NCBI RefSeq assembly: GCF_001955695.1
Contig: NZ_CP019236.1
Coordinates: 186,001 to 250,000 of the forward strand
DNA: 64,000 nucleotides
Reading direction: 5' to 3'
Source: Rhodoferax koreense
Lineage (GTDB): Bacteria; Pseudomonadota; Gammaproteobacteria; Burkholderiales; Burkholderiaceae_C
The position numbers and the translations under genes were made by a program. Below the pieces are notes generated by a model, which ran no database searches, was not told the DNA's origin, and saw only the letters and a list, made by a program, of their open reading frames with translations. This document shows positions 1 to 64,000 of the stretch, in pieces (the stretch's first letter is position 1; each line of letters begins with the position of its first letter).

Positions 1-2
1 AG

Positions 3-902
3 GAGGCGGAAGCGCCGGTGGCCGTCTACCCCGAATGGGACCGCGTGATCGGCCGCTATCGGCCCGCGTGGTGCCAGGTGTTTTCGCCACGCCTTGCGGA
101 GACGACCGCTGCGTCGTCGGTTCCCGTTACGCCAAGCCGCCTGGTCCAGGCCCTGGCCGGCCTTCAGGGTGCCGCGATGCTGACGGGTAGCCGCGCCCGG
201 GAAGGCGACGAACTGCACTTCGGCGCGCTCGTGGAGACGCGCATCGCCCGGCACCTGCGCCAGCCGCCCGACCCGCGCATCTACCGCCGCGTGTCGCGCC
301 CCGCGCCACCGCTGGCCGTGCTGTTGCTGCTCGATGCGTCCGCCTCCACCGCGCATCGGGGCCCGGATGCCGATGCGCCGCTGCTCGACGAAATCCGCCA
401 CGCCGCGCTTGGCGCCGGCACCGCGCTGCAGACGCTGGGCCACCGCGCCGCGTTATGGGCCTTTGCTTCGAATGGCCGGCAATCCATCGACATGCCCTGC
501 CTCAAGCACTGGGACGAACCGGTACACGCGCCCGCCGTCGCCCGCCGCATGGCCGCGCTGCACAGCGCCGGCTCCACGCGCCTGGGCGCCGTGTTGCGCC
601 ACGCCATGGCCGTGTGTGCGGCCGATGCGGTGCGCTGCCCCGGCTGGCACCGCGTGATCGTGTTCGTCACCGACGGCGAGCCGCACGACATCGACGTGCC
701 CAACCCCACTTACCTCGGCGCCGACCTGCGCCGCGCCGCGATGGAGGCCCGCCAGCGCGGCATGGTCGTGCGTGCACTCGTCCTGCCGCCGGGCAAGCCG
801 GAGGCGCTGGCGCGCTTGCTGGGGCCAGGCAGTTGCGCGCCGCTGCCGTGCGCATCCGATCTGGCGCGGCGTCTGCCGGGTTTGCTGGCGGGCTTGGGCT
901 GA
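3..902 (+). CDS. norD: NorD-like VWA-domain protein, C-terminal part (5'-partial)
   Basis: The frame is open to the left window edge, so the GTG at 18 is probably internal and the N-terminus is missing. About 299 residues are visible. They hold a YPEWD motif typical of NorD and a von Willebrand A domain with a DASAS MIDAS motif (about residues 108-112 counting from the GTG) and a TDGEPHD loop near residue 219. NorD proteins (about 600 residues) work with the MoxR-type ATPase NorQ to activate respiratory nitric oxide reductase, by metal insertion or complex remodelling. The partner genes would lie to the left, outside the window. Other CoxE/NorD-type VWA proteins are possible; the assignment rests on YPEWD and domain position. 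Confidence 0.75.
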   Translation, partial: EAEAPVAVYPEWDRVIGRYRPAWCQVFSPRLAETTAASSVPVTPSRLVQALAGLQGAAMLTGSRAREGDELHFGALVETRIARHLRQPPDPRIYRRVSRPAPPLAVLLLLDASASTAHRGPDADAPLLDEIRHAALGAGTALQTLGHRAALWAFASNGRQSIDMPCLKHWDEPVHAPAVARRMAALHSAGSTRLGAVLRHAMAVCAADAVRCPGWHRVIVFVTDGEPHDIDVPNPTYLGADLRRAAMEARQRGMVVRALVLPPGKPEALARLLGPGSCAPLPCASDLARRLPGLLAGLG

Positions 903-940
903 GCGGGGTGGGCCCGAAGCGCGCGGTTGCCCGCGCCGCT

Positions 941-1726
941 TCACAAGATCGGCCGCAGCGTCTCCGCCACCTCCCGCAGCACCGGCAACAACTTCGCCAC
1001 CAGTTGATCCCCCGGATAGGCATCGCGCTGCACCGTGACGCTCAGGGCATAGTGGCAGCGGCCCTTGCGGTCCTTCAGCGCGACCGCCAGGCCGCGCAGG
1101 CCGAAGCTCAGGTACTGGTCGGCGGCCCAGTAGCCCATGCTGCGCGCGGCGAGGATGTGTTCCTTGAACAGGGCCGGGTCGTCGACCGTGGAGCCGGTAA
1201 AGTTGGCAAAGTCGTGTTCGGCGATCCAGGTGTCGAGCGCGAAGTCGTCCAGCGTGGACAGCAGCGCGAAACCCTGGGCCACCACATGCGCCGGCACGCG
1301 GGCGCCGGGGTGGAAGCCGATGGAGATCATGCGCGGTGCGCTGCTGCGCGCCAGGTAGACGACCTCGTGACCGTCCAGCGCGCCCACGTTCAGCGTTTCG
1401 CCGCATTGCAGCGAGGCCCGCTGCAGGTACGGCTGCACCATGCGCGGAATGCGCGCGCCTTCCAGGAAGGCCTGGCCCAGCCGCAGCACCCGCGGCAGCA
1501 GCCAGTAGAACTTGCCGTCGGTATCGGCATAGCCGTAGTGCACCAGGCTCAGCAGGTAGCGGCGCGCGGCGGTGCGGGTCAGGCCGGTGAGCACGCCCGC
1601 CTCGGTGGCGGTGAGGCGGGGGCGGTCTTCGGTGAAGGCTTCGATCACGCGCAAGCCTTTGCCCAGGCCCTCGATCAGCAGCCGGGGATTGATCGGCGCC
1701 GGTGCATCCTTGATGAAGTTGGTCAT
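941..1726 (-). CDS. IclR-family transcriptional regulator
   Basis: The 261-residue protein has the IclR layout: an N-terminal winged helix (about residues 20-80, with TATEAGVLTGLTRTAARRYL as the recognition region) and a C-terminal effector-binding domain containing the PGARVPAHVVAQG segment. Overall it is closest in feel to the PcaR/PcaU branch that controls aromatic-acid catabolism. The ATG at 1726 was chosen; an upstream in-frame ATG at 1771 would add 15 residues without family similarity. It is divergent from the MHS transporter at 1977, which is its most likely target, with its effector probably the transported organic acid. The effector cannot be read from sequence. Confidence 0.88.
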   Translation of the reverse strand: MTNFIKDAPAPINPRLLIEGLGKGLRVIEAFTEDRPRLTATEAGVLTGLTRTAARRYLLSLVHYGYADTDGKFYWLLPRVLRLGQAFLEGARIPRMVQPYLQRASLQCGETLNVGALDGHEVVYLARSSAPRMISIGFHPGARVPAHVVAQGFALLSTLDDFALDTWIAEHDFANFTGSTVDDPALFKEHILAARSMGYWAADQYLSFGLRGLAVALKDRKGRCHYALSVTVQRDAYPGDQLVAKLLPVLREVAETLRPIL

Positions 1727-1741
1727 AGGGGTAACCCGTGT

Positions 1742-1763
1742 TTTGTGCGCATAGTGTACGCAA
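1742..1763. promoter_or_regulatory. possible IclR operator (imperfect dyad)
   Basis: An imperfect inverted repeat, TTGTGCGC followed by a short spacer and GTACGCAA, lies just upstream of the IclR gene and inside the divergent intergenic region. IclR regulators commonly bind such dyads and autoregulate. Only about six of eight positions per arm are symmetric, so this is a candidate only. Confidence 0.3.
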
Positions 1764-1976
1764 GCGTTCACTCAGCGATCGCGCAAACGGTGGCGGGGAT
1801 GGCGGCGTCACTGCGATCAGACGTAAAGTCGCACCACTTTCAATGGTCGCCGTGCGTACAAAGCGGCCAGGACATTTCCAGGAGACAAGCGTGCACCCCC
1901 CATTCCCCGCCTCACAGGTGTGGCCGTCCACGTCGATGGCCTGCGCCTTCATCAGCATCAACTAGCGAGACATCCC

Positions 1977-3386
1977 ATGGCCAATCACACCGGACAAGCC
2001 GCGCACAACAAGGATCAGTCGAAAAAGGCCACGGCCAGCGGCTGGATCGGCTCCGCGCTCGAGTACTACGACTTCTTCATCTACGCCACCGCGGCGTCGC
2101 TGATCTTCCCGCAGATCTTCTTTCCGCAGACCGATCCCAAGGTGGCCATCATCGCCTCGCTGGCGACCTACGGCGTCGGTTACGTGGCGCGGCCGATCGG
2201 CGCGTTTTTCCTTGGCCATTGGGGCGACACCCATGGCCGCAAGACGGTGCTGATCATCTGCATGTTCCTGATGGGTTTCTCCACCGTGGCCGTGGGCCTG
2301 CTGCCGACCTATGCACAGGTGGGCCTGTGGGCGCCGGCGCTGCTGGTGACGTTGCGGCTGATCCAGGGCTTCGCCGTGGCCGGGGAAATCTCGGGCGCGA
2401 GTTCGATGATCCTGGAGCACGCGCCTTTCGGGCAGCGTGGCTTCTATGCCAGCTTCACGCTGCAGGGCGTGCAGGCCGGGCAGATCCTGGCCGCGGCGGT
2501 GTTCCTGCCGCTGGCGCATTACATGCCGACCGAAGCCTTCAACACCTGGGGCTGGCGCATTCCGTTTCTGCTGAGTTTCCTGGTGATCGTGGCCGGCTAC
2601 ATCATCCGCCGCGAAGTCGATGAAACGCCCGCTTTCGCCGAGGAAGGCGCACGCCAGGCGATTCCGAAGGCGCCGGTGATCCAGGCCGTCACGGAGAACT
2701 GGCGCGACATGCTGCGCGTGATGTGCTGCTCGCTGATGAACGTGATCCCGGTGGTCACGACCATCTTCGGCGCGGCCTACGCGGTGCAACCGGGCTACGG
2801 CATCGGCTTCGCGAAAGACGTCTACCTGTGGATTCCGGTGATGGGCAACATCGTCGCCGTGCTGGTGATCCCGTTCGTGGGCAACCTGTCGGACAAGATC
2901 GGCCGCAAGCCGCCGATCATCATCGGCTCGCTGCTCGCCGGCCTGCTGTCGTTCGGCTACCTGTACGCGATCAGCATCCACAACGTGCCGCTGGCCATCG
3001 TCATGTCGCTCTTGATGTGGGGCGTGGTCTACCAGGGCTACAACGCGATCTTCCCGAGCTTCTACCCCGAGATGTTCCCGACCCGCACGCGTGTCTCCGG
3101 CATGGCGATTTCGCAGAACCTGGGCACGCTGGTGTCGGCCCTGCTGCCGGCGCTGTTCGTGGCCGTGGCGCCTCCCGGCGCGGCCAACATCCCGATCATG
3201 ATCGGCTCGATCACGCTGGCCGTGTGTGTGATCGCCGCCATCGCCGCCTTCACCGCCCGCGAAACCTACCGCGTGCGCATGAACGACCTGGGCAATCCGA
3301 ACGCCGTGCCGATCCCGAAGGCGGACTACGACCGCATGCGCAAGGAAATCATCGACGAAGCGCAGATGGCGCGCCGGACGGCTTGA
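1977..3386 (+). CDS. MHS-type MFS transporter (organic acid/osmolyte:H+ symporter)
   Basis: This 469-residue inner-membrane protein has 12 predicted helices and the metabolite:H+ symporter signatures: an N-terminal ASGWIGSALEYYDFFIYATA segment and the loop 2-3 motif GHWGDTHGRKT, repeated in the second half as GNLSDKIGRKP. The family includes ProP, ShiA, KgtP and citrate or dicarboxylate carriers; the substrate cannot be deduced. The start is the ATG at 1977, since the family's N-terminus begins there and the upstream in-frame extension is not conserved in character. It is divergent from the IclR regulator and ends at a strong terminator at 3406-3435. Confidence 0.92.
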   Translation: MANHTGQAAHNKDQSKKATASGWIGSALEYYDFFIYATAASLIFPQIFFPQTDPKVAIIASLATYGVGYVARPIGAFFLGHWGDTHGRKTVLIICMFLMGFSTVAVGLLPTYAQVGLWAPALLVTLRLIQGFAVAGEISGASSMILEHAPFGQRGFYASFTLQGVQAGQILAAAVFLPLAHYMPTEAFNTWGWRIPFLLSFLVIVAGYIIRREVDETPAFAEEGARQAIPKAPVIQAVTENWRDMLRVMCCSLMNVIPVVTTIFGAAYAVQPGYGIGFAKDVYLWIPVMGNIVAVLVIPFVGNLSDKIGRKPPIIIGSLLAGLLSFGYLYAISIHNVPLAIVMSLLMWGVVYQGYNAIFPSFYPEMFPTRTRVSGMAISQNLGTLVSALLPALFVAVAPPGAANIPIMIGSITLAVCVIAAIAAFTARETYRVRMNDLGNPNAVPIPKADYDRMRKEIIDEAQMARRTA

Positions 3387-3405
3387 AGCGACCGAATCCC
3401 CATAC

Positions 3406-3435
3406 AAATGGCCCGCCGATGCGGGCCATTTTTTT
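3406..3435. terminator. Rho-independent terminator (bidirectional)
   Basis: An 11-bp stem, AAATGGCCCGC and GCGGGCCATTT, closes a CGAT loop and is followed by a T run. It sits between the convergent MHS transporter and dipeptidase genes. The leading A run lets it serve both strands. Confidence 0.9.
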
Positions 3436-3449
3436 GGAGCTCCAACGCT

Positions 3450-4427
3450 TCAGCGCCAGACCTGCTGGGCCACGCGCGCCATGTTGCCGCCCATGACCAG
3501 CGCCGCATCGTCACCGTCCATGCCCACCGCGCGCAGCGCGTCGGGCAACAGCCGCCAGCTCTCCACCGGCGTGTAGGTCGCCTTCATGATGGCGCGGTCG
3601 TAGCCCGCCGAGCGGGGCCACCAGTAGGCCGGGTCGTAGTCGCCCGGCGGCCGGTCGTCGAGTTCGCCCTGGTGGAAGCTGATGTCCAGGCCGATGCCGA
3701 CATGGCGCACACCGACGAGGTCGGCCACATAGGCCGCATGGCGCGCCACATCCTGCACGGTGGGCGCATCGTTGCCGAGGAAGAACGACACCCCCGAGAC
3801 ACACACCACGCCGCCGGTGGCCGCGCAGGCGCGGATCTGTTCGTCGCTGACGTTGCGGCCGTGTTCGACGAGCGCCAGCGGATTCGCGTGGCTGAAGATC
3901 ACAGGCTGGTTCGAGGTGGCCATGATGTCCAGGCTGCAGCGGCGGCCGGTGTGGGAGCAGTCCATTAACATGCCGGCCGCATTGACCGCCTGCACCATGC
4001 GCACGCCCAGCGGGGTCAGGCCGCGCTCGACGTCATGGCAGCCGTCGGCCACGCTGTTGTTGCGGTTGTACGCGAAGTGGATCTGGCGTACGCCCAGGCT
4101 CGCGTACAGCGCCACCATGTCGGGCTGCTCCAGCAGCGGCATGGCGCCTTCCAGGTCGAAGCCGATGGCGATCTGGCCGCCGGCCTGGGCCTGCGCGATG
4201 TCGGCCATGCTGCCGGCCAGCCGGTAGCGGTCGGGATGGGCGGCGATGGTGGCGCGGAAGCCGGCGATCACGGCCATCACCTGCGCCACCGGATTCATGT
4301 CCATGCCGACATTGATCGACACGTAGTTCACGCCGGCCTCGCGCAGCCGGTCGATCGGCGCGAAGCTGGCCTGCGGGTGCAGTGGCAGGCAGGCATGGGA
4401 TTCCCAATTGACGCGGGCAGGGATCAT
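3450..4427 (-). CDS. M19-family (renal dipeptidase-like) dipeptidase
   Basis: The 325-residue protein matches the M19 zinc dipeptidases, a family able to split L,D- and D-containing dipeptides. Visible metal-binding candidates are the Glu of GFDLEGAMP, the His of DCSHTGRRCS and the His of FSHANPLALVEHGRN. The usual N-terminal HxD ligand pair appears as SHAC in WESHACLPL, an HxC variant. The ATG at 4427 was chosen over an upstream ATG at 4508 that would overlap the preceding gene. It lies 7 bp behind the ABC ATPase gene, so it is probably the last gene of the ddp-like operon and would hydrolyse imported dipeptides in the cytoplasm, as no signal peptide is seen. Confidence 0.88.
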   Translation of the reverse strand: MIPARVNWESHACLPLHPQASFAPIDRLREAGVNYVSINVGMDMNPVAQVMAVIAGFRATIAAHPDRYRLAGSMADIAQAQAGGQIAIGFDLEGAMPLLEQPDMVALYASLGVRQIHFAYNRNNSVADGCHDVERGLTPLGVRMVQAVNAAGMLMDCSHTGRRCSLDIMATSNQPVIFSHANPLALVEHGRNVSDEQIRACAATGGVVCVSGVSFFLGNDAPTVQDVARHAAYVADLVGVRHVGIGLDISFHQGELDDRPPGDYDPAYWWPRSAGYDRAIMKATYTPVESWRLLPDALRAVGMDGDDAALVMGGNMARVAQQVWR

Positions 4428-4434
4428 GGGGTTT

Positions 4435-5274
4435 TCAGGAAATGACGGGTTTGCGGCGGAAGCCGGTGGAGGCGTCCATGAGTTGGCGGGTATAGGGTTC
4501 GGCCACACGGTGCGCGGCCAGGTCGCCGGAGGCCAGCATCTCGACCGTGCGGCCGCGCTGCATCACCATCAGCCGTTCGCACAGGTGCGTGACGACGGCC
4601 AGGTCGTGGCTGACCATGACGAAGCTCAGGCCCCGGCGCGCGCGCAGCGTCTCCAGCAGGTTGAGCACTTCGGCCTGCACCGAGGCATCGAGCGCCGAGG
4701 TGGGTTCGTCGAGCAGCAGGATCTGCGGCTCCAGGATCAGCGCGCGGGCGATGGCGATGCGCTGACGCTGGCCACCGGACAGCTGGTGCGGATAACGAAA
4801 ACGGAAGCCCGTGCCCAGGCCCACCTCGTCGAGTGCGCGCTCGATGCGCGCCTGTTCGTCGCCGATGCCGTGGATGGCCAGCGGCTCGGCCAGCAACCGG
4901 TCCACGGTGTGGCGCGGGTGCAGCGAACCATACGGGTCCTGGAACACCATCTGCACCAGGCGGCGAAATGCCTTGCTGCCGGGTTCGGGCTGGGGCCCCG
5001 GGCCGAGCAGCCTGACTTCGCCCGATTCGCGCGGCGCCAGCCCGCAGATGGCGCGCAGCACGGTGGATTTGCCCGAGCCCGACTCGCCGACGATGCCGAA
5101 GCTCTCTCCGGGCTTTACGGTGAACGAGCTGTCGGCCACGGCGACGAAGCCGTCGAAGCTCACGCGCAGGTGCTGCACGTCGAGGCCGATGGGTTGGTGA
5201 CTTACAGGGCCCACTCCGGCCTCCGGTCCAATGTGGGCAAGGGATGCCGGTGTTCGCCGAGTTGCGGCAGGCAA
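4435..5274 (-). CDS. ddpF: dipeptide ABC transporter ATP-binding protein (DdpF/DppF type)
   Basis: This cytoplasmic ATPase has Walker A GESGSGKST, signature LSGGQRQRIAIARAL, Walker B LLLDEPTSALD and a switch His (MVSHD), with the C-terminal extension of oligopeptide-transporter subunits. The ATG at 5274 gives 279 residues and a 73-nt overlap with the upstream ATPase gene. A GTG at 5214 would begin just before the conserved core and reduce the overlap to about 13 nt, which is equally plausible. It pairs with the ATPase encoded at 5202-6041 to energise the two permeases. Its place as the last transporter gene matches ddpF in the E. coli ddpXABCDF order. Confidence 0.93.
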   Translation of the reverse strand: MPAATRRTPASLAHIGPEAGVGPVSHQPIGLDVQHLRVSFDGFVAVADSSFTVKPGESFGIVGESGSGKSTVLRAICGLAPRESGEVRLLGPGPQPEPGSKAFRRLVQMVFQDPYGSLHPRHTVDRLLAEPLAIHGIGDEQARIERALDEVGLGTGFRFRYPHQLSGGQRQRIAIARALILEPQILLLDEPTSALDASVQAEVLNLLETLRARRGLSFVMVSHDLAVVTHLCERLMVMQRGRTVEMLASGDLAAHRVAEPYTRQLMDASTGFRRKPVIS

Positions 5275-6041
5275 TTCAGCAGGCCCAGCGTGTACGGGTG
5301 TTTGGCCTGGGCCAGGCCGCCCGCGCTGAGTTCCTCGACCACGCGCCCGGCATACATCACCAGCACGCGGTCGCAGAAGGTGGAGACCAGCCGCAGGTCG
5401 TGCGACACGAACACCAGGCCCATGCCGCGCTCGGTCACGAGGGCGTCGAGGATCGCCAGCACCTGCAACTGCACCGTCACGTCGAGCGCTGAAGTGGGTT
5501 CGTCGGCGATGAGCAGCTCGGGGTTGGCGATCAGCATCATCGCGATCATCGCGCGCTGCCCCATGCCGCCCGAGACCTCGTGCGGATAAAGTTGGTAGAC
5601 GCGTTCGGGGTCGTCGATCTGCACCGATTCAAGCGCGGCCAGCGCGCGCTTTTTCGCCTCGCCGCCCGGCACCTTGGTGTGGGCCTGCAGCGCCTCGACG
5701 ATCTGCTCGCCGATGGTCATCACCGGGTTGAGCGAAAACTTCGGGTCCTGCAGCACCATGGCGATGTGGCCGCCGCGCAGTGCGCGCCGCTGCTTGGGCG
5801 GGCAGTTCAACAGGTCGATGCCGTTGAAGGCCAGGCGCTTCGCCGTGACGATGCCGCCCGGTGCCGTCAGGCCCAGGATGGCGCGGCCGGTCTGCGACTT
5901 GCCCGAGCCCGATTCACCCACGATGCCCAGGCGCTCGCGGCCCAGCGTGAACGACACGCCGCGCACCACCTCGGTCCGGCCGCCTTCGCGGTTGGGGAAC
6001 GAGACACGCAGGTCGTCGACGACGAGGAGCGGCTCGGTCAT
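5202..6041 (-). CDS. ddpD: dipeptide ABC transporter ATP-binding protein (DdpD/DppD type)
   Basis: The 279-residue ATPase starts MTEPLLVVDDLRVSF at the ATG at 6041, whose ATGA overlaps the stop of the permease gene by 4 nt, indicating translational coupling. Motifs are Walker A GESGSGKSQTG, the DppD-type signature VSGGMGQRAMIAM, Walker B LLIADEPTSALD and VSHDLRL. A C-terminal tail (YTLGLLNCLPQLG) is typical of the OppD/DppD subfamily. An upstream extension to 6191 in the same frame lacks family character and would run into the permease gene, so it was rejected. Confidence 0.94.
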   Translation of the reverse strand: MTEPLLVVDDLRVSFPNREGGRTEVVRGVSFTLGRERLGIVGESGSGKSQTGRAILGLTAPGGIVTAKRLAFNGIDLLNCPPKQRRALRGGHIAMVLQDPKFSLNPVMTIGEQIVEALQAHTKVPGGEAKKRALAALESVQIDDPERVYQLYPHEVSGGMGQRAMIAMMLIANPELLIADEPTSALDVTVQLQVLAILDALVTERGMGLVFVSHDLRLVSTFCDRVLVMYAGRVVEELSAGGLAQAKHPYTLGLLNCLPQLGEHRHPLPTLDRRPEWAL

Positions 6042-6958
6042 TTGACCCCCTTGGGGTCGAGTGCGTCGCGCAGTCCGTCGCCCACCAGATTGAACGCCAG
6101 ACTCACCAGGAAAATCGCCGCACCGGGTGCTGCCGCCACCCACCAATGGTCGAGCACGTACTGCCGGCCGTTGGCGATCATCGCGCCCCATTCAGGCATC
6201 GGCGGTTGTGCGCCCAGGCCGAGGAAACCCAGCCCGGCGGCGGTGAGGATGATGCCGGCCATGTCCAGCGTCACACGCACGATCAGCGACGACAGGCACA
6301 GCGGCATGATGTGGTGCAGCACGATGCGCCACGGTGAGGCGCCGATGAGCTTGACGGCGGCGATGTAGTCGGTCTGGCGGATCGTCAGCGTCTCGGCGCG
6401 GGCCATGCGCGCATAAGGCGGCCAGGCGGTGATGGCGATGGCGATCACCGCGTTCTCGATGCCCGGGCCGAGCGCGGCCACGAAGGCCAGCGCCAGGATC
6501 AGCCGCGGGAAGGCCAGGAAGATGTCGGTGATGCGCATCAGCGTGGCGTCCACCAGGCCGCCCGCATAACCCGCGACGGTACCGACCAGCAGGCCGATGG
6601 GCGCGGCCAGCACCGCCACCAGCACGACGACGAAGAGCGTGATACGCGAGCCGTGGATCAACCGCGAAAGGATGTCACGGCCCTGGTCATCGGTGCCGAG
6701 CCAGAACTGGCCCGAAGGCGGCAACAGGCGCGTGGTGCGCAGGTCGCCCACCGTCGGCGAATAGGGCGCGAGCAGCGGCGCGAAGATCGCCACCAGGATC
6801 AGCGCCAGCACGATGAACAGGCCGAGCATGGCCAGCCGGTTGCGCATGAACACGCGCCAGGCGCCGTAGGCCCGGCCCCAGGCCGCCTGGCGCCGCGAGG
6901 CGGGCCGGTCGGACATCAGCCAGTCGTGCAGGCCGGGTTTGATGGGCGATGTACTCAT
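6038..6958 (-). CDS. ddpC: dipeptide ABC transporter permease (DdpC/DppC type)
   Basis: The 306-residue inner-membrane permease has an N-terminal extended loop with one helix (about residues 40-60), the OppC_N segment containing LGTDDQGRDILSRLIHGSR, and a five-helix BPD_transp_1 domain with the EAA-type loop (GASPWRIVLHHIMPLCL). It overlaps both neighbours by 4 nt (ATGA), so it is co-translated with the DdpB-type permease and the DdpD-type ATPase. Confidence 0.94.
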   Translation of the reverse strand: MSTSPIKPGLHDWLMSDRPASRRQAAWGRAYGAWRVFMRNRLAMLGLFIVLALILVAIFAPLLAPYSPTVGDLRTTRLLPPSGQFWLGTDDQGRDILSRLIHGSRITLFVVVLVAVLAAPIGLLVGTVAGYAGGLVDATLMRITDIFLAFPRLILALAFVAALGPGIENAVIAIAITAWPPYARMARAETLTIRQTDYIAAVKLIGASPWRIVLHHIMPLCLSSLIVRVTLDMAGIILTAAGLGFLGLGAQPPMPEWGAMIANGRQYVLDHWWVAAAPGAAIFLVSLAFNLVGDGLRDALDPKGVK

Positions 6959-8022
6959 CGGCTACGGGTGCGTGGGTCCAAGGTTCTGTACAACACGTCG
7001 GACAAAAGATTGAGGCCGATGTACACCGAGCCCACGGCGATGGTGCCGCCGAGCACGGCGTTCATGTCGGCGTTCTGCAAGGAATTGGTGATGTACAGGC
7101 CCAGGCCCGGCCAGGCGAACACGGCTTCGGTCAGCACCGAGCCTTCGAGCAGGCCGGCGTACGACAGCGTGATCACCGTGACCAGCGGCACCATGGCATT
7201 ACGCAGCGCATGGCGCCAGATGATGCGCGCCTCCGACAGCCCCTTGGCGCGCGCCGCCACCACGTATTCCTGCGACAGCTCGTGCAGCATGAAGGAGCGC
7301 GTCATGCGGCTGATGTAGGCCAGCGAAAAATAGCCCAGCAGCGAGGCGGGCAGGATCAGGTGCGACAACACGTTGGCGAACGCATCCCACTGGCCGGCCA
7401 TGGCCGCGTCGAGCAGCAGCAGGCCCGACACGTTGGCCAGCGTGTATTCGTAGACCACATCGACCCGCCCCGGCCCGCCGACCCAGCCGAGCCGGGCGTA
7501 GAACAGCACCAGGGCCATGAGTCCGAGCCAGAAGATCGGCACCGAATAACCGATGAGGCCCATCACCCGCACGATCTGATCGACCCAGCGGCCCTGGCGC
7601 ACGGCGGCCCACACACCGAGCGGCACGCCGAAGCCCACGCCGATGAGGATGCCCAGCGTAGCCAGCTCCAGCGTGGCAGGAAACGCGCGGCGGATGTCGT
7701 CCATCACCGGGTGCGAACTCAGCACCGAGGTGCCGAAGTCACCGCGCAGGATCTTGCCGATGTAGATGACGAACTGCTCGTAGAGCGGCTTGTTGAAGCC
7801 CATCTCCTCGCGCACGCGCGCCACCAGTTCGCCCGAGGCGCGGTCGCCCACGATGGCCAGCACCGGGTCGATCGGCATCACGCGGCCGATGAAGAAAGTG
7901 ACGGCCAGCAGGCCGAGGTAGGTCAACAGGATGACCACCAGGAAACGGCCTGCGTTGCGGAGCGCGCGCAGGCGACGGTTCCTGGCTGGCCCGGCGCCGG
8001 GCAGTGGGCTCGAAACGCTCAA
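6955..8022 (-). CDS. ddpB: dipeptide ABC transporter permease (DdpB/DppB type)
   Basis: At 355 residues this is slightly longer than the usual 310-340 because of a basic N-terminal tail before the first helix (about residues 28-48). It carries the OppB/DppB hallmarks: a GDFGTSVLSSHPV periplasmic segment, SVPIFWLGL, and the cytoplasmic EAA loop with ARAKGLSEARIIWRHALRNA. It sits 15 nt downstream of the binding-protein gene and forms the channel with the DdpC-type subunit. Confidence 0.94.
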   Translation of the reverse strand: MSVSSPLPGAGPARNRRLRALRNAGRFLVVILLTYLGLLAVTFFIGRVMPIDPVLAIVGDRASGELVARVREEMGFNKPLYEQFVIYIGKILRGDFGTSVLSSHPVMDDIRRAFPATLELATLGILIGVGFGVPLGVWAAVRQGRWVDQIVRVMGLIGYSVPIFWLGLMALVLFYARLGWVGGPGRVDVVYEYTLANVSGLLLLDAAMAGQWDAFANVLSHLILPASLLGYFSLAYISRMTRSFMLHELSQEYVVAARAKGLSEARIIWRHALRNAMVPLVTVITLSYAGLLEGSVLTEAVFAWPGLGLYITNSLQNADMNAVLGGTIAVGSVYIGLNLLSDVLYRTLDPRTRSR

Positions 8023-8037
8023 CTTCGGCTTCGGCAG

Positions 8038-9651
8038 TTACTTCTTGCTGACCAGGAACATGTAGTTGGTGTCGAAGGTCGGGCCGAGCTTGAAGCCATC
8101 GACGTTGCTGCGCACGGCCGCCACTTCGGTCTGCTGGAACAGCATGATGAAGGGGCTGGTCTTGCGGAACTCGGCCTGCATGTCCTCGTACATCTTCTTG
8201 CGCTTGGCGGTGTCGCGTTCGAGCACGGCGGCGTCGGCCATCTTGTCGAGCGCGGGCACGATCCAGGCGTTGCGCCAGGCCAGCGGCTTGGCCTTGGCGT
8301 CGTCGCTGTTGTCGCTGTTCTGCACGAAGGTGGCGTTGGTGTGCGGGTCCCAGTAATCGGCACCCCACTGGCCGATGTACATGTCGTGGGTGCGCGCGCG
8401 GTACTTGGTCAGCACCTGCTTGCCGTCGCCGGGGATGATCTCGATGTCGATGCCGGCGCGCTTGGCCGTCTGCTGGAAGGATTCGGTGATGCCCTGCACC
8501 GGCTGGATGGTGCGCATGTCGATGGTGACCTTGAAGCCGTTCGGCAGGCCGGCCTTGGTCAGCAACGCCTTGGCCTTGTCCACGTCGAGCTTGTAGGGCA
8601 TTTCGGTGCTCGCGCCGAGCAGGCCGACCGGCATGAAGTTCTGGTCGATCACGCCGATGTTCTTGATGAGGGTGTCGCCGATGGCCGAATAGTCCACCAG
8701 CCACTTCAACGCCTCGCGCACCTCCGGCTTGGCCAGGTTCGGGTTCTTCTGGTTCAGGCTGATGTAGTAGACCGTGCCCTTGGGTGCCGAGGTGGTCTTG
8801 ACGTCCTTGTTGCTGGCCAGCGCGGCGAGGTCCTGCGGCGCCAGGTTGCGCGCGATGTCGATGTCGCCTTTCTCCAGCAGCAGGCGCTGCGTGGCCGATT
8901 CCTTCACGTGGCGGTAGAGCACGCGCGCCAGTGGCATCTTGGGGCCGTAGTAGTTGTCGTTGCGCTCCAGGGTGATGACTTCGTTGGCGCGCCATTCGCG
9001 CAGCTTCAGCGGGCCGGAGCCGGCGTAGCCGGTCTTCATCCACGCGTAGCCCCAGTCGCCGTCCTTTTCGTGGCTGGCGACGAGCTTCTTGTCGACGATG
9101 GCCCCCACGTTGGCGGTGAGGCAGTTGAGCACGAACGACGGCGCGTAGGCTTTGTCGGTTTCCATCGTCAGCGTGAGCGGGCCGGTGGCCTTGATCTTGT
9201 CCTTGACGGAATCCTTGCCGAAGCCGAATTGGGTGAGGATGAAGGCGGGCGACTTGTCGAGCATCACCGCGCGCTGCAGTGAATAGGCCACGTCCTCGGC
9301 CGTGAGCGGGTTGCCCGAGGCGAACTTCAGGCCGGGCTTGAGTTCGAAGGTATAGGTCTTGCCGTCGGGCGAGATGGTCCAGGCCTTGGCCACGTCGCCG
9401 ACGAGCTTGGAGGAGTCGGCGGGGTCCAGGCGCACCAGGCGGTCGTAGGTGTTGCCCATGATCTCGCCGGCAGACAGCTCGAAGGCTTCGGCCGGGTCCA
9501 TGGTGATGATGTCGTCGAAGCCGAAGGCCACGACCAGGGTGTCCTTGGGCGTGGCGGCGACGGCGGAATGCATGCCCGCGGCGAGCACGAGGGCGGACGC
9601 GGCGGCCGCGACGAGGATTCGGCGATTCAACACGGGGCTCAGGGTGCGCAT
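8038..9651 (-). CDS. ddpA: periplasmic dipeptide-binding protein (SBP family 5)
   Basis: The 537-residue protein begins MRTLSPVLNRRILVAAAASA, a Sec signal peptide with likely cleavage at AVA-A near residue 33. It is followed by the family 5 solute-binding fold (DIITMDPAEAFE, LRLDP-like strand, LKPGLKFASGNPLTAEDVAYS). Dpp/Opp/Ddp receptors of this family capture peptides in the periplasm and deliver them to the permeases. An in-frame extension to 9837 was rejected because the signal peptide defines the start. It lies between the ddpX-like peptidase and the DdpB-type permease, the same place as ddpA in E. coli. Confidence 0.94.
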   Translation of the reverse strand: MRTLSPVLNRRILVAAAASALVLAAGMHSAVAATPKDTLVVAFGFDDIITMDPAEAFELSAGEIMGNTYDRLVRLDPADSSKLVGDVAKAWTISPDGKTYTFELKPGLKFASGNPLTAEDVAYSLQRAVMLDKSPAFILTQFGFGKDSVKDKIKATGPLTLTMETDKAYAPSFVLNCLTANVGAIVDKKLVASHEKDGDWGYAWMKTGYAGSGPLKLREWRANEVITLERNDNYYGPKMPLARVLYRHVKESATQRLLLEKGDIDIARNLAPQDLAALASNKDVKTTSAPKGTVYYISLNQKNPNLAKPEVREALKWLVDYSAIGDTLIKNIGVIDQNFMPVGLLGASTEMPYKLDVDKAKALLTKAGLPNGFKVTIDMRTIQPVQGITESFQQTAKRAGIDIEIIPGDGKQVLTKYRARTHDMYIGQWGADYWDPHTNATFVQNSDNSDDAKAKPLAWRNAWIVPALDKMADAAVLERDTAKRKKMYEDMQAEFRKTSPFIMLFQQTEVAAVRSNVDGFKLGPTFDTNYMFLVSKK

Positions 9652-9722
9652 GGGGAAGTCCTTCTGTTGTATAGCGGCAAACGGGTGAAGCTTACCGATC
9701 GACTTCCAACGCAAGAACCATG

Positions 9723-10322
9723 CTAACCCTCGGTGGCGGTCTCCGTCGTTGCCAGGTGCATCGGGCTCAGTTCGCCGAGCAGGGCGCTGTCGATGAGCGG
9801 ATAACGGTCGTTCGCCGGCAGGGCGTAATGCCACCATTCGTGGGGCAGGTGCACGAAACCGGCGTCTTCCATTACCTTCATCAGCAGCAGCCGGTTGGCC
9901 TGGGCAACCGGCGACACGGCGTCACTGAAATGGTGCGAGGCCGTGGTCATGTCGTCGAAGCCGGTGCCCATGTCGAGTTCGGCGCCCTGGCCATCGACCA
10001 GGGTCAGGTCCACGGCCGTGCCGCGGGTATGGTTGGAGCCGATCTTCGGGTCGGCCACATAGGCCTGGTCCGGCGCGGTTTCCCACAGCCTGACCTGGGC
10101 TTCGTGCGGACGGAACGCGTCGAAGATCTTCAGGCGGTAGCCGGCGTCCGCGGCGAGCGCGACCGCACGGCGCAGGCAGGCTTCGGCGTCGCGGTGCAGC
10201 AGGCAGACGGCCCGGTCGTAGATGCGCTGTCCGGCAACGTTGTCCGGCGTGGCATAGGCCAGGTGCAGCTGCACCTGGTGGGTTTCTGGGGTGATCTGGA
10301 CGAGAGGGTGTGGCATGGGCAT
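9723..10322 (-). CDS. ddpX: D-alanyl-D-alanine dipeptidase, VanX/DdpX family (M15D)
   Basis: The 199-residue cytoplasmic zinc peptidase has the VanX catalytic signatures: SNHTRGTAVDL (SxHxxGxAxD, supplying the His and Asp ligands, about residues 107-116) and HEWWHY (catalytic Glu and third zinc His). FDAFRPHEAQ is the conserved Arg segment. VanX/DdpX enzymes cut D-Ala-D-Ala to D-alanine. The start is the ATG at 10322 or the one at 10316; the long upstream extension would run through the metH leader. It heads a minus-strand operon followed by the binding protein, two permeases, two ATPases and a dipeptidase, which supports D-Ala-D-Ala scavenging rather than vancomycin resistance: no vanH or vanA ligase is nearby. 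Confidence 0.92.
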   Translation of the reverse strand: MPMPHPLVQITPETHQVQLHLAYATPDNVAGQRIYDRAVCLLHRDAEACLRRAVALAADAGYRLKIFDAFRPHEAQVRLWETAPDQAYVADPKIGSNHTRGTAVDLTLVDGQGAELDMGTGFDDMTTASHHFSDAVSPVAQANRLLLMKVMEDAGFVHLPHEWWHYALPANDRYPLIDSALLGELSPMHLATTETATEG

Positions 10323-10417
10323 CGGCGCGCAGGCGGCGAACACGGCGAAAAACCTTCGATTATCGGGTGGAAGCCGCCTCGCTGCTGGCGCCGGGATGTG
10401 GCGGTAAAATCCGGGCT

Positions 10418-10483
10418 CCCAAGGAGCGTTGCAGCGGCCCACCCGGATGGGTGCCGTCAGGCTTGGGAACACCAACGACGCTC
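10418..10483 (+). ncRNA. SAH riboswitch upstream of metH
   Basis: The segment has the architecture of the S-adenosylhomocysteine riboswitch. GAGCG-TTG (10424-10431) pairs with CAA (10473-10475) and CGCTC (10479-10483) as P1. An inner hairpin runs from CGGC (10435) through ACCC-GGAT-GGGT to GCCG (10456). CCCAAG (10418-10423) can form a pseudoknot with CTTGGG (10462-10467). The conserved core TCAGGCTTGGG and CAACGACGCTC are present. This class turns genes on when SAH accumulates, which fits a methionine synthase immediately downstream. Its 3' edge is about 30 nt before the ATG. Confidence 0.88.
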
Positions 10484-10513
10484 GCCTGATTCCTCGACCC
10501 ACAGGTGAGCCGC

Positions 10514-13255
<2,742 letters not shown>

Positions 13256-13275
13256 CCGCGGATGAGTTGAGCTCT

Positions 13276-13297
13276 CCATCCGCTCTGGATGGCATTT
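13276..13297 (+). terminator. possible weak terminator after metH
   Basis: CCATCC and GGATGG form a 6-bp stem around CTCT/GCTCT, followed by CATTTT. It is 20 bp behind the metH stop. The stem is short and the T tract is imperfect. Confidence 0.45.
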
Positions 13298-13427
13298 TCC
13301 GAGACGCGCCGTCACCCACTTCGGGTTTACCCTGGCTTACAAAAAAGGCGCCACGGTACCGCTGTGCGGATTTACCTTTCCTTCTGGCCTCTAAATTGCG
13401 TCAGGGTCTTTGACTCTGAGGAACCTC

Positions 13428-13901
13428 ATGTTACGTGCCGAGATGCGGACTTCGCCGCACCCTTCTTCTGTCGAATCTTCCCACCGGGCGCCCGTGCCCG
13501 CGCCAGGCTTGTTCTCCTCGCCGTGGATGAAGGCAGGCGTGTGGCTGCTGGCCGCCGCCTCGCTTGGCGTTTCCCTCGTCTACACAGGCAGCGAGGAGCA
13601 CGTGGCTTCCCCGGGCTATGCGCTGGACCGGGACTGGGCCGCAAGTTCTCCGCTGGGTGTGGGCCCTGCGGCGCAAGCCGCGGCACCCCAGGCCGCGGCC
13701 ACGCCGACCTGCGCCGTCTGCGGCAGGGTGGAAGCCGTCGCGTCGATGCCGCATGTCCAGGCGTCCGGCAAGAAGACCGTGTTCGAAGTCAGGGTGCGCA
13801 TGGAGGATGGTCGCGCCCAGACGGTACGTGTGGAAAAGCGCCTGGCGGTGGGCACCCCGGTGATGCTGGAGCACGGCGTTCTGCGCGTCGCCAGCGCCTG
13901 A
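13428..13901 (+). CDS. hypothetical membrane-anchored protein with CxxCGxV domain
   Basis: The 157-residue protein has one predicted transmembrane or uncleaved signal segment (about residues 32-52, MKAGVWLLAAASLGVSLVYT), an Ala/Pro-rich linker, and a C-terminal domain starting TCAVCGRVEAV followed by a basic beta-rich stretch (TVFEVRVRMEDGRAQTVRVEKR). That C-terminal pattern resembles the tail of beta-proteobacterial glycine-zipper surface-antigen-like proteins, but no glycine zipper is seen. The ATG at 13428 follows AGGAACCTC, a reasonable ribosome site; a TTG at 13410 is less likely. No function is known. Confidence 0.7.
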   Translation: MLRAEMRTSPHPSSVESSHRAPVPAPGLFSSPWMKAGVWLLAAASLGVSLVYTGSEEHVASPGYALDRDWAASSPLGVGPAAQAAAPQAAATPTCAVCGRVEAVASMPHVQASGKKTVFEVRVRMEDGRAQTVRVEKRLAVGTPVMLEHGVLRVASA

Positions 13902-13961
13902 TCCCCGCTTGACCGGGGTTGGCGTTTCACGCGCGGCGGCGCGGCGCCTTAGGATGTGGCC

Positions 13962-14846
13962 ATGCGCCTGTCCTTGCCAAGACTTCTTTCCACGCTGACC
14001 GCGCCCGTGCGCACCGTGCATCGCGCCGTCGAACTCTGGCTCGAGGCCGACGGCCTGCGCATGAGCGCCGCCATGTCCTTCTACGGCATCCTGAGTCTCG
14101 CGCCGCTGCTGGTGCTGGTGGTGGCCGTGGTCGGATGGTGGGTGGACAAAAGCATCATCGAACACAACCTGATCCAGCAGATCCGCGAGTTGATCGGCGT
14201 GCAGGGGGCGCAGCTCGTCCAGCAGGCGCTCGACAGCGCCAAGCGGCCCGCCGAGGGCGCCCTGGCATCGGTGGTGGCGTTCGTGCTGTTGTTGTCTGGC
14301 GCCACCGGGGTGTTTGCCGAACTGCAGAACGCCTTCGAAATGCTCTGGCAGCACGGCGTGCCCAATCCCGTCAAGCCGAAGTGGTGGCGCAGTGCCTCGC
14401 TGCGCCTGCGCGGCATCGCCTACATCCTGGCTTTCGGCTTCCTGCTGCTGGTGTCGCTGGTGATTTCGGCGGCGCTGAACTTCGTCTCGGGATGGGCCGG
14501 CAGCCGATGGCTGCTCGAGGCCGTGTTTTTCGTGCTCAACGAACTGGTGTCTTTTGCCTTCTGCACCGGCCTGTTCGTGGCGCTGATGCGCATGAGCGTG
14601 GGCCGCAAACCGTCGCTGCGCTTCCTGGTGATGGGGGCGATGGTCGGCGCCCTGCTGTTCACGCTGGGCAAGCACCTGCTCGCGGCGTACCTGTCGGGCG
14701 CGGCGGCCGTGTCGGCCTACGGTGCCGCCGGCTCGCTGGTGGTGATGCTGATGTGGATCTATTTCTCCTCCGCCATCCTGCTGTTTTCCGCCTGTTGCGC
14801 GCGTTGCATTGCGGACGCCGCGCTCGACCGCGGTGCGCCGGGCTGA
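13962..14846 (+). CDS. yihY: YihY/BrkB-family inner-membrane protein
   Basis: The 294-residue protein has about six helices and the YihY signatures: ADGLRMSAAMSFYGILSLAPLLVLVVAV near the N-terminus and SAYGAAGSLVVMLMWIYFSSAILLFSA near the C-terminus. The family was once mislabelled ribonuclease BN and its role is unsettled, with transport or envelope functions suggested. It stands alone. The ATG at 13962 was chosen over a GTG two codons earlier. Confidence 0.9.
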   Translation: MRLSLPRLLSTLTAPVRTVHRAVELWLEADGLRMSAAMSFYGILSLAPLLVLVVAVVGWWVDKSIIEHNLIQQIRELIGVQGAQLVQQALDSAKRPAEGALASVVAFVLLLSGATGVFAELQNAFEMLWQHGVPNPVKPKWWRSASLRLRGIAYILAFGFLLLVSLVISAALNFVSGWAGSRWLLEAVFFVLNELVSFAFCTGLFVALMRMSVGRKPSLRFLVMGAMVGALLFTLGKHLLAAYLSGAAAVSAYGAAGSLVVMLMWIYFSSAILLFSACCARCIADAALDRGAPG

Positions 14847-15250
14847 CGGCGACCCCGAGACGTAATAAACGCCGGTGCAGGTAATGAGTTGTGTCGCCAG
14901 TCCGCCGACCGTGCCACCGCTGCCCCTACTCGGGTGGCAATCCAGCCAGGGAAATACGAAAATCGTCCATTCCGCAAGCGCAGTCTGCAGAAGCAGCTAC
15001 TGATTTAATAGCAGATCATGGTCAAAAAAGGCCGAGCGGCTGCGGCCTTTTCCGCCTTTTGGAAACGCCGATTTGCGTCAATATGATGACAGCCCGCTAT
15101 ACCAGAGTCTGCCCTGAAATCAAAGGGTACTAGTCACGTTTACTGACATTTTGTGACCTCATCGTAGGACGAATGCCCGTAGCATTGTAGTTTTAAAGAT
15201 GTCATACAAGCGGTGTCTACTGCAATGGCACACAGTCCGAGGGAACTCCA
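14847..15250. other. intergenic region
   Basis: About 400 bp between yihY and the acyltransferase gene. Apart from the terminator at 15026-15051 I see no convincing gene or RNA. An 80-codon open frame (14891-15133) has no recognisable features. The 15140-15245 part is AT-richer and probably holds the promoter of the acyltransferase gene. Confidence 0.6.
15026..15051. terminator. Rho-independent terminator
   Basis: A 9-bp stem, AAAAGGCCG and CGGCCTTTT, encloses an 8-nt loop. A and T runs on the two sides allow function on both strands. It is 180 bp behind yihY. Confidence 0.75.
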
Positions 15251-16060
15251 ATGCCACAACAACATCACACGCAGCCCGGGGATCGGTTCAATCGCTATTT
15301 CAAGATTGCCCCGGCTTTGTGCGATCAACTTCGTAACGAGGTGTTTCACATTCGCCACGAGGTTTACGCACGGGAATTCGGATTCGAACCGCTTCGTGCT
15401 GACGAAAAAGAGACAGACGCCTACGACCGCCATTCCTTGCACTGCATCGTCAAGACCGCCGACGACGCCGATCACCTCGTGGGTTGTGCCCGCATCGTCA
15501 TGCCGGACCCCGACGCACCGCATGCGCCGCTGCCTTTCGAGATCGCCTGCCGCGACACGCTGGACCGCAGCATCATTGACCCGGCCAAGCTGCCGCGCCA
15601 CCGCATCGCCGAGGTGTCTCGCCTCGCCGTGATGGCGGATTTTCGGCGGCGCAAGGGTGAGAAGCTCTCGGCCGACGCGAGCCTGAACGAGCAGGACTTC
15701 GGCGGCGTCGGTGTGCACCGTTTCCCGAACATCCCCCTGAGCCTGTACAGCGCGGCCGTGCTGATGGCGCAGCGCCAGGACATCGAATACCTGTTCGTCC
15801 TGACCGAGCCGCGCCTGTCCAAGCATTTCGCCAAATTCGGCGTGAACATCACCCCGATCGGCGAACCCATCGACTTCCATGGCATCCGGGTGCCGTCGGT
15901 GATGCGCGTGGCCGAAATCTACCCCGGCTTGCGCACGCTGTTTCGACCGATCTGGCACGCGATCGAGAAACAGCTCGACGTCGCCTACGCAGCCGGTTTG
16001 CCGGTGGTGTCTTCCCAGGCCGATTTCGAAACCAATAGCGAACTGCTCGCACTGCACTGA
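15251..16060 (+). CDS. PEP-CTERM/exosortase system-associated acyltransferase (GNAT, autoinducer-synthase-like)
   Basis: The 269-residue protein opens with FNRYFKIAPALCDQLRNEVFHIRHEVYAREFGFEP, the pattern of the PEP-CTERM/exosortase-associated acyltransferase family, which shares a fold with LuxI and FeeM N-acyl amino acid synthases. VGCARIV and AEVSRLAV match the acyl-acceptor and cofactor strands, and CRDTLD and RFRR-like basic segments follow. Relatives normally sit in exopolysaccharide or PEP-CTERM clusters, whereas here the gene stands alone between yihY and comM. Its substrate is unknown. The ATG at 15251 follows GAGGGAACTCCA, a good ribosome site. Confidence 0.82.
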   Translation: MPQQHHTQPGDRFNRYFKIAPALCDQLRNEVFHIRHEVYAREFGFEPLRADEKETDAYDRHSLHCIVKTADDADHLVGCARIVMPDPDAPHAPLPFEIACRDTLDRSIIDPAKLPRHRIAEVSRLAVMADFRRRKGEKLSADASLNEQDFGGVGVHRFPNIPLSLYSAAVLMAQRQDIEYLFVLTEPRLSKHFAKFGVNITPIGEPIDFHGIRVPSVMRVAEIYPGLRTLFRPIWHAIEKQLDVAYAAGLPVVSSQADFETNSELLALH

Positions 16061-16071
16061 CGCGCTCGGCG

Positions 16072-17619
16072 TCAAGCCTGCGGGCGCAATGCCCGCCGGT
16101 ATTGCACGGCTTCGGCCACGTGGGCCGTTTCGGTGTTCTCCGCCCCGGCCAGATCGGCAATGGTGCGCGCCACCTTGAGCGCACGGTGGATGCTGCGCGC
16201 CGACCAGCCCAATCGCGCGGCCGCGGTGTTGAGGAACTTCGCCGCCCCCGCGTCCAGCCGCAATTGCGCATCGATCTCCTGCCCCTCCAGCGCCTGGTTG
16301 GATTTGCCCTGGCGTGCGATGGCCCGTGTGCGCGCCGCGCTGCTGCGTGTGCGGATGGCATCGGTCGATTCGCCGGGCGGCGCATGGATCAGCTCCTGCG
16401 GTGCGAGCGCCGGCACCTCCACGTGGAGATCGATCCGGTCGATCAGCGGCCCGCTGAGTTTGCTCTGATAACGCAGCACCTGATCGGGAGAACAGCGGCA
16501 GGCGGTCTGCCTGGAGCCGAGGTAGCCGCAAGGGCAAGGGTTCATGGCCGCGATCATCTGGAACCGGGCCGGAAATTCCGCTCGCCGCGCCGCACGCGCA
16601 ATGGTGATGCGGCCGGTCTCCAGCGGTTCGCGCAGGGCCTCGAGCGCCGAGCGTGGAAACTCGGGCAGTTCGTCGAGGAACAGCACGCCGTGGTGCGCCA
16701 GCGAAATTTCCCCCGGGCGCGGCGGCGAGCCGCCACCGACCAGCGCCACGGCGCTGGCCGTGTGGTGCGGTGTGCAGGTGGGCCGGGTGGCCCAGCGTTC
16801 GAGCACGAAACGCCCCCCGATGCTGGCCACGGCGGCACTTTGCAGGGCTTCCTCCACGGTCATTGGCGGCAGCAGCCCGGCGAAACGCTGGGCCAGCATG
16901 GATTTGCCGGAACCGGGCGGACCGACCATCAGCAGGCTGTGGCCTCCGGCCGCGGCGATCTCCAACGCACGCTTGGCAGCGGCCTGGCCCTTCACGTCGG
17001 ACAGGTCGGCGTAGGGCGCGGTGGGCGGCAGCACGCGCGGTGCCAACCGTGCCCAGCCATCGGCGTCAAGGTGGCTGTCTTCGGCCGTTGCCGTTGCGGG
17101 TTCCGGCAGAAAGTGGCGCACCACGTCCAGCAGATGCCGCGCGCGGTACACCTCGGCATCGGGCACCAGTGCGGCCTCCTCCGCACTGGCCGGCGGCAGC
17201 ACCAGACGCGTGCGCACCTGCTGCGCCTGCAGCGCCAGGCTCACCGCGAGGGCGCCGCGCACCGGTCGCAGCGCACCCGAAAGCGAAAGTTCGCCCGCGA
17301 ACTCGTAGCCGGCAAGGCGGCTGCCGTCGATCTGTCCGCTGGCTGCAAGAATGCCCAGGGCGATCGGCAGGTCGAAGCGGCCCGAGTCCTTCGGCAGATC
17401 GGCCGGGGCCAGGTTGACCGTGATGCGCTTGTTGTGCGGAAACGCTAGCCCGGCATTCTGGATGGCCGACCGCACGCGTTCGCGGGCCTCCTTGACCTCC
17501 ACATCGGCGAGACCGACGAGGGTGAAGCTCGGCAAACCGTTGACGAGATGCACCTCAACGGTGACAGCCGGCGCTTCCAACCCCAGCAAAGCGCGGCTTT
17601 GCACCAAAGATAAGCTCAT
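16072..17619 (-). CDS. comM: ComM/YifB-family Mg-chelatase-like AAA+ ATPase
   Basis: The 515-residue protein has an N-terminal Lon-protease-like domain (about residues 20-140), a Mg-chelatase AAA+ core with Walker A GPPGSGKSMLAQRF near residue 235 and a FLDELPEF Walker B, a zinc-type CPCGYLGSRQTACRCSPD segment, and a C-terminal lid (ARSIHRALKVARTIADL). ComM is a hexameric helicase that promotes branch migration during natural transformation. It is intact here, while radA, encoding another branch-migration helicase, is broken at 33953. The preceding ATG at 17619 gives the family's usual MSLSLVQSRALLGLEAPAV start. Confidence 0.95.
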   Translation of the reverse strand: MSLSLVQSRALLGLEAPAVTVEVHLVNGLPSFTLVGLADVEVKEARERVRSAIQNAGLAFPHNKRITVNLAPADLPKDSGRFDLPIALGILAASGQIDGSRLAGYEFAGELSLSGALRPVRGALAVSLALQAQQVRTRLVLPPASAEEAALVPDAEVYRARHLLDVVRHFLPEPATATAEDSHLDADGWARLAPRVLPPTAPYADLSDVKGQAAAKRALEIAAAGGHSLLMVGPPGSGKSMLAQRFAGLLPPMTVEEALQSAAVASIGGRFVLERWATRPTCTPHHTASAVALVGGGSPPRPGEISLAHHGVLFLDELPEFPRSALEALREPLETGRITIARAARRAEFPARFQMIAAMNPCPCGYLGSRQTACRCSPDQVLRYQSKLSGPLIDRIDLHVEVPALAPQELIHAPPGESTDAIRTRSSAARTRAIARQGKSNQALEGQEIDAQLRLDAGAAKFLNTAAARLGWSARSIHRALKVARTIADLAGAENTETAHVAEAVQYRRALRPQA

Positions 17620-17679
17620 TCGTTCATTCCTCCCTCATTCGGTGCATGCGCGCAAAGTAAAACAATGCATCAGTTTGTT

Positions 17680-17714
17680 CGCACCACCATGGTGCCAATA
17701 CCACCATGGGTGTC
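17680..17714 (+). promoter_or_regulatory. NtrC-type enhancer sites upstream of glnK
   Basis: GCACCACCATGGTGC (17681-17695) fits the NtrC consensus GCACCA-N3-TGGTGC exactly. A second, weaker copy, ACCACCATGGGTGT, follows at 17700-17713. They lie about 70-85 bp upstream of the sigma-54 element at 17766, the usual geometry for NtrC activation of glnK-amtB under nitrogen limitation. Confidence 0.75.
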
Positions 17715-17765
17715 TGGGTTTAACGCGCTACGCGGGTGCCGCGTGCACCCTGGCCTTGGGGAATT

Positions 17766-17781
17766 TGGCACGCTCCGTGCT
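17766..17781 (+). promoter_or_regulatory. sigma-54 (RpoN) promoter of glnK-amtB
   Basis: TGGCACG-CTCC-GTGCT matches the -24/-12 RpoN consensus TGGCACG-N4-TTGCW with one mismatch and correct GG-to-GC spacing. Two NtrC-like dyads lie upstream, and glnK and amtB follow downstream. Confidence 0.8.
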
Positions 17782-17823
17782 TATGACGACGCGTCATTCC
17801 TTTTTTTACATTTGGAGCGAACC

Positions 17824-18331
<508 letters not shown>

Positions 18332-18362
18332 GCCGCATTCGCAAAAAGAAAGAAACTTCGAA

Positions 18363-19910
18363 ATGAAAAAACTGCTTGCTTCTTTTGTGCTTGGCCTGAG
18401 TTTGCTGGCCGGCGGCACGATGTCCATGGCCCAGGCGCCGGCCGCCACCGCGTCCGAGCCGGCCGCTGCGGCTTCCGTCGCCGCACCGGCGCCGGCTGCC
18501 GCCGCTCCCGCCGCCGCGGCGCCTGCTGCTGCCGCACCGGCTGATGCGGCTTCCGCCGCCGCTGCGCCCGCTCCCGTTCCGAACAAGGGCGACACCGCCT
18601 GGATGTTGGTTTCCACCCTGCTGGTCATCCTGATGACCGTGCCCGGCCTGGCCCTGTTCTATGGCGGCTTGGTGCGCAGCAAGAACATGCTGTCCGTGCT
18701 GATGCAGGTCATGGTCACGTTCTCGCTGATCGTGGTGCTGTGGTTCATCTACGGCTACAGCCTCGCATTCACCGAGGGCAATGCCTATATCGGGGGCTTT
18801 GACAGATTGTTCATGAAGGGCATCTGGGACAACGCCGCGGGCACGTTCGCCAACGGCGCGACCTTCAGCAAGGGCGTCGTGATTCCGGAAATCGTGTTCG
18901 CCGCCTTCCAGGCCACGTTCGCCGGCATCACCTGTACGCTGATCGTCGGTGCCTTCGCCGAACGCATCAAGTTCTCCGCCGTGCTGCTGTTCATGGTCAT
19001 CTGGTTCACCTTCAGCTACGCGCCGATGGCCCACATGGTCTGGTTCTGGATGGGCCCTGACGCCTACACCGGCAAGGAAGTGGTCGACGCGATGAACGGC
19101 AAGGCCGGCCAGATCTGGCAATGGGGCGCGCTGGACTTCGCCGGCGGCACCGTGGTGCACATCAACGCCGCCGTCGCCGGTCTGGTCGGTGCCTTCATGG
19201 TCGGCAAGCGCATCGGCTACGGCAAGGAAGCCATGGCGCCGCACAGCCTGACGCTGACCATGGTCGGTGCCTCGCTGCTGTGGGTGGGCTGGTTCGGCTT
19301 CAACGCCGGCTCCGCACTCGAAGCCAACGGCTTCGCCGCCCTGGCCTTCATCAACACCCTGGGCGCCACGGCGGCCGCGGTGCTGGCCTGGTCCATCGGT
19401 GAAGCGCTGCACAAGGGCAAGGCTTCGATGCTGGGTGCCGCTTCCGGCGCCGTGGCCGGCCTGGTCGCCATCACGCCGGCTGCCGGCAACGTCGGCATCG
19501 GCGGCGGCCTGATCATCGGCTTCATCGCCGGCTTCGCCTGCCTCTGGGGTGTGACCGGCCTGAAGAAGATCCTCGGCGCGGACGACTCGCTCGACGTGTT
19601 CGGTGTGCATGGTGTCGGCGGTATCGTCGGTGCGCTGCTGACCGGCGTGTTCAACTCGCCTTCCCTGGGCGGCCCCGGCTTCGTGGCCGACTGGGTCACG
19701 GCCACCGGTGTCACCGCTGCCGACTACTCCATCGCTTCGCAAGTGTGGATCCAGGCCAAGGCCGTGCTGCTGACCATCGTCTGGTCGGGTGTGGTTTCCA
19801 TCATCGCCTACAAGATCGTCGACATGACCATCGGTCTGCGTGTCAGCGAAGAAGACGAACGCGAAGGCCTGGACATCACGTCCCACGGCGAAACCGCCTA
19901 CAACAGATAA
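18363..19910 (+). CDS. amtB: ammonium transporter AmtB
   Basis: The 515-residue inner-membrane protein has a Sec signal peptide (to about residue 23, AQA), an Ala/Pro-rich linker (about residues 24-72), and then 11 transmembrane helices. Conserved segments are PGLALFYGGLVRSKN, the pore region FAGGTVVHINAAVAGLVGA with the first of the twin histidines, and LDVFGVHGVGGIVGALLTG with the second. The linker of alternating Ala and Pro is much longer than in E. coli AmtB; such leaders occur in Comamonadaceae. It is cotranscribed with glnK and followed by a strong terminator. Confidence 0.95.
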   Translation: MKKLLASFVLGLSLLAGGTMSMAQAPAATASEPAAAASVAAPAPAAAAPAAAAPAAAAPADAASAAAAPAPVPNKGDTAWMLVSTLLVILMTVPGLALFYGGLVRSKNMLSVLMQVMVTFSLIVVLWFIYGYSLAFTEGNAYIGGFDRLFMKGIWDNAAGTFANGATFSKGVVIPEIVFAAFQATFAGITCTLIVGAFAERIKFSAVLLFMVIWFTFSYAPMAHMVWFWMGPDAYTGKEVVDAMNGKAGQIWQWGALDFAGGTVVHINAAVAGLVGAFMVGKRIGYGKEAMAPHSLTLTMVGASLLWVGWFGFNAGSALEANGFAALAFINTLGATAAAVLAWSIGEALHKGKASMLGAASGAVAGLVAITPAAGNVGIGGGLIIGFIAGFACLWGVTGLKKILGADDSLDVFGVHGVGGIVGALLTGVFNSPSLGGPGFVADWVTATGVTAADYSIASQVWIQAKAVLLTIVWSGVVSIIAYKIVDMTIGLRVSEEDEREGLDITSHGETAYNR

Positions 19911-19955
19911 GCTGGAGGCAACCGGGAGCGCAGGGCGCTTCCGGCTCCTGTCTCG

Positions 19956-19991
19956 AAAAGCCCGCAGGAGCTCCGGTTCCCGCGGGCTTTT
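19956..19991 (+). terminator. Rho-independent terminator after amtB
   Basis: AAAAGCCCGC and GCGGGCTTTT form a 10-bp stem with a 16-nt loop, followed by GTCTTT. It ends the glnK-amtB unit 46 bp after the stop. Confidence 0.88.
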
Positions 19992-20058
19992 GTCTTTGGT
20001 CGATGTCAGTCGGCGCACAATGGCGCGAAACAATTTCGCGACCTCTAGAGACATTCCC

Positions 20059-20922
20059 ATGACTTCTCCCCTCGTCCTGCAAAGCGGCGCGCTGCGCTGC
20101 GAACTCAGGCCCGAACTCGGCGGCTGCATCACCGGCCTTTGGTTCGGCGACGTGCCGGTGCTGCGCTCCGCACCGGCCCACACCGTGGCCACCGCGCGGC
20201 TTGGCGGCAGCTACGCGATGGTGCCGTTTTCCAACCGCATCGCGCAGGCCCACCTGCTCTGGCAGGGCACGAGCCATCCGCTGGTGCAGAACAACGGCCC
20301 CGAGCCGCATGCCATCCACGGCCATGGCTGGCAGCGCGCATGGGAAGTGCTCGAGTGCGACGCCACCTCGGCGCTGATCGGCTTCGAGCACCGGCCCGAC
20401 GCGGCCTGGCCGTTCGCCTTCGACACCTCCCAAAGCCTGCGCATTACCGGCCACGCGCTGGAGATCACCTTGAGCGCCACCAACCGATCCGCCACCGAAG
20501 CGCCGATCGGGCTGGGCTGGCATCCCTATTTCGCGAAACGCGGCGAGGCGCATATCGCCTTCACCGCCGCCGGCCGCTGGGAAAACGGCGCCGACATGTT
20601 GCCCACGCACCGCGAGGCCAGCACAGGCATCGACGCCGACTGCGCCGCCATCGACGTGGACCATTGCTTCGACGGCTGGAACGGCGTGGTGCAGCTCACC
20701 GACGAAAGGCTGCGCATCCGCATCGGCTCCAACCTCGACCATCTGGTGGTGTTCACCAACGCCGGCAAGAACTTCGTCGCCATCGAGCCGGTGAGCCACG
20801 TCAACAACGCGCTGAACCTGATGGCCGCCGGCCGCTACAACGCCGCGGCACTCGGCGTGAGCGTGCTGCAGCCCGGCGAAACCAAGACCGCCACCATGAG
20901 CATCAGCGTGGAGGCCGTATGA
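20059..20922 (+). CDS. galM: aldose 1-epimerase (GalM-type mutarotase)
   Basis: The 287-residue protein has the galactose-mutarotase-like fold: GGSYAMVPFSNRI (substrate-binding Asn-Arg), HAIHGHGWQRAWEV (catalytic His region), LGWHPYF (second catalytic His) and FVAIEPVSHVNNALN (catalytic Glu). It would interconvert sugar anomers in the cytoplasm. The ATG at 20059 follows an intergenic region with the amtB terminator. Its stop overlaps the start of the lactonase gene by 4 nt (ATGA), so the two act together in sugar catabolism. Confidence 0.92.
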   Translation: MTSPLVLQSGALRCELRPELGGCITGLWFGDVPVLRSAPAHTVATARLGGSYAMVPFSNRIAQAHLLWQGTSHPLVQNNGPEPHAIHGHGWQRAWEVLECDATSALIGFEHRPDAAWPFAFDTSQSLRITGHALEITLSATNRSATEAPIGLGWHPYFAKRGEAHIAFTAAGRWENGADMLPTHREASTGIDADCAAIDVDHCFDGWNGVVQLTDERLRIRIGSNLDHLVVFTNAGKNFVAIEPVSHVNNALNLMAAGRYNAAALGVSVLQPGETKTATMSISVEAV

Positions 20923-21848
20923 CGGATCGCTGGCGCACCGTGGTGGCCGAACCCAACGAACTCGGCGAGTCCCCCTTCTGGCATCCGGCGGAGCAGCGGC
21001 TCTACTGGGTGGACCTGGAGGCGAAGCTGATCCTGCGCACCCAGCCCGGCAGCGGCTTGGTCGAGCGCTGGGCCGTGCCGCAGGAGCCGGGCTGCATCGC
21101 CCCCGCGGCGCGCGGCGGGCTGGTCGTGGCCCTGCGCGACGGGGTGTACCGCGCACACGAATGGGGCGGCGCGCTCACGCGCATCGCGACTTTTGACTAC
21201 GACCCGGCCACCACGCGTTTCAACGACGGCAAATGCGATCCGCTGGGCCGCTTCTGGGCCGGCACCATCTTCGAGCCGCGCAGCGCCAACGAGGCGAAGT
21301 TGTATTCCGTCGATGGCCGCGGCGGCCGCGCGCCGGAGGTGAAGCTGCAGGCCGGCGACGCCATCACGGCCAACGGCCTGGCCTGGTCGCCGCGTGGCGA
21401 CACGGTGTATTGGTCGGATACGCCGCACCACGTCATCCACGCCTGGGACTGGGCGGCCGACACCAACACGCTGACGCGGCATCGAGTGTTCCAGCAGTTC
21501 GCCGGCAAACCGGCGGGCTGGACGCCGGGCCTGCCGGACAACGGGGGTTATGGCGGCCGACCCGACGGCGCCACCGTGGACGCCGAAGGCAACTACTACG
21601 CCGCCATGTTCGAAGGCCGGCGCGTCTGCAAATTCGCACCCGACGGCCGCCTCCTCGCCGAAATCGAAACCCCGGCGCAATGCCCGACCATGCCCTGCCT
21701 GGGCGGGCCGGAACTACGCACGCTCTACCTCACCACCGCGCGCCACAAGCGCCCGGCGGCCGAACTCGCGGCCCTGCCGGGATCGGGCTGCGTGTTCGCC
21801 ATGGACGTGGATGTGCCGGGCCTGCCGGTCAACTTCTTCCAGGACTGA
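20919..21848 (+). CDS. SMP-30/gluconolactonase family sugar lactonase
   Basis: The 309-residue six-bladed propeller has SMP-30 signatures: LGESPFWHPAEQRLYWVDL (metal Glu), RFNDGKCDPLGRFWAGT (Asn/Asp ligands), NGLAWSPRGDTVYWSDT, and PDGATVDAEGNYYAAMF (Asp ligand). It would open aldonolactones to sugar acids, following an aldose dehydrogenase. It is translationally coupled to galM. The exact sugar (galactose, arabinose, glucose) is not evident. Confidence 0.9.
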   Translation: MTDRWRTVVAEPNELGESPFWHPAEQRLYWVDLEAKLILRTQPGSGLVERWAVPQEPGCIAPAARGGLVVALRDGVYRAHEWGGALTRIATFDYDPATTRFNDGKCDPLGRFWAGTIFEPRSANEAKLYSVDGRGGRAPEVKLQAGDAITANGLAWSPRGDTVYWSDTPHHVIHAWDWAADTNTLTRHRVFQQFAGKPAGWTPGLPDNGGYGGRPDGATVDAEGNYYAAMFEGRRVCKFAPDGRLLAEIETPAQCPTMPCLGGPELRTLYLTTARHKRPAAELAALPGSGCVFAMDVDVPGLPVNFFQD

Positions 21849-21937
21849 CCTGTTGTGAAGCCGCGCAAGAATTGCACGCCGCGCCTGCAAAAAATTCACA
21901 AGCCGCTCCAGCGCCGCAGCGGATACCAACAGTTACC

Positions 21938-23065
21938 ATGACCGGCATGGACGCCGCACTGCAAAGCCTGATCACGCGCATCGCCGATGCGGCGGCCACG
22001 GCCACGCCGCTGCGTTTTCGCGGTGGCGGCAGCAAGGATTTCTACGGCCAGGCGCTGCGGGGCGAGATCGTCGACACCACGGTGTTCTCCGGCATCACCA
22101 GCTACGAGCCGAGCGAACTGGTGGTGTCGGCACGTGCCGGCACGCCGCTTTCCGAACTCGAGGCCGTGCTGGCCGCGAAAGGCCAGTGCCTGCCGTTCGA
22201 GCCGCCGCATTTCGCCGAAGGTGCCACGGTGGGCGGCATGGTCGCTGCCGGCCTCAGCGGCCCGGCCCGGGCCAGCGTCGGCGCGGTGCGCGACTACATG
22301 CTAGGCGTGACGCTGATCAATGGCCGCGCCGAGCTGTTGAGCTTCGGCGGCACGGTCATGAAGAACGTGGCGGGCTACGACGTGTCGCGGCTCATGGCCG
22401 GCTCGCTCGGCACGCTCGGCCTGATCACCGAAGTGCACCTCAAGGTGCTGCCGGTGCCGCCGGCCGAGGCCACGCTGCGCTTCGCCTGCGGCCAGGCCGA
22501 AGCCTTGCGCCTGCTGCACGCCTGGGGCGGCCAGCCGCTGCCGCTGAACGCGAGCTGCTGGATGGAAGCGCCGGCGGGCGAGGGCGTGCTGTTCCTGCGG
22601 CTGCGCGGCGCCGTGGCCGCGGTGGAAGCGGCCTGCACGCGCCTGGGCGGGGAGCTGCTCGCACCCGCCGCTTTGGCAGGCGAAGACGGCTTCGCCTGGC
22701 AGGCGCTGCGCAACCATCGGTTGCCCTGGTTCCGATCGACAACGCCCGCCGAAAGCCAGTTGTGGCGGCTTTCCGTGCCACAGACCGCGCCGGTGCTCGA
22801 TCTGCCCGGCCCGACCCTGGTCGAATGGCACGGCGGGCAGCGCTGGCTCAAGGCGGCGCCCGGCGACGAAGCCCGCATCCGCGCGACGGCCCGGCAAGTC
22901 GGCGGAAGTGCTACTCTTTTCAGAGCTGACGCCACAGAAGCGGTGGCCGATGAGGCGCGTTTCGATGCACTGTTGTCGCCGCTGGACGGCATCCATCTCC
23001 GCCTGAAACAGCAGTTCGATCCGGCCGGCATCTTCAACCCTGGCCGGCTGTACCCGCAGTTCTGA
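21938..23065 (+). CDS. glcE: glycolate oxidase FAD-binding subunit GlcE
   Basis: The 375-residue protein has an FAD-binding PCMH domain: RFRGGGSKDFYG, SYEPSELVVSARAGTPLSELE, PPHFAEGATVGGMVAAGLSGP and GGTVMKNVAGYDVSRLMAGSLGTLG, the normal GlcE pattern. It ends DPAGIFNPGRLY. GlcE joins GlcD and GlcF to oxidise glycolate to glyoxylate. GlcF follows after one gene; GlcD is not in the window. The ATG at 21938 is preferred; a second ATG lies three codons on. Confidence 0.93.
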   Translation: MTGMDAALQSLITRIADAAATATPLRFRGGGSKDFYGQALRGEIVDTTVFSGITSYEPSELVVSARAGTPLSELEAVLAAKGQCLPFEPPHFAEGATVGGMVAAGLSGPARASVGAVRDYMLGVTLINGRAELLSFGGTVMKNVAGYDVSRLMAGSLGTLGLITEVHLKVLPVPPAEATLRFACGQAEALRLLHAWGGQPLPLNASCWMEAPAGEGVLFLRLRGAVAAVEAACTRLGGELLAPAALAGEDGFAWQALRNHRLPWFRSTTPAESQLWRLSVPQTAPVLDLPGPTLVEWHGGQRWLKAAPGDEARIRATARQVGGSATLFRADATEAVADEARFDALLSPLDGIHLRLKQQFDPAGIFNPGRLYPQF

Positions 23066-23077
23066 CCCATCCACACC

Positions 23078-23890
23078 GTGCGCCGCCTGCTCCACGTTGC
23101 CGACCGCCACCGCACAGCCTCGACCACCCGGCTGCTCGGATTGCTGCTGGCCTTCAATGCCGGCGCCATCAATGCGGGCGGCCTGCTGGTGGTGCACATG
23201 TACACCTCGCACATGTCGGGTTTCGCCTCGCAGGTGGCCGACAGCCTGGTGCTGGGCAACGTCACCCTGCTGCTCGGCGCGCTGGGCGCGCTGCTGGCCT
23301 TCACCGCGGGTGCCGCCACCACCGCCATCATCGTCAACTGGGCGCGCGTGCACCGGCTGCGCAGCGCCTACGCCCTGCCGCTGCTGCTGGAAGCCGCGCT
23401 GCTGCTGCCGTTCGGCCTGATGGGGGCGATCACGCTCACCTGGGACACACCCTTTGCCGTGCCGCTGACGGTGCTGCTGCTGTCCTTCATCATGGGCCTG
23501 CAGAACGCGGTGGGCAGCAAGGTTTCCGCCGGGCGCATCCGCACCACCCACATGACCGGCAACCTGACGGACCTCGGCATGGAACTCGGCAAGCTGCTGT
23601 ACTGGAACCGCAACGGCACGCCGCCTGAGGCGCAGGTGCGCTCCAACCGCAGCCGCATGACGCTGCACGGCGGATTGATCGGCATGTTCATCGCCGGTGG
23701 CCTGTTCGGCGCGGCCGGCTTCAAGTACGTCGGATTCCTGTGGGTCGTGCCGCTGGCTGCGTTGCTGCTGGCGCTGTCCCTGCCCACCGTGCGGCATGAC
23801 CTGCGGCGTTCGCTGTACCTGCGCGCGCGCCTGGTCGCGCTGGGGCAACGCCTGCGCCGCGGCCGCAAACCCGCGTCACCGCCCGCCTGA
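23078..23890 (+). CDS. DUF1275 (YoaK-type) membrane protein
   Basis: The 270-residue protein has about six helices and the DUF1275 pattern: LAFNAGAINAGGLLVVHMYTSHMSGFASQVAD near the N-terminus and MGLQNAVGSKVSAGRIRTTHMTGNLTDLGMELGKLL in the middle. The function is unknown. It starts with GTG 12 bp after glcE and stops 11 bp before glcF, so it is embedded in the glycolate oxidase operon. Confidence 0.88.
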   Translation: MRRLLHVADRHRTASTTRLLGLLLAFNAGAINAGGLLVVHMYTSHMSGFASQVADSLVLGNVTLLLGALGALLAFTAGAATTAIIVNWARVHRLRSAYALPLLLEAALLLPFGLMGAITLTWDTPFAVPLTVLLLSFIMGLQNAVGSKVSAGRIRTTHMTGNLTDLGMELGKLLYWNRNGTPPEAQVRSNRSRMTLHGGLIGMFIAGGLFGAAGFKYVGFLWVVPLAALLLALSLPTVRHDLRRSLYLRARLVALGQRLRRGRKPASPPA

Positions 23891-23901
23891 GAAACCGCAC
23901 G

Positions 23902-25149
23902 ATGCAGACCAAGCTCTCCCCGGAATTCGAGAACACCCCCGACGGTCTGGCCGCCGAGGCCATCCTGCGCAAGTGCGTGCATTGCGGCTTCTGCACCGCC
24001 ACCTGCCCGACCTACCAGCTGCTCGGCGACGAGCTCGACGGCCCGCGTGGCCGCATCTACCTGATGAAACAGGTGCTCGAAGGCGCCGAGCCCACGCGCA
24101 GCACGCAGCTGCACCTCGACCGCTGCCTCACCTGCCGCAACTGCGAAAGCACCTGTCCGAGCGGCGTGGACTATGGCCACCTGGTCGACATCGGCCGCAA
24201 GATCGTGGACGCCAAGGTGCCGCGCCCCGCCAGCGAGCGCGCCATGCGCTGGGCGCTGAAGGAGGGGCTGAACTCGCCGATGTTCGGGCCGGCCATGAAA
24301 CTGGGCCAGGCCGTGCGTGGCGTGTTGCCGGGCAAGCTCAAGGCCAAGGTGCCGGCACCGCAGAGCGCCGGCGTCTGGCCCAGCGCCAGCCACGCGCGCC
24401 AGGTCTTGATGCTGACGGGCTGCGTGCAGCCTTCGATGATGCCCAACATCAACGGCGCCACCGCGCGCGTGCTCGACGCGGCCGGCATCCAGACCCTGGT
24501 GGCGGCCGAGGCCGGCTGCTGCGGGGCCGTGAAGTTCCACCTCAACGACCAGGAAGGCGGCAAGGCGCAGATGCGCGCCAACATCGATGCCTGGTGGCCA
24601 TTCGTCGAACAGGTCGAAGCCATCGTGATGAACGCCTCGGGCTGCGGTGTCACCGTCAAGGAATACGGCCATCTGCTGGCCGACGACCCGGCCTACGCCG
24701 CAAAGGCCGCTCGCATCAGCGCCCTCACGCGCGATCTCAGCGAGTTGCTGCCGACGATGCTGCCCGCGCTCACCGCGGCGCTGCAGGCGCGGCCCGCGCA
24801 CGCGGGCGAGAAACTCGCGTTCCATCCGCCCTGCACCCTGCAGCACGGCCAGCAACTGCGCGGCGGCGTGGAAACCCACCTGCGCGCGCTCGGCTTCGAC
24901 GTGCGCACCTGTGTGAACGAAGCACACCTGTGCTGCGGCTCGGCCGGCACTTATTCGGTGCTGAACCCCGGCATTGCCACGCAGTTGCGCGACCGCAAGC
25001 TCGGCCACCTCGCGCAGTCGTTCGGCACCGACCAGCCCGAGACCATCATCAGCGCCAACATCGGCTGCATCACGCATCTGCAGAGCGGCACGGCCACGCC
25101 GGTGAGGCATTGGGTGGAGGTGCTCGACGCGGCGCTGGCCGCAGCGTGA
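23902..25149 (+). CDS. glcF: glycolate oxidase iron-sulfur subunit GlcF
   Basis: The 415-residue protein carries two 4Fe-4S motifs, CVHCGFCTATCPTY (about residue 24) and CLTCRNCESTCPSGV (about residue 75), and two CCG domains with CGAVKFH and CCGSAGTYS. It passes electrons from the flavin subunits to the quinone pool at the membrane. It lies in the same operon as glcE and the DUF1275 gene. Confidence 0.95.
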   Translation: MQTKLSPEFENTPDGLAAEAILRKCVHCGFCTATCPTYQLLGDELDGPRGRIYLMKQVLEGAEPTRSTQLHLDRCLTCRNCESTCPSGVDYGHLVDIGRKIVDAKVPRPASERAMRWALKEGLNSPMFGPAMKLGQAVRGVLPGKLKAKVPAPQSAGVWPSASHARQVLMLTGCVQPSMMPNINGATARVLDAAGIQTLVAAEAGCCGAVKFHLNDQEGGKAQMRANIDAWWPFVEQVEAIVMNASGCGVTVKEYGHLLADDPAYAAKAARISALTRDLSELLPTMLPALTAALQARPAHAGEKLAFHPPCTLQHGQQLRGGVETHLRALGFDVRTCVNEAHLCCGSAGTYSVLNPGIATQLRDRKLGHLAQSFGTDQPETIISANIGCITHLQSGTATPVRHWVEVLDAALAAA

Positions 25150-25153
25150 CAGC

Positions 25154-25177
25154 CTGCTGACACCACGTTGTCAGCAG
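25154..25177. terminator. hairpin after glcF (possible terminator)
   Basis: A perfect 9-bp inverted repeat, CTGCTGACA and TGTCAGCAG with a 6-nt loop, lies 5 bp after the glcF stop. There is no T tract, so it may be an mRNA-stabilising hairpin, a weak terminator, or a protein-binding dyad for the next gene. Confidence 0.5.
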
Positions 25178-25228
25178 CCCCCGCCCACCATGGAGGCCTT
25201 CACAACTTGTTCGAAAGGTCCCTCCATC

Positions 25229-25618
25229 ATGTCCAACCCACACGCCATCAGCTGGTTCGAGATTCCCGTGCGCGACCTCGACCGTGCGCAGAATTTCTAT
25301 GAAACCGTGCTGCGCAAGACACTCCTGCGCCAGCAGTTCCCGATGGGCGACAAGGTGTACCCTCTGGCGATTTTTCCCGCCACCGAACACGGCACCAAGG
25401 GTTGCCTGATGAGCGGGCACGATACCTTGGCCTCCAGCACCGAGGGCAGCCTGGTGTACCTGGATTGCGGCGACAGCATCGATGCGGCCATCACGCGTTG
25501 CCGGCAGGCCGGCGGCATGTTGCTCAAGGCGAAGACGGCGCTGCCGCCGGGCATGGGTTGCTTCGCCCACATCCAGGACCTCGAGGGCAACCGGGTGGGC
25601 CTGCATGCCGCCGCGTAA
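25229..25618 (+). CDS. VOC-family (glyoxalase-like) protein
   Basis: The 129-residue protein has the vicinal-oxygen-chelate fold pattern: [22 protein letters not shown] at the start and [18 protein letters not shown] at the end. Such proteins include glyoxalases, dioxygenases and resistance proteins; no specific activity can be assigned. The start is the ATG at 25229 (MSNPH), as an upstream ATG at 25190 adds a nonconserved tail. Its 3' end overlaps the EVE gene by 14 nt. Confidence 0.85.
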
Positions 25619-26054
25619 CTGGATCGCCGTGGCCAGCGCCGAACACGCGCGGCGCGGCTGCGCGGCGCAGCCTTCGGGCTTCATGCAGGTCTGCCACGGC
25701 AAGGCTGCACCGCTGCGCAAGGTGGCGCCGGGCGACCGCGTGGCCTACTACGCGCCGGCGCTGACCATGGGCGGCAAGGACAGGCTGCAGAGCTTCGTCG
25801 CCATCGGCTTGGTGCAGCCGGGCGCGCCGTACACGGTCGACATGGGCGGCGGCTTCGTGCCCTACCGGCGCGATGTGGCCTACGTGCCGGCCCGCGAGGC
25901 GCCGATCGCGCCGCTGCTGGATGCCTTCGAATTCGTGGAGGACCGCAGCCGTTGGGGTTATAAGTTCCGCTTCGGCCTGTTCGAAGTGAGTGGTCCGGAC
26001 ATGCGGCTCATCGCGCAAGCGATGGCGGCGCCGCTCGATGCACTCTGTTTTTGA
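25605..26054 (+). CDS. EVE-domain protein
   Basis: The 149-residue protein matches the EVE/PUA-like family: [41 protein letters not shown] and [20 protein letters not shown] domains bind modified bases in DNA or RNA; stand-alone members are uncharacterised. The ATG at 25605 overlaps the VOC gene in another frame, which suggests cotranscription. Confidence 0.85.
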
Positions 26055-26106
26055 TAGCTTCTCACGCAGTATCCACCTGCTCTATTCGTCGAAATAGTGA
26101 CTGCCC

Positions 26107-26835
26107 ATGCGCCGCGCCGACCGCCTGTTCCAGATCGTCCAGCTGATCCGTGGCCGGCGCCTGACCACGGCGGCTTTCCTGGCGGCGCGGCTCGAGGTGT
26201 CGGAACGCACCGTGTACCGCGACGTGGGCCAGTTGCAGCACCAGGGCGTGCCCATCGAGGGCGAGGCCGGCGTGGGTTACCGGCTGGGCCGGGGCTTCGA
26301 ACTGCCGCCGCTGATGTTCACCCAGGGCGAGGCCAACGCGCTGGTGGCCGCCGCACGGGTGGCGCAGGCCTGGCTCGACGCGGGGCTGGCGGGCGAGGTG
26401 GAGGGCGCGCTGGGCAAGATCCTCTCGGTGCTGCCGCCGACGGCGCGGGCCTCGGCGGAAAGCCTGGCGCTGTATGCGCAGGAAGTGGGCGGCCTGACAC
26501 CAGCGGAGCAGAACCTGCTGCAGGCGGTGCGCGAGGCCGCGCAGGCCCGGCGCAAGCTGCGGCTCGGCTATCTGGACCTGGCCGACCTTCCGAGCCAGCG
26601 CGTGGTGCGCCCCCTGGGCTGCTTCTACTGGGGCAAGATCTGGACGCTGTCGGCCTGGTGCGAAACGCGGCAGGATTTCCGCAGTTTCCGGATCGACCGC
26701 ATCCGGCAATGGCAGGTGCTGGACGCGTCTTTCCGCGACGAAGCCGGCAAGACCCTGGCCGACATGCTGCGCAAGGTCAAAGGGGAACTGGCCGCCAAGG
26801 CGGCACGGGGCAATAACGGAAATAGCGCTGGCTAG
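26107..26835 (+). CDS. YafY-type HTH/WYL-domain transcriptional regulator
   Basis: The 242-residue protein has an N-terminal DeoR-like helix-turn-helix (RLTTAAFLAARLEVSERTVYRDVGQL), a linker with QGVPIEGEAGVGYRLGRGFELPPLMFT, and a C-terminal WYL domain (RPLGCFYWGKIWTLSAWCETRQDFRSFRIDRI). WYL domains sense nucleic-acid or nucleotide ligands; many members respond to DNA damage or regulate stress genes. The target is unknown; the upstream VOC-EVE pair is possible. Confidence 0.9.
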   Translation: MRRADRLFQIVQLIRGRRLTTAAFLAARLEVSERTVYRDVGQLQHQGVPIEGEAGVGYRLGRGFELPPLMFTQGEANALVAAARVAQAWLDAGLAGEVEGALGKILSVLPPTARASAESLALYAQEVGGLTPAEQNLLQAVREAAQARRKLRLGYLDLADLPSQRVVRPLGCFYWGKIWTLSAWCETRQDFRSFRIDRIRQWQVLDASFRDEAGKTLADMLRKVKGELAAKAARGNNGNSAG

Positions 26836-26893
26836 AATTGCTATTTAAAATATAGCTACCTGCGCAGAGATGGATTGCGCCAGAGGCCGATTT
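26834..26893. repeat. Comamonadaceae-type dispersed intergenic repeat
   Basis: GCTAT and ATAGC form a short AT-rich stem (26840-26856), followed by GCGCA and TGCGC arms and the tail CCAGAGGCCGATTT. I associate this composite with a repeat scattered between genes in Acidovorax, Variovorax and Polaromonas. A partial similar segment (TTTTGATAGCTTCTCACGCA) starts at 26048. Family membership is from memory and was not searched. Confidence 0.5.
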
Positions 26894-26910
26894 AGTTATC
26901 CATCCTCGGC

Positions 26911-27399
26911 TCAGGCCGCGAGTGCGGCCTCGATGTCCTTGCGCAGGCTCTTGGGCGTGTCCGTCGGCGCAAAACGCTGGATGACCTGGCCGTCCTTGCC
27001 CACGAGGAACTTGGTGAAGTTCCACTTGATCGCCTTGGTGCCGAGCAAACCAGGCGCCTCCTTGGTCAGCCATTGGTAGAGCGGATGGGCGTTGGCGCCG
27101 TTCACGTCGATCTTGGCCATCATCGGGAAATCGACACCGTAGTTGAGCTGGCAGAAGCTGGCGATCTCGGCGTTGGCGCCCGGGTCCTGCGCGCCGAACT
27201 GGTTGCACGGGAAGCCCAGCACCACCAGGCCTTGCGGGCCGTAGGCCTTGTGCAGTTCTTCCAACCCCGCGAACTGCGGTGTGAAACCGCAGGCGCTCGC
27301 GGTGTTCACGATGAGCAGGGCCTGGCCCTTGAACCGGGAAAGCGGCACCGGCTGGCCGTCGATGCCGAGCGCTTCGAAGTCGTAGATGGAAGAGGTCAT
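26911..27399 (-). CDS. glutathione peroxidase (GpxA/BtuE family)
   Basis: The 162-residue protein has the peroxidatic Cys in NTASACGFTPQ (about residue 36), the LGFPCNQFGAQDPG motif with the resolving-type Cys and conserved Gln, and WNFTKFLVGKDG with the catalytic Trp/Asn. It uses Cys rather than selenocysteine, so it probably draws electrons from thioredoxin or glutathione to reduce peroxides in the cytoplasm. The ATG at 27399 (MTSSIYDFEA) was chosen. Confidence 0.93.
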   Translation of the reverse strand: MTSSIYDFEALGIDGQPVPLSRFKGQALLIVNTASACGFTPQFAGLEELHKAYGPQGLVVLGFPCNQFGAQDPGANAEIASFCQLNYGVDFPMMAKIDVNGANAHPLYQWLTKEAPGLLGTKAIKWNFTKFLVGKDGQVIQRFAPTDTPKSLRKDIEAALAA

Positions 27400-27421
27400 G
27401 CGCCCATTGGACTCCAAAAAC

Positions 27422-28702
27422 TCAATGCAGGTTGTCGTTGCGCGCGATGAACAGCAGGTGATCCACCTCTTCGCGGTAGTTCACGCAATTGCGCTGGTGC
27501 CAGCGGCGGATCAGCCACATGAACCCGGCCACCACCAGGCCGAACACGGTGATCGCGCCAAAGGCCGACAGGCCCATGCCGGTGGACAGGGTGTAGAACG
27601 CGCCCAGGCCCAGGATGCAGGCCTGCTCGTTGAAGTTCTGCACCGCGATCGAGCGGCCCGCGCCCATCAGGTTGTGGCCGCGGTGCTGCAGCAGCGCGTT
27701 CATCGGTACCACCAGGAAGCCGCCCAGGCCGCCGAGCAGAATCAGGAAGGGCGCGGCGATCCACACGTTGTGGATGAAGTTCAGCAGGATCACCAGCACG
27801 CCCATGGCGATGCCCAGCGGAATCACCTTGGTGGCGGTGTCCAGCTTCATGCGCATCGACGCCACCACCGCACCCACCGCCGTGCCGATGGCCACCACGC
27901 CCACCAGGCTGGACGCTTGCGTCGTGCTGTAGCCCAGCGCGGCCGCGCTCCAGGCCAGCACGATGTACTTGAGGTTGCCGCTCACGCCCCAGAACAGCGT
28001 GGTCGTGGCCAGGGAGATCTGGCCCAGCTTGTCGCGCCACAGCCGGCTGTTGCAACGCCAGAAGTCGGGCAGCAGCGCGATGGTGTTCTTGGGCATGGGC
28101 CGCATCTCCACCCCGGTGTGCGGAATGCGGGTGTTGAACCAGGCGGCCAGCGCGTAGACCAGGATCAGCACCGAGATCGCGGCCTCGGCCGGGGTGTCGA
28201 CACCGGTGTCGATGAGCGGGATGTCGATGGCCAGCAGGTGCTTGGACACTGCCGCGCCGATCAGCTGGCCGCCCAGCAGCACGCCCAGGATGATGGAGCC
28301 GATCGTCAGGCCCTCGATCCAGCCATTGGCCTTGACCAGCTGCGAGGCCGGCAACAACTCGGTGAGGATGCCGTACTTGGCCGGCGAATAGGCGGCTGCG
28401 CCCAGGCCCACCACCGCGTAGGAGATCAGCGGATGCGAGCCGAACAGCATCATCAGGCAGCCCAGCACCTTGATGCCGTTGCTGAACAGCATGACCTTGC
28501 CCTTGGGCATGGCGTCGGCGAACGCACCCACGAACGGTGCCAGGATCACGTAGAAAAGCGCGAACATCGGCACCAGCGCGGCCTGCTGCCATTCCGGCGC
28601 ACCACTGGTACGCAACAACTGCACGGCACCCACGAACAATGCATTGTCTGCCAGCGAGCTGAAAAACTGCGCCGACATGATGGTGAAAAAACCGCGCTTC
28701 AT
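27422..28702 (-). CDS. lplT: lysophospholipid transporter LplT (MFS)
   Basis: The 426-residue inner-membrane carrier has 12 helices and LplT signatures: MKRGFFTIMSAQFFSSLADNALF, GLGAAAYSPAKYGILTELLPASQLVKANGWIEG, and GGFLVVPMNALLQHRGHNLMGAGRSIAVQNFNEQ. LplT flips lysophospholipids inward for reacylation by Aas. No aas gene is adjacent. It is divergent from alr, a common arrangement in this group. Confidence 0.93.
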   Translation of the reverse strand: MKRGFFTIMSAQFFSSLADNALFVGAVQLLRTSGAPEWQQAALVPMFALFYVILAPFVGAFADAMPKGKVMLFSNGIKVLGCLMMLFGSHPLISYAVVGLGAAAYSPAKYGILTELLPASQLVKANGWIEGLTIGSIILGVLLGGQLIGAAVSKHLLAIDIPLIDTGVDTPAEAAISVLILVYALAAWFNTRIPHTGVEMRPMPKNTIALLPDFWRCNSRLWRDKLGQISLATTTLFWGVSGNLKYIVLAWSAAALGYSTTQASSLVGVVAIGTAVGAVVASMRMKLDTATKVIPLGIAMGVLVILLNFIHNVWIAAPFLILLGGLGGFLVVPMNALLQHRGHNLMGAGRSIAVQNFNEQACILGLGAFYTLSTGMGLSAFGAITVFGLVVAGFMWLIRRWHQRNCVNYREEVDHLLFIARNDNLH

Positions 28703-28876
28703 TAAATGCTGTGGGCGGCATCAGTGGGGCTGATGCAGGGTGATTTAAGACATCTCTCTTAGGAGAGCGGGTTATATCACGCGGGCCAATGCCAAAATCC
28801 CTGAAAGCCCCGCAACTCCTAGGTCCCTGGGCCGGCAACCGGCCCAATGGCCTGATCCAACATCAGGTTTTTTGCC

Positions 28877-29998
28877 ATGCCACGTCCGATCCAGGCCACC
28901 ATCCACACCGAAGCCTTGCGTCACAACCTGGCCCGCGCACGCGCGGCCGCACCCGAGGCCCGCGTCTGGGCGGTGGTCAAGGCCAACGCCTACGGCCACG
29001 GCATCGAACGGGCGTTCGAAGGCCTGCGCGGCGCCGACGGTTTTGCGCTGCTCGACCTGAACGAGGCCGAACGTGTGCGCGCACTCGGCTGGCGCGGCCC
29101 GATCCTGCTGCTCGAAGGCGTGTTCGAGCAACGCGACCTCGAGCTGTGCTCGCGGCTCGGCCTGTGGCACACCGTGCATTGCGACGAGCAGATCGACATG
29201 CTGGCCACGCACAAGACGCAGGTGCCGCACCGGGTGTTCCTGAAGATGAATTCGGGCATGAACCGCCTGGGCTTCACGCCGCAGCGTTACCGCGCCGCCT
29301 GGACCCGGCTCAACGCCCTGCCGCAGGTCGACGAGATTTCGCTGATGACGCATTTCGCCGATTCCGACGGCCGGCGCGGCGTGGCCGAACAGATGGCGGT
29401 GTTCAATGCCGTCACGGCCGACCTGCCTGGCGAACGCACGGTGGCCAACAGCGCCGCCACGCTGCGCCACACCGTCGGCGGGCCGCTGCAGCGGCCCGAT
29501 CTCGCCGCCCAGGTGGCGGCCGACTGGGTGCGCCCCGGCATCGTGGTCTACGGCAGCGCGCCCGATTTTCCCGAGTACACGGCCGAGCAGTGGGGCTTGC
29601 AGCCGGCGATGACGCTGGCCGCCAAGCTCATCGGCGTGCAGGAACTCGATGCCGGCGCGGCCGTGGGCTACGGCTGCCACTTCGTCGCCGAGCGGCCGAT
29701 GCGTATCGGCGTGGCGGCCTGCGGTTATGCTGACGGTTATCCGCGCATCTGCCCCACCGGCACACCGGTGCTGGTCGACGGCGTGCGCACGCAGACGGTC
29801 GGCCGCGTCAGCATGGACATGCTGGCCGTGGACCTCACGCCGGTGCCGGACGCGGGCTTCGGCAGCGAAGTCACCTTGTGGGGCCGGGCGGCCAACGGCG
29901 CGCTGATGCCGATCGACGAGGTGGCCCGCATGGCGGGCACCGTGGGCTACGAGCTGATGTGCGGCCTGGCACCGCGGGTGCCGGTGGTGGTGGACTAG
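28877..29998 (+). CDS. alr: alanine racemase
   Basis: The 373-residue PLP enzyme has the pyridoxal Lys in [11 protein letters not shown] (residue 34), the [10 protein letters not shown] motif, the second catalytic Tyr in AVGYGCHF, and [12 protein letters not shown] near the C-terminus. It supplies D-alanine for peptidoglycan. The ATG at 28877 gives the standard [17 protein letters not shown] start. In the same window the ddp-like operon may recover D-Ala. Confidence 0.95.
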
Positions 29999-30016
29999 CG
30001 TTCCGGGCGGCCGGGC

Positions 30017-31009
30017 TCAATACAGCCCGTGCCTGCGCGCATGCAGCCGCGCCAGCCCGAGCAGGGCATCGGTGAACGGCGTGGCCACACCGGTCATCGC
30101 GCCGAGTTCGCGCACCACCGTGACCAGCGCGTCGAGCTCGACCGGCCTGCCGGCTTCCACGTCCTGCAGCATCGAGGTCTTGAATGCGCCGAGCTTGCGC
30201 GTCACGGCATGGCGGTCCTCGGGTTGCTGGTCGATGGCGATGCCCAGGCGCGCGCCGATCTCCTTGGCCTCGAGCATCACCTGCGAGACGAAGCCGCGCA
30301 CCAGGTCGTCGTCCATGATCAGGTCGGTGGTGGCGCCGGTGAAGGCGCTGATCGGGTTCACCGTCATGTTGCCCCAGAGCTTGAACCAGGTGTCCTTTTG
30401 AATCTGCTCCGACACCGGCGCCTCGAAGCCGGCCTGTGCGAGCAGCGCGGCCAGGGCCTGCACCCGTGGCGTGTATTCGCCCGAGGGTTCACCGAGGATC
30501 AGCTTGTTGCCGAAGTGGTGGCGCACGAAGCCGGGGCCGTTGAGCGCGCAACTCGCATGGACCACGCAGCCGATGACATTGGCGGCCGGGATCGCACGCG
30601 CGATGTCGCCGGTGGCGTCCACGGCCTGCAGCGGCCGGCCTTCGAATGCGCCGCCGAAACCCTGCAGGAACCACCACGGCACGCCGTTCATCGCGGTGAG
30701 CACGATGGTGTGCGGGCCGATCAGCGGCCCGATCCGGCGCGCCACGTCCTGCAGCGCCGGCGCCTTCACGGCGACGACGACCAGGTCCTGCACGCCGAGC
30801 GTGGCGGGGTCGGTAGTGGCCTGCACGGCTGCCGAGGTCGTCGCGCCGTCTGCCTCCAGGCGCAGGCCATGCTGTTGCAGGGCCTGCAGGGTCGCGCCGC
30901 GGGCCACCACGCTGACGTCCTGGCCGATGGCGGCCAGCCGCGCGCCGATCCAGCCGCCGATGGCGCCGGCGCCGTAGATGCAAACACGCGAGATTTTGCT
31001 GGTGATCAT
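30017..31009 (-). CDS. panE: 2-dehydropantoate 2-reductase family protein (PanE/ApbA)
   Basis: The 330-residue protein begins with a Rossmann fold (VCIYGAGAIGGWIGARLA), has the VVAVKAPAL and ALNGPG segments, and a C-terminal helical domain with KLWGNMTVNPISAFTGAT and the catalytic Lys. PanE reduces ketopantoate in pantothenate synthesis, but many paralogues act on other 2-oxoacids, so the physiological substrate is uncertain. The ATG at 31009 was chosen over an upstream one at 31051. Confidence 0.85.
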   Translation of the reverse strand: MITSKISRVCIYGAGAIGGWIGARLAAIGQDVSVVARGATLQALQQHGLRLEADGATTSAAVQATTDPATLGVQDLVVVAVKAPALQDVARRIGPLIGPHTIVLTAMNGVPWWFLQGFGGAFEGRPLQAVDATGDIARAIPAANVIGCVVHASCALNGPGFVRHHFGNKLILGEPSGEYTPRVQALAALLAQAGFEAPVSEQIQKDTWFKLWGNMTVNPISAFTGATTDLIMDDDLVRGFVSQVMLEAKEIGARLGIAIDQQPEDRHAVTRKLGAFKTSMLQDVEAGRPVELDALVTVVRELGAMTGVATPFTDALLGLARLHARRHGLY

Positions 31010-31125
31010 GTTGATGCCTGGAGTCCAAGTACGATGGTGCGAGCGACGCAACGCGTAAGCGTAACTTGCTTCGAGGCGTCAATGAAAGCGTTCCAGAGCG
31101 CTGCTACTAAAAAAGGAATCGAGCG

Positions 31126-32175
31126 ATGAGCAACTCGACAGGGCAGACGGCGAGTACGCGGCTTGGGGAGATCGACGTGCTCCGCGGTCTGGCGGCGTTG
31201 GCCGTGGTGGTTTTTCACTTTACCGGGCACCTGCATCGCTACATGACGGATTTCCCATTCGATTTCCAGCTCGGTCACTATGGCGTGCAGATGTTCTTCG
31301 TGATCTCGGGTTTTTTCATCTTCATGACGGTGGAGAAATGCCGAAACGCCCGGGAGTTTCTGGCCCTGCGTTTCAGCAGGCTCTATCCCGTGTATTGGGC
31401 GACCTTGGCGGCATGGATGGCTTATGAGGTCCTGATCGCCCACCAGCACCCCTGGCTCAGGGCCTACTTTTGGAATGCGACGATGCTGCAGGCTTTCGTT
31501 GGCGAGGGAGACATCGACATCGTGTTCTGGAGTCTCGCGGTCGAAATGACCTTCTACGGTTTGATGGCGCTGCTCATGGTCACGGGCGCGATCCGTCATG
31601 CGGTGGCCGTGACCGTGCTGTGGCTGTTCGTGGCCAACCTATGGCCGTTGGTCATCGACGTCCCGGCAGTGCAGTTCCCGGTGATCAAGACGCTTGCCGG
31701 CGTGCTGGTCTACGCGCCCTACTTCGTGGGCGGCATGGTTTTCCACCTGCTGCGGAAATCCGCCTGGAAGACGCCGATGCCCGGGCTGGGTGTCCTCGCG
31801 CTGTGCGTGCTCACCGCATGGAACACCGGGGGTACCGAAATCGGCGTGGTCGCTGCGGTGGTGTTCGTGCTGATGGGCTTGGCACTGAGCGGCAAATTGC
31901 GTCTGCTCGTTGCCGCACCCACCTTGTGGCTCGGCGCCATTTCCTACTCGCTCTATCTGGTGCATCGCAACGTCGGATACGTGGCGCTTTTCAAGCTGCA
32001 TGCGCTGGGTGTCGACAGTCGCATTTCATTTTTCATCGTCCTCGCCGGCGTGCTGGCGCTGGCGAGCGCCTTCACTTTCTGGATCGAAAGACCCAGCCTG
32101 CGCTACCTGCGGCTATGGCAATCTCGCCGGCAGGCGTTGCGCAGTGCAAACCAATCGACGACGTTGGCTTCGTGA
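31126..32175 (+). CDS. acyltransferase-3 (OafA/YrhL-like) membrane protein
   Basis: The 349-residue protein has about ten helices. It opens with EIDVLRGLAALAVVVFHFTGHLHRY, carrying the catalytic-type His of the family, followed by GVQMFFVISGFFIFMT and a middle RFSRLYPVYW. The C-terminal WLGAISYSLYLVHRNVGYVALF is also typical. Such enzymes O-acylate surface polysaccharides. Codon use is a little less GC-rich than its neighbours. It stands alone between PanE and HpaI genes. Confidence 0.88.
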   Translation: MSNSTGQTASTRLGEIDVLRGLAALAVVVFHFTGHLHRYMTDFPFDFQLGHYGVQMFFVISGFFIFMTVEKCRNAREFLALRFSRLYPVYWATLAAWMAYEVLIAHQHPWLRAYFWNATMLQAFVGEGDIDIVFWSLAVEMTFYGLMALLMVTGAIRHAVAVTVLWLFVANLWPLVIDVPAVQFPVIKTLAGVLVYAPYFVGGMVFHLLRKSAWKTPMPGLGVLALCVLTAWNTGGTEIGVVAAVVFVLMGLALSGKLRLLVAAPTLWLGAISYSLYLVHRNVGYVALFKLHALGVDSRISFFIVLAGVLALASAFTFWIERPSLRYLRLWQSRRQALRSANQSTTLAS

Positions 32176-32246
32176 ATCAAATCGGCCTGGAGGCCATGAA
32201 TTGTGAGCGCCGAGTGCTCATGTTTCGATAGTACTGAACGGTCCGC

Positions 32247-33062
32247 TCAATAGCTGTCACCGCGCGTGGCCGTGTATTTGAACTGCGTCAGCAGGTGCGT
32301 CGCCGCTGCGGTCAACAGCATGGTGTCGATGCCGATGGCCACGAACAAAGCGCCGGCCGCAAGCCACTTGTCGGCCTGGTCCTTGGTCGTGGCCAGGATG
32401 CCCGGCGCCTTGCCCGCGCGCAGGATGCGGCGGATGCCGTCCTCGATCGCGGCCTGGACCTCGGGATTGCCGGGCTGGCCCGGGTAACCCATGGAGGCCG
32501 ACAGATCGGCCGGCCCGATGAAGATGCCGTCCACGCCGTCCGTGGCGGCGATCGCGTCGAGGTTGCGCATCGCCTCCACGGTTTCGGCCTGCACCAGCAG
32601 GCACACCTGGTCGTTGGCCTCATGGATGTAGTTCGGATACCGCTGCCAGCGCGACGAGCGTGCCAGCGCGCTGCCCATGCCGCGGATGCCTTGCGGCGGA
32701 TAACGCATGGCCTGCGCCAGCGCCAGCGCCTGTTCCGGCGTGTCGACCATCGGCACGAGCAGCGTCTGCACGCCCAGGTCCAGGTACTGCTTGATCAACG
32801 CCGTTTCGCCGACCGGCAGCCGTGCGACGGCGTGCGAGCCGGGCTCGGCCGCGAAGGCGCCGTTCGAGCTCGCGATCGCCTGCAGTTGCGCCAAGGTGCT
32901 GCGCAGGTCGTTGGGCGCATGTTCGCCATCCACCAGCAGCCAGTCGTAGCCGGTGCCGGCGAGGATTTCGGCGGCATACGCGTCGGCCAGGCCCAGCCAC
33001 AGGCCGAATTGGGGCCGGCCCTCGCGCATGGCCTGCTTGAACGGGTTGATCGGCGTGTGCAT
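32247..33062 (-). CDS. hpaI: HpcH/HpaI-family aldolase
   Basis: The 271-residue class II aldolase has [34 protein letters not shown], the metal Glu in [12 protein letters not shown], and [20 protein letters not shown]. HpaI cleaves 4-hydroxy-2-oxoheptanedioate to pyruvate and succinic semialdehyde; GarL-type enzymes act on sugar acids. No other hpa genes are nearby, so the substrate is open. The ATG at 33062 was chosen. It is divergent from radA. Confidence 0.88.
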
Positions 33063-33167
33063 CTGGTCTCCTGGCTGGGCTGTTGTGACCGCATCGATTC
33101 TAGGTTTGGCCGGGTGGCGCGCATCGACACGGGTCGACACTGGTTATCCGTCCAGTTATATTCCGGC

Positions 33168-33989
33168 ATGGCCAAAGAAAAAACAATCTACGTCTGCAAC
33201 GAGTGCGGCGGCACCACGCCCAAGTGGCTGGGCAAGTGCCCGCACTGCAATGCCTGGAACACACTCGTCGAGTCGGTGGCCGAAAGCGCCGCGCCCGCGC
33301 GCAACCGCTTTGCCGCGCTGGCCAAGACGGCGGCCGTGGTGGCGCTGGCCGATATCGAAGCCAGCGAGGTCGAACGCACGCCCACCGGCATGGACGAGCT
33401 CGACCGCGTGCTCGGCGGCGGCATCGTCGAAGGCGGCGTGGTGCTGATCGGCGGCGATCCGGGCATCGGCAAGTCGACGCTGCTGCTGCAGGCGCTCGAC
33501 GCGCTGCAGCGCGCCGGCCAGAAGACGCTGTACGTCACGGGCGAAGAGAGCGGCGCGCAGGTGGCGCTGCGCTCGCGCCGGCTCGGCATCGAGGGCAGTC
33601 GGGTGCAGGTGCTGGCCGAGATCCAGCTCGAGAAAATCCTGGCCACGCTCGACGCGCACCAGCCGAACATCGCCGTCATCGACTCGATCCAGACGGTCTA
33701 TTCCGAGCAATTGACCTCGGCGCCGGGCTCCGTGGCCCAGGTGCGCGAATGCGCGGCCCACCTCACGCGCGCCGCCAAGGCCAGTGGCGTGGCCATCGTG
33801 CTGGTCGGCCACGTGACGAAGGAGGGCGCGCTCGCCGGGCCGCGCGTGCTGGAACACATGGTCGATACCGTGCTGTATTTCGAGGGCGACACCCACAGCA
33901 GCTTTCGCCTGGTGCGGGCCATCAAGAACCGCTTCGGCGCGGTCAACGAGATCCAATGGGGTGTGGGATCACTACTATTGATGACCTGA
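33168..33989 (+). pseudogene. radA: radA (sms), 5' part, truncated by island insertion
   Basis: The frame starts MAKEKTIYVCNECGGT with the zinc finger (CNECG and CPHCNAW), then a RecA-like core with Walker A GGDPGIGKSTLL, TGEESGAQVALR, VIDSIQTVYSEQL and the RadA-specific KNRFG motif. Normal RadA is about 455 residues; here similarity stops after KNRFGAVNEI at about 33953, and 12 foreign residues run to a TGA at 33989. The C-terminal Lon-like domain is missing from the window. RadA is a DnaB-like helicase for recombination and transformation, so the product is probably impaired. The rest of the gene should lie at the far end of the island. Confidence 0.92.
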
Positions 33990-34045
33990 GCCAGTCAAGA
34001 TGGGATGATGACTTAATAGTAAGACTACTACTAATCTCTACTATT
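33973..34045. repeat. short TACTATT repeats at the island end
   Basis: TACTATT occurs at 33973-33979 and 34039-34045, and inverted as AATAGTA at 34015-34021, all within 92 bp of the radA junction. TGTGGGATC at 33962 starts like some Tn7-type termini. Clustered short repeats at an element end are typical of transposase or integrase binding sites. Confidence 0.4.
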
Positions 34046-34378
34046 CTCAGGGGTTAGCAATGCTATCAACGCGTCGTGGGGCAGTGGCAGTATGAGAGCT
34101 CCATCTGTGTCTTGCTTGTCCTGCTTAGCTCGCCGTTGGATGCCTCGAACGCGTGCTTGACGGTTAGTGTCTGCGTTGCGCGAAGCCTCGTTCTCTTCAG
34201 CCTTTCCCCATAATAAGCAGCGAGTTGGGTATTCCGTTCCATTTCACTCACTAGGTTCAGCGTGCAGAAAAATCGAACTTCCCTAGAGAAAAATATAAAA
34301 AATTTTGGACCGAGTTCATTTTGGCAACTTTTCCCTAGCCCTTGCGAAAGATACCCAGCTGATACTACGCCCGACATC
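33990..34378. other. non-coding island end
   Basis: 389 bp between the truncated radA frame and the first passenger gene. It holds the TACTATT repeats and probably the promoter of the gene at 34379. A 104-codon minus-strand frame (34066-34380) has no recognisable features and is not called. Confidence 0.5.
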
Positions 34379-35035
34379 ATGGACGGTACTTTAAAAAAAT
34401 TTAACTACAAACTAAAAAGGGAGCAGGTTGTGGGTGATGCAAAACGCCGCAAGGCAGAGATCGAGAAATTAAAAAATCGCGTACAAGCTTGGCGAAATGA
34501 TCTAAAGGGTGATTCTAAAGTCGTGGCAGAGGCAGCAATCTATGCATTTGAAAATATCGTAATTCCTCGAAAAATGTTTGCTGGTTGTTATCACCTTGCG
34601 TTTTTTCTTCGCGAATATCTTGCGAGAGAAAAAGGCATCGGTGTTCAGATGATCGTAGGATGGATCACAGACGAGAGTTGGGCGGGGGCTACTTCTCATG
34701 CTTGGATAGAGCACGAGGGGAAAAAAACAGATATCTCGCTCTGGCTGACCGAGCGACCTGAAATGCAGCTTCGAGGCAGCGTACTAATCAATGAATTTGA
34801 ATTTCTCAAGGGCTTAGTAACACACGTTTACCATAAAGACTTTCCTGAATCAGCAAAGCCTTTTATGCAGACTATCTCTGAAAATTCCGATTTGAAGAGT
34901 GTTATTGAGCAGAAGGCCGCTGAACATCTTCAGATTCAGAGATTTTCTGAAGAACCTGCTGGAGCGGACGATTATTTCCGAGGCGCACCTCCGTCAATGA
35001 ACTATGAGGCCCTCTTAAAGGGCATGGTTAGCTAA
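34379..35035 (+). CDS. uncharacterised protein with transglutaminase-like Cys-His-Asp pattern
   Basis: The 218-residue protein comes from AT-rich DNA unlike the backbone. It has a basic, Lys-rich N-terminal helix region (residues 1-45) that may be coiled, and then a central segment with GCYHLAFFLREYL (Cys about 70), a strand MIVGWITDES, and TSHAWIEHEGKKTDISLW (His about 107, Asp about 117). The order Cys, His, Asp with this spacing is that of transglutaminase-like cysteine proteases. The C-terminal 70 residues are polar and unassigned. No signal peptide or membrane segment is seen. The ATG at 34379 was chosen; a GTG at 34262 is possible. It stands alone, 438 bp ahead of the three-gene cassette, and its function is unknown. 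Confidence 0.7.
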   Translation: MDGTLKKFNYKLKREQVVGDAKRRKAEIEKLKNRVQAWRNDLKGDSKVVAEAAIYAFENIVIPRKMFAGCYHLAFFLREYLAREKGIGVQMIVGWITDESWAGATSHAWIEHEGKKTDISLWLTERPEMQLRGSVLINEFEFLKGLVTHVYHKDFPESAKPFMQTISENSDLKSVIEQKAAEHLQIQRFSEEPAGADDYFRGAPPSMNYEALLKGMVS

Positions 35036-35473
35036 CAATAAAAATAATCTGCGCCACTGTATCGCAAATAAATTATTATTAGCTCCCATTTTAGTTTTCT
35101 CTATTGGAATTGCTATATCTCGACATGAACGGATGCAACCGTGAGAGTTTCACGATTACCAGGAGATTCTGCCTCAATTCAATAAACGACTTGGCGCACT
35201 TGGCGAGTTCAGCGAAGGCTCAAAATTTTTTATGCTCAAAGCGCGATCGACCCATTTCATAATTGTTGTGAGCGCGGACGTCGTTCCGATCACCACGAAC
35301 CGGTGACGATATGGTCGCCCAGTAGGCAGCAGATTTCAGCTCCTGTAGCAATGCCTACCGCATCAACTCAGCACGACTTGCAGCACGCAGCCATGTAAAT
35401 GAACACTCAAAAATCCGCATGTTTTGAGTTACAACATCACAAAGTTCTCGGCGCCCTGTAACATTTGCCAAAA
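35036..35473. other. intergenic region before the three-gene cassette
   Basis: 438 bp of mixed composition with no gene I can support on either strand. It probably holds the terminator of the preceding gene and the promoter of the cassette. No clear -35/-10 pair or dyad stands out. Confidence 0.5.
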
Positions 35474-36478
35474 ATGGGGGGTACTTTGGCAGAAAACGAA
35501 CATACGGCGCATCAAGCCGAGCTTTTGGCAAGCGAGCTCTTTTCGGAATTTTTCTGGTCGAAGCTTGGACCTACAAACCACGACTGGCCATGTGAAGACA
35601 AAGAACGTCATCAAGTTGCCACTCACCCCTGTGATGTCGTGTACTACTACGACGAGCCCTATGCGGCTCGACAGACGTACGTGCACTGTGATCTTAAAAG
35701 CTATGCCAAGGGAACAATCACAGCGGCGGCAGTGAAAGCGGCTGTTGAGAGTTTGGCAAAACAGGTGGCATGCGCTGAGCGAAGCGAAGAGTGGCGCAAG
35801 CTGCACACTCACGACAACGTCACCTTTTCAGTTAGCGGCCTACTTTTCGTCTACAACCACGACGGTGAATATGAGGCCGACTTCCAGAAAAATTTGATGC
35901 ATATCGCACCGGAAAGTCTTCAACTACCGCGCGGTAGCAAGCTTTTCGTTCTTGGTCCGAAGGAAATTTTTTGGCTTGACAACATCCGCGCCGATATTCA
36001 GCAGATGCGTGGAAAAAGCAACCCTGAGGTGCCTGCGCCTGAGTTCTGTTTCTTTTTTCATCCTCAACTGATGCGGCGCGCAAATTTGCAAGTGAAGAAG
36101 GCAAAAGCAGCAACGCTTGAGACACTGACGTCTCCGATCATCATTTTGGAGCACCGCGACCCTCGTCGTTCGCACCAGCGTGGGGTAATCGTCTTCTATT
36201 CGAGGCCAGGTGACACCGTAGACGAGTTTATGTATCTCATCGACACCATGCGCAAGTACGAACTTCTCGACGAAAACACGTCCGTGAAGGTCAAAACGCT
36301 TGGCGCCTCACCTATTTCGTCTCCCACGTTTCAGAAGGCGCAGCTTCAATACATTGAGGGGCTTACCGGCGCAGGCGTGGACACCGATCTTGGTGAGTAC
36401 GTTAAAGCGATCCGTTATGAACCGATGAGGGAGACGCGTAGCGTGTACTCCAACATTGACCTGGGGACGTGGTCATGA
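35474..36478 (+). CDS. cassette gene A: unknown protein with PD-(D/E)XK-like nuclease signature
   Basis: The 334-residue protein is not one I recognise. An N-terminal helix with Glu (HQAELLASELFSEFFW, about residues 11-28) is followed by HPCDVVYYY (Asp near 54) and, about 22 residues on, HCDLKSYAKG (Asp-x-Lys near 75-77). Glu helix, Asp, then D-x-K is the order of PD-(D/E)XK nuclease cores. The remainder (SGLLFVYNHDGEYEADF, GPKEIFWLDNIRADIQ, IIILEHRD) looks like an alpha/beta domain. The start is the ATG at 35474; a TTG at 35486 behind GGGGGGT is possible. Its TGA overlaps the start of gene B by 4 nt. Role as a nuclease effector is inference. Confidence 0.75.
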   Translation: MGGTLAENEHTAHQAELLASELFSEFFWSKLGPTNHDWPCEDKERHQVATHPCDVVYYYDEPYAARQTYVHCDLKSYAKGTITAAAVKAAVESLAKQVACAERSEEWRKLHTHDNVTFSVSGLLFVYNHDGEYEADFQKNLMHIAPESLQLPRGSKLFVLGPKEIFWLDNIRADIQQMRGKSNPEVPAPEFCFFFHPQLMRRANLQVKKAKAATLETLTSPIIILEHRDPRRSHQRGVIVFYSRPGDTVDEFMYLIDTMRKYELLDENTSVKVKTLGASPISSPTFQKAQLQYIEGLTGAGVDTDLGEYVKAIRYEPMRETRSVYSNIDLGTWS

Positions 36479-37617
36479 GCGACTTTCTTGACCATCTAAG
36501 TGCGAACGACAACGACATCTACGATCTGTTGATTTCCGGCAGGCAGAAGATCACGGAAAACGTTCTCAGGGAGCTTGCCCGAGATCGGGGAATTTTCTGT
36601 TCGCCACAGGACTCTCGAGAGGATTTGGCCGACTACCTCTCGATTTTGCCTCATGCATTTCAAGACGTGGCGAGCATCGTGCACAAGCGCGAGCCTGGTG
36701 GCCGTAAGGAGAAGATGACGTCGATCCGGCTAAACGTCGTTGTCCCTCCGGCGGATCTTCGGGCCGCGGTGGAGGAATACATTGGAGGAGCGGCCAGAAC
36801 GGAGCGTGTTACTCACCGGCCTGCAAGCAATGAAGGCTTTATCGTTAATGTGAAGTATGAGGAATTCAATCATTCGCGCGCTCGTCTTCTTCAACGCGAG
36901 CGACAAGAGGCCGATATTGAGTTTTTCGTTGTAGATGGACAGACGGTCGTTCGGATGCCCGCCACCGAGAAAGCAAAGCGGATCGTCGAGGCCTTAAAAG
37001 ACAACGTTGAACGACGACGAAAAGAATCGATTCAAGAAGAGGTGATCGAGCTGGGGGGACTCAGCTCGGTGGCATTGCGGTCCAAGTTCTTTACGCGACT
37101 GATTTCAACGTTGGATGGTTTTAAGTTGAAAAACGTGATGAATCTGCGCGTGTCGTCTAACCTCTCGGAACAGGGTGAAGATGATGAGGCACTGGATCTT
37201 GAGGATGTTGAAGAAAGCGAAGCACGTGCTGAAATGTTCGCGGTTGTCCATAGCATGGCACTGTCGGGGCAGAATCTGGTGCAATCACAGGAATACAAAG
37301 ATTTAACTGCACGGGGCTTCTACATCACTTCTATCTCGTGGCGTTCAGAGCAGGATGCAAATCCTCCTGACATAGTTCAGTTTGAGGCTGGCTTTCAAGA
37401 CCGAAAACTGGGGACTGGCTTCAAGTACAACGTGCAGGGCGCTTTCCGCGCACATAAAGGCGCTCATCGTAAGACGATCGCTCCAGTGGGCGACACTGAG
37501 AAGGCCAAGTTGCTTGGTTTGATTGAAACGACCGCGCGCAAGGTGCTAGTTGAGCTAATTGCAGAAGATGCTGAGCTTTCGCAAGGTAGCGATGGCGAAC
37601 AGGGAGAAAAGCCTTGA
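36475..37617 (+). CDS. cassette gene B: uncharacterised protein
   Basis: The 380-residue soluble protein is of a family I do not recognise. The N-terminal 70 residues (DIYDLLISGRQKITENVLRELARDRGIF, REDLADYLSILPHAF) look like a compact helical domain. A beta-rich middle (SIRLNVVVPPADLRAAVEEYI, IEFFVVDGQTVVRMPATEKA), a charged helix (EALKDNVERRRKESIQEEV) and an acidic stretch near residue 235 (EDDEALDLEDVEESEARAE) follow. The C-terminal part contains GFYITSISWRSE and QFEAGFQDRKLGTGFKYNV. It is coupled to A by ATGA and to C by TTGA. A sensor, DNA-binding or adaptor role is conceivable but not shown. Confidence 0.75.
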   Translation: MSDFLDHLSANDNDIYDLLISGRQKITENVLRELARDRGIFCSPQDSREDLADYLSILPHAFQDVASIVHKREPGGRKEKMTSIRLNVVVPPADLRAAVEEYIGGAARTERVTHRPASNEGFIVNVKYEEFNHSRARLLQRERQEADIEFFVVDGQTVVRMPATEKAKRIVEALKDNVERRRKESIQEEVIELGGLSSVALRSKFFTRLISTLDGFKLKNVMNLRVSSNLSEQGEDDEALDLEDVEESEARAEMFAVVHSMALSGQNLVQSQEYKDLTARGFYITSISWRSEQDANPPDIVQFEAGFQDRKLGTGFKYNVQGAFRAHKGAHRKTIAPVGDTEKAKLLGLIETTARKVLVELIAEDAELSQGSDGEQGEKP

Positions 37618-38285
37618 AACGATATCGTTGGCTGCAGGCTGACTGGCCTATCTCGATGCGTGCGCTCGGCAAGCGTCTGAAGGCGCGGCCGTTTGGCTCC
37701 GACGTTTCTCATGGCTTCGTGATTGATCGGGTACGCGATGACTTGTTAGAGGGACGATACATCGAGCGCATCGAGTACACAGACACCGTGACTGATCCCT
37801 TCGGCGTCGAGTTGGCTTTTGAGCGAGTTGAATTCCGTCAGAGTTCATTTCGCGCGACTCCATCGGGCCCAGGGTTGGAGCTGCGAGACCCACCACGCAG
37901 CGTTCAGTCGCTGCTTAATCGGCTTTCAGAGGCTTCTGACTTTGAGGTGGCCATCACGGCTCAGGCAGTGGACGTACTTGCATGGAGCGCGAAGTTCCAA
38001 AGCCTGGCCGAACTTACATCAGTGGTCGACTCGCTGCAGGTCAATTCCTTGGAGCTCGAACCTGGTATTCGCGCAAAGATTGTGATCAAAGGAGATCGTG
38101 ACGTCCGATCCTCCTGCACGACATTGACTGGTCCGCGAAAATTTTCCATGGAGAAGATTCAGCTTCGTTTTACCAAGCCAAGCATCGGTACGATCATCTT
38201 CGGAAACACCGCCTCGGCATCATTGGGCGTAGATGATCCAGAGGAGCGAATTCTCGAAGCGCTCCGAGATTCACTGCCCCGCTGA
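37614..38285 (+). CDS. cassette gene C: uncharacterised protein
   Basis: The 223-residue soluble protein starts at a TTG that overlaps the stop of gene B (TTGA), with AGGGAGAAA as ribosome site. It begins MKRYRWLQADWPISMRALGKRL; the middle has alternating strands (VIDRVRDDLLEGRYIERIEYTDTVTDPFG, VELAFERVEFRQSSF) and the end LGVDDPEERILEALRDSLPR. No motif or membrane segment is recognised. The strict coupling A-B-C implies a single functional unit and probably a complex. Confidence 0.72.
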   Translation: MKRYRWLQADWPISMRALGKRLKARPFGSDVSHGFVIDRVRDDLLEGRYIERIEYTDTVTDPFGVELAFERVEFRQSSFRATPSGPGLELRDPPRSVQSLLNRLSEASDFEVAITAQAVDVLAWSAKFQSLAELTSVVDSLQVNSLELEPGIRAKIVIKGDRDVRSSCTTLTGPRKFSMEKIQLRFTKPSIGTIIFGNTASASLGVDDPEERILEALRDSLPR

Positions 38286-38411
38286 GTTGGTATTTCTAAC
38301 ATGATGACGTGGTGATATTTACCAATTGGGGGTTTTGTTGACCACCGCTTTTTCTCACTCAGAGGCTAGGTTTTGAAGGTCCGGGCATGTGCGTTGCGGC
38401 CGGCCTGCAGA

Positions 38412-41400
38412 TTACTTTGTCCAAAACAATACCCGCCTGGAGGCGTTGGCCCTAGCTTCTCTTGGACGCCGCATCAGCAGATAGGCAGCCGGAATCACGA
38501 ACATCGACAGCAGGGGTGCAGTGATCATCCCGCCGACCATCGGCGCTGCGATGCGCTGCATTACTTCGGAGCCGGTACCGGTGCCCCACATGATCGGAAA
38601 CAGACCCGCAAGAATGACCGCGACCGTCATGGCTTTGGGCCGCACCCGCAGTACCGCCCCTTCCCGTATGGCATCCAGCAAGTCAGCTTCCGTGGTTTTG
38701 CCTTGGTCCAGCCGTTCATGCCAAGCATTCTTCAGGTACAGCAGCATGATCACGCCGAACTCGGCGGACACCCCGGCCAGCGCAATGAAGCCCACCGCGC
38801 CGGCGATCGACAGGTTGTAGTTCAGAAGGTAGAGCAGCCAGATGCCCCCAATCAGCGCAAACGGCAGCGCTGCCATGATCAGCACTGCTTCGCCAAAACT
38901 GGCAAACGTCAGGTACAGCAGTACGAAGATGATGAGCAGCGTGAATGGCACTACCACCTTGAGCTTGGCCGTGGCGCGCTCCAGGTACTCAAACTGGCCC
39001 GACCACGAGACGGAGTAGCCGGGAGGTAGCTTGACCTGCTGCGCCACAGCCTTTTGCATGTCCTGCACCGCGGAGCGCAGGTCGCGCCCGCGGATGTCCA
39101 CGTAGACCCAGCCGGACAGGCGGGCGTTCTCGCTACGCAGCATGGGCGGGCCATCGGTAATGCGGATATCGGCCACATCCGACAGAACCAGACGCTGGCC
39201 GCGTTCCGTGACGATGGGTAGTACGCGCAGCTTTTCCAGCGAATCCCGGATTTCGCGGGGATAGCGCAGGTTGATGGGGAAGCGTTGCAGGCCCTCGACG
39301 GTCTCGCCGATGTTCTCGCCACCGACCGCCGACGAGATCACCGACTGGACATCGGCAATGTTCAGGCCGAACCGCGCAGCTTCCTCCCGACGGATATTGA
39401 TGTCCACATAGCGGCCACCGGTCAAGCGCTCGGCCAAGGCGCTGCTCACACCCGGCACGTCTTTTACTGCACGCTCAATCTCTCCGGCGATACGGTCGAT
39501 CTCGGCCAGATCGGTCCCCGCCACCTTGACGCCCACCGGGCTCTTGATACCGGTGGCCAGCATGTCGATGCGGTTGCGGATTGGTGGTACCCAGATGTTG
39601 GCCAATCCCGGTAATTTAACGATGCGATCCAGCTCCTCCACCAGCTTGTCCTGCGTCATGCCGGGGCGCCACTGCTCCTTGGGCTTGAACTGGATCGTGG
39701 TCTCGAACATCTCCATGGGCGCGGAGTCGGTTGCGGTCTCGGCCCGTCCGGCTTTGCCGTAGACGCTGGCCACTTCGGGCACGGTCTTGATCAGGCGGTC
39801 AGTCTGCTGCAACAACTCGCTGGCCTTGCCGGTGGACAGCCCCGGCAGAGCGGAGGGCATATAGAGCAGATCGCCTTCGTCCAGACGCGGCATGAACTCG
39901 CCGCCGATGTGCTGCAGGGGCCACAGGCTCAGTACCAGCAGCACCGCTGCGACCACCAAGGTCATCTTGGGTGCTCGCAGCACCGCATTGAGCAGCGGGC
40001 GGTACACCGCGATCAGGAGGCGATTCAGCGGGTTGTTCTTTTCTTCGGGGATGCGACCGCGAATGAGGTAGCCCATCAGCACCGGGATCAGGGTCACTGA
40101 CAAGCCTGCTGCAGCGGCCATCGAATAGGTCTTGGTGAATGCCAGCGGTGAGAACAGGCGGCCTTCCTGCGCCTCCAGGGTGAACACCGGAATGAACGAC
40201 AGGGTGATGATCAGCAGCGAGAAGAACAGAGCCGGCCCCACCTCCGCGGCTGAATCGCCAATCACCCGCCAGCGGGCTTCTCCGTGCAGCGTTTCCCCTG
40301 GATGCGCGTGACCCCATTGCTCCAAGTGCTTGTGCGCGTTCTCGATCATCACCACCGCCGCATCCACCATGGCCCCGATGGCGATGGCAATCCCTCCTAA
40401 AGACATGATGTTGGCGTTGACGCCTTGGTAGTGCATGACGATGAATGCCGCCAGAATGCCCAGTGGCAGCGAGACGATGGCCACTAAAGCGGAGCGCAGG
40501 TGGAACAGGAAGAGGAAACACACCACCGCGACAACGATGAACTCTTCCAGCAACTTGTAGGTCAGGTTGTTCACCGCACGTTCGATCAAGTTGGAGCGGT
40601 CGTAGACGGGCACGATCTCCACGCACTGGGGCAAGCTGGACTGCAAGGTTTTGAGTTTTTCCTTCACCGCAGTGATAGTCTCCAGCGCGTTCTTGCCAGA
40701 GCGCATCACGATCACGCCACCTGCAGCCTCGCCTTCACCGTCCAGTTCGCCGATGCCACGGCGCATTTCCGGGCCAAGCTGGATGCGCGCTACGTCGCCC
40801 AGACGTACCGACACACCCGCAGCGGTGGTCATCAAGGGCACCTTGCGGAAGTCGTCCAGGCCTTGCAAATAGCCCGATGCACGTACCATGTACTCGGCCT
40901 CGCCCAGCTCCAGCACCGAGCCGCCGGTTTCCTGGTTGGCTTTCTGTATGGCTTCGACCACCTTGGTGTGTGGAATGCCATAGGCCACCAGCTTGTTTGG
41001 GTCGAGCACGATTTGGTACTGGCGGACCATGCCACCGATTGAAGCGACCTCGGCTACGTTGGGGATGGTTTTCAGCTCAAACTTGAGGAACCAGTCTTGC
41101 AGGGCACGCAACTGCGAAGCGTCCTGGGTGCCGCTGCGGTCCACCAGCGCGTACTGATAAATCCAGCCCACTCCGGTAGCGTCTGGCCCGATGGACGCCT
41201 TGGCCGCGGCCGGCAGGCGTGACTGCACCTGGTTCAGGTACTCCAGAACCCGTGAACGGGCCCAGTAGAGATCGGTTCCGTCCTCGAACAGCACGTAGAC
41301 AAAGCTATCGCCAAAGAACGAATAGCCGCGCACCGTCTTGGCCCCCGGCACCGACAACATGGTGGTGGTCAGCGGGTAGGTAATCTGGTTCTCGACAATT

Positions 41401-41576
41401 CGCGGTGCCTGCCCAGGATAGGTGGTGCGGATGATGACCTGCACGTCCGAGAGATCAGGCAATGCGTCCAGCGGTGTGCGCACGACTGAATAGATCCCCC
41501 AGGCGCACAACATCACGGTTGCCAACAGGACGAGGAAGCGGTTGGCAATGGACCAGCGGATGAACTTGGCGATCAT
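38412..41576 (-). CDS. cusA: copper/silver efflux RND pump CusA
   Basis: The 1054-residue inner-membrane protein has the RND layout: helix 1 (about 12-32), two large periplasmic loops, and twelve helices in all. Conserved proton-relay acidic residues are in [16 protein letters not shown]. The Met residues that line the Cus copper path have counterparts in [29 protein letters not shown] and [16 protein letters not shown], arguing for Cu(I)/Ag(I) rather than the zinc/cobalt CzcA branch. Its ATG overlaps the cusB stop by 4 nt. It exports metal from periplasm or cytoplasm through CusB and CusC. Confidence 0.95.
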
Positions 41577-43228
41577 GGCTTGTTTCCTGTCACTTTGGCC
41601 GGCGCAGCCTGGGATTCAGGAGCCACGGAGGTGATGCGGGTGAGTTGCGGCAAGCCCTCGGCGTCCATGTAGAACTCAAAGCTGACCCTGTCGCCACGCT
41701 CCAGATTACGAGGCTTGCCGCTGGCCGGCAGCTTGAAATCCATGGTCATTGCACCCCATTTGAGTGAGGCGATCGGCGCATGCGATAACGTGATGGCATC
41801 TTTTCCGATGGCTTCGATCTTGGCTTCACCTTCGTGGCGGGGTGCCGTGTTGGCCGCATTGGGCTGGGGTGTGTCGTTCAGACGGGCTTCGATGCCTTTG
41901 AGGCTCGCTTCGGAATCGATCAGGAACTGGGATGACACCACCACGCGCTGCCCGGCTTGCAAGCCTCGCTTGATTTCAGTCTGTCCATTGCTCTCGATAC
42001 CGGTTTCCACTTCGACGGGCCGGAACTTGCCTTTGTCTTCGGCGAGCATGACCACAACACGCTTACCGGTCTGGATCACCGCTTCGGTCGGAACCAGCAG
42101 CGATTTCTCGGCCCGCATGTCCATGAACTGCATATTGACGAACATGCCGGGTACCAGCAGGCCGCCGGGGTTGGGCAGTTCCACTCGGGCTTTGAGGGTC
42201 CGGGTGGCCATGTTCACTTCGGGTACCAGGGCTTGCACTGTGCCCTGCAGGGCGGTGCCGGGTGCAGCGGCACTATTGGCCTGGACCTTGGTGCCAGGGC
42301 GGATCAACGCAACCTGGCCTTCCGGTACTTCGGCATTCGCCCAGACGGACGACAAACCGTTGATGCGGAACAGCGTTGCACCGGGCATGACGGTCATGCC
42401 TTCGCGGGCCATCAGTTCCACCACCACACCGGCGATGGGTGCGAAAAGCGTGGTCCGTGGCTGGGTCTTGCCACTGCTCTCGACCCAACGCATCTGTTCC
42501 TCGTTCATGCCGACTTGGCGCATGCGCTGGCGTGCGCCATCGACCAGGCTCGCCAGATCCGTCCCCTGCATGCGCCGCACCGAGAGAAACTCTTCCTGTG
42601 CGGCAATCCAGTCCGGCACGTAGAGCTCGGCCAAAGGCTGCCCTTTGTTGACTCGGTCGAGCGTAGCGCGCACGTGCAGACGTTCGATGTAACCCGTGGC
42701 CCGGGCTTGCACAAAGGCTTGGTCGCGCTCGTTGAATGCGATGTTGCCGACGGCGGATAGCTGGGGCGCCAGTGTGCCCTGTGTCACTTCCGCAGTACGT
42801 ACGCCCAGGTTCTGCTGGATGCGCGAACTCACTGTGACCTTGCTGCCATCTCCGTCGCTGTCGGCATAGACGGGCACCAGCATCATGTCCATGAATGGAG
42901 ACTTGGCAGGCTTGTCGAACTTGTTCCCCGGCACCATGGGGTCGTGGTAGTAGAGGATCTTCTTTCCAGTGGTGGGATCGATATCCCCCGCCTTGATACC
43001 CGCCGCGATATGTCGACGGGTTGCTTCCTCGCCTTGGGCCACACTTTGCGGTCCGGCCACAGCCACCGTCGACGCTGGTGTCGTTGCAGCAGATTCTGAA
43101 GACGCCGGCATGGCGGTCAGGTCCTTGCCACGCTGCATGCCCATGGCATAGAGGCCATAACCTACGGCCCCGAGCACACCGACACAGATCAGGCCTGCAA
43201 TGAAAGTTTTGAGTTTCGGCATGGTCAT
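41573..43228 (-). CDS. cusB: CusB periplasmic adaptor with N-terminal HMBD and C-terminal CusF-like domain
   Basis: The 551-residue protein has a membrane anchor (about residues 8-25), a heavy-metal-binding segment [31 protein letters not shown] near residue 90, and then the membrane-fusion core ([67 protein letters not shown]). The last 80 residues ([31 protein letters not shown]) repeat the CusF copper-chaperone fold, so the chaperone is fused in. The ATG at 43228 overlaps the cusC stop (ATGA); a second ATG at 43222 has better spacing to GGGAG. It delivers Cu(I) to CusA. Confidence 0.94.
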
Positions 43229-44550
43229 TTCTCCCTTGAGGTGGTCGTGGTGGCTGGGTGGTCTGCGGGCAGCAGGTATTCCAGCTGCGCCCACAGGCTG
43301 GCAGCTTCCATTTCCAAGCGAAGGCGGTCCATGCGGGTATCGATCTCCATACGCCGGGCTTCGAGCACAGCAGTAAGTGAGCCGCTGCCACCACGGTAGG
43401 CGGCCAAGGCTGCACGGGTGCGCTCGGCAGCAAGCGGGACCAGCGTGCTGTCGAAGTGGGCCACACGGTCACGGTCGCTCTGCCATTGCTGGAGCCACAT
43501 GCGGGTGTCGGCGACGTGTTCACGTGTGGCTTCCTCGCGATGGGCGCGCATCTGCTCGGCGATGGCCAGCTTGGCGGCCACTTCCCGGTCTTGCCGGTTC
43601 TTCTGGTCCCATTGCAACGGGATCGAGACGTTGAATGACACCATGTTGGAGTAGGCCGGGCCACGCTGGCTCAGCATCAGCTCCACACTCCAGTCAGAAC
43701 GTTTGTTGCTTTGCGCGATATCCACGTCTGCCTGTGCAACCTCTTCCTGCTTGAGCATCAGCGCGATCTCTGGATGGTGGGCCAATTGCGCATCCAGGCT
43801 GGTCGGTTCGAGGTGGACTTGGTTCAAGTTGGGTGGAAGTGCCAGAGCTTGGCTGGCGGGCTCTCCGATCCAGCGTGCCAGCTTGATCTTGGTGGTACTG
43901 ATCTGACGCTCGGTTTGCCGGATGCGGTCGTCCATCTGCGCCACTGCCGAGCGTGCGGCAAACACGTCGGTCTGGCTACCGCGCCCGCCCCGGTAAGCGG
44001 CATCGCTGGCTTCGATCTGCAGGCTGGCCTCGGCCCGCTGTGCGCGCAAGACATCCAGCATGCGTTCCTGGTAGTAGCGGTCCAGCCAAGCCATCGCGGT
44101 ATCCCGTCGTAGGTTGGCCAGTGCCACTACACGGCTGCTTTCGGCGGCCTCGGCTTCCCGGTTGAAGCGAGTGGAGCGGGCCTTGAGTTTGTCGCTCCGA
44201 GTGATTTCCTGCATCACGCCGATTGAGCGCATAGTCATGAAATCCCGCGTGACGCTGAAGCTATCTTCGCCATTGATGGGCAGGTTGTTGACTCCTGCCT
44301 TGAGGACCGGGTCGGGCAGTTGCCCGGCGGCGGCAGCCATCTCGCGGGACGATCGTGCTACGGCATCTTGGGCGACGAGTTGGCGCGACCGGTCTTGTGC
44401 GAGCTGCAGGGCTTGGTCGAGGCTCAATGCCTGCTGGGCCTGGGCACCCAGGCACAGCAGGGTTGAAGCCAGGATCAGTAGACAGACCGAATAAGCCCGG
44501 CGGCCGTGCCGAGGACGTGAGTGCACGCGCTGAAAGAGAACAGAAAACAT
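43225..44550 (-). CDS. cusC: CusC/CzcC-type outer-membrane efflux protein (TolC family)
   Basis: The 441-residue protein has a signal peptide (LLILASTLLCLGAQA, cleavage near residue 38), then two outer-membrane efflux protein repeats: LSLDQALQLAQDRSRQLVAQDAVARSSREMAAAAGQLPDPVLKAGVNN and a second with LAHHPEIALMLKQEEVAQADVDIAQSNKRSDWSVELMLSQR. It forms the exit channel for CusAB. It lies first of the coupled cusCBA block. The upstream in-frame extension to 44634 was rejected in favour of the signal peptide start. Confidence 0.92.
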   Translation of the reverse strand: MFSVLFQRVHSRPRHGRRAYSVCLLILASTLLCLGAQAQQALSLDQALQLAQDRSRQLVAQDAVARSSREMAAAAGQLPDPVLKAGVNNLPINGEDSFSVTRDFMTMRSIGVMQEITRSDKLKARSTRFNREAEAAESSRVVALANLRRDTAMAWLDRYYQERMLDVLRAQRAEASLQIEASDAAYRGGRGSQTDVFAARSAVAQMDDRIRQTERQISTTKIKLARWIGEPASQALALPPNLNQVHLEPTSLDAQLAHHPEIALMLKQEEVAQADVDIAQSNKRSDWSVELMLSQRGPAYSNMVSFNVSIPLQWDQKNRQDREVAAKLAIAEQMRAHREEATREHVADTRMWLQQWQSDRDRVAHFDSTLVPLAAERTRAALAAYRGGSGSLTAVLEARRMEIDTRMDRLRLEMEAASLWAQLEYLLPADHPATTTTSREK

Positions 44551-44685
44551 GGAATCTCCAGACAATGAAACGGGGGTTTCATGTCGGCCCGGCACGCCGG
44601 TGCAGGAGGGGATCCGGCAACCGCAAACGAGCACGACAAAAGCACTTCCAGCTTGAAAGCAGTCAGTGCAAGATCGTCTGGAGGA

Positions 44686-45084
44686 TCAAATTCGGAAGCA
44701 GCAGTATCGTATGGCCACGGGCGGTGCCGTGGTGCGCTTCAAGTGGGGCTGCTGCAGTGGTGCCCCCCCAAGCACTGAAGCCATATCCGGCAGTAAAAAG
44801 CTGACTGGAACCGCACTGATGTCTAGCGGCGCGGGCAGTTCGTACTTGTCTGCCGTTTGATGCCCCACCTGGCAATGTGCCTGGCACAGGTTGGGTTGGG
44901 CATCGTCCATGTTAATGGACATGGATTCGGCACAGGGCATCGTCGCCTCGGCCATAGCAGTAGCTTCTGCGATCTTTTGCTGCACACCTGGACACGCATA
45001 GCCTGCCACCGCCAGCTGCATGAACAGCAGGCTCACCAGTGCGATGAACACTGTGATGAGGCGGGATTGGCGACGGGAGGGCAT
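44686..45084 (-). CDS. small secreted Cys-containing protein ahead of cusCBA
   Basis: The 132-residue protein starts MPSRRQSRLITVFIALVSLL, a signal peptide with likely cleavage near residue 28. The mature part has Cys in YACPGVQQ, MPCAESMSINMDDAQPNLCQAHCQVGH and RYCCFRI, plus several Met and His residues. Proteins of this kind often precede copper operons in Burkholderiales and may bind metal in the periplasm, but no family is certain. It is 135 bp upstream of cusC and probably the first gene of that operon. Confidence 0.65.
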   Translation of the reverse strand: MPSRRQSRLITVFIALVSLLFMQLAVAGYACPGVQQKIAEATAMAEATMPCAESMSINMDDAQPNLCQAHCQVGHQTADKYELPAPLDISAVPVSFLLPDMASVLGGAPLQQPHLKRTTAPPVAIRYCCFRI

Positions 45085-45111
45085 GGACTTATGAGAACGG
45101 TAGTTGCACTG

Positions 45112-45134
45112 CAGATGACTGGTAACTGAACGTT
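45112..45134 (-). promoter_or_regulatory. possible copper operator upstream of cus operon
   Basis: Read on the minus strand, CGTTCAGTTACCAGTCATCTG resembles the copK operator half CATTYACTACCAGTGATGC at about 15 of 20 positions. It lies 28-50 bp upstream of the small Cys protein gene that leads cusCBA. It would be the same regulator's site if real. Confidence 0.35.
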
Positions 45135-45469
45135 TCCGATTGCTGTCGGTACAAAAAGTTCCTGTTTGATACAAGCACTATTTTGGCAGTGTGGCGATCG
45201 CAGGGGTACTAGATTTTCCACTATCCGCTGAGCTTACTTTTGCCGGTTGCCTAAATTGAGCCGTACTCAGGCTTTCAGTACCGACTGGTGCAATCGCAGC
45301 GGCATCGTTGATGCCATGACCTGCCCCAGCAGCCGAATGGGTGGACCGAACAGTAGGCATTGCCAAATGCGGCTTCCAGTGGAGTTCGGTAATGGAATCT
45401 ATGAAGCCACCCCCAGCCTGGGTATCAAACTTGTAATGTTTTGGTCAGTCAGGGCACGGTGCTCAATAT

Positions 45470-45506
45470 CTACATTTACTACCAGTGATGCAGCACTTGC
45501 GTCACT
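45470..45506 (+). promoter_or_regulatory. copper operator upstream of copK1
   Basis: ACATTTACTACCAGTGATGC (45472-45491) includes the left arm of a dyad AGTGATGC-N7-GCGTCACT (45484-45506). The same element with one change in the ACATT part is present upstream of copK2 (57134-57170). Conservation of both half-sites and spacing points to a shared CopR-type operator; the regulator assignment is inference from the copRS genes nearby. Confidence 0.7.
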
Positions 45507-45554
45507 GCTCCACACAAACTGGGGCATCACGTACTACCCAAGGAGATACCCATC

Positions 45555-45836
45555 ATGTCCATTCGCAAATCGATCATTGTCCTGGCCCTCTCTCTCCCTG
45601 CATTGTCCGCCTTCGCTCTCGATTCGAGCGGTATCGTCAAATCCACACCTTTGAAAGGTGGCGCCGTATTGCACGAGTTCAGCGATGGAAAAATGGCCAT
45701 GGAAGACAAATACGGGCGAGCCTCTCACTTGAACCACAGCACGGTCATGGAAACGGCCGATGGCAAATCCATCACTATGGTCGGTGACGAAGTTGCCCGA
45801 CTGAATCAGGCATTGCAAAAACATTACAAGAATTAA
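45555..45836 (+). CDS. copK: periplasmic copper-binding protein CopK (copy 1)
   Basis: The 93-residue protein has a signal peptide (MSIRKSIIVLALSLPALSAFA) and a 72-residue mature part VKSTPLKGGAVLHEFSDGKMAMEDKYGRASHLNHSTVMETADGKSITMVGDEVARLNQAL with the CopK pattern FxDGKMxME(D/N)K(F/Y)G and METxDGxxIxMxGxE. CopK of Cupriavidus binds Cu(I) through Met residues and Cu(II) cooperatively. Mets of DGKMAME, TVMET and ITMVG are kept. It is expressed from the operator just upstream and is the only plus-strand structural gene in this part. Confidence 0.88.
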   Translation: MSIRKSIIVLALSLPALSAFALDSSGIVKSTPLKGGAVLHEFSDGKMAMEDKYGRASHLNHSTVMETADGKSITMVGDEVARLNQALQKHYKN

Positions 45837-46064
45837 TGCGAAGTGAACAGTGTTCCTCGCTGAAACGAACCAGATCAGACTTTGGACGTGAGCGAGGACG
45901 CGGTTCTGCCGATCGCCTTGTTCTTGAATAAGTACGGAGCATAGATGACGGAAAATGCAACGTCATAGACTGTTCGGAACGCTGGGATGCCATCTCATGG
46001 AGCATCTTGGCGAGTTCGGCCTTGTCGATAGGCAAAGGGTGGGATGTCGTGATTGGCGCCATGC
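45837..46064. other. sequence left of the IS903-group insertion
   Basis: About 230 bp with no complete gene. A minus-strand frame reading SHPLPIDKAELAKMLHEMASQ continues across the IS junction if the element is removed, so a short gene may have been interrupted, but no start with ribosome site is evident. Confidence 0.4.
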
Positions 46065-46073
46065 GGTCGTACT
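46065..46073 (+). repeat. 9-bp target site duplication, left copy
   Basis: GGTCGTACT directly precedes the left terminal repeat of the IS at 46074 and recurs exactly after its right end at 47113-47121. Confidence 0.9.
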
Positions 46074-47112
46074 GGCTTTGTTGCGCAAATTGACGATCAG
46101 CCGCAATAACCCCTACCCCAGACGCACTCATGCCACGGCGACCGTGGCGGGAGTGCACAGTTGGGTGAAGCGGTTGAGCAGCGCCGCGCGCACATGCAGC
46201 TCCACGACCTGACGCGCGAAGCTGCGGGCCATCACCCGCTCGCCCAGGCGCTTGAAGCAGTGCATCTTGGTCTCCACCAGGCTACGCCGGTGGTAGCCGC
46301 TCCAGCACTTCCAGATCGTGCGGCCCAGGCGCTTGCATGCCGCTACGGCCGCGTTGCGCACTTGCGCCCCCACCCCCGCGCCCTTCCAGACTTGCGCGTT
46401 CTTGCGCGGCGGGATCACCGCCATCGCGCCCCGCTCGGCAATCGCGGCATGGCAGCCCTTGGTGTCGTAGGCGCCGTCAGCGCTCACGTTGGCCAGCGCT
46501 TCGTCCGCAGGAATCTGCTTGAGCAGCTCGGCCAGCATGGGCGCATCGCCCACAGTGTTGTCCGTCACCTCGATGGCCCGGATCTCCAGCGTCTGCTCGT
46601 CGATGCCCAGGTGAACCTTGCGCCACTGCCGCCTGTACTCGGCACCGTGCTTCTTGCGCTTCCATTCTCCTTCGCCGACGAACTTGATGCCGGTGCTATC
46701 CACCAGCAGGTTCAACGGCGCGCTGCTGGGCCGGTAGCTCAGCTGCACTTGCAGCCGGGCCTGTCGCCGACACACGGTGCTGAAGTCAGGCACCGGCCAG
46801 TCGAGTTGGGCGAGTTGCAGCAGGCTTTGCACCAGGCCCAGGCTTTGCCGCAGCGGCAGACCAAACAGGCATTTGACGCTCAGGCAGAACTGGATCGCTG
46901 CGTCCGAGAAGATCGGCTGGCAACCTCGTTTGCCGGTGGGCTCGGCCAGCCATCGCATGTCCCGATCCAGCCACACCGTCAGCGAGCCCCGCGCCTTCAG
47001 TGCAGTGTTGTAGCTCGCCCAGTTCGTCGTCTTGTACTTGCCCTGCTTCGGCTTGTCTTGCTCCATCAGCTCAGCCTACCAGCGCGGGGCGGGCGCTTGG
47101 TGCAACAAAGCC
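46074..47112 (-). mobile_element. IS5-family, IS903-group insertion sequence (1039 bp)
   Basis: Ends are GGCTTTGTTGCGCAAA (46074) and, inverted, GGCTTTGTTGCACCAA (at 47112). The terminal GGCTTTGTTG is that of the IS903 group, and the perfect 9-bp duplication GGTCGTACT on both sides is the length typical of that group. One transposase gene fills it. Intact ends, gene and duplication suggest a fairly recent, single insertion. Confidence 0.93.
46128..47066 (-). CDS. IS5-family transposase
   Basis: The 312-residue transposase is full length. It has the DDE motif as LLVDSTGIKFVG (first Asp), VSADGAYDTKGC (second Asp) and RRSLVETKMHCFKRLGERV (Glu with the downstream Lys/Arg). The N-terminal TNWASYNTALKARGSLTVWLD is characteristic of the IS903/IS1405-like branch. 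No frameshift is seen, so it should be active. Confidence 0.95.
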   Translation of the reverse strand: MEQDKPKQGKYKTTNWASYNTALKARGSLTVWLDRDMRWLAEPTGKRGCQPIFSDAAIQFCLSVKCLFGLPLRQSLGLVQSLLQLAQLDWPVPDFSTVCRRQARLQVQLSYRPSSAPLNLLVDSTGIKFVGEGEWKRKKHGAEYRRQWRKVHLGIDEQTLEIRAIEVTDNTVGDAPMLAELLKQIPADEALANVSADGAYDTKGCHAAIAERGAMAVIPPRKNAQVWKGAGVGAQVRNAAVAACKRLGRTIWKCWSGYHRRSLVETKMHCFKRLGERVMARSFARQVVELHVRAALLNRFTQLCTPATVAVA

Positions 47113-47121
47113 GGTCGTACT
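47113..47121 (+). repeat. 9-bp target site duplication, right copy
   Basis: GGTCGTACT, identical to 46065-46073, directly follows the right terminal repeat of the IS. Confidence 0.9.
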
Positions 47122-47205
47122 TGAAATGAGCTGGAACGGAATGACAGTTGACTCTCCCACAAGGACAAGGTTTAGAGTTTGAATTTCCAAAATCAAGGAG
47201 TTTCC

Positions 47206-47364
47206 ATGATCGAATTCGAAGTCAAGAACATGAGCTGCGGCCACTGTGTCGGCAACGTAACCAAAACCGTCAAACAGATCGACCCTGGTGCATTGGTTGA
47301 GGTCGACTTACCCACCAAAAAGGTCAGCGTTCAGTCCGCAGCAGATCGCACCACGTTTGCGTAG
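47206..47364 (+). pseudogene. copZ: CopZ-like HMA copper chaperone truncated by an amber codon
   Basis: The frame starts MIEFEVKNMSCGHCVGNVTKTVKQIDPGALVEVDL, a heavy-metal-associated domain with the MxCxxC copper site (residues 9-14), behind AAGGAGTTTCC. It stops at a TAG (47362-47364) after TTFA, at residue 52. The same frame continues ALTEAGYP, the normal last helix of such 65-residue domains, so a CAG or similar codon seems to have become TAG. After GYP the similarity fades. The metal site survives, but the fold lacks its last elements. Confidence 0.75.
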
Positions 47365-47418
47365 GCGCTGACAGAAGCGGGTTATCCGACAATCTGGGCA
47401 CATTTTCGGATCGCTGAC

Positions 47419-48702
47419 TCAGCGCATGTTTCCAGTGTGCCCCAGGGAGTACCGGCCGGGTTGAGGCCAGACTGTCAGTCCATGTGGCTCTTTGCCCACG
47501 TTCACCTTGTCGACCGAACCGGTGGAGGTCTGAAATCGGTACACCACGTTGTCGTAACGGCCCGATAGCCAAAGGTATTTTCCGTCTGCGCTCACATTGC
47601 CCATGTCGGGACTCCCACCGCCAGGCACCTTCCAAGTCGCCAGCACTTCGCGCTTGGCAAAGTCGACGACCGACACACTGCCTTTGCCACCTGGCTTTCC
47701 ACGAATTCGGTTGGTGCCTCGGTTGGCAACATAGAGGTGCTTGCCATCGCGACTGGGATAAAGGCCGTGTGCACCGACCCCCGTGGTGATGAACCCGACC
47801 TGTCGAAATGAATCGAAGTCAACCACGTGCAGACCGCCAGCCACCATGTCGGCAACAAAGAGGGTCTTTCCATCTGGCGAGACTCGAATATCTTGTGGCA
47901 TGCCTTGTGCCGTGCTGATCTTCAGCGTGGGGTTCTCAGGGTCAGGGATCTGCATGAATGTTTTGCCCGAATCGGTCAACAAGGCAAGCACCTGCGGGCG
48001 GTCGAAGTAAGCACTGAGTTTGAGGGTCTGTACGACCTTGCGTTTACCGATGTCGATCTTTGTGATGGCACCACCGAACTCGCAAGTGAACACCGCCTGG
48101 TCGCCCTCTGCAGAGAAGTCGGCGTGGTTGATGCCTTCGCACAGCGGGGTTTCAATTGAGAAAGCCAGCTTCATCGTGAGAGGATCCCGAAAGTCGAGCC
48201 GCTTGAAGGCTTCGGCCACCACGATGGCATAGCGGCCGTCTATCGTCCAGTAGAGGTTGTAGGGATCATCGACCGGAATTGATGTTCCGGTTTTTCCTGT
48301 GCGGGGGTTGATGGGTGTCAAGCTTCCGTCGGATCGACCTTCAGCATTATTGGCAACCCAAAGTGTCTGGAGATCCCATGAAGGCACGATGTGCTGTGGA
48401 TCCACGCCTACTTTCAACGTGTCCACTACCTTCAGCGTGGTGGGGTCAATCACTGAGACAGTGCCAGCAGAGCGGTTTGGGACATAAATTCGGTTCAGAG
48501 CGCCATTGACGGCAGGAGAGAGTCGCCCCGCAGTGGTCTCACTGTAGACGTTAGGACGATCTTTCGTCGCAGGCAAGGCTCGACTTTCAGGCACGCCTTC
48601 TTTGGTAGTTTGTGCGTAACCGGTCGCCACGGATACGGCAGAGAGTACGGAAAGAGCGACGGCTGGTAGTGCCGATGAGTTGAGGTATTTCATCGTATGC
48701 AT
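47419..48702 (-). CDS. secreted YVTN beta-propeller protein
   Basis: The 427-residue protein has a signal peptide ending near GYAQ (about residue 31) and repeated YVTN/YncE-type blades: NRIYVPNRSAGTVSVIDPTTLKVVDTLKVG, TLWVANNAEG, KTLFVADMVAGGLHVVDFDS, KHLYVANRGTNRI and GKYLWLSGRYDNVVYRF. Such propellers are periplasmic and scaffold or bind cofactors; none has a settled role in copper resistance. It is last in the minus-strand unit, 29 bp behind the creatininase-like gene. The start may be the ATG at 48702 or 48693. Confidence 0.82.
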   Translation of the reverse strand: MHTMKYLNSSALPAVALSVLSAVSVATGYAQTTKEGVPESRALPATKDRPNVYSETTAGRLSPAVNGALNRIYVPNRSAGTVSVIDPTTLKVVDTLKVGVDPQHIVPSWDLQTLWVANNAEGRSDGSLTPINPRTGKTGTSIPVDDPYNLYWTIDGRYAIVVAEAFKRLDFRDPLTMKLAFSIETPLCEGINHADFSAEGDQAVFTCEFGGAITKIDIGKRKVVQTLKLSAYFDRPQVLALLTDSGKTFMQIPDPENPTLKISTAQGMPQDIRVSPDGKTLFVADMVAGGLHVVDFDSFRQVGFITTGVGAHGLYPSRDGKHLYVANRGTNRIRGKPGGKGSVSVVDFAKREVLATWKVPGGGSPDMGNVSADGKYLWLSGRYDNVVYRFQTSTGSVDKVNVGKEPHGLTVWPQPGRYSLGHTGNMR

Positions 48703-48731
48703 GAATTTCAATGGATGATCAAGCGAATGAT

Positions 48732-49571
48732 TTAGCGTCGTCGATCGACGGCTTCCTGAATGGCCCTGACGCTCGACTCAATGATCAGCTCAGTGCCAAT
48801 TTTTCCGATCACCGCACTCGATGCCTTGGGGTCTCCTGAGATTCCGGTGACAGACTCAGGAGTCGAGAAGCCGCTAAGCTTGTCCATCCTGACAAGATTC
48901 GGATCGACGGCGAGCATCAGCGATGTGTCCGCGAGCCCAGCATGTGCCCCAATTTGAGCGCTTGTAAAACCCTTGGCACGCAACGCCTGCGAGAAGCCGT
49001 TGTCTGCTGCCCGGTAGTAGTCCGCCACGTAGTGGGCGCGGGTCTTCGAGCCAGTCCATTCGCGGTTTAAGCGGTCTGCTGTCTGTTGCAGCAGACTCTG
49101 ATAGCCGCCATGGTCCCCAACGAACACGACATCCAGAAACCCATGTTGCTTTAGGCTGCGGGCAGCGCCGGAAAGCACGGCCGTGAAGGCATCCGCTGGT
49201 ATCGAGATCGTGCCTGTGAACCTCATGTGTCCGGAATGCGAACCAATGATGCCTTCCGGCACATAAGCGACAACGGGAGCAACCAAGGTGTTACCGAGTT
49301 TTTCCGCGATCTGACCCGCCAGAACGTGCACCCTGACGTTGTGCTTGCCAAGCGCCATGTGAGGGCCGCTCTGCTCGGTGCCACCGACCGGGACAATGAC
49401 AGTGGTCGCACCGGATCGAACGGCATCCCGGGCTTCGGTCCACGTCATGTCGTCCAGGTAGACCTGGTTGGGGGCCGCATGCACCCCTGACGTCATGGCT
49501 CCGATGACCACGGTAGAGATGAGCCAGCGTCGAAACCAGGCAAAACGCCAGTGATCTTTAAGGAGCGTCAT
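48732..49571 (-). CDS. secreted creatininase-family protein
   Basis: The 279-residue protein has a signal peptide ([16 protein letters not shown], cleavage near residue 33) and a creatininase fold: [32 protein letters not shown] and [16 protein letters not shown]. In classic creatininases the first metal motif is EQHG-HLPLGTD; here the His after EQ is Ser and the Asp is replaced (KHN), so the metal site and reaction may differ. Its ATG overlaps the P-type ATPase stop (ATGA), so it is tied to copper export. Role unknown. Confidence 0.85.
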
Positions 49572-51949
49572 TTAGTGCGGCGCAAGCGCAAGGCGTTGGT
49601 GATCACGGAGGCGGAACTCAGGCTCATGGCCAAAGCCGCGATCATGGGGGACAGAAGCCAGCCGGTGAAGGGATAAAGCAGACCTGCGGCCAAGGGTATC
49701 CCCAACGCGTTGTAAAAAAACGCGAAGCCCAAGTTCTGCTTCATGTTCGCGACGGTTGATTCCGACAAGTCGCGGGCGGTGGCGATACCGCGAAGGTCTC
49801 CCTTCACCAGTGTCACCTGCGCGCTGTTCATGGCGACATCGGTGCCGGTACCCATGGCGATACCCACATCCGCCTTCGCCAACGCCGGGGCATCGTTGAT
49901 GCCATCACCTGCCATGGCCACAATGCGTCCCTGGGCCTGCAGGCTTCGCACCAGTTCTAGTTTGTCAGCCGGCTTGACCTCGCCGTGAACCTCGTCAATA
50001 CCAAGTGTTTGCCCCACTGCCCGGGCCGTCGTGACGCCATCGCCAGTGGCCATGACAATCTGAATACCCGCAGCACGCAACGCCTGGAGCGCCTCTTGGG
50101 TACTCGCTTTAATCGGATCGGACACGGCGAGCAAACCCGTGAACTTTCCGTCTGCGGCAAGCAGCATGACGCTGGCCCCCTCGACACGCAATGCTTCAGC
50201 GCTCGCCGTCACGCTGGGATCGATGACAACACCCTCCTGAGACATCAGCGCTGTGTTCCCAAGCAGCAAGGTGCGCGATTCAACGAGGCCGCGTACCCCG
50301 ATGCCGGTGATCGAATCGAAGGCGTCAACTTTTGCAAGCGTCAAACCCTGCTGATGTGCAGCGCTGACAATCGCCTGAGCCAAGGGGTGTTCACTCCCTT
50401 GGTCCATACTGGCAGCCAGCCTTAAAACCTCTTGCTCGGTGATGCCTTCTGCGGGAACGGCTCTGTTGAACGTTGGCCTTCCTTCGGTCAAAGTCCCTGT
50501 CTTATCCACGATCAAAACATCGACCTTGCGCAAATTTTCGATGGCTGCAGCATCCCGAAACAAAACACCTTGCGTTGCCCCCCTTCCTGTGGCCACCATG
50601 ATGGACATCGGTGTGGCCAGACCCAGTGCGCAAGGGCAGGCAATGATGAGCACGGAAACCGCGTTGATGAGGCCGTAAACCCAACTTGGCTGTGGTCCAA
50701 GCCAACCCCAAAGTACCAAGGTTAGCAATGCCGCTACGACAACGGCCATGACAAAGTAGCCCGCGACGTGATCCGCCATGCGTTGCATCGGCGCCCTGGA
50801 TCGCTGGGCTTGCGCAACCAATTGGACGATTTGAGAAAGAACACTGGATGCCCCTACGTGCTCAGCCCGCATGACGAGTGCCCCCGACGTGTTCAGGGTT
50901 GCACCGATGAGTTTGTCTCCCGGCCGTTTTGTCACAGGCAAGGGTTCGCCGGTGAGCATGGATTCGTCGACGGCGCTGCTACCTTCGATCACCACTCCAT
51001 CCACGGGCACTTTTTCGCCAGGCCGTACCCTGAGCAGGTCGGCCTCGTGAACATGCGTCAAAGGCACATCTTCTTCGGTGCCGTCCGCCGCAATGCGCCG
51101 GGCGGTTTTAGGTGCCAGGCCTAGCAAGGATTTGATCGCCGCTGACGTCTGTGAACGTGCCTTGAGTTCAAGAAGTTGCCCCAGCAGCGTCAAGGAAATG
51201 ATCACGGCCGCGGCTTCGAAGTAGACCGCCACCCGCCCCATGGACACAAAACTGGTCGGAAATACCGAAGGTTTGACCGTGGCAATGACGCTATAGATGA
51301 ACGCGGCGGAGGTGCCTAGACTGATCAAGGTCCACATGTTGGGACTGCGATTGACCACCGACTCCCAACCTCGCAAAAAAAATGGCCAACCCGCCCATAG
51401 AACGATTGGAAGAGAAAGACAAAGCTCCACCCAGCTTTGTGTTGCCATTTCCAGAAATCCAAGCTGATGTCCGAACATGGCCAAAACCGTCACAACAACC
51501 GTGAGGGGAAGGGTCCACCAAAACCGTCTTGTAAAGTCTTTCAGTTCTGGATTTTCGTCATCATCAAGCGCCGGCATTTCCGGCTCCAGTGCCATCCCGC
51601 ACTTGGGGCAATTGCCGGGATGGTCCTGGCGAATCTCTGGATGCATAGGGCAGGTGTAGACCTTGCCAGTCTGCTCGACCTGGGCCACTGGCGGCCTGGC
51701 CGTGGTCGAGGACGATTTCAAGTAGCGCTCAGGCTCTGAAACAAACTTGGTTTGGCACCGGGTGCTACAGAAAAAATAGCTTAGCCCTCCATGTTCGAGC
51801 TGATGCGGCGACTGCTCCGTCACTGCCATGCCGCACACCGGATCCTTCAAGGTCGGCGTGTCAACAGTGGTGGGTTCCGCTTTAACGGGAATCGCTCCGC
51901 CCCGTGTCTTCGAGGGGCCGCTGCTGTGCTCATGGTGTGGATGGTCCAT
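49568..51949 (-). CDS. copA: Cu(I)-exporting P1B-type ATPase
   Basis: The 793-residue pump has an N-terminal YHS-type domain ([21 protein letters not shown]; residues 35-75), a heavy-metal-binding [24 protein letters not shown] (about 98-125), then eight helices with the copper motif [13 protein letters not shown], the phosphorylation site [19 protein letters not shown] and [10 protein letters not shown]. There is no MxCxxC HMA domain; the YHS/HMBD head is typical of CopF- and SilP-like ATPases in resistance clusters. It moves Cu(I)/Ag(I) from the cytoplasm to the periplasm. It is coupled to the creatininase-like gene. Confidence 0.95.
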
Positions 51950-51969
51950 ATCGCCCTTGGAGTTGGAAA

Positions 51970-52003
51970 AGACAAAAGCGACCTGCCTTAAAGGGCAAGT
52001 CGC
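51970..52003 (-). terminator. Rho-independent terminator on the minus strand
   Basis: On the minus strand GCGACTTGCC pairs with GGCAGGTCGC (one mismatch), followed by TTTTGTCTTTT. It lies between the CusF-like gene (upstream) and the ATPase gene (downstream), so it would cut or attenuate transcription inside the copper block. Confidence 0.75.
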
Positions 52004-52057
52004 TGCCGCATTTGGAGCAGCTCGGACTACAACCCGTCCACAGCCTACGCCGATGCT

Positions 52058-52396
52058 TTACTTTGCAGGAGCGATCTCGGTCACCACGATCGCGCCACCG
52101 GCCTTTTCAGCCTTGAACTTGACCTTGTCGCCTGCCTTGACCTTGTCGAGCATGGCCGGGTCCTTCACCTGGAACACCATCGTCATACCAGGCATGTCCA
52201 GGTTCTTGATGTCGCCGTGCTTGATGGTGATCTTCTTGGCTTCCATGTCGACCTTGCGAATTTCGCCATCGACCATGTCACCTGCGGCGGCGCCTTCGGC
52301 CATCACCATTGGTGTCCCCGCGGGCGTGGCGGCAAATGCTGGGACTGCGGCAACCAGAGCTGCAGCAAGGATCATCAACGTGTTGAGCTTTTTCAT
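52058..52396 (-). CDS. cusF: CusF-like periplasmic copper chaperone
   Basis: The 112-residue protein has a signal peptide (MKKLNTLMILAAALVAAVPAFA) and a CusF OB-fold: GEIRKVDMEAKKITIKHGDIKNLDMPGMTMVFQVKD. The His of IKHGDI and Mets of LDMPGMTM match the Cu(I)/Ag(I) site (His, two Met, cation-pi aromatic; here the Trp position is less clear). It carries Cu(I) to CusB or away from the ATPase exit. A second, fused CusF copy lies at the end of CusB. Confidence 0.92.
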   Translation of the reverse strand: MKKLNTLMILAAALVAAVPAFAATPAGTPMVMAEGAAAGDMVDGEIRKVDMEAKKITIKHGDIKNLDMPGMTMVFQVKDPAMLDKVKAGDKVKFKAEKAGGAIVVTEIAPAK

Positions 52397-52494
52397 AATG
52401 ACTTGTCCTTAAAAATTGTCACTTGACGAAATTGTCAGAAGCAAAGGTGGCACCTCGTCTGCTGGTGGTAAACGCAGGTGCTGAGGTTCGCGAC

Positions 52495-52965
52495 CTACTT
52501 CTTGGAGACGTTGACCAGCCCCTTCATGCCGGCGTCGTAGTGGCCAGGCTGCAAGCAGGCGAAATCAACTTTGCCGGACTTGGTGAATTGCCAAATGATC
52601 TCCCCAGTCTTGCCCGGAGCCACGGTGACCATATTGGCGTCCGCATGTTCCATCTCAGGGTTTTTCTTCATGACCTCGTAATGGTCCTGCAAGTCTTTCT
52701 CTGTCCCCAGCACCATCTCGTGCTTGACCTTGCCGGAGTTCTTGGCGACGAACTTGATGGTCTCGCCTTGCTTCACGTCGATGAGGGATGAGTGAAACTT
52801 CATGTCGTCGGTCATGTCGACGTTCACGGTACGGGTCACTTTGGATGCGACGCCGGGTTTACCGATGGCATCATCGCCGTGGCCGCCTGCGTGGTTGCCC
52901 GAGGCCATGGCGCTCATCCCCAAAAGGATGGCTGGGACTGCGATGAGGAGGTGAATTGCTTTCAT
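52495..52965 (-). CDS. periplasmic cupredoxin-family protein
   Basis: The 156-residue protein has a signal peptide (cleavage near AMA-S, residue 22), a His-rich head (GNHAGGHGDD) and a plastocyanin/azurin-like fold: IKFVAKNSGKVKHEMVLGT (first copper His) and VDFACLQPGHYDAGMKGLVNV, with Cys, His and Met of a type 1 site. Relatives (CopI-like) occur in proteobacterial copper clusters. It probably buffers or transfers copper and may donate electrons to the multicopper oxidase next to it. Confidence 0.9.
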   Translation of the reverse strand: MKAIHLLIAVPAILLGMSAMASGNHAGGHGDDAIGKPGVASKVTRTVNVDMTDDMKFHSSLIDVKQGETIKFVAKNSGKVKHEMVLGTEKDLQDHYEVMKKNPEMEHADANMVTVAPGKTGEIIWQFTKSGKVDFACLQPGHYDAGMKGLVNVSKK

Positions 52966-53000
52966 AAAAATAACCTTTCTGTGGGTGTAAAAAAACTGAC

Positions 53001-54413
53001 TCAGTGCTTCATGTTGCCCATGGGCTTGCGTACCTGGACTTCAACTTCTTTGGCCGGCATGTTCTGTACCGGCATGGACTTACCTCCTTCCGCGGCAAAG
53101 CGGGCAGGGTTTGGCAGGGCCCCCGTCCATTCGTAGGCGACCTCTCCGGGTCGGTGCTTGTACCAACCAGGATCCTTGTAATCACCGGCTTTCTGGTCCT
53201 TGCGAACCTTGACCACGGAAAACATGCCGCCCATTTCAACGGAACCGAAGGGGCCGGTCCCGGTCATCATGGGCGCGGTGTTGTCAGGCAGTGGCATCTC
53301 CATCTCCGCCATGTCGGCCATGCCACGCTCACCCATCACCATGTAGTCGGGGATCACATTGGTGATGTCGCGTGCAACCTTTCGGTGGTCCACGCCGATC
53401 ATGGTCGGCACTTCATGGCCCATCGCATTCATGGTGTGGTGGCTCTTGTGGCAGTGGAACGCCCAGTCGCCTTCTTCGTCAGCCAGGAACTCGATCTGCC
53501 GCATTTGCCCGACTGCCACGTCGGTAGTGACCTCGTACCAGCGTGTCGATTTTGGTGTCGGCCCGCCATCGGTACCGGTCACAAGGAACTCGTGACCGTG
53601 CAGATGGATCGGGTGGTTCGTCATCGTCAAGTTGCCAATACGGATGCGTACCTTGTCGTTCTTGCGGACGACCAGCGGATCGATGCCCGGGAACACGCGG
53701 CTGTTCCAGCTCCACAGGTTGAAGTCGAGCATGGTCATGATCTTGGGCGTATAGGCACCCGGATCAATGTCATAGGCGTTCAGCAAGAACACGAAATCGC
53801 GGTTGACCTCGTCGATTAGTGGATGTTTGGCCTTTGGATGCGTGATCCAGAAACCCATCATGCCCATCGCCATCTGCGTCATCTCGTCGGCATGCGGGTG
53901 GTACATGAAAGTGCCTGGGCGACGGGCTACGAATTCGTAGACGAAGGTTTTGCCTGATGGAATCGCCGGTTGGTTCAAACCGGAGACACCGTCCATGCCA
54001 TTGGGAAGCCGTTGGCCGTGCCAGTGAACGCTGGTGTGTTCGGGCAACTTGTTGGTCACGAAGATGCGCACCCGGTCGCCTTCGACCACTTCGATGGTCG
54101 GTCCAGGAGACTGGCCGTTGTAGCCCCAAAGATGGGCCTTGAAACCCGGCGCCATCTCACGCACCACAGGTTCGGCCACTAGGTGGAACTCCTTGACACC
54201 GTTGTTCATCCGCCAAGGCAGCGTCCATCCGTTGAGCGTGACCACTGGGTTGTAGGGTCGTCCCGTGTTGGGAACCAAGGGATCCATGGTGTCGGGCTTT
54301 GTCTGCAACACCGGCTCGGGCAGAGCCGCCATCGCCACTCGGCTGACGGAAGCTGCAGCTACCGCCGTAGTGATTGCGCCGGCGCCGGTCAGGAAATTTC
54401 TTCTGTTCGTCAT
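53001..54413 (-). CDS. multicopper oxidase (CopA/CueO-like), Tat-exported
   Basis: The 470-residue protein begins MTNRRNFLTGAGAITTAVAAA, a twin-arginine-type signal. Copper motifs are HWHGQRLPNGMDG, MYHPHADEM, HPIHLHGHEF and HCHKSHHTMNAM; together they supply the type 2/3 cluster and a type 1 site with an axial Met. A Met-rich segment (MADMAEMEMPLPDNTAPMM) near residue 375 could bind Cu(I). It would oxidise Cu(I) to the less toxic Cu(II) in the periplasm. It sits between the TolC-like and cupredoxin genes, in the same direction. Confidence 0.93.
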   Translation of the reverse strand: MTNRRNFLTGAGAITTAVAAASVSRVAMAALPEPVLQTKPDTMDPLVPNTGRPYNPVVTLNGWTLPWRMNNGVKEFHLVAEPVVREMAPGFKAHLWGYNGQSPGPTIEVVEGDRVRIFVTNKLPEHTSVHWHGQRLPNGMDGVSGLNQPAIPSGKTFVYEFVARRPGTFMYHPHADEMTQMAMGMMGFWITHPKAKHPLIDEVNRDFVFLLNAYDIDPGAYTPKIMTMLDFNLWSWNSRVFPGIDPLVVRKNDKVRIRIGNLTMTNHPIHLHGHEFLVTGTDGGPTPKSTRWYEVTTDVAVGQMRQIEFLADEEGDWAFHCHKSHHTMNAMGHEVPTMIGVDHRKVARDITNVIPDYMVMGERGMADMAEMEMPLPDNTAPMMTGTGPFGSVEMGGMFSVVKVRKDQKAGDYKDPGWYKHRPGEVAYEWTGALPNPARFAAEGGKSMPVQNMPAKEVEVQVRKPMGNMKH

Positions 54414-54441
54414 ATGTTTTCCGTATTTGATTGAGGTCGGC

Positions 54442-55863
54442 TCAGTGGCCGCCTTCGGCGCCAGCAGTTGCGGCGCTCGAGACCGACATCGCGCCTGCAG
54501 AGGTGGGCTTTCCGGTCACGGACGCAGCAAGGGCGGCATCCGCAAGCCAGAACTGTTGATAGGCGTTGATCGCTGCGGAAACACTCGAGATCTGCTCTCG
54601 GGTGTCTGCCAGCAACTCGAACACGCCGATGAGCATGCCGTTGTAGCGAAGCATGGTTTCCTCACCCATAGTCTTGCGCAAAGGAACGATCTCATCGCGG
54701 TAGTGACGCGCGACGTCGTAGGCGGTCCGGTAGGCTGAGTAGCTCTCGCGAAGCTGGGAAGAGGCACCGCGCACGGTGCTCTCGTACCGGTTGGCCGCGG
54801 CGAGCGATTGCGCATTCATGGCTGCGCGCTGCGACGTTCCCCAGTCGAAGATGGGCAGCCGCACGTCCAACTCGTAACCTTTGCGGACTGCGGAGGTACC
54901 GGCACCGTTGTCAAACACCGTGTCGCGGCGAATGCCGAGCTCGACATCCAGCAAGCTGGTGAGAAGATTCAAACCTTGCGATTTGCCGGCAACATCCAAC
55001 TGATGCTTGGCCAGTTGCACGTCCAGGCGCTGCTCTTTTGCGCTCGCCGTGAGGACGCTGGCTTGGATTGGCGTTTTCGGGAGATCAGGCAAACGTTCAG
55101 GCAACTTCAGCTGTTCGACCTGCGCATCCGTCAGCCCCAACTGCCTAACCAACTCTTCCCGTGCGGCCGTTGAAGCGTGTTGAGCAGCTGCCAGTTGCGC
55201 TGCAGCTTCAGCGTAGAAATTTTGTTCCTTGGCACGCTGCAACTTGTTGAAATTGCCAGCCTGTTGCATACGGCGCGCCAATTCGGCACCTGCCTGTGCT
55301 GCCGCGTTGACCTGTTGTGCGTATTGCAGCGTTTGCTGAGTTGCGACCGCACGCACCCAGGCTTGACGTACCTGAGTGACCTGTTCGACCACGGACGCGC
55401 TGAGCTGGATCTTCGCCTGTGCGACCTGGCCTTGCGCGATGGCCTGGCGTCGCGGGAGCGTCAGGAGATCCAGCAAGCCGAACGACAGCAGCCGACCGAT
55501 CTCCAGTTCGTCAACAAAACGCATGCGCTCGAAGGTAAACACGGGATTTGCCAACCTGCCAGACTGCTCGGCCTGCGCCATTTCGGCCCAGCTTTGGGCC
55601 AGCAAGGCTTGCAACGATGGACTGTTGGCCAACGACAGCTGAACCGCTTCGTTCATTCCGAGTGGCTGCGCCAACAGGTCTGCTGTAAGTTTGTTCCGCG
55701 CCTGCGTCTGCTGTTTAGTGCGGCTCAGCTCAAGCTTGCCACCGGTAAAGGTTCCCACGCTGCTGCTCGTATCGGCGAGGGTTTGGTCGAAGTTGACCGA
55801 AGCGCATCCGGCCAGGACAAAGGTCGCCATCGCGACCGCGCCCAATTTAAAAAAGCTTTTCAT
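54442..55863 (-). CDS. TolC-family outer-membrane lipoprotein (copper cluster)
   Basis: The 473-residue protein starts MKSFFKLGAVAMATFVLAGCASVNF, with a lipobox LAGC at residue 19. It has two outer-membrane-factor repeats (MNEAVQLSLANSPSLQALLAQSWAEMAQAEQSGR; KHQLDVAGKSQGLNLLTSLLDVELGIRRD). It is distinct from cusC. No RND pump is beside it, so it may serve another exporter or act alone, as CopB-like proteins are proposed to. The ATG at 55863 was chosen because of the lipoprotein signal. Confidence 0.88.
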   Translation of the reverse strand: MKSFFKLGAVAMATFVLAGCASVNFDQTLADTSSSVGTFTGGKLELSRTKQQTQARNKLTADLLAQPLGMNEAVQLSLANSPSLQALLAQSWAEMAQAEQSGRLANPVFTFERMRFVDELEIGRLLSFGLLDLLTLPRRQAIAQGQVAQAKIQLSASVVEQVTQVRQAWVRAVATQQTLQYAQQVNAAAQAGAELARRMQQAGNFNKLQRAKEQNFYAEAAAQLAAAQHASTAAREELVRQLGLTDAQVEQLKLPERLPDLPKTPIQASVLTASAKEQRLDVQLAKHQLDVAGKSQGLNLLTSLLDVELGIRRDTVFDNGAGTSAVRKGYELDVRLPIFDWGTSQRAAMNAQSLAAANRYESTVRGASSQLRESYSAYRTAYDVARHYRDEIVPLRKTMGEETMLRYNGMLIGVFELLADTREQISSVSAAINAYQQFWLADAALAASVTGKPTSAGAMSVSSAATAGAEGGH

Positions 55864-55873
55864 GGTGATCCAG

Positions 55874-56191
55874 TCAAGGTTTGGCGGGTTCAGCGGGCGC
55901 AATGCCCTTGCCTGGGTCGACGGTGGTATTGGGAACCTGGGGTTCACGGGCCTCCTTGGCGTAGACACGCCATCCGCCAATCTTGGCGGTCGTCGCGTTG
56001 ATGGCCTTCCAATCGCCAACGGTTTCTTCGGTGTAGGGCTTGTAGCCCTCAAAAGCGGAACGGTAGGTGTCCGGCGTTGCTGCCTTTGCTTGTGAAGCGG
56101 GGAGAGCTGGAAGGGGCGTGTTCTGCGCTCCAGCGGTGGCTGGGACGGCAGCGCACAGCACCATGCCGGCAGCCAATAAAGGATTGATCAT
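55874..56191 (-). CDS. small periplasmic protein of copper clusters
   Basis: The 105-residue protein has a signal peptide (MINPLLAAGMVLCAAVPATAGA) and a mature part with DTYRSAFEGYKPYTEETVGDWKAINATTAKIGGWRVYAKEA. No Cys or Met cluster is present. Small proteins of this look, with the paired GYKPY and GGWRVYAKE strings, recur beside TolC-like genes in Burkholderiales copper operons; no function is known. It is 10 bp upstream of the TolC-like gene, in the same operon. Confidence 0.7.
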   Translation of the reverse strand: MINPLLAAGMVLCAAVPATAGAQNTPLPALPASQAKAATPDTYRSAFEGYKPYTEETVGDWKAINATTAKIGGWRVYAKEAREPQVPNTTVDPGKGIAPAEPAKP

Positions 56192-56312
56192 GGAATTCCT
56201 TGCAATTCATGGGACGGCGCACAGAAAGCAACCCGCAACGGGACGCTTTAAGGCGGGCAATGAAAAGGCACCTCGAACCACTCAGGCCATCAGGCCCTGT
56301 CGGTAGGGTGCG

Positions 56313-56744
56313 TCAGGAGCGGGGCGGTCTCTCGAGAAGGCTTGACGGCGCGGCGTAGGACTGGGCCAAGGGCTCCAGATACTGCGCGGGGGGAGAAATG
56401 GCGAATGCCATCAGTGAGGGCACCTCTGCAATACCGATGAGATTGCAGCAAGCAGCGCAGATGCCACACTTGTGCGTGGCATCGGGTAATTTGGCCGACA
56501 TGTGATCGGGCTGATCAACTTGTGCGTTGATCACCATCATCATGGCCTCGTCATCCATGGCACCACCACCGTGGTCCATGTGAACGGTGGGCTGAGCCAT
56601 TTGAGCTGACTCTGGCATCGTCTGAACCTGCACAGCGTGATGCTCCGCGCCCATCCCGCAGTACAGCATTGATGCGGCAGCGAATCCCTGAACAGGAATC
56701 GCCAGCATCACGAGCCATAGCAAAAATGACGAGAGGAGTCGCAT
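56313..56744 (-). CDS. secreted Met/His/Cys-rich protein, likely copper-responsive
   Basis: The 143-residue protein has a signal peptide (LLSSFLLWLVMLAIPVQGFAA) and a mature part rich in Met, His and Cys: MLYCGMGAEHH, MPESAQMAQPTVHMDHGGGAMDDEAMMM and HKCGICAACCNLIG. The composition suggests copper binding in the periplasm. A DUF2946-like relation is possible but uncertain. It heads the minus-strand copper block (56744 down to 47419). Confidence 0.68.
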   Translation of the reverse strand: MRLLSSFLLWLVMLAIPVQGFAAASMLYCGMGAEHHAVQVQTMPESAQMAQPTVHMDHGGGAMDDEAMMMVINAQVDQPDHMSAKLPDATHKCGICAACCNLIGIAEVPSLMAFAISPPAQYLEPLAQSYAAPSSLLERPPRS

Positions 56745-56795
56745 GTGGACAGGAATTCTAGCGATACGTGGGGTCAGTGCGCAAATTGCGACAGT

Positions 56796-57086
56796 TTACT
56801 TGTTCCCACCGCCGTAGTGTGCTTGAAGGGCGCTGGAAAGGCGCGCTACTTCGTCACCTTTCATCGTGATGATGCTGCCATCAGCGGCTTGCATGCTCTC
56901 ACCTTCCTTCATCCGGTAAGCCCGGCCGAACTTGCTTTCCATCGCCATCTTGCCGTCCTTGAACATATGCACGGTACTGCCGTCCTTGAGTTGGACCGAC
57001 TTCTCGATGTCTGCTTGATCCACTGCAAAAGCAGACAAGGCCGGGGCGAGAAGGGCGAAAGACACGATTGCTGTACGAAAGTTCAT
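56796..57086 (-). CDS. copK: periplasmic copper-binding protein CopK (copy 2)
   Basis: The 96-residue protein has a signal peptide (MNFRTAIVSFALLAPALSAFA) and the CopK pattern: KSVQLKDGSTVHMFKDGKMAMESKFGRAYRMKEGESMQAADGSIITMKGDEVARLSSAL. It is clearly paralogous to the protein at 45555 and nearer to the canonical CopK (HMFKDGKM, IITMKGDE). It is divergent from copRS, with the shared operator between them. Confidence 0.9.
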   Translation of the reverse strand: MNFRTAIVSFALLAPALSAFAVDQADIEKSVQLKDGSTVHMFKDGKMAMESKFGRAYRMKEGESMQAADGSIITMKGDEVARLSSALQAHYGGGNK

Positions 57087-57133
57087 TTGAAATCCATAAG
57101 ATATTTTGCGAAATCCCCAAATTTTTTGGGGCC

Positions 57134-57170
57134 AGTGACGCGCTTTTTGCATCACTGGTAGTGAATGTAG
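57134..57170. promoter_or_regulatory. copper operator between copK2 and copRS
   Basis: The dyad AGTGACGC-N7-GCATCACT (57134-57156) and the adjoining GGTAGTGAATGT (to 57170) repeat, in opposite orientation, the element in front of copK1 with the same N7 spacing. It is placed to control both copK2 and copRS, as expected for an autoregulated CopR box. Confidence 0.72.
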
Positions 57171-57312
57171 AGATGCCACGCGCACAGAGGCATGACCCGT
57201 ACATTACAGATTTGAGATGTTCGCCTACACCCAATCCCGCGATCTGGCATATGCGCCAAAATGCCTCACGTGCGGCATTGGCCCCACCTAAGTCAACGCT
57301 TGCGGAGGTCTC

Positions 57313-57993
57313 TTGAAAATTCTGGTGATCGAAGATGAACCACGGGCAGCTGAGTATTTACGTCAGGGACTGACGGAAAGCAGCTATGCGGTCGAGGTAG
57401 CCTACAACGGCACCGATGGCTTGCATGCGGCTGCTAATGGCGACCACGATTTGGTAATCTTGGACGTGATGCTTCCAGGCATCGATGGTTTTGCCGTGCT
57501 GTCCGCGTTGCGTACGTTCAGGCAAATACCTGTGCTGATGCTTACCGCTCGAGAGAATGTTGATGACAAGGTGAGGGGGTTCGACATGGGTGCCGACGAT
57601 TACCTCGTCAAGCCTTTTCAGTTCCCAGAGCTGCTAGCCCGCGTGCGAGCATTGCTCAAGCGCGGGCAATCGCAGGTGCCTGCTCAAACTTTGCGAGTAA
57701 CTGATCTTCTTATAGATCCGATACGGCACCGCGCCACCCGAGCCGGTCAGCGGATCGATCTTTCAGCGAAAGAGTTTGCTTTGCTGAGTCTCCTGGCTCA
57801 AAAGACGGGCGAAGTCCTTTCACGCACACAGATCGCTTCTTTGGTTTGGGACATTCACTTCGATTCCGACACCAACGTGGTGGAGGTTGCCATGCGGCGG
57901 CTAAGAGCCAAGATCGACGACCCATTCGAGGAAAAATTGATTCACACAGTAAGAGGTGTGGGCTACGTGATGGAGCACCGCGCAAGGGAATGA
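57313..57993 (+). CDS. copR: copper-responsive response regulator (CopR/CusR)
   Basis: The 226-residue OmpR-type regulator has the receiver motif MKILVIEDEPRAAEYL and DLVILDVMLPG (phospho-Asp about 51), TARE and DYLVKPF, followed by a winged helix (LSAKEFALLSLLAQKTGEVLSRTQI, VEVAMRRLRAKIDDPF). It belongs to the heavy-metal branch. The start is a TTG at 57313 behind GCGGAGG. It is followed at 4 bp by its kinase gene and is divergent from copK2. Confidence 0.94.
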   Translation: MKILVIEDEPRAAEYLRQGLTESSYAVEVAYNGTDGLHAAANGDHDLVILDVMLPGIDGFAVLSALRTFRQIPVLMLTARENVDDKVRGFDMGADDYLVKPFQFPELLARVRALLKRGQSQVPAQTLRVTDLLIDPIRHRATRAGQRIDLSAKEFALLSLLAQKTGEVLSRTQIASLVWDIHFDSDTNVVEVAMRRLRAKIDDPFEEKLIHTVRGVGYVMEHRARE

Positions 57994-57997
57994 CGGC

Positions 57998-59434
57998 GTG
58001 AAGCAGTTTCGATTTTTTCGGTTGACAGCACCAATGTCGTTTGCGCTACGGACCGCATTTGCTTCGGCCTTGTTCGGCTTGATTACTGCCAGTGGCGCCA
58101 TCCTGCTTGGGTGTGTTGCATTGTCAACGCAGCTGGATACCCGTTCCCGCACTGAAATCGAAGGAAAGCGGGATCTGGTGCTGCACGCCTTGTCCGAAGT
58201 TCCCGCAATTGAAGATATCGGACCAGATAACCACCGATTCGGCGATTTACTCACCGGCCATGGGGATCTTCACCTTGCAGTAGTGAGGACAGACACTGGC
58301 CAAGTTCTGGCTAGTTTCTCACCTTTGGCGGACCAGTCTTTGGCAGCTTTGAAAGATGTCCAAGAAAATTCAACCGGTACATGGTTTTCAGCGACTGGGG
58401 CAAGATTGGATTCCTTCAAGGGAACGAGCCGACTGCGCAATGGTCAGGAAGTGAGGGTCTATCTGTCCCTTGATCGCGAGCGCGACGCACAGCTGCTTCG
58501 CGACTTCATCCGATCGACGATGGCAGGATTACCTGTGCTCCTATTGATCGTTGCTTTGGGGAGCTGGATCATCACAAAAACCGGCTTGGCGCCTCTTCAC
58601 AGATTCCATCGGTTGGCCGCATCTGTGGGTACCCAATCGCTGGGTCACCGTGTCTCTTCTGCCGGATTGCCCGCAGAATTGACGGAACTCGCCACAGAGT
58701 TCAACAGCATGCTTGAGCGGGTGCATGAAGGCTATCAGCGCCTGCAGGAGTTTTCAGGTGACCTCGCACACGAAATGCGCACACCGGTCTCCACCCTGCT
58801 TGGTCGATCACAGGTCGCACTTTCGCATACGCGCACCATCGCAGAACTTCGAGAAGTGATCGAGGGTAATGTTGATGAACTTGAGCGTCTGTCTCGCCTT
58901 ATTTCCGACATGTTGTTTATCGCTCGCACGGAGCGCGTAGATAAGCCAACTGCTTTCCAATCTGTCGATCTAACGCTGGCGACCCAGAAAGTCGCAAGCT
59001 ACCTTGCCATCGTTGCGGAGGAGCGAAACGTATCCGTAGAAGTCCACGGTAATGCTGAGGTGATGGGGGATTTCCTTCTGCTGGAACGAGCGATATCCAA
59101 CTTGTTGACGAATGCCATCAGGCATGCTTACGAGAATACGACGATCGCGATCAACATCTCGACTGACGAAAGAAATGTGACGTTGACCGTGATGAATCAT
59201 GGTGAAGCCATCGCCGACGAGCACTTAAAAAGAATCTTTGATCGCTTCTACCGCGTTGATTCGGCACGGGCGAGAATGGATGGTGGGAACGGCTTGGGCT
59301 TGGCCATCGTGCGTTCAATCATGATTTCCCACGGCGGCAGTGTGTCTTCATTCCATCGGCCTATCGATGAAACGTCTTTTGTCTTGACCTTCCCTATCAT
59401 CGATGGACGTCGTCAATCACCGCTGCCCAGCTGA
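57998..59434 (+). CDS. copS: heavy-metal sensor histidine kinase (CopS/CusS)
   Basis: The 478-residue membrane kinase has two helices (about 17-40 and 172-192) that flank a periplasmic sensor loop, then HAMP, HisKA (FSGDLAHEMRTPVSTLLGRSQVAL, phospho-His about 258) and HATPase_c (NLLTNAIRHAY, GNGLGLAIVRSIM). The heavy-metal family (CusS, CopS, SilS) senses periplasmic Cu(I)/Ag(I). It starts with GTG right after copR. Confidence 0.93.
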   Translation: MKQFRFFRLTAPMSFALRTAFASALFGLITASGAILLGCVALSTQLDTRSRTEIEGKRDLVLHALSEVPAIEDIGPDNHRFGDLLTGHGDLHLAVVRTDTGQVLASFSPLADQSLAALKDVQENSTGTWFSATGARLDSFKGTSRLRNGQEVRVYLSLDRERDAQLLRDFIRSTMAGLPVLLLIVALGSWIITKTGLAPLHRFHRLAASVGTQSLGHRVSSAGLPAELTELATEFNSMLERVHEGYQRLQEFSGDLAHEMRTPVSTLLGRSQVALSHTRTIAELREVIEGNVDELERLSRLISDMLFIARTERVDKPTAFQSVDLTLATQKVASYLAIVAEERNVSVEVHGNAEVMGDFLLLERAISNLLTNAIRHAYENTTIAINISTDERNVTLTVMNHGEAIADEHLKRIFDRFYRVDSARARMDGGNGLGLAIVRSIMISHGGSVSSFHRPIDETSFVLTFPIIDGRRQSPLPS

Positions 59435-60079
59435 GAACCTGCTGGCGTATCGGTTCGAAGGAGGGTGATGCCAGATCGCTGCTGGAATACTTGGTAGCTG
59501 ATCGGTTGAAGGCTGTGCTTGCCTCCGGGATTGGTCCTCCAATACGCCCAAGCACGATTTTCCCCAGGGCTGTAAATCACTTTCCAGGTATGGCTTGGTA
59601 TCCAAACTCGGCTTTGGCCGATGGTCTTGGGGCGTTGATCGACGAGGTCCGGTGAAAACGAATATATCGCCGGGAGCGCGGAGTGCGTATTTCCGCGTAC
59701 CTTGCTCATCTCGGTCGGCCTGCATCGTGGTGCCGGTGGTCGTGTCGCAGCTCATTCGCAAGGCCTTGCTGGCCGGTGGTAAGGCGCGTTTCCAGGCCGC
59801 CGTGAGCAAGCTGGGGCCGTATTCGATTTCCGCGCTGCTGCTGACCTTGGTGCTGCTCTTCGCCTTCCAGGGGCATGCTACCCTGGCACAACCGCTGGTG
59901 ACCGTGGAGCCGTCCGGTGGCAACGCGCGTCCGCTTCGGAACGGTGCTCAATACAGCATCGACCGCACACGTCTGGGAAGATATTGGCTGGTGTGGTTTT
60001 TCCGGACAGCGCCGGCTGAGAGGCGTAAGGTCGTCCGAACAGTTGATCAGACGCTGTGTATTGATGAAAGCCCACTACT
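59435..60079. other. degenerate region after copS
   Basis: 645 bp with no intact gene. It contains the Acr3 remnant at 59727-59886; the rest (59435-59726 and 59887-60079) shows no family I recognise on either strand. Confidence 0.55.
59727..59886 (+). pseudogene. fragment of an Acr3-type arsenite efflux gene
   Basis: About 53 codons, reading VVPVVVSQLIRKALLAGGKARF and LGPYSISALLLTLVLLFAFQGHA, match the region between helices 7 and 8 of Acr3 arsenite permeases. The surrounding frame has no similarity and the local GC is higher than in the flanks. No start, stop or partner arsenic gene is present, so this is an eroded leftover. Confidence 0.6.
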
Positions 60080-60520
60080 ATGACAACACCTTCTGAACGT
60101 ATGCGTGCGCTTCGATTCGGGCGCGAACTGTCTGAGATACTCGAAATCGACCGCTCAGTAGCGCCTCTCATGCGTGATATCGCGAAAAAAGCATTGACTG
60201 TTTACCCCACGTCGCAACGCTGGGTAGATTTTCTGAAGCAACCCGATATGCCTGTACCACTCGAACTCGCATGCGCTATGCACATGGTGCGGGAACTGCT
60301 CGTCGATTCGGCGATTTCGAGAGACAAGCAGGATGAGTGGTGTGACGCAGTACGCCGGACCCTCCGGCATTTCCCTTCGGCATTTGAGATTGATGCCTGG
60401 TGCGTGCCAGATACCGGGGACGACATCCGGCGCCATATCGCGGATGAGTCGCATTGGGACCATTGCGTCGATTCCGCGTTCGGCCTAGTGCGGACTTGCG
60501 CCGTGGATCCGCGGAGCTAG
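60080..60520 (+). CDS. BPSL0761-like small protein with internal repeat
   Basis: The 146-residue protein starts MTTPSERMRALRFGRELSEIL, the start of the BPSL0761 family of short uncharacterised proteins found in Burkholderiales (often about 60 residues). The segment DRSVAPLMRDIAKKALTVYPTSQRWVDFLKQPD is echoed later by SRDKQDEWCDAVRRTLRHFPSAFEIDAWCVPD, suggesting an internal duplication. No function is known. It is followed at 2 bp by another small gene. Confidence 0.6.
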   Translation: MTTPSERMRALRFGRELSEILEIDRSVAPLMRDIAKKALTVYPTSQRWVDFLKQPDMPVPLELACAMHMVRELLVDSAISRDKQDEWCDAVRRTLRHFPSAFEIDAWCVPDTGDDIRRHIADESHWDHCVDSAFGLVRTCAVDPRS

Positions 60521-60522
60521 CC

Positions 60523-60741
60523 ATGCCGTCAGAAATCGATTTCTTCGAATGCCTTTGCGAGGGGTTGAGGGCACTCGCGCGGGAAAATCTCAACAGCGGA
60601 GATACAACGCTCTGGGTTCACCGTGGCGAGCGGCCGGTGCGGATCAGAACCAAACCATGCGCGCCCTGCACCATGAGCCTCTCAGAGTTTCTGGAAAACG
60701 CCGCATCTGGAGGAAATTGCAGAAACGGTGCGAGCCGCTGA
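60523..60741 (+). CDS. hypothetical small protein
   Basis: The 72-residue frame MPSEIDFFECLCEGLRALARENLNSGDTTLWVHRGERPVRIRTKPCAPC and onward lies 2 bp behind the BPSL0761-like gene and is probably cotranscribed. No motif is recognised beyond a CAPC pair. Composition is plausible for a coding gene. Confidence 0.45.
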   Translation: MPSEIDFFECLCEGLRALARENLNSGDTTLWVHRGERPVRIRTKPCAPCTMSLSEFLENAASGGNCRNGASR

Positions 60742-61427
60742 GTTGATGAGCCCGGTATTTGTTGCAGCGGCTCGTGCGACAGATCCCCAGGCATTCAGAA
60801 ATGCGACGCGCTCCACCTCGGTCAGGATCCCCGCAAACGGCGATGATTGCCGCAAGGTTCGAGCACGTTCAGAATCTCCCAGTGCGATCAACAAAGCGAC
60901 CTCCATTCCATGGTCGACGAAGCCTTATCACGCAGCAAGGCCAGGCCGTGCTGCGGCAGCCTACTGTGGTACCGCGGACCAAGCGTTTCTTGAACGCAAG
61001 GAAACAATAGTGGCTCCCACGGGATTTTGTGCACTCCGATCCGGTGCAACTCGAGGCATTTTTGTAAAGCTCGGTCGGCCGGTAGCGATCATTGAGAGGC
61101 ATACTTGGCTTGGTCAATCGACATCCTCTCCAGGTTCCACACCAATTCAGAATCTCTGAGCCCGGGCTTCTTGGCGCAGGCATCATCGAACAACGTCGTG
61201 CTAGACGGACATACATTTTGAGCCGCACGGCGTGCCAGGTCGAGCAGCAAGGCCGCAGTGGTGGGGACCAGAGCCGGCCCGCCACAGCGAGGTACGAGTT
61301 TGCATCGCATCTCGGCCGCGATTTCTGCGATCGCTCCGATCGATTTCACGTCGAGTTTCGCCAAATTAAATTCCGCGGTGGCTACGTCGGCCGTGGTTTC
61401 TCCCATCACTATCTTCGCGCCACATCT
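60742..61427. other. region without a supported gene, left of the IS66 elements
   Basis: 686 bp with overlapping open frames on both strands but no recognised family. A minus-strand frame (61089 to the IS boundary, reading MGETTADVATAEFNLAKLDVKSIGAIAEIAAEMRCK) looks most protein-like and would be a gene cut by the IS66 insertion, but it lacks a start of its own. Confidence 0.4.
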
Positions 61428-61743
61428 GTAAGCACCCAGTGAACCCATCTTGAGGTGACTCTCTCCGTCTCGCAACATCGTGTGCACGTAACCATCGTGC
61501 ACACCATGCTCAAAGACTCAGACATTGCGAGATACGCGGCTCGACGCACCCATCGGACTTACGCCCCGGCCTTCAAGGCAGAACTAGTTGCCGCTTGCCT
61601 GCAACCCGGAACTTCCATCGCGGCCTTGGCCAGCAGTCATGGCATGAACGCCAACGTGCTGCATCGCTGGCTCAAGGAGCATGAGCGCACTGGATGCCAC
61701 CAGCCCATCGCGCCGACACCATCACCTTCGATGCCAGAGTTCA
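61428..61743 (+). mobile_element. IS66-family element 1, left end only
   Basis: The segment begins with an IS66-type terminal repeat GTAAGC followed by CCCATCTTGA at bases 17-26, and carries the 5' part of a tnpA-like gene 78 bp in. It is cut at 61743 by a second IS66 element. Its remaining genes would lie beyond the inserted copy, outside the window. Confidence 0.75.
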
Positions 61744-61769
61744 GTAAGCGAACAGCCATCCCATCTTGA
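61506..61769 (+). pseudogene. tnpA: IS66 tnpA (helix-turn-helix accessory protein), interrupted
   Basis: The frame starts MLKDSDIARYAARRTHRTYAPAFKAELVAACLQPGTSIAALASSHGMNANVLHRWLKEHE, the IS66 TnpA/IS3-OrfA-like helix-turn-helix. After residue 79 (PSMPEF) it runs into the terminal repeat of the next IS66 and stops 8 codons later. A normal TnpA is about 120-140 residues. Confidence 0.8.
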
Positions 61770-61822
61770 TTCGAAGCCGAGGACATAGGAGCCTCCAGTC
61801 CACTTAACTTCTCCGTGGACTC

Positions 61823-62221
61823 GTGAACACTATCTCTGAACCGAGCATCCTGATTGGCCGCCGACGGCGCAAGCACAGCGATGAATTCAAGGTACAGGTC
61901 GTTGCTGCCTGCAGCCAGCCGGGCGTATCCATCGCGGCAGTCTCGATGGCCCACGGGGTGAACGCCAACCTCGCGCGACGCTGGATCTTCGATGCAAGTG
62001 GCGCGCGTGATCGCGTGCCTGTCCAGGAGGACCGCGCCGTTGAGACGGCGTCGCCGAAGCTGGCGCTACCTCCGCCATTTGTTCCGGCATCCCTGCCACC
62101 CAGCCCGCCGCTGTCGGAGATCCGCGTAGAACTTCGTCGCGGCGCGATGGCGATCAGCGTGACGTGGCCGGTAGGCGCGGCGTCCGAGTGCGCGGCCTGG
62201 ATGCGCGAGCTGCTGCGATGA
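61823..62221 (+). CDS. tnpA: IS66 TnpA
   Basis: The 132-residue protein has the helix-turn-helix HSDEFKVQVVAACSQPGVSIAAVSMAHGVNANLARRW and a C-terminal ISVTWPVGAASECAAWMRELLR that is typical of full-length IS66 TnpA. It is needed with TnpB for IS66 transposition, by a role not fully known. Its stop overlaps the tnpB start (ATGA). Confidence 0.9.
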   Translation: MNTISEPSILIGRRRRKHSDEFKVQVVAACSQPGVSIAAVSMAHGVNANLARRWIFDASGARDRVPVQEDRAVETASPKLALPPPFVPASLPPSPPLSEIRVELRRGAMAISVTWPVGAASECAAWMRELLR

Positions 62222-62553
62222 TCCGCATCGACGCGATGTGGCTCGCTACGGAGGCAGTGGACATGCGCGCTGGGCCAGGCCGGCTTCTTGCGCTCGTCGT
62301 GGCCGTGTTCGGTGCTGCCCAGGCGCATCATGGCTACATCTTCGCTAATGCCCGCGGCACGAGACTCAAGCTGCTGGTCAACGATGGCTTCGGGGTCTGG
62401 TGCGCTGCTCGACGGCTGCATCAGGGCCGCTTCCTGTGGACGGCACAGACCGCGGCCAACGGCGTAGCGCTCACGCAGCCGCAGTTCGACGCGCTCATCA
62501 TCGGGCTGCCATGGGCGCGGCTTGAAGAAATGCAGCGCATCGCCTATGTGTGA
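62218..62553 (+). CDS. tnpB: IS66 TnpB (Orf2)
   Basis: The 111-residue protein matches the IS66 Orf2 family: IDAMWLATEAVDMRAGPGRLLALV, HHGYIFANARGTRLKLLVNDGFGVWCAARRLHQGRFLW, and the end QFDALIIGLPWARLEE. It is full length and coupled to tnpA. This is the IS66 TnpB, unrelated to the RNA-guided TnpB nuclease. Confidence 0.93.
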   Translation: MIRIDAMWLATEAVDMRAGPGRLLALVVAVFGAAQAHHGYIFANARGTRLKLLVNDGFGVWCAARRLHQGRFLWTAQTAANGVALTQPQFDALIIGLPWARLEEMQRIAYV

Positions 62554-62628
62554 TGTGATGCTGAGGGCTTCGGCAATTCGAGGTTGTTCTGATGGCGAGC
62601 GCCAGTGCTCTCAGCACAATTGGCGCTC

Positions 62629-64000
62629 ATGGTCGATCTCTCCTCGCTCCAGGCCGAGGACCTTCAAGGTCTGAGCCCTGGCGTCGTCACCGAGCTGGCC
62701 ACGCGCTTGCTGGCCGAGCTCAAGGTTCGCACTGTGCAGGCCGAGCGCGATGCGAAGACGATCCGCTTCAAGGACGCCAAGCTCGAGAAGATCACGTTCG
62801 AACTCGCGCGGTTGAAGGCGTGGAAGTTCGGCGCCCATACCGAGCGACTAAACGCCGAGCAGCGGCAGATGTTCGAGACCACGGCTGCCGAGGACGAAGC
62901 CGACCTGGCCGCCCAACTCGCTGCGCTGCAAGGTCATGACACGTCGGCCGTTGGAGCACCCTCGTCCAGGCCGAAGACGCAACCGCGCCGCAAGCCCTTG
63001 CCCGATCACCTGCGCCGGGTCGACCACCATCACGAGCCGGCCGATACCACCTGCGGCTGCGGCCAGCCTATGACTCGCGTGGGCGAGGACGTGAGTGAGC
63101 GACTGGACGTGATCCCGGCCGAGTTCTTCGTGCACCGTCACATCCGCGGCAAGTGGGCGTGCCGGTGTTGCCAGACGTTGGTGCAAGAGCCAGTGGATCC
63201 GCAGATCATCGACAAAGGCATGCCAACCGCAGGCTTGGTCGCCCACACGCTCGTCGGCCGCTTCATCGACCACCTGCCTTACTACCGACTGGAGCAGATC
63301 AACGCGCGATCGGGCGTCGTGACGCCGCGCGCGACGCTGGCAAGTTGGAGCGGAGCAGCCGGTGCAGCACTCGCGCCGCTGTATGACGCACATCGCGCAT
63401 TCATCCTTGGCACGCGAGTGCTGCACGCCGACGAGACGCCCGTCAGTCTGCTCGACCCCGGCGCTGGCAAGACGCGCAAGGCCTATGTGTGGGCCTACGC
63501 GCGAGGTGTGTTCGACAAGATCCCGGGCGTGGTCTACGACTTCTGCGTCAGCCGGGCGGCGCGGCATCCGGTCGCCTTCCTACGTGGGTGGAGCGGCACG
63601 CTCACCTGCGACGACTACGGTGCCTACGACGTGGTCTTCAAACTGGAGGATCGCGTCGAAGCGGGCTGCATGGCACACGCCAGACGAAGGTTCGACGAAC
63701 TGCTCAAGGCTGGCGCAAGTGCGATCGCTGCACCGGCATTGCAGCGCATCGCTGCCCTCTATCGCATTGAGCACGAAGTTGCCACGGTCACGACGGGTGA
63801 ACGTCTGGAGGCTCGAGGCGAGCGCAGCCGGCCGCTCTGGAACGCCCTACATGCCTGGATGATTGCTGAACGCCGCAAGGTGCCTGATGGTGGCGGCGCA
63901 GCCGCAGCGCTCGACTACAGCCTCAATCGCTGGAAGGCGCTCGGCCACTTCCTGGAAGACGGTGACGTGAGCATCGACAACAATCATTGCGAGAACCTGA
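62629..64000 (+). CDS. tnpC: IS66 transposase TnpC (3'-partial)
   Basis: The frame is open from the ATG at 62629 to the window end (457 codons). It has an N-terminal coiled region (LATRLLAELKVRTVQAERDAK), a zinc-finger-like CGCGQPM ... CRCCQT (about residues 143-183), the central transposase domain with LHADETPVSL (first Asp), CDDYGAYD (second Asp), and DNNHCENL at the edge (Glu). All three DDE residues are therefore in view. IS66 TnpC is about 510-530 residues, so roughly 60 are missing. Confidence 0.93.
   Translation, partial: MVDLSSLQAEDLQGLSPGVVTELATRLLAELKVRTVQAERDAKTIRFKDAKLEKITFELARLKAWKFGAHTERLNAEQRQMFETTAAEDEADLAAQLAALQGHDTSAVGAPSSRPKTQPRRKPLPDHLRRVDHHHEPADTTCGCGQPMTRVGEDVSERLDVIPAEFFVHRHIRGKWACRCCQTLVQEPVDPQIIDKGMPTAGLVAHTLVGRFIDHLPYYRLEQINARSGVVTPRATLASWSGAAGAALAPLYDAHRAFILGTRVLHADETPVSLLDPGAGKTRKAYVWAYARGVFDKIPGVVYDFCVSRAARHPVAFLRGWSGTLTCDDYGAYDVVFKLEDRVEAGCMAHARRRFDELLKAGASAIAAPALQRIAALYRIEHEVATVTTGERLEARGERSRPLWNALHAWMIAERRKVPDGGGAAAALDYSLNRWKALGHFLEDGDVSIDNNHCENL

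Follow-up and report, generated by a model that had tools for sequence, protein, structure and literature searches.

The window analysed here is a stretch of 64,000 nucleotides from Rhodoferax koreense (contig NZ_CP019236.1, positions 186,001 to 250,000), in which three plus-strand genes form a tight cassette: A (HP1; 35486..36478), B (HP2, 380 aa; 36475..37617) and C (HP3, 223 aa; 37614..38285). The A/B junction is an ATGA overlap and the B/C junction a TTGA overlap, each of 4 nt, and the frames of A (35474-36478), B and C are all open. An earlier note on this DNA had described three coupled genes with A starting at the ATG at 35474; the frames and overlaps are real, but a different start is proposed here for A. 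Among the listed homologues of A, most span about 327-335 aa and open with MAEN or MAET. Judged by these starts and lengths, the TTG at 35486, which lies 12 bases downstream of the ATG and a few bases downstream of a run of G (35476-35481), is the most likely start and would give a protein of 330 aa. Gene A was characterized from its PADLOC Hp1 match, the GapS4a model, the starts of its homologues and fold comparison.

The cassette begins 1.5 kb inside a genomic island that ends at 33953/33954, in agreement with the earlier note, which had placed it just within an island. The island interrupts radA, with the 5′ part of the gene at 33168..33953 on the plus strand (TIGR00416 positions 1-267) and the 3′ part at C1:264754-265317 (positions 265-453). 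It is ∼44.8 kb in total, occupies 33954..64000 of the window and ends at C1:264756, ∼14.8 kb past it. The six bases GAGATC at the left junction (33948..33953, plus strand) recur at the right junction (C1:264757), and the termini (33948-33970 and C1:264740-264762) thus carry a 6-bp direct repeat and, by eye, inverted inner ends (ATGGGGTGT). The opposite end of the island holds GmtX, a second RadA, GmtZ and GmtY (C1:257880-264408), and the three Gmt proteins passed their curated cut-offs (GmtX, 231.7 of 40 bits; GmtY, 546.8 of 340; GmtZ, 970.5 of 600), marking this as a Gamma-Mobile-Trio (GMT) island. The island copy of radA (C1:258631-259968; 581 bits, with a match from profile position 18, so that its start is short) is 83.5% identical over 194 residues to the 3′ portion of the interrupted gene, for which it may serve as a replacement. 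Cargo within the window (38412-59434) is mostly copper and metal resistance, with an RND pump with CusB/CusF and outer-membrane parts, a P-type ATPase, a multicopper oxidase and a two-component pair. An IS66-family transposase gene lies in the island beyond the end of the window (L100:1836-3344). A 257-aa open reading frame (34262-35035) that separates the island end from the cassette gave sub-threshold matches to Transglut_core3 (0.11) and lasso B2 (0.029).

Identity and distribution of the cassette

Searches with PADLOC models matched the three genes in order (A to Hp1, 3.3e-54; B to Hp2, 1.5e-36; C to Hp3, 3.4e-17), so that three adjacent genes in Hp1-Hp2-Hp3 order were recognized on E-values rather than on PADLOC score thresholds. 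In a Vibrio phage record found with both A and B, the depositor's notes name Rst_3HP__Hp1, Hp2 and Hp3 in the same order. Judged from profiles and annotated relatives rather than from the founding sequence, the cassette is almost certainly 3HP (Rst_3HP). The earlier note had proposed an undescribed defence system; because of the PADLOC matches, the relatives noted as Rst_3HP and the published hotspot setting, novelty has to be given up, a direct match to a described system being what the note itself had named as refuting it. The proposed role in defence is upheld. Rousset et al. 2022 (PMC9122126) report three genes without a clear predicted domain that guard against phage P1, which we take to be the founding 3HP. 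In the DefenseFinder paper (PMC9090908), Rst_3HP is among systems found mostly on prophages, and Rousset et al. are cited for the founding set. Several genome surveys count 3HP, one 2024 table (PMC10855318) files its mechanism as “Unknown”, and an Alcaligenes faecalis “3Hp operon” has been removed in a genome-editing demonstration (PMC13141931).

The statement that the genes belong to no recognized family held for Pfam profiles, with which A, B, C and their 28, 30 and 39 relatives gave weak scattered matches only, but PADLOC, PHROGs and precomputed labels do cover them. The PHROGs families matched by the cassette proteins come with no function given, and PF26115 and PF26110, which the Pfam search did not return for A, B, C or their relatives, appear as precomputed labels only (PF26115 on each of the 120 relatives listed for A, PF26110 on 6 of the 120 listed for B). 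A sequence search of solved structures gave no match for A, those obtained with B and C were at the level of chance, and profile comparison revealed no homology among the three proteins (≤0.4 percent).

When GTDB species genomes were scanned with the alignment of A, 51 loci were recovered, with record titles that include proteobacteria, Acidobacteriaceae, Verrucomicrobiales and Armatimonadetes. All three profiles matched adjacent open reading frames in one order and on one strand in 46 of these 51 loci, found from A alone, and likewise in 26 of 30 IMG/VR loci. This bears out the co-occurrence expected of a cassette, and together with the PADLOC E-values it places the match beyond chance. Two of the remaining genome loci (L024 and L049) and all four viral ones (L104, L120, L125 and L132) are truncated by the end of their contig. 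The frame of A in L052 is disrupted ∼0.2 kb short of the contig end, and L041 is a broken copy with A split, B short and C present. L053, on a 3.1-kb contig, has a single odd open reading frame matching portions of A and B; it was rejected as an A-B fusion, lacking the start of A. Five of 29 listed phage and plasmid records with A were inspected, and each carries the complete cassette. They comprise an Azospirillum plasmid, a Vibrio phage, two filamentous Pseudomonas phages and a P2-like phage of Klebsiella (Peduoviridae), whose cassette lies between the genes for the portal and the replication endonuclease. In the filamentous (Tubulavirales) Pseudomonas aeruginosa phages (L055 and L056; ∼13 kb), 3HP is end cargo making up about one-fifth of the genome. 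A, B and C are therefore conserved as a unit on chromosomes, plasmids and phages. A was present in 2 of 60 genomes related to that of the window, its own included, and Hp1, Hp2 and Hp3 each matched in one of 369 genomes of the class, which is again the window's own. This shows that 3HP is rare in the 369-genome class sample.

A predicted nuclease and its partner beside GAPS4

In its predicted model and by fold comparison, A has an N-terminal core of PD-(D/E)XK type. The order of a Glu helix, Asp and D-x-K proposed earlier was found, with Asp51 (codon 35633..35635, numbered from 35483) and the Asp70 and Lys72 of an Asp70-Leu71-Lys72 motif (35690..35698, plus strand) invariant across all 74 distinct sequences, a set that excludes L041, L052 and L053. 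The acid of the first helix is less fixed, with Glu22 in 59 of 74 sequences and Glu or Asp at position 18 in 61. A second domain of A resembles the same fold class and carries no comparable invariant motif. HamA, Can2, Shedu, Avs3 and LmuAB are among the structures matched by the fold of A; the acetyl-CoA carboxylase entries that Foldseek ranked highest were rejected (TM ∼0.2, rmsd mostly 13-19). The nuclease-like character claimed for A is thus sustained by core and motif, and from these A is quite likely to cut DNA.

GAPS4, which the earlier note had offered as a comparison, proved an apt choice, as profile comparison shows A and B to be distant homologues of GapS4a and GapS4b. Against the NCBIfam models both fall far below the curated cut-offs (A against GapS4a, 6.8e-8, 32.1 of 270 bits; B against GapS4b, 0.03, 13.2 of 300 bits). 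Comparison of 28- to 39-row alignments with one GapS4 locus was weak (27.2 and 3.7 percent), and with wider alignments A and GapS4a reached 96.3 percent with three loci and 95.8 with six, and B and GapS4b 65.4 and 72.6 percent, the latter alignment covering most of both proteins. All other pairings stayed at ≤1.9 percent, and 40 column-shuffled decoys scored ≤25.0 and 20.9 against the observed 67.4 and 44.7. On profile evidence, then, the A-B pair is remotely homologous to the GapS4a-GapS4b pair, and the two share their gene order. Two other matches of B, to archaeal tRNA-splicing endonuclease (E = 0.0024) and to DpdC (0.029), were set aside for want of other support.

The one GapS4-type locus tested against the GapS4a cut-off (L054) passed it with 347 bits, and five others (L090, L091, L136, L137 and L138) are related to it with 31-34% identity. 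A third gene is absent from all four of these loci with room for one (L090, L091, L136 and L137), L054 and L138 ending too soon to show its presence or absence. Given this absence and the homology of A and B to the GAPS4 proteins, 3HP resembles a GAPS4-type pair with one extra gene. The GapS4a model matched in one of 369 genomes and the GapS4b model in none of 398 genomes of the phylum, a zero that carries no weight because no control matched in that scan. No relative of GapS4a was found in phage records. In three viral contigs (L136, L137 and L138) the GAPS4-type pairs adjoin genes that resemble, by eye, those for P2-type tails, so that a P2-like prophage may be a vehicle for GAPS4 too.

The fold of gene C and a candidate mechanism

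The predicted model of C has the fold of RdgC, RexA and CENP-L. No link in sequence was found: the RdgC family (PF04381) was absent from the Pfam matches of C and 39 relatives, and hhalign of C against 28 RdgC proteins gave ≤1.9 percent. In the accessible part of PMC9122126 we did not find HP1 described as a GAPS4-like nuclease or HP3 as a protein of RdgC fold, nor was a link between 3HP and GAPS4 or between HP3 and RdgC found in the titles and abstract openings of the related literature. Prior hints are the name GAPS4 on two UniRef relatives of A and a depositor's “RdgC-like exonuclease” on the third gene of phage OR621021.

Taken as a whole, the best explanation of the locus, and probably the right one, is a 3HP anti-phage system in which A, B and C would assemble into a single complex. 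Acting as an RdgC-like dimer or ring, C would join B in binding double-stranded DNA, in a state most likely made during phage DNA replication, recombination or circularization; binding would position or activate A, which would then cut the phage DNA. For C in particular, the predicted fold makes the role of a clamp a reasonable possibility with something close to an even chance, and the suggestion that B and C are sensor or regulator proteins is compatible with it. By analogy with the published system, the Rhodoferax copy would protect its host.

The main rival to this mechanism, if an unlikely one, is abortive infection, in which B and C would detect either a phage protein or an intermediate of recombination and free A to cut host DNA or RNA, so that the infected cell dies. 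Nucleases with a core related to that of A serve many defence systems, such as those among its fold matches, and the choice of target cannot be read from the sequence of A. The RdgC-like fold of C, by contrast, suggests the handling of DNA beside a nuclease, though host DNA could still be the target. It is considerably less probable that C behaves like RdgC and RexA in directing recombination, replication or the choice between lysis and lysogeny, with A a recombination nuclease and the cassette chiefly helping mobile elements to persist or compete, for example against RecA-dependent events. Such a role would suit the predicted fold of C, which is that of a protein associated with recombination, and a position at the end of a recombinase-bearing island, as well as the relatives on phages and a plasmid. 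However, those relatives ride vehicles of different kinds, and the cloned three-gene system taken to be 3HP guards a laboratory strain against P1 (PMC9122126). No GMT protein was found at an E-value of 1e-5 in 60 other stretches (best 0.023), in a scan that matched its control (L100) and whose flanks of ≤10 kb were too short to span the ∼34 kb that separate the GMT genes from the cassette in the window; two of those stretches are GAPS4 loci, and L002, L003 and L102 are probably one place. Least probable of all is a divergent GAPS4 with an incidental third gene, since despite the collinear homology of A and B, the PF26115 label on every listed relative of A and the GAPS4 name on two of them, the curated cut-offs are far off and C is retained wherever a locus has room for it (L041 being a broken copy) and missing from the GAPS4-type loci with room.

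Comparison with known systems

Every gene of the cassette matches its PADLOC model in the Hp1-Hp2-Hp3 order of 3HP, and the relative in the P2-like phage, between portal and replication genes, occupies the kind of hotspot described in PMC9122126. The published 3HP sits in a P2-like prophage, whereas the present cassette sits in a GMT island. Such islands carry antiphage systems according to PMC12039261, and in this respect, as in GmtX, GmtY and GmtZ, the island resembles the others; it differs in a cargo given largely to copper and metal resistance and in the radA copy between gmtX and gmtZ. GAPS4 (GapS4a/GapS4b; NF047933/NF047934) shares gene order and similar protein sizes with A and B, but its loci have two genes where the cassette has C as a third, and A and B remain under both of its curated cut-offs. 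GAPS4 was reportedly described from the GMT island class. By eye, three GapS4a-type proteins have Ser before x-Lys where A has Asp70, a placement made uncertain by a profile alignment shifted by two residues.

C differs from RdgC (PF04381; 2OWL, 2OWY) in being ∼80 residues shorter, and no sequence similarity to it was found. Of the other proteins compared for this fold, lambda RexA (8TWQ) and Iml3/CENP-L, RexA acts together with the membrane protein RexB; the partners of C are a predicted nuclease and a GapS4b-like protein. With HP1 and HP2 placed next to GapS4a and GapS4b and HP3 assigned to the RdgC/RexA fold class, every subunit acquires a role that can be tested, and a possible relation between a two-gene and a three-gene nuclease system emerges. 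Tentatively, and with rather more doubt than assurance, 3HP and GAPS4 may form one superfamily of DNA-surveillance nucleases, in which HP3 would be a recruited clamp of RdgC/RexA fold that encircles phage DNA as it replicates, recombines or circularizes and licenses cutting by HP1 and HP2. If that were true, the old puzzles of RexA and RdgC would be tied to modular nuclease defence.
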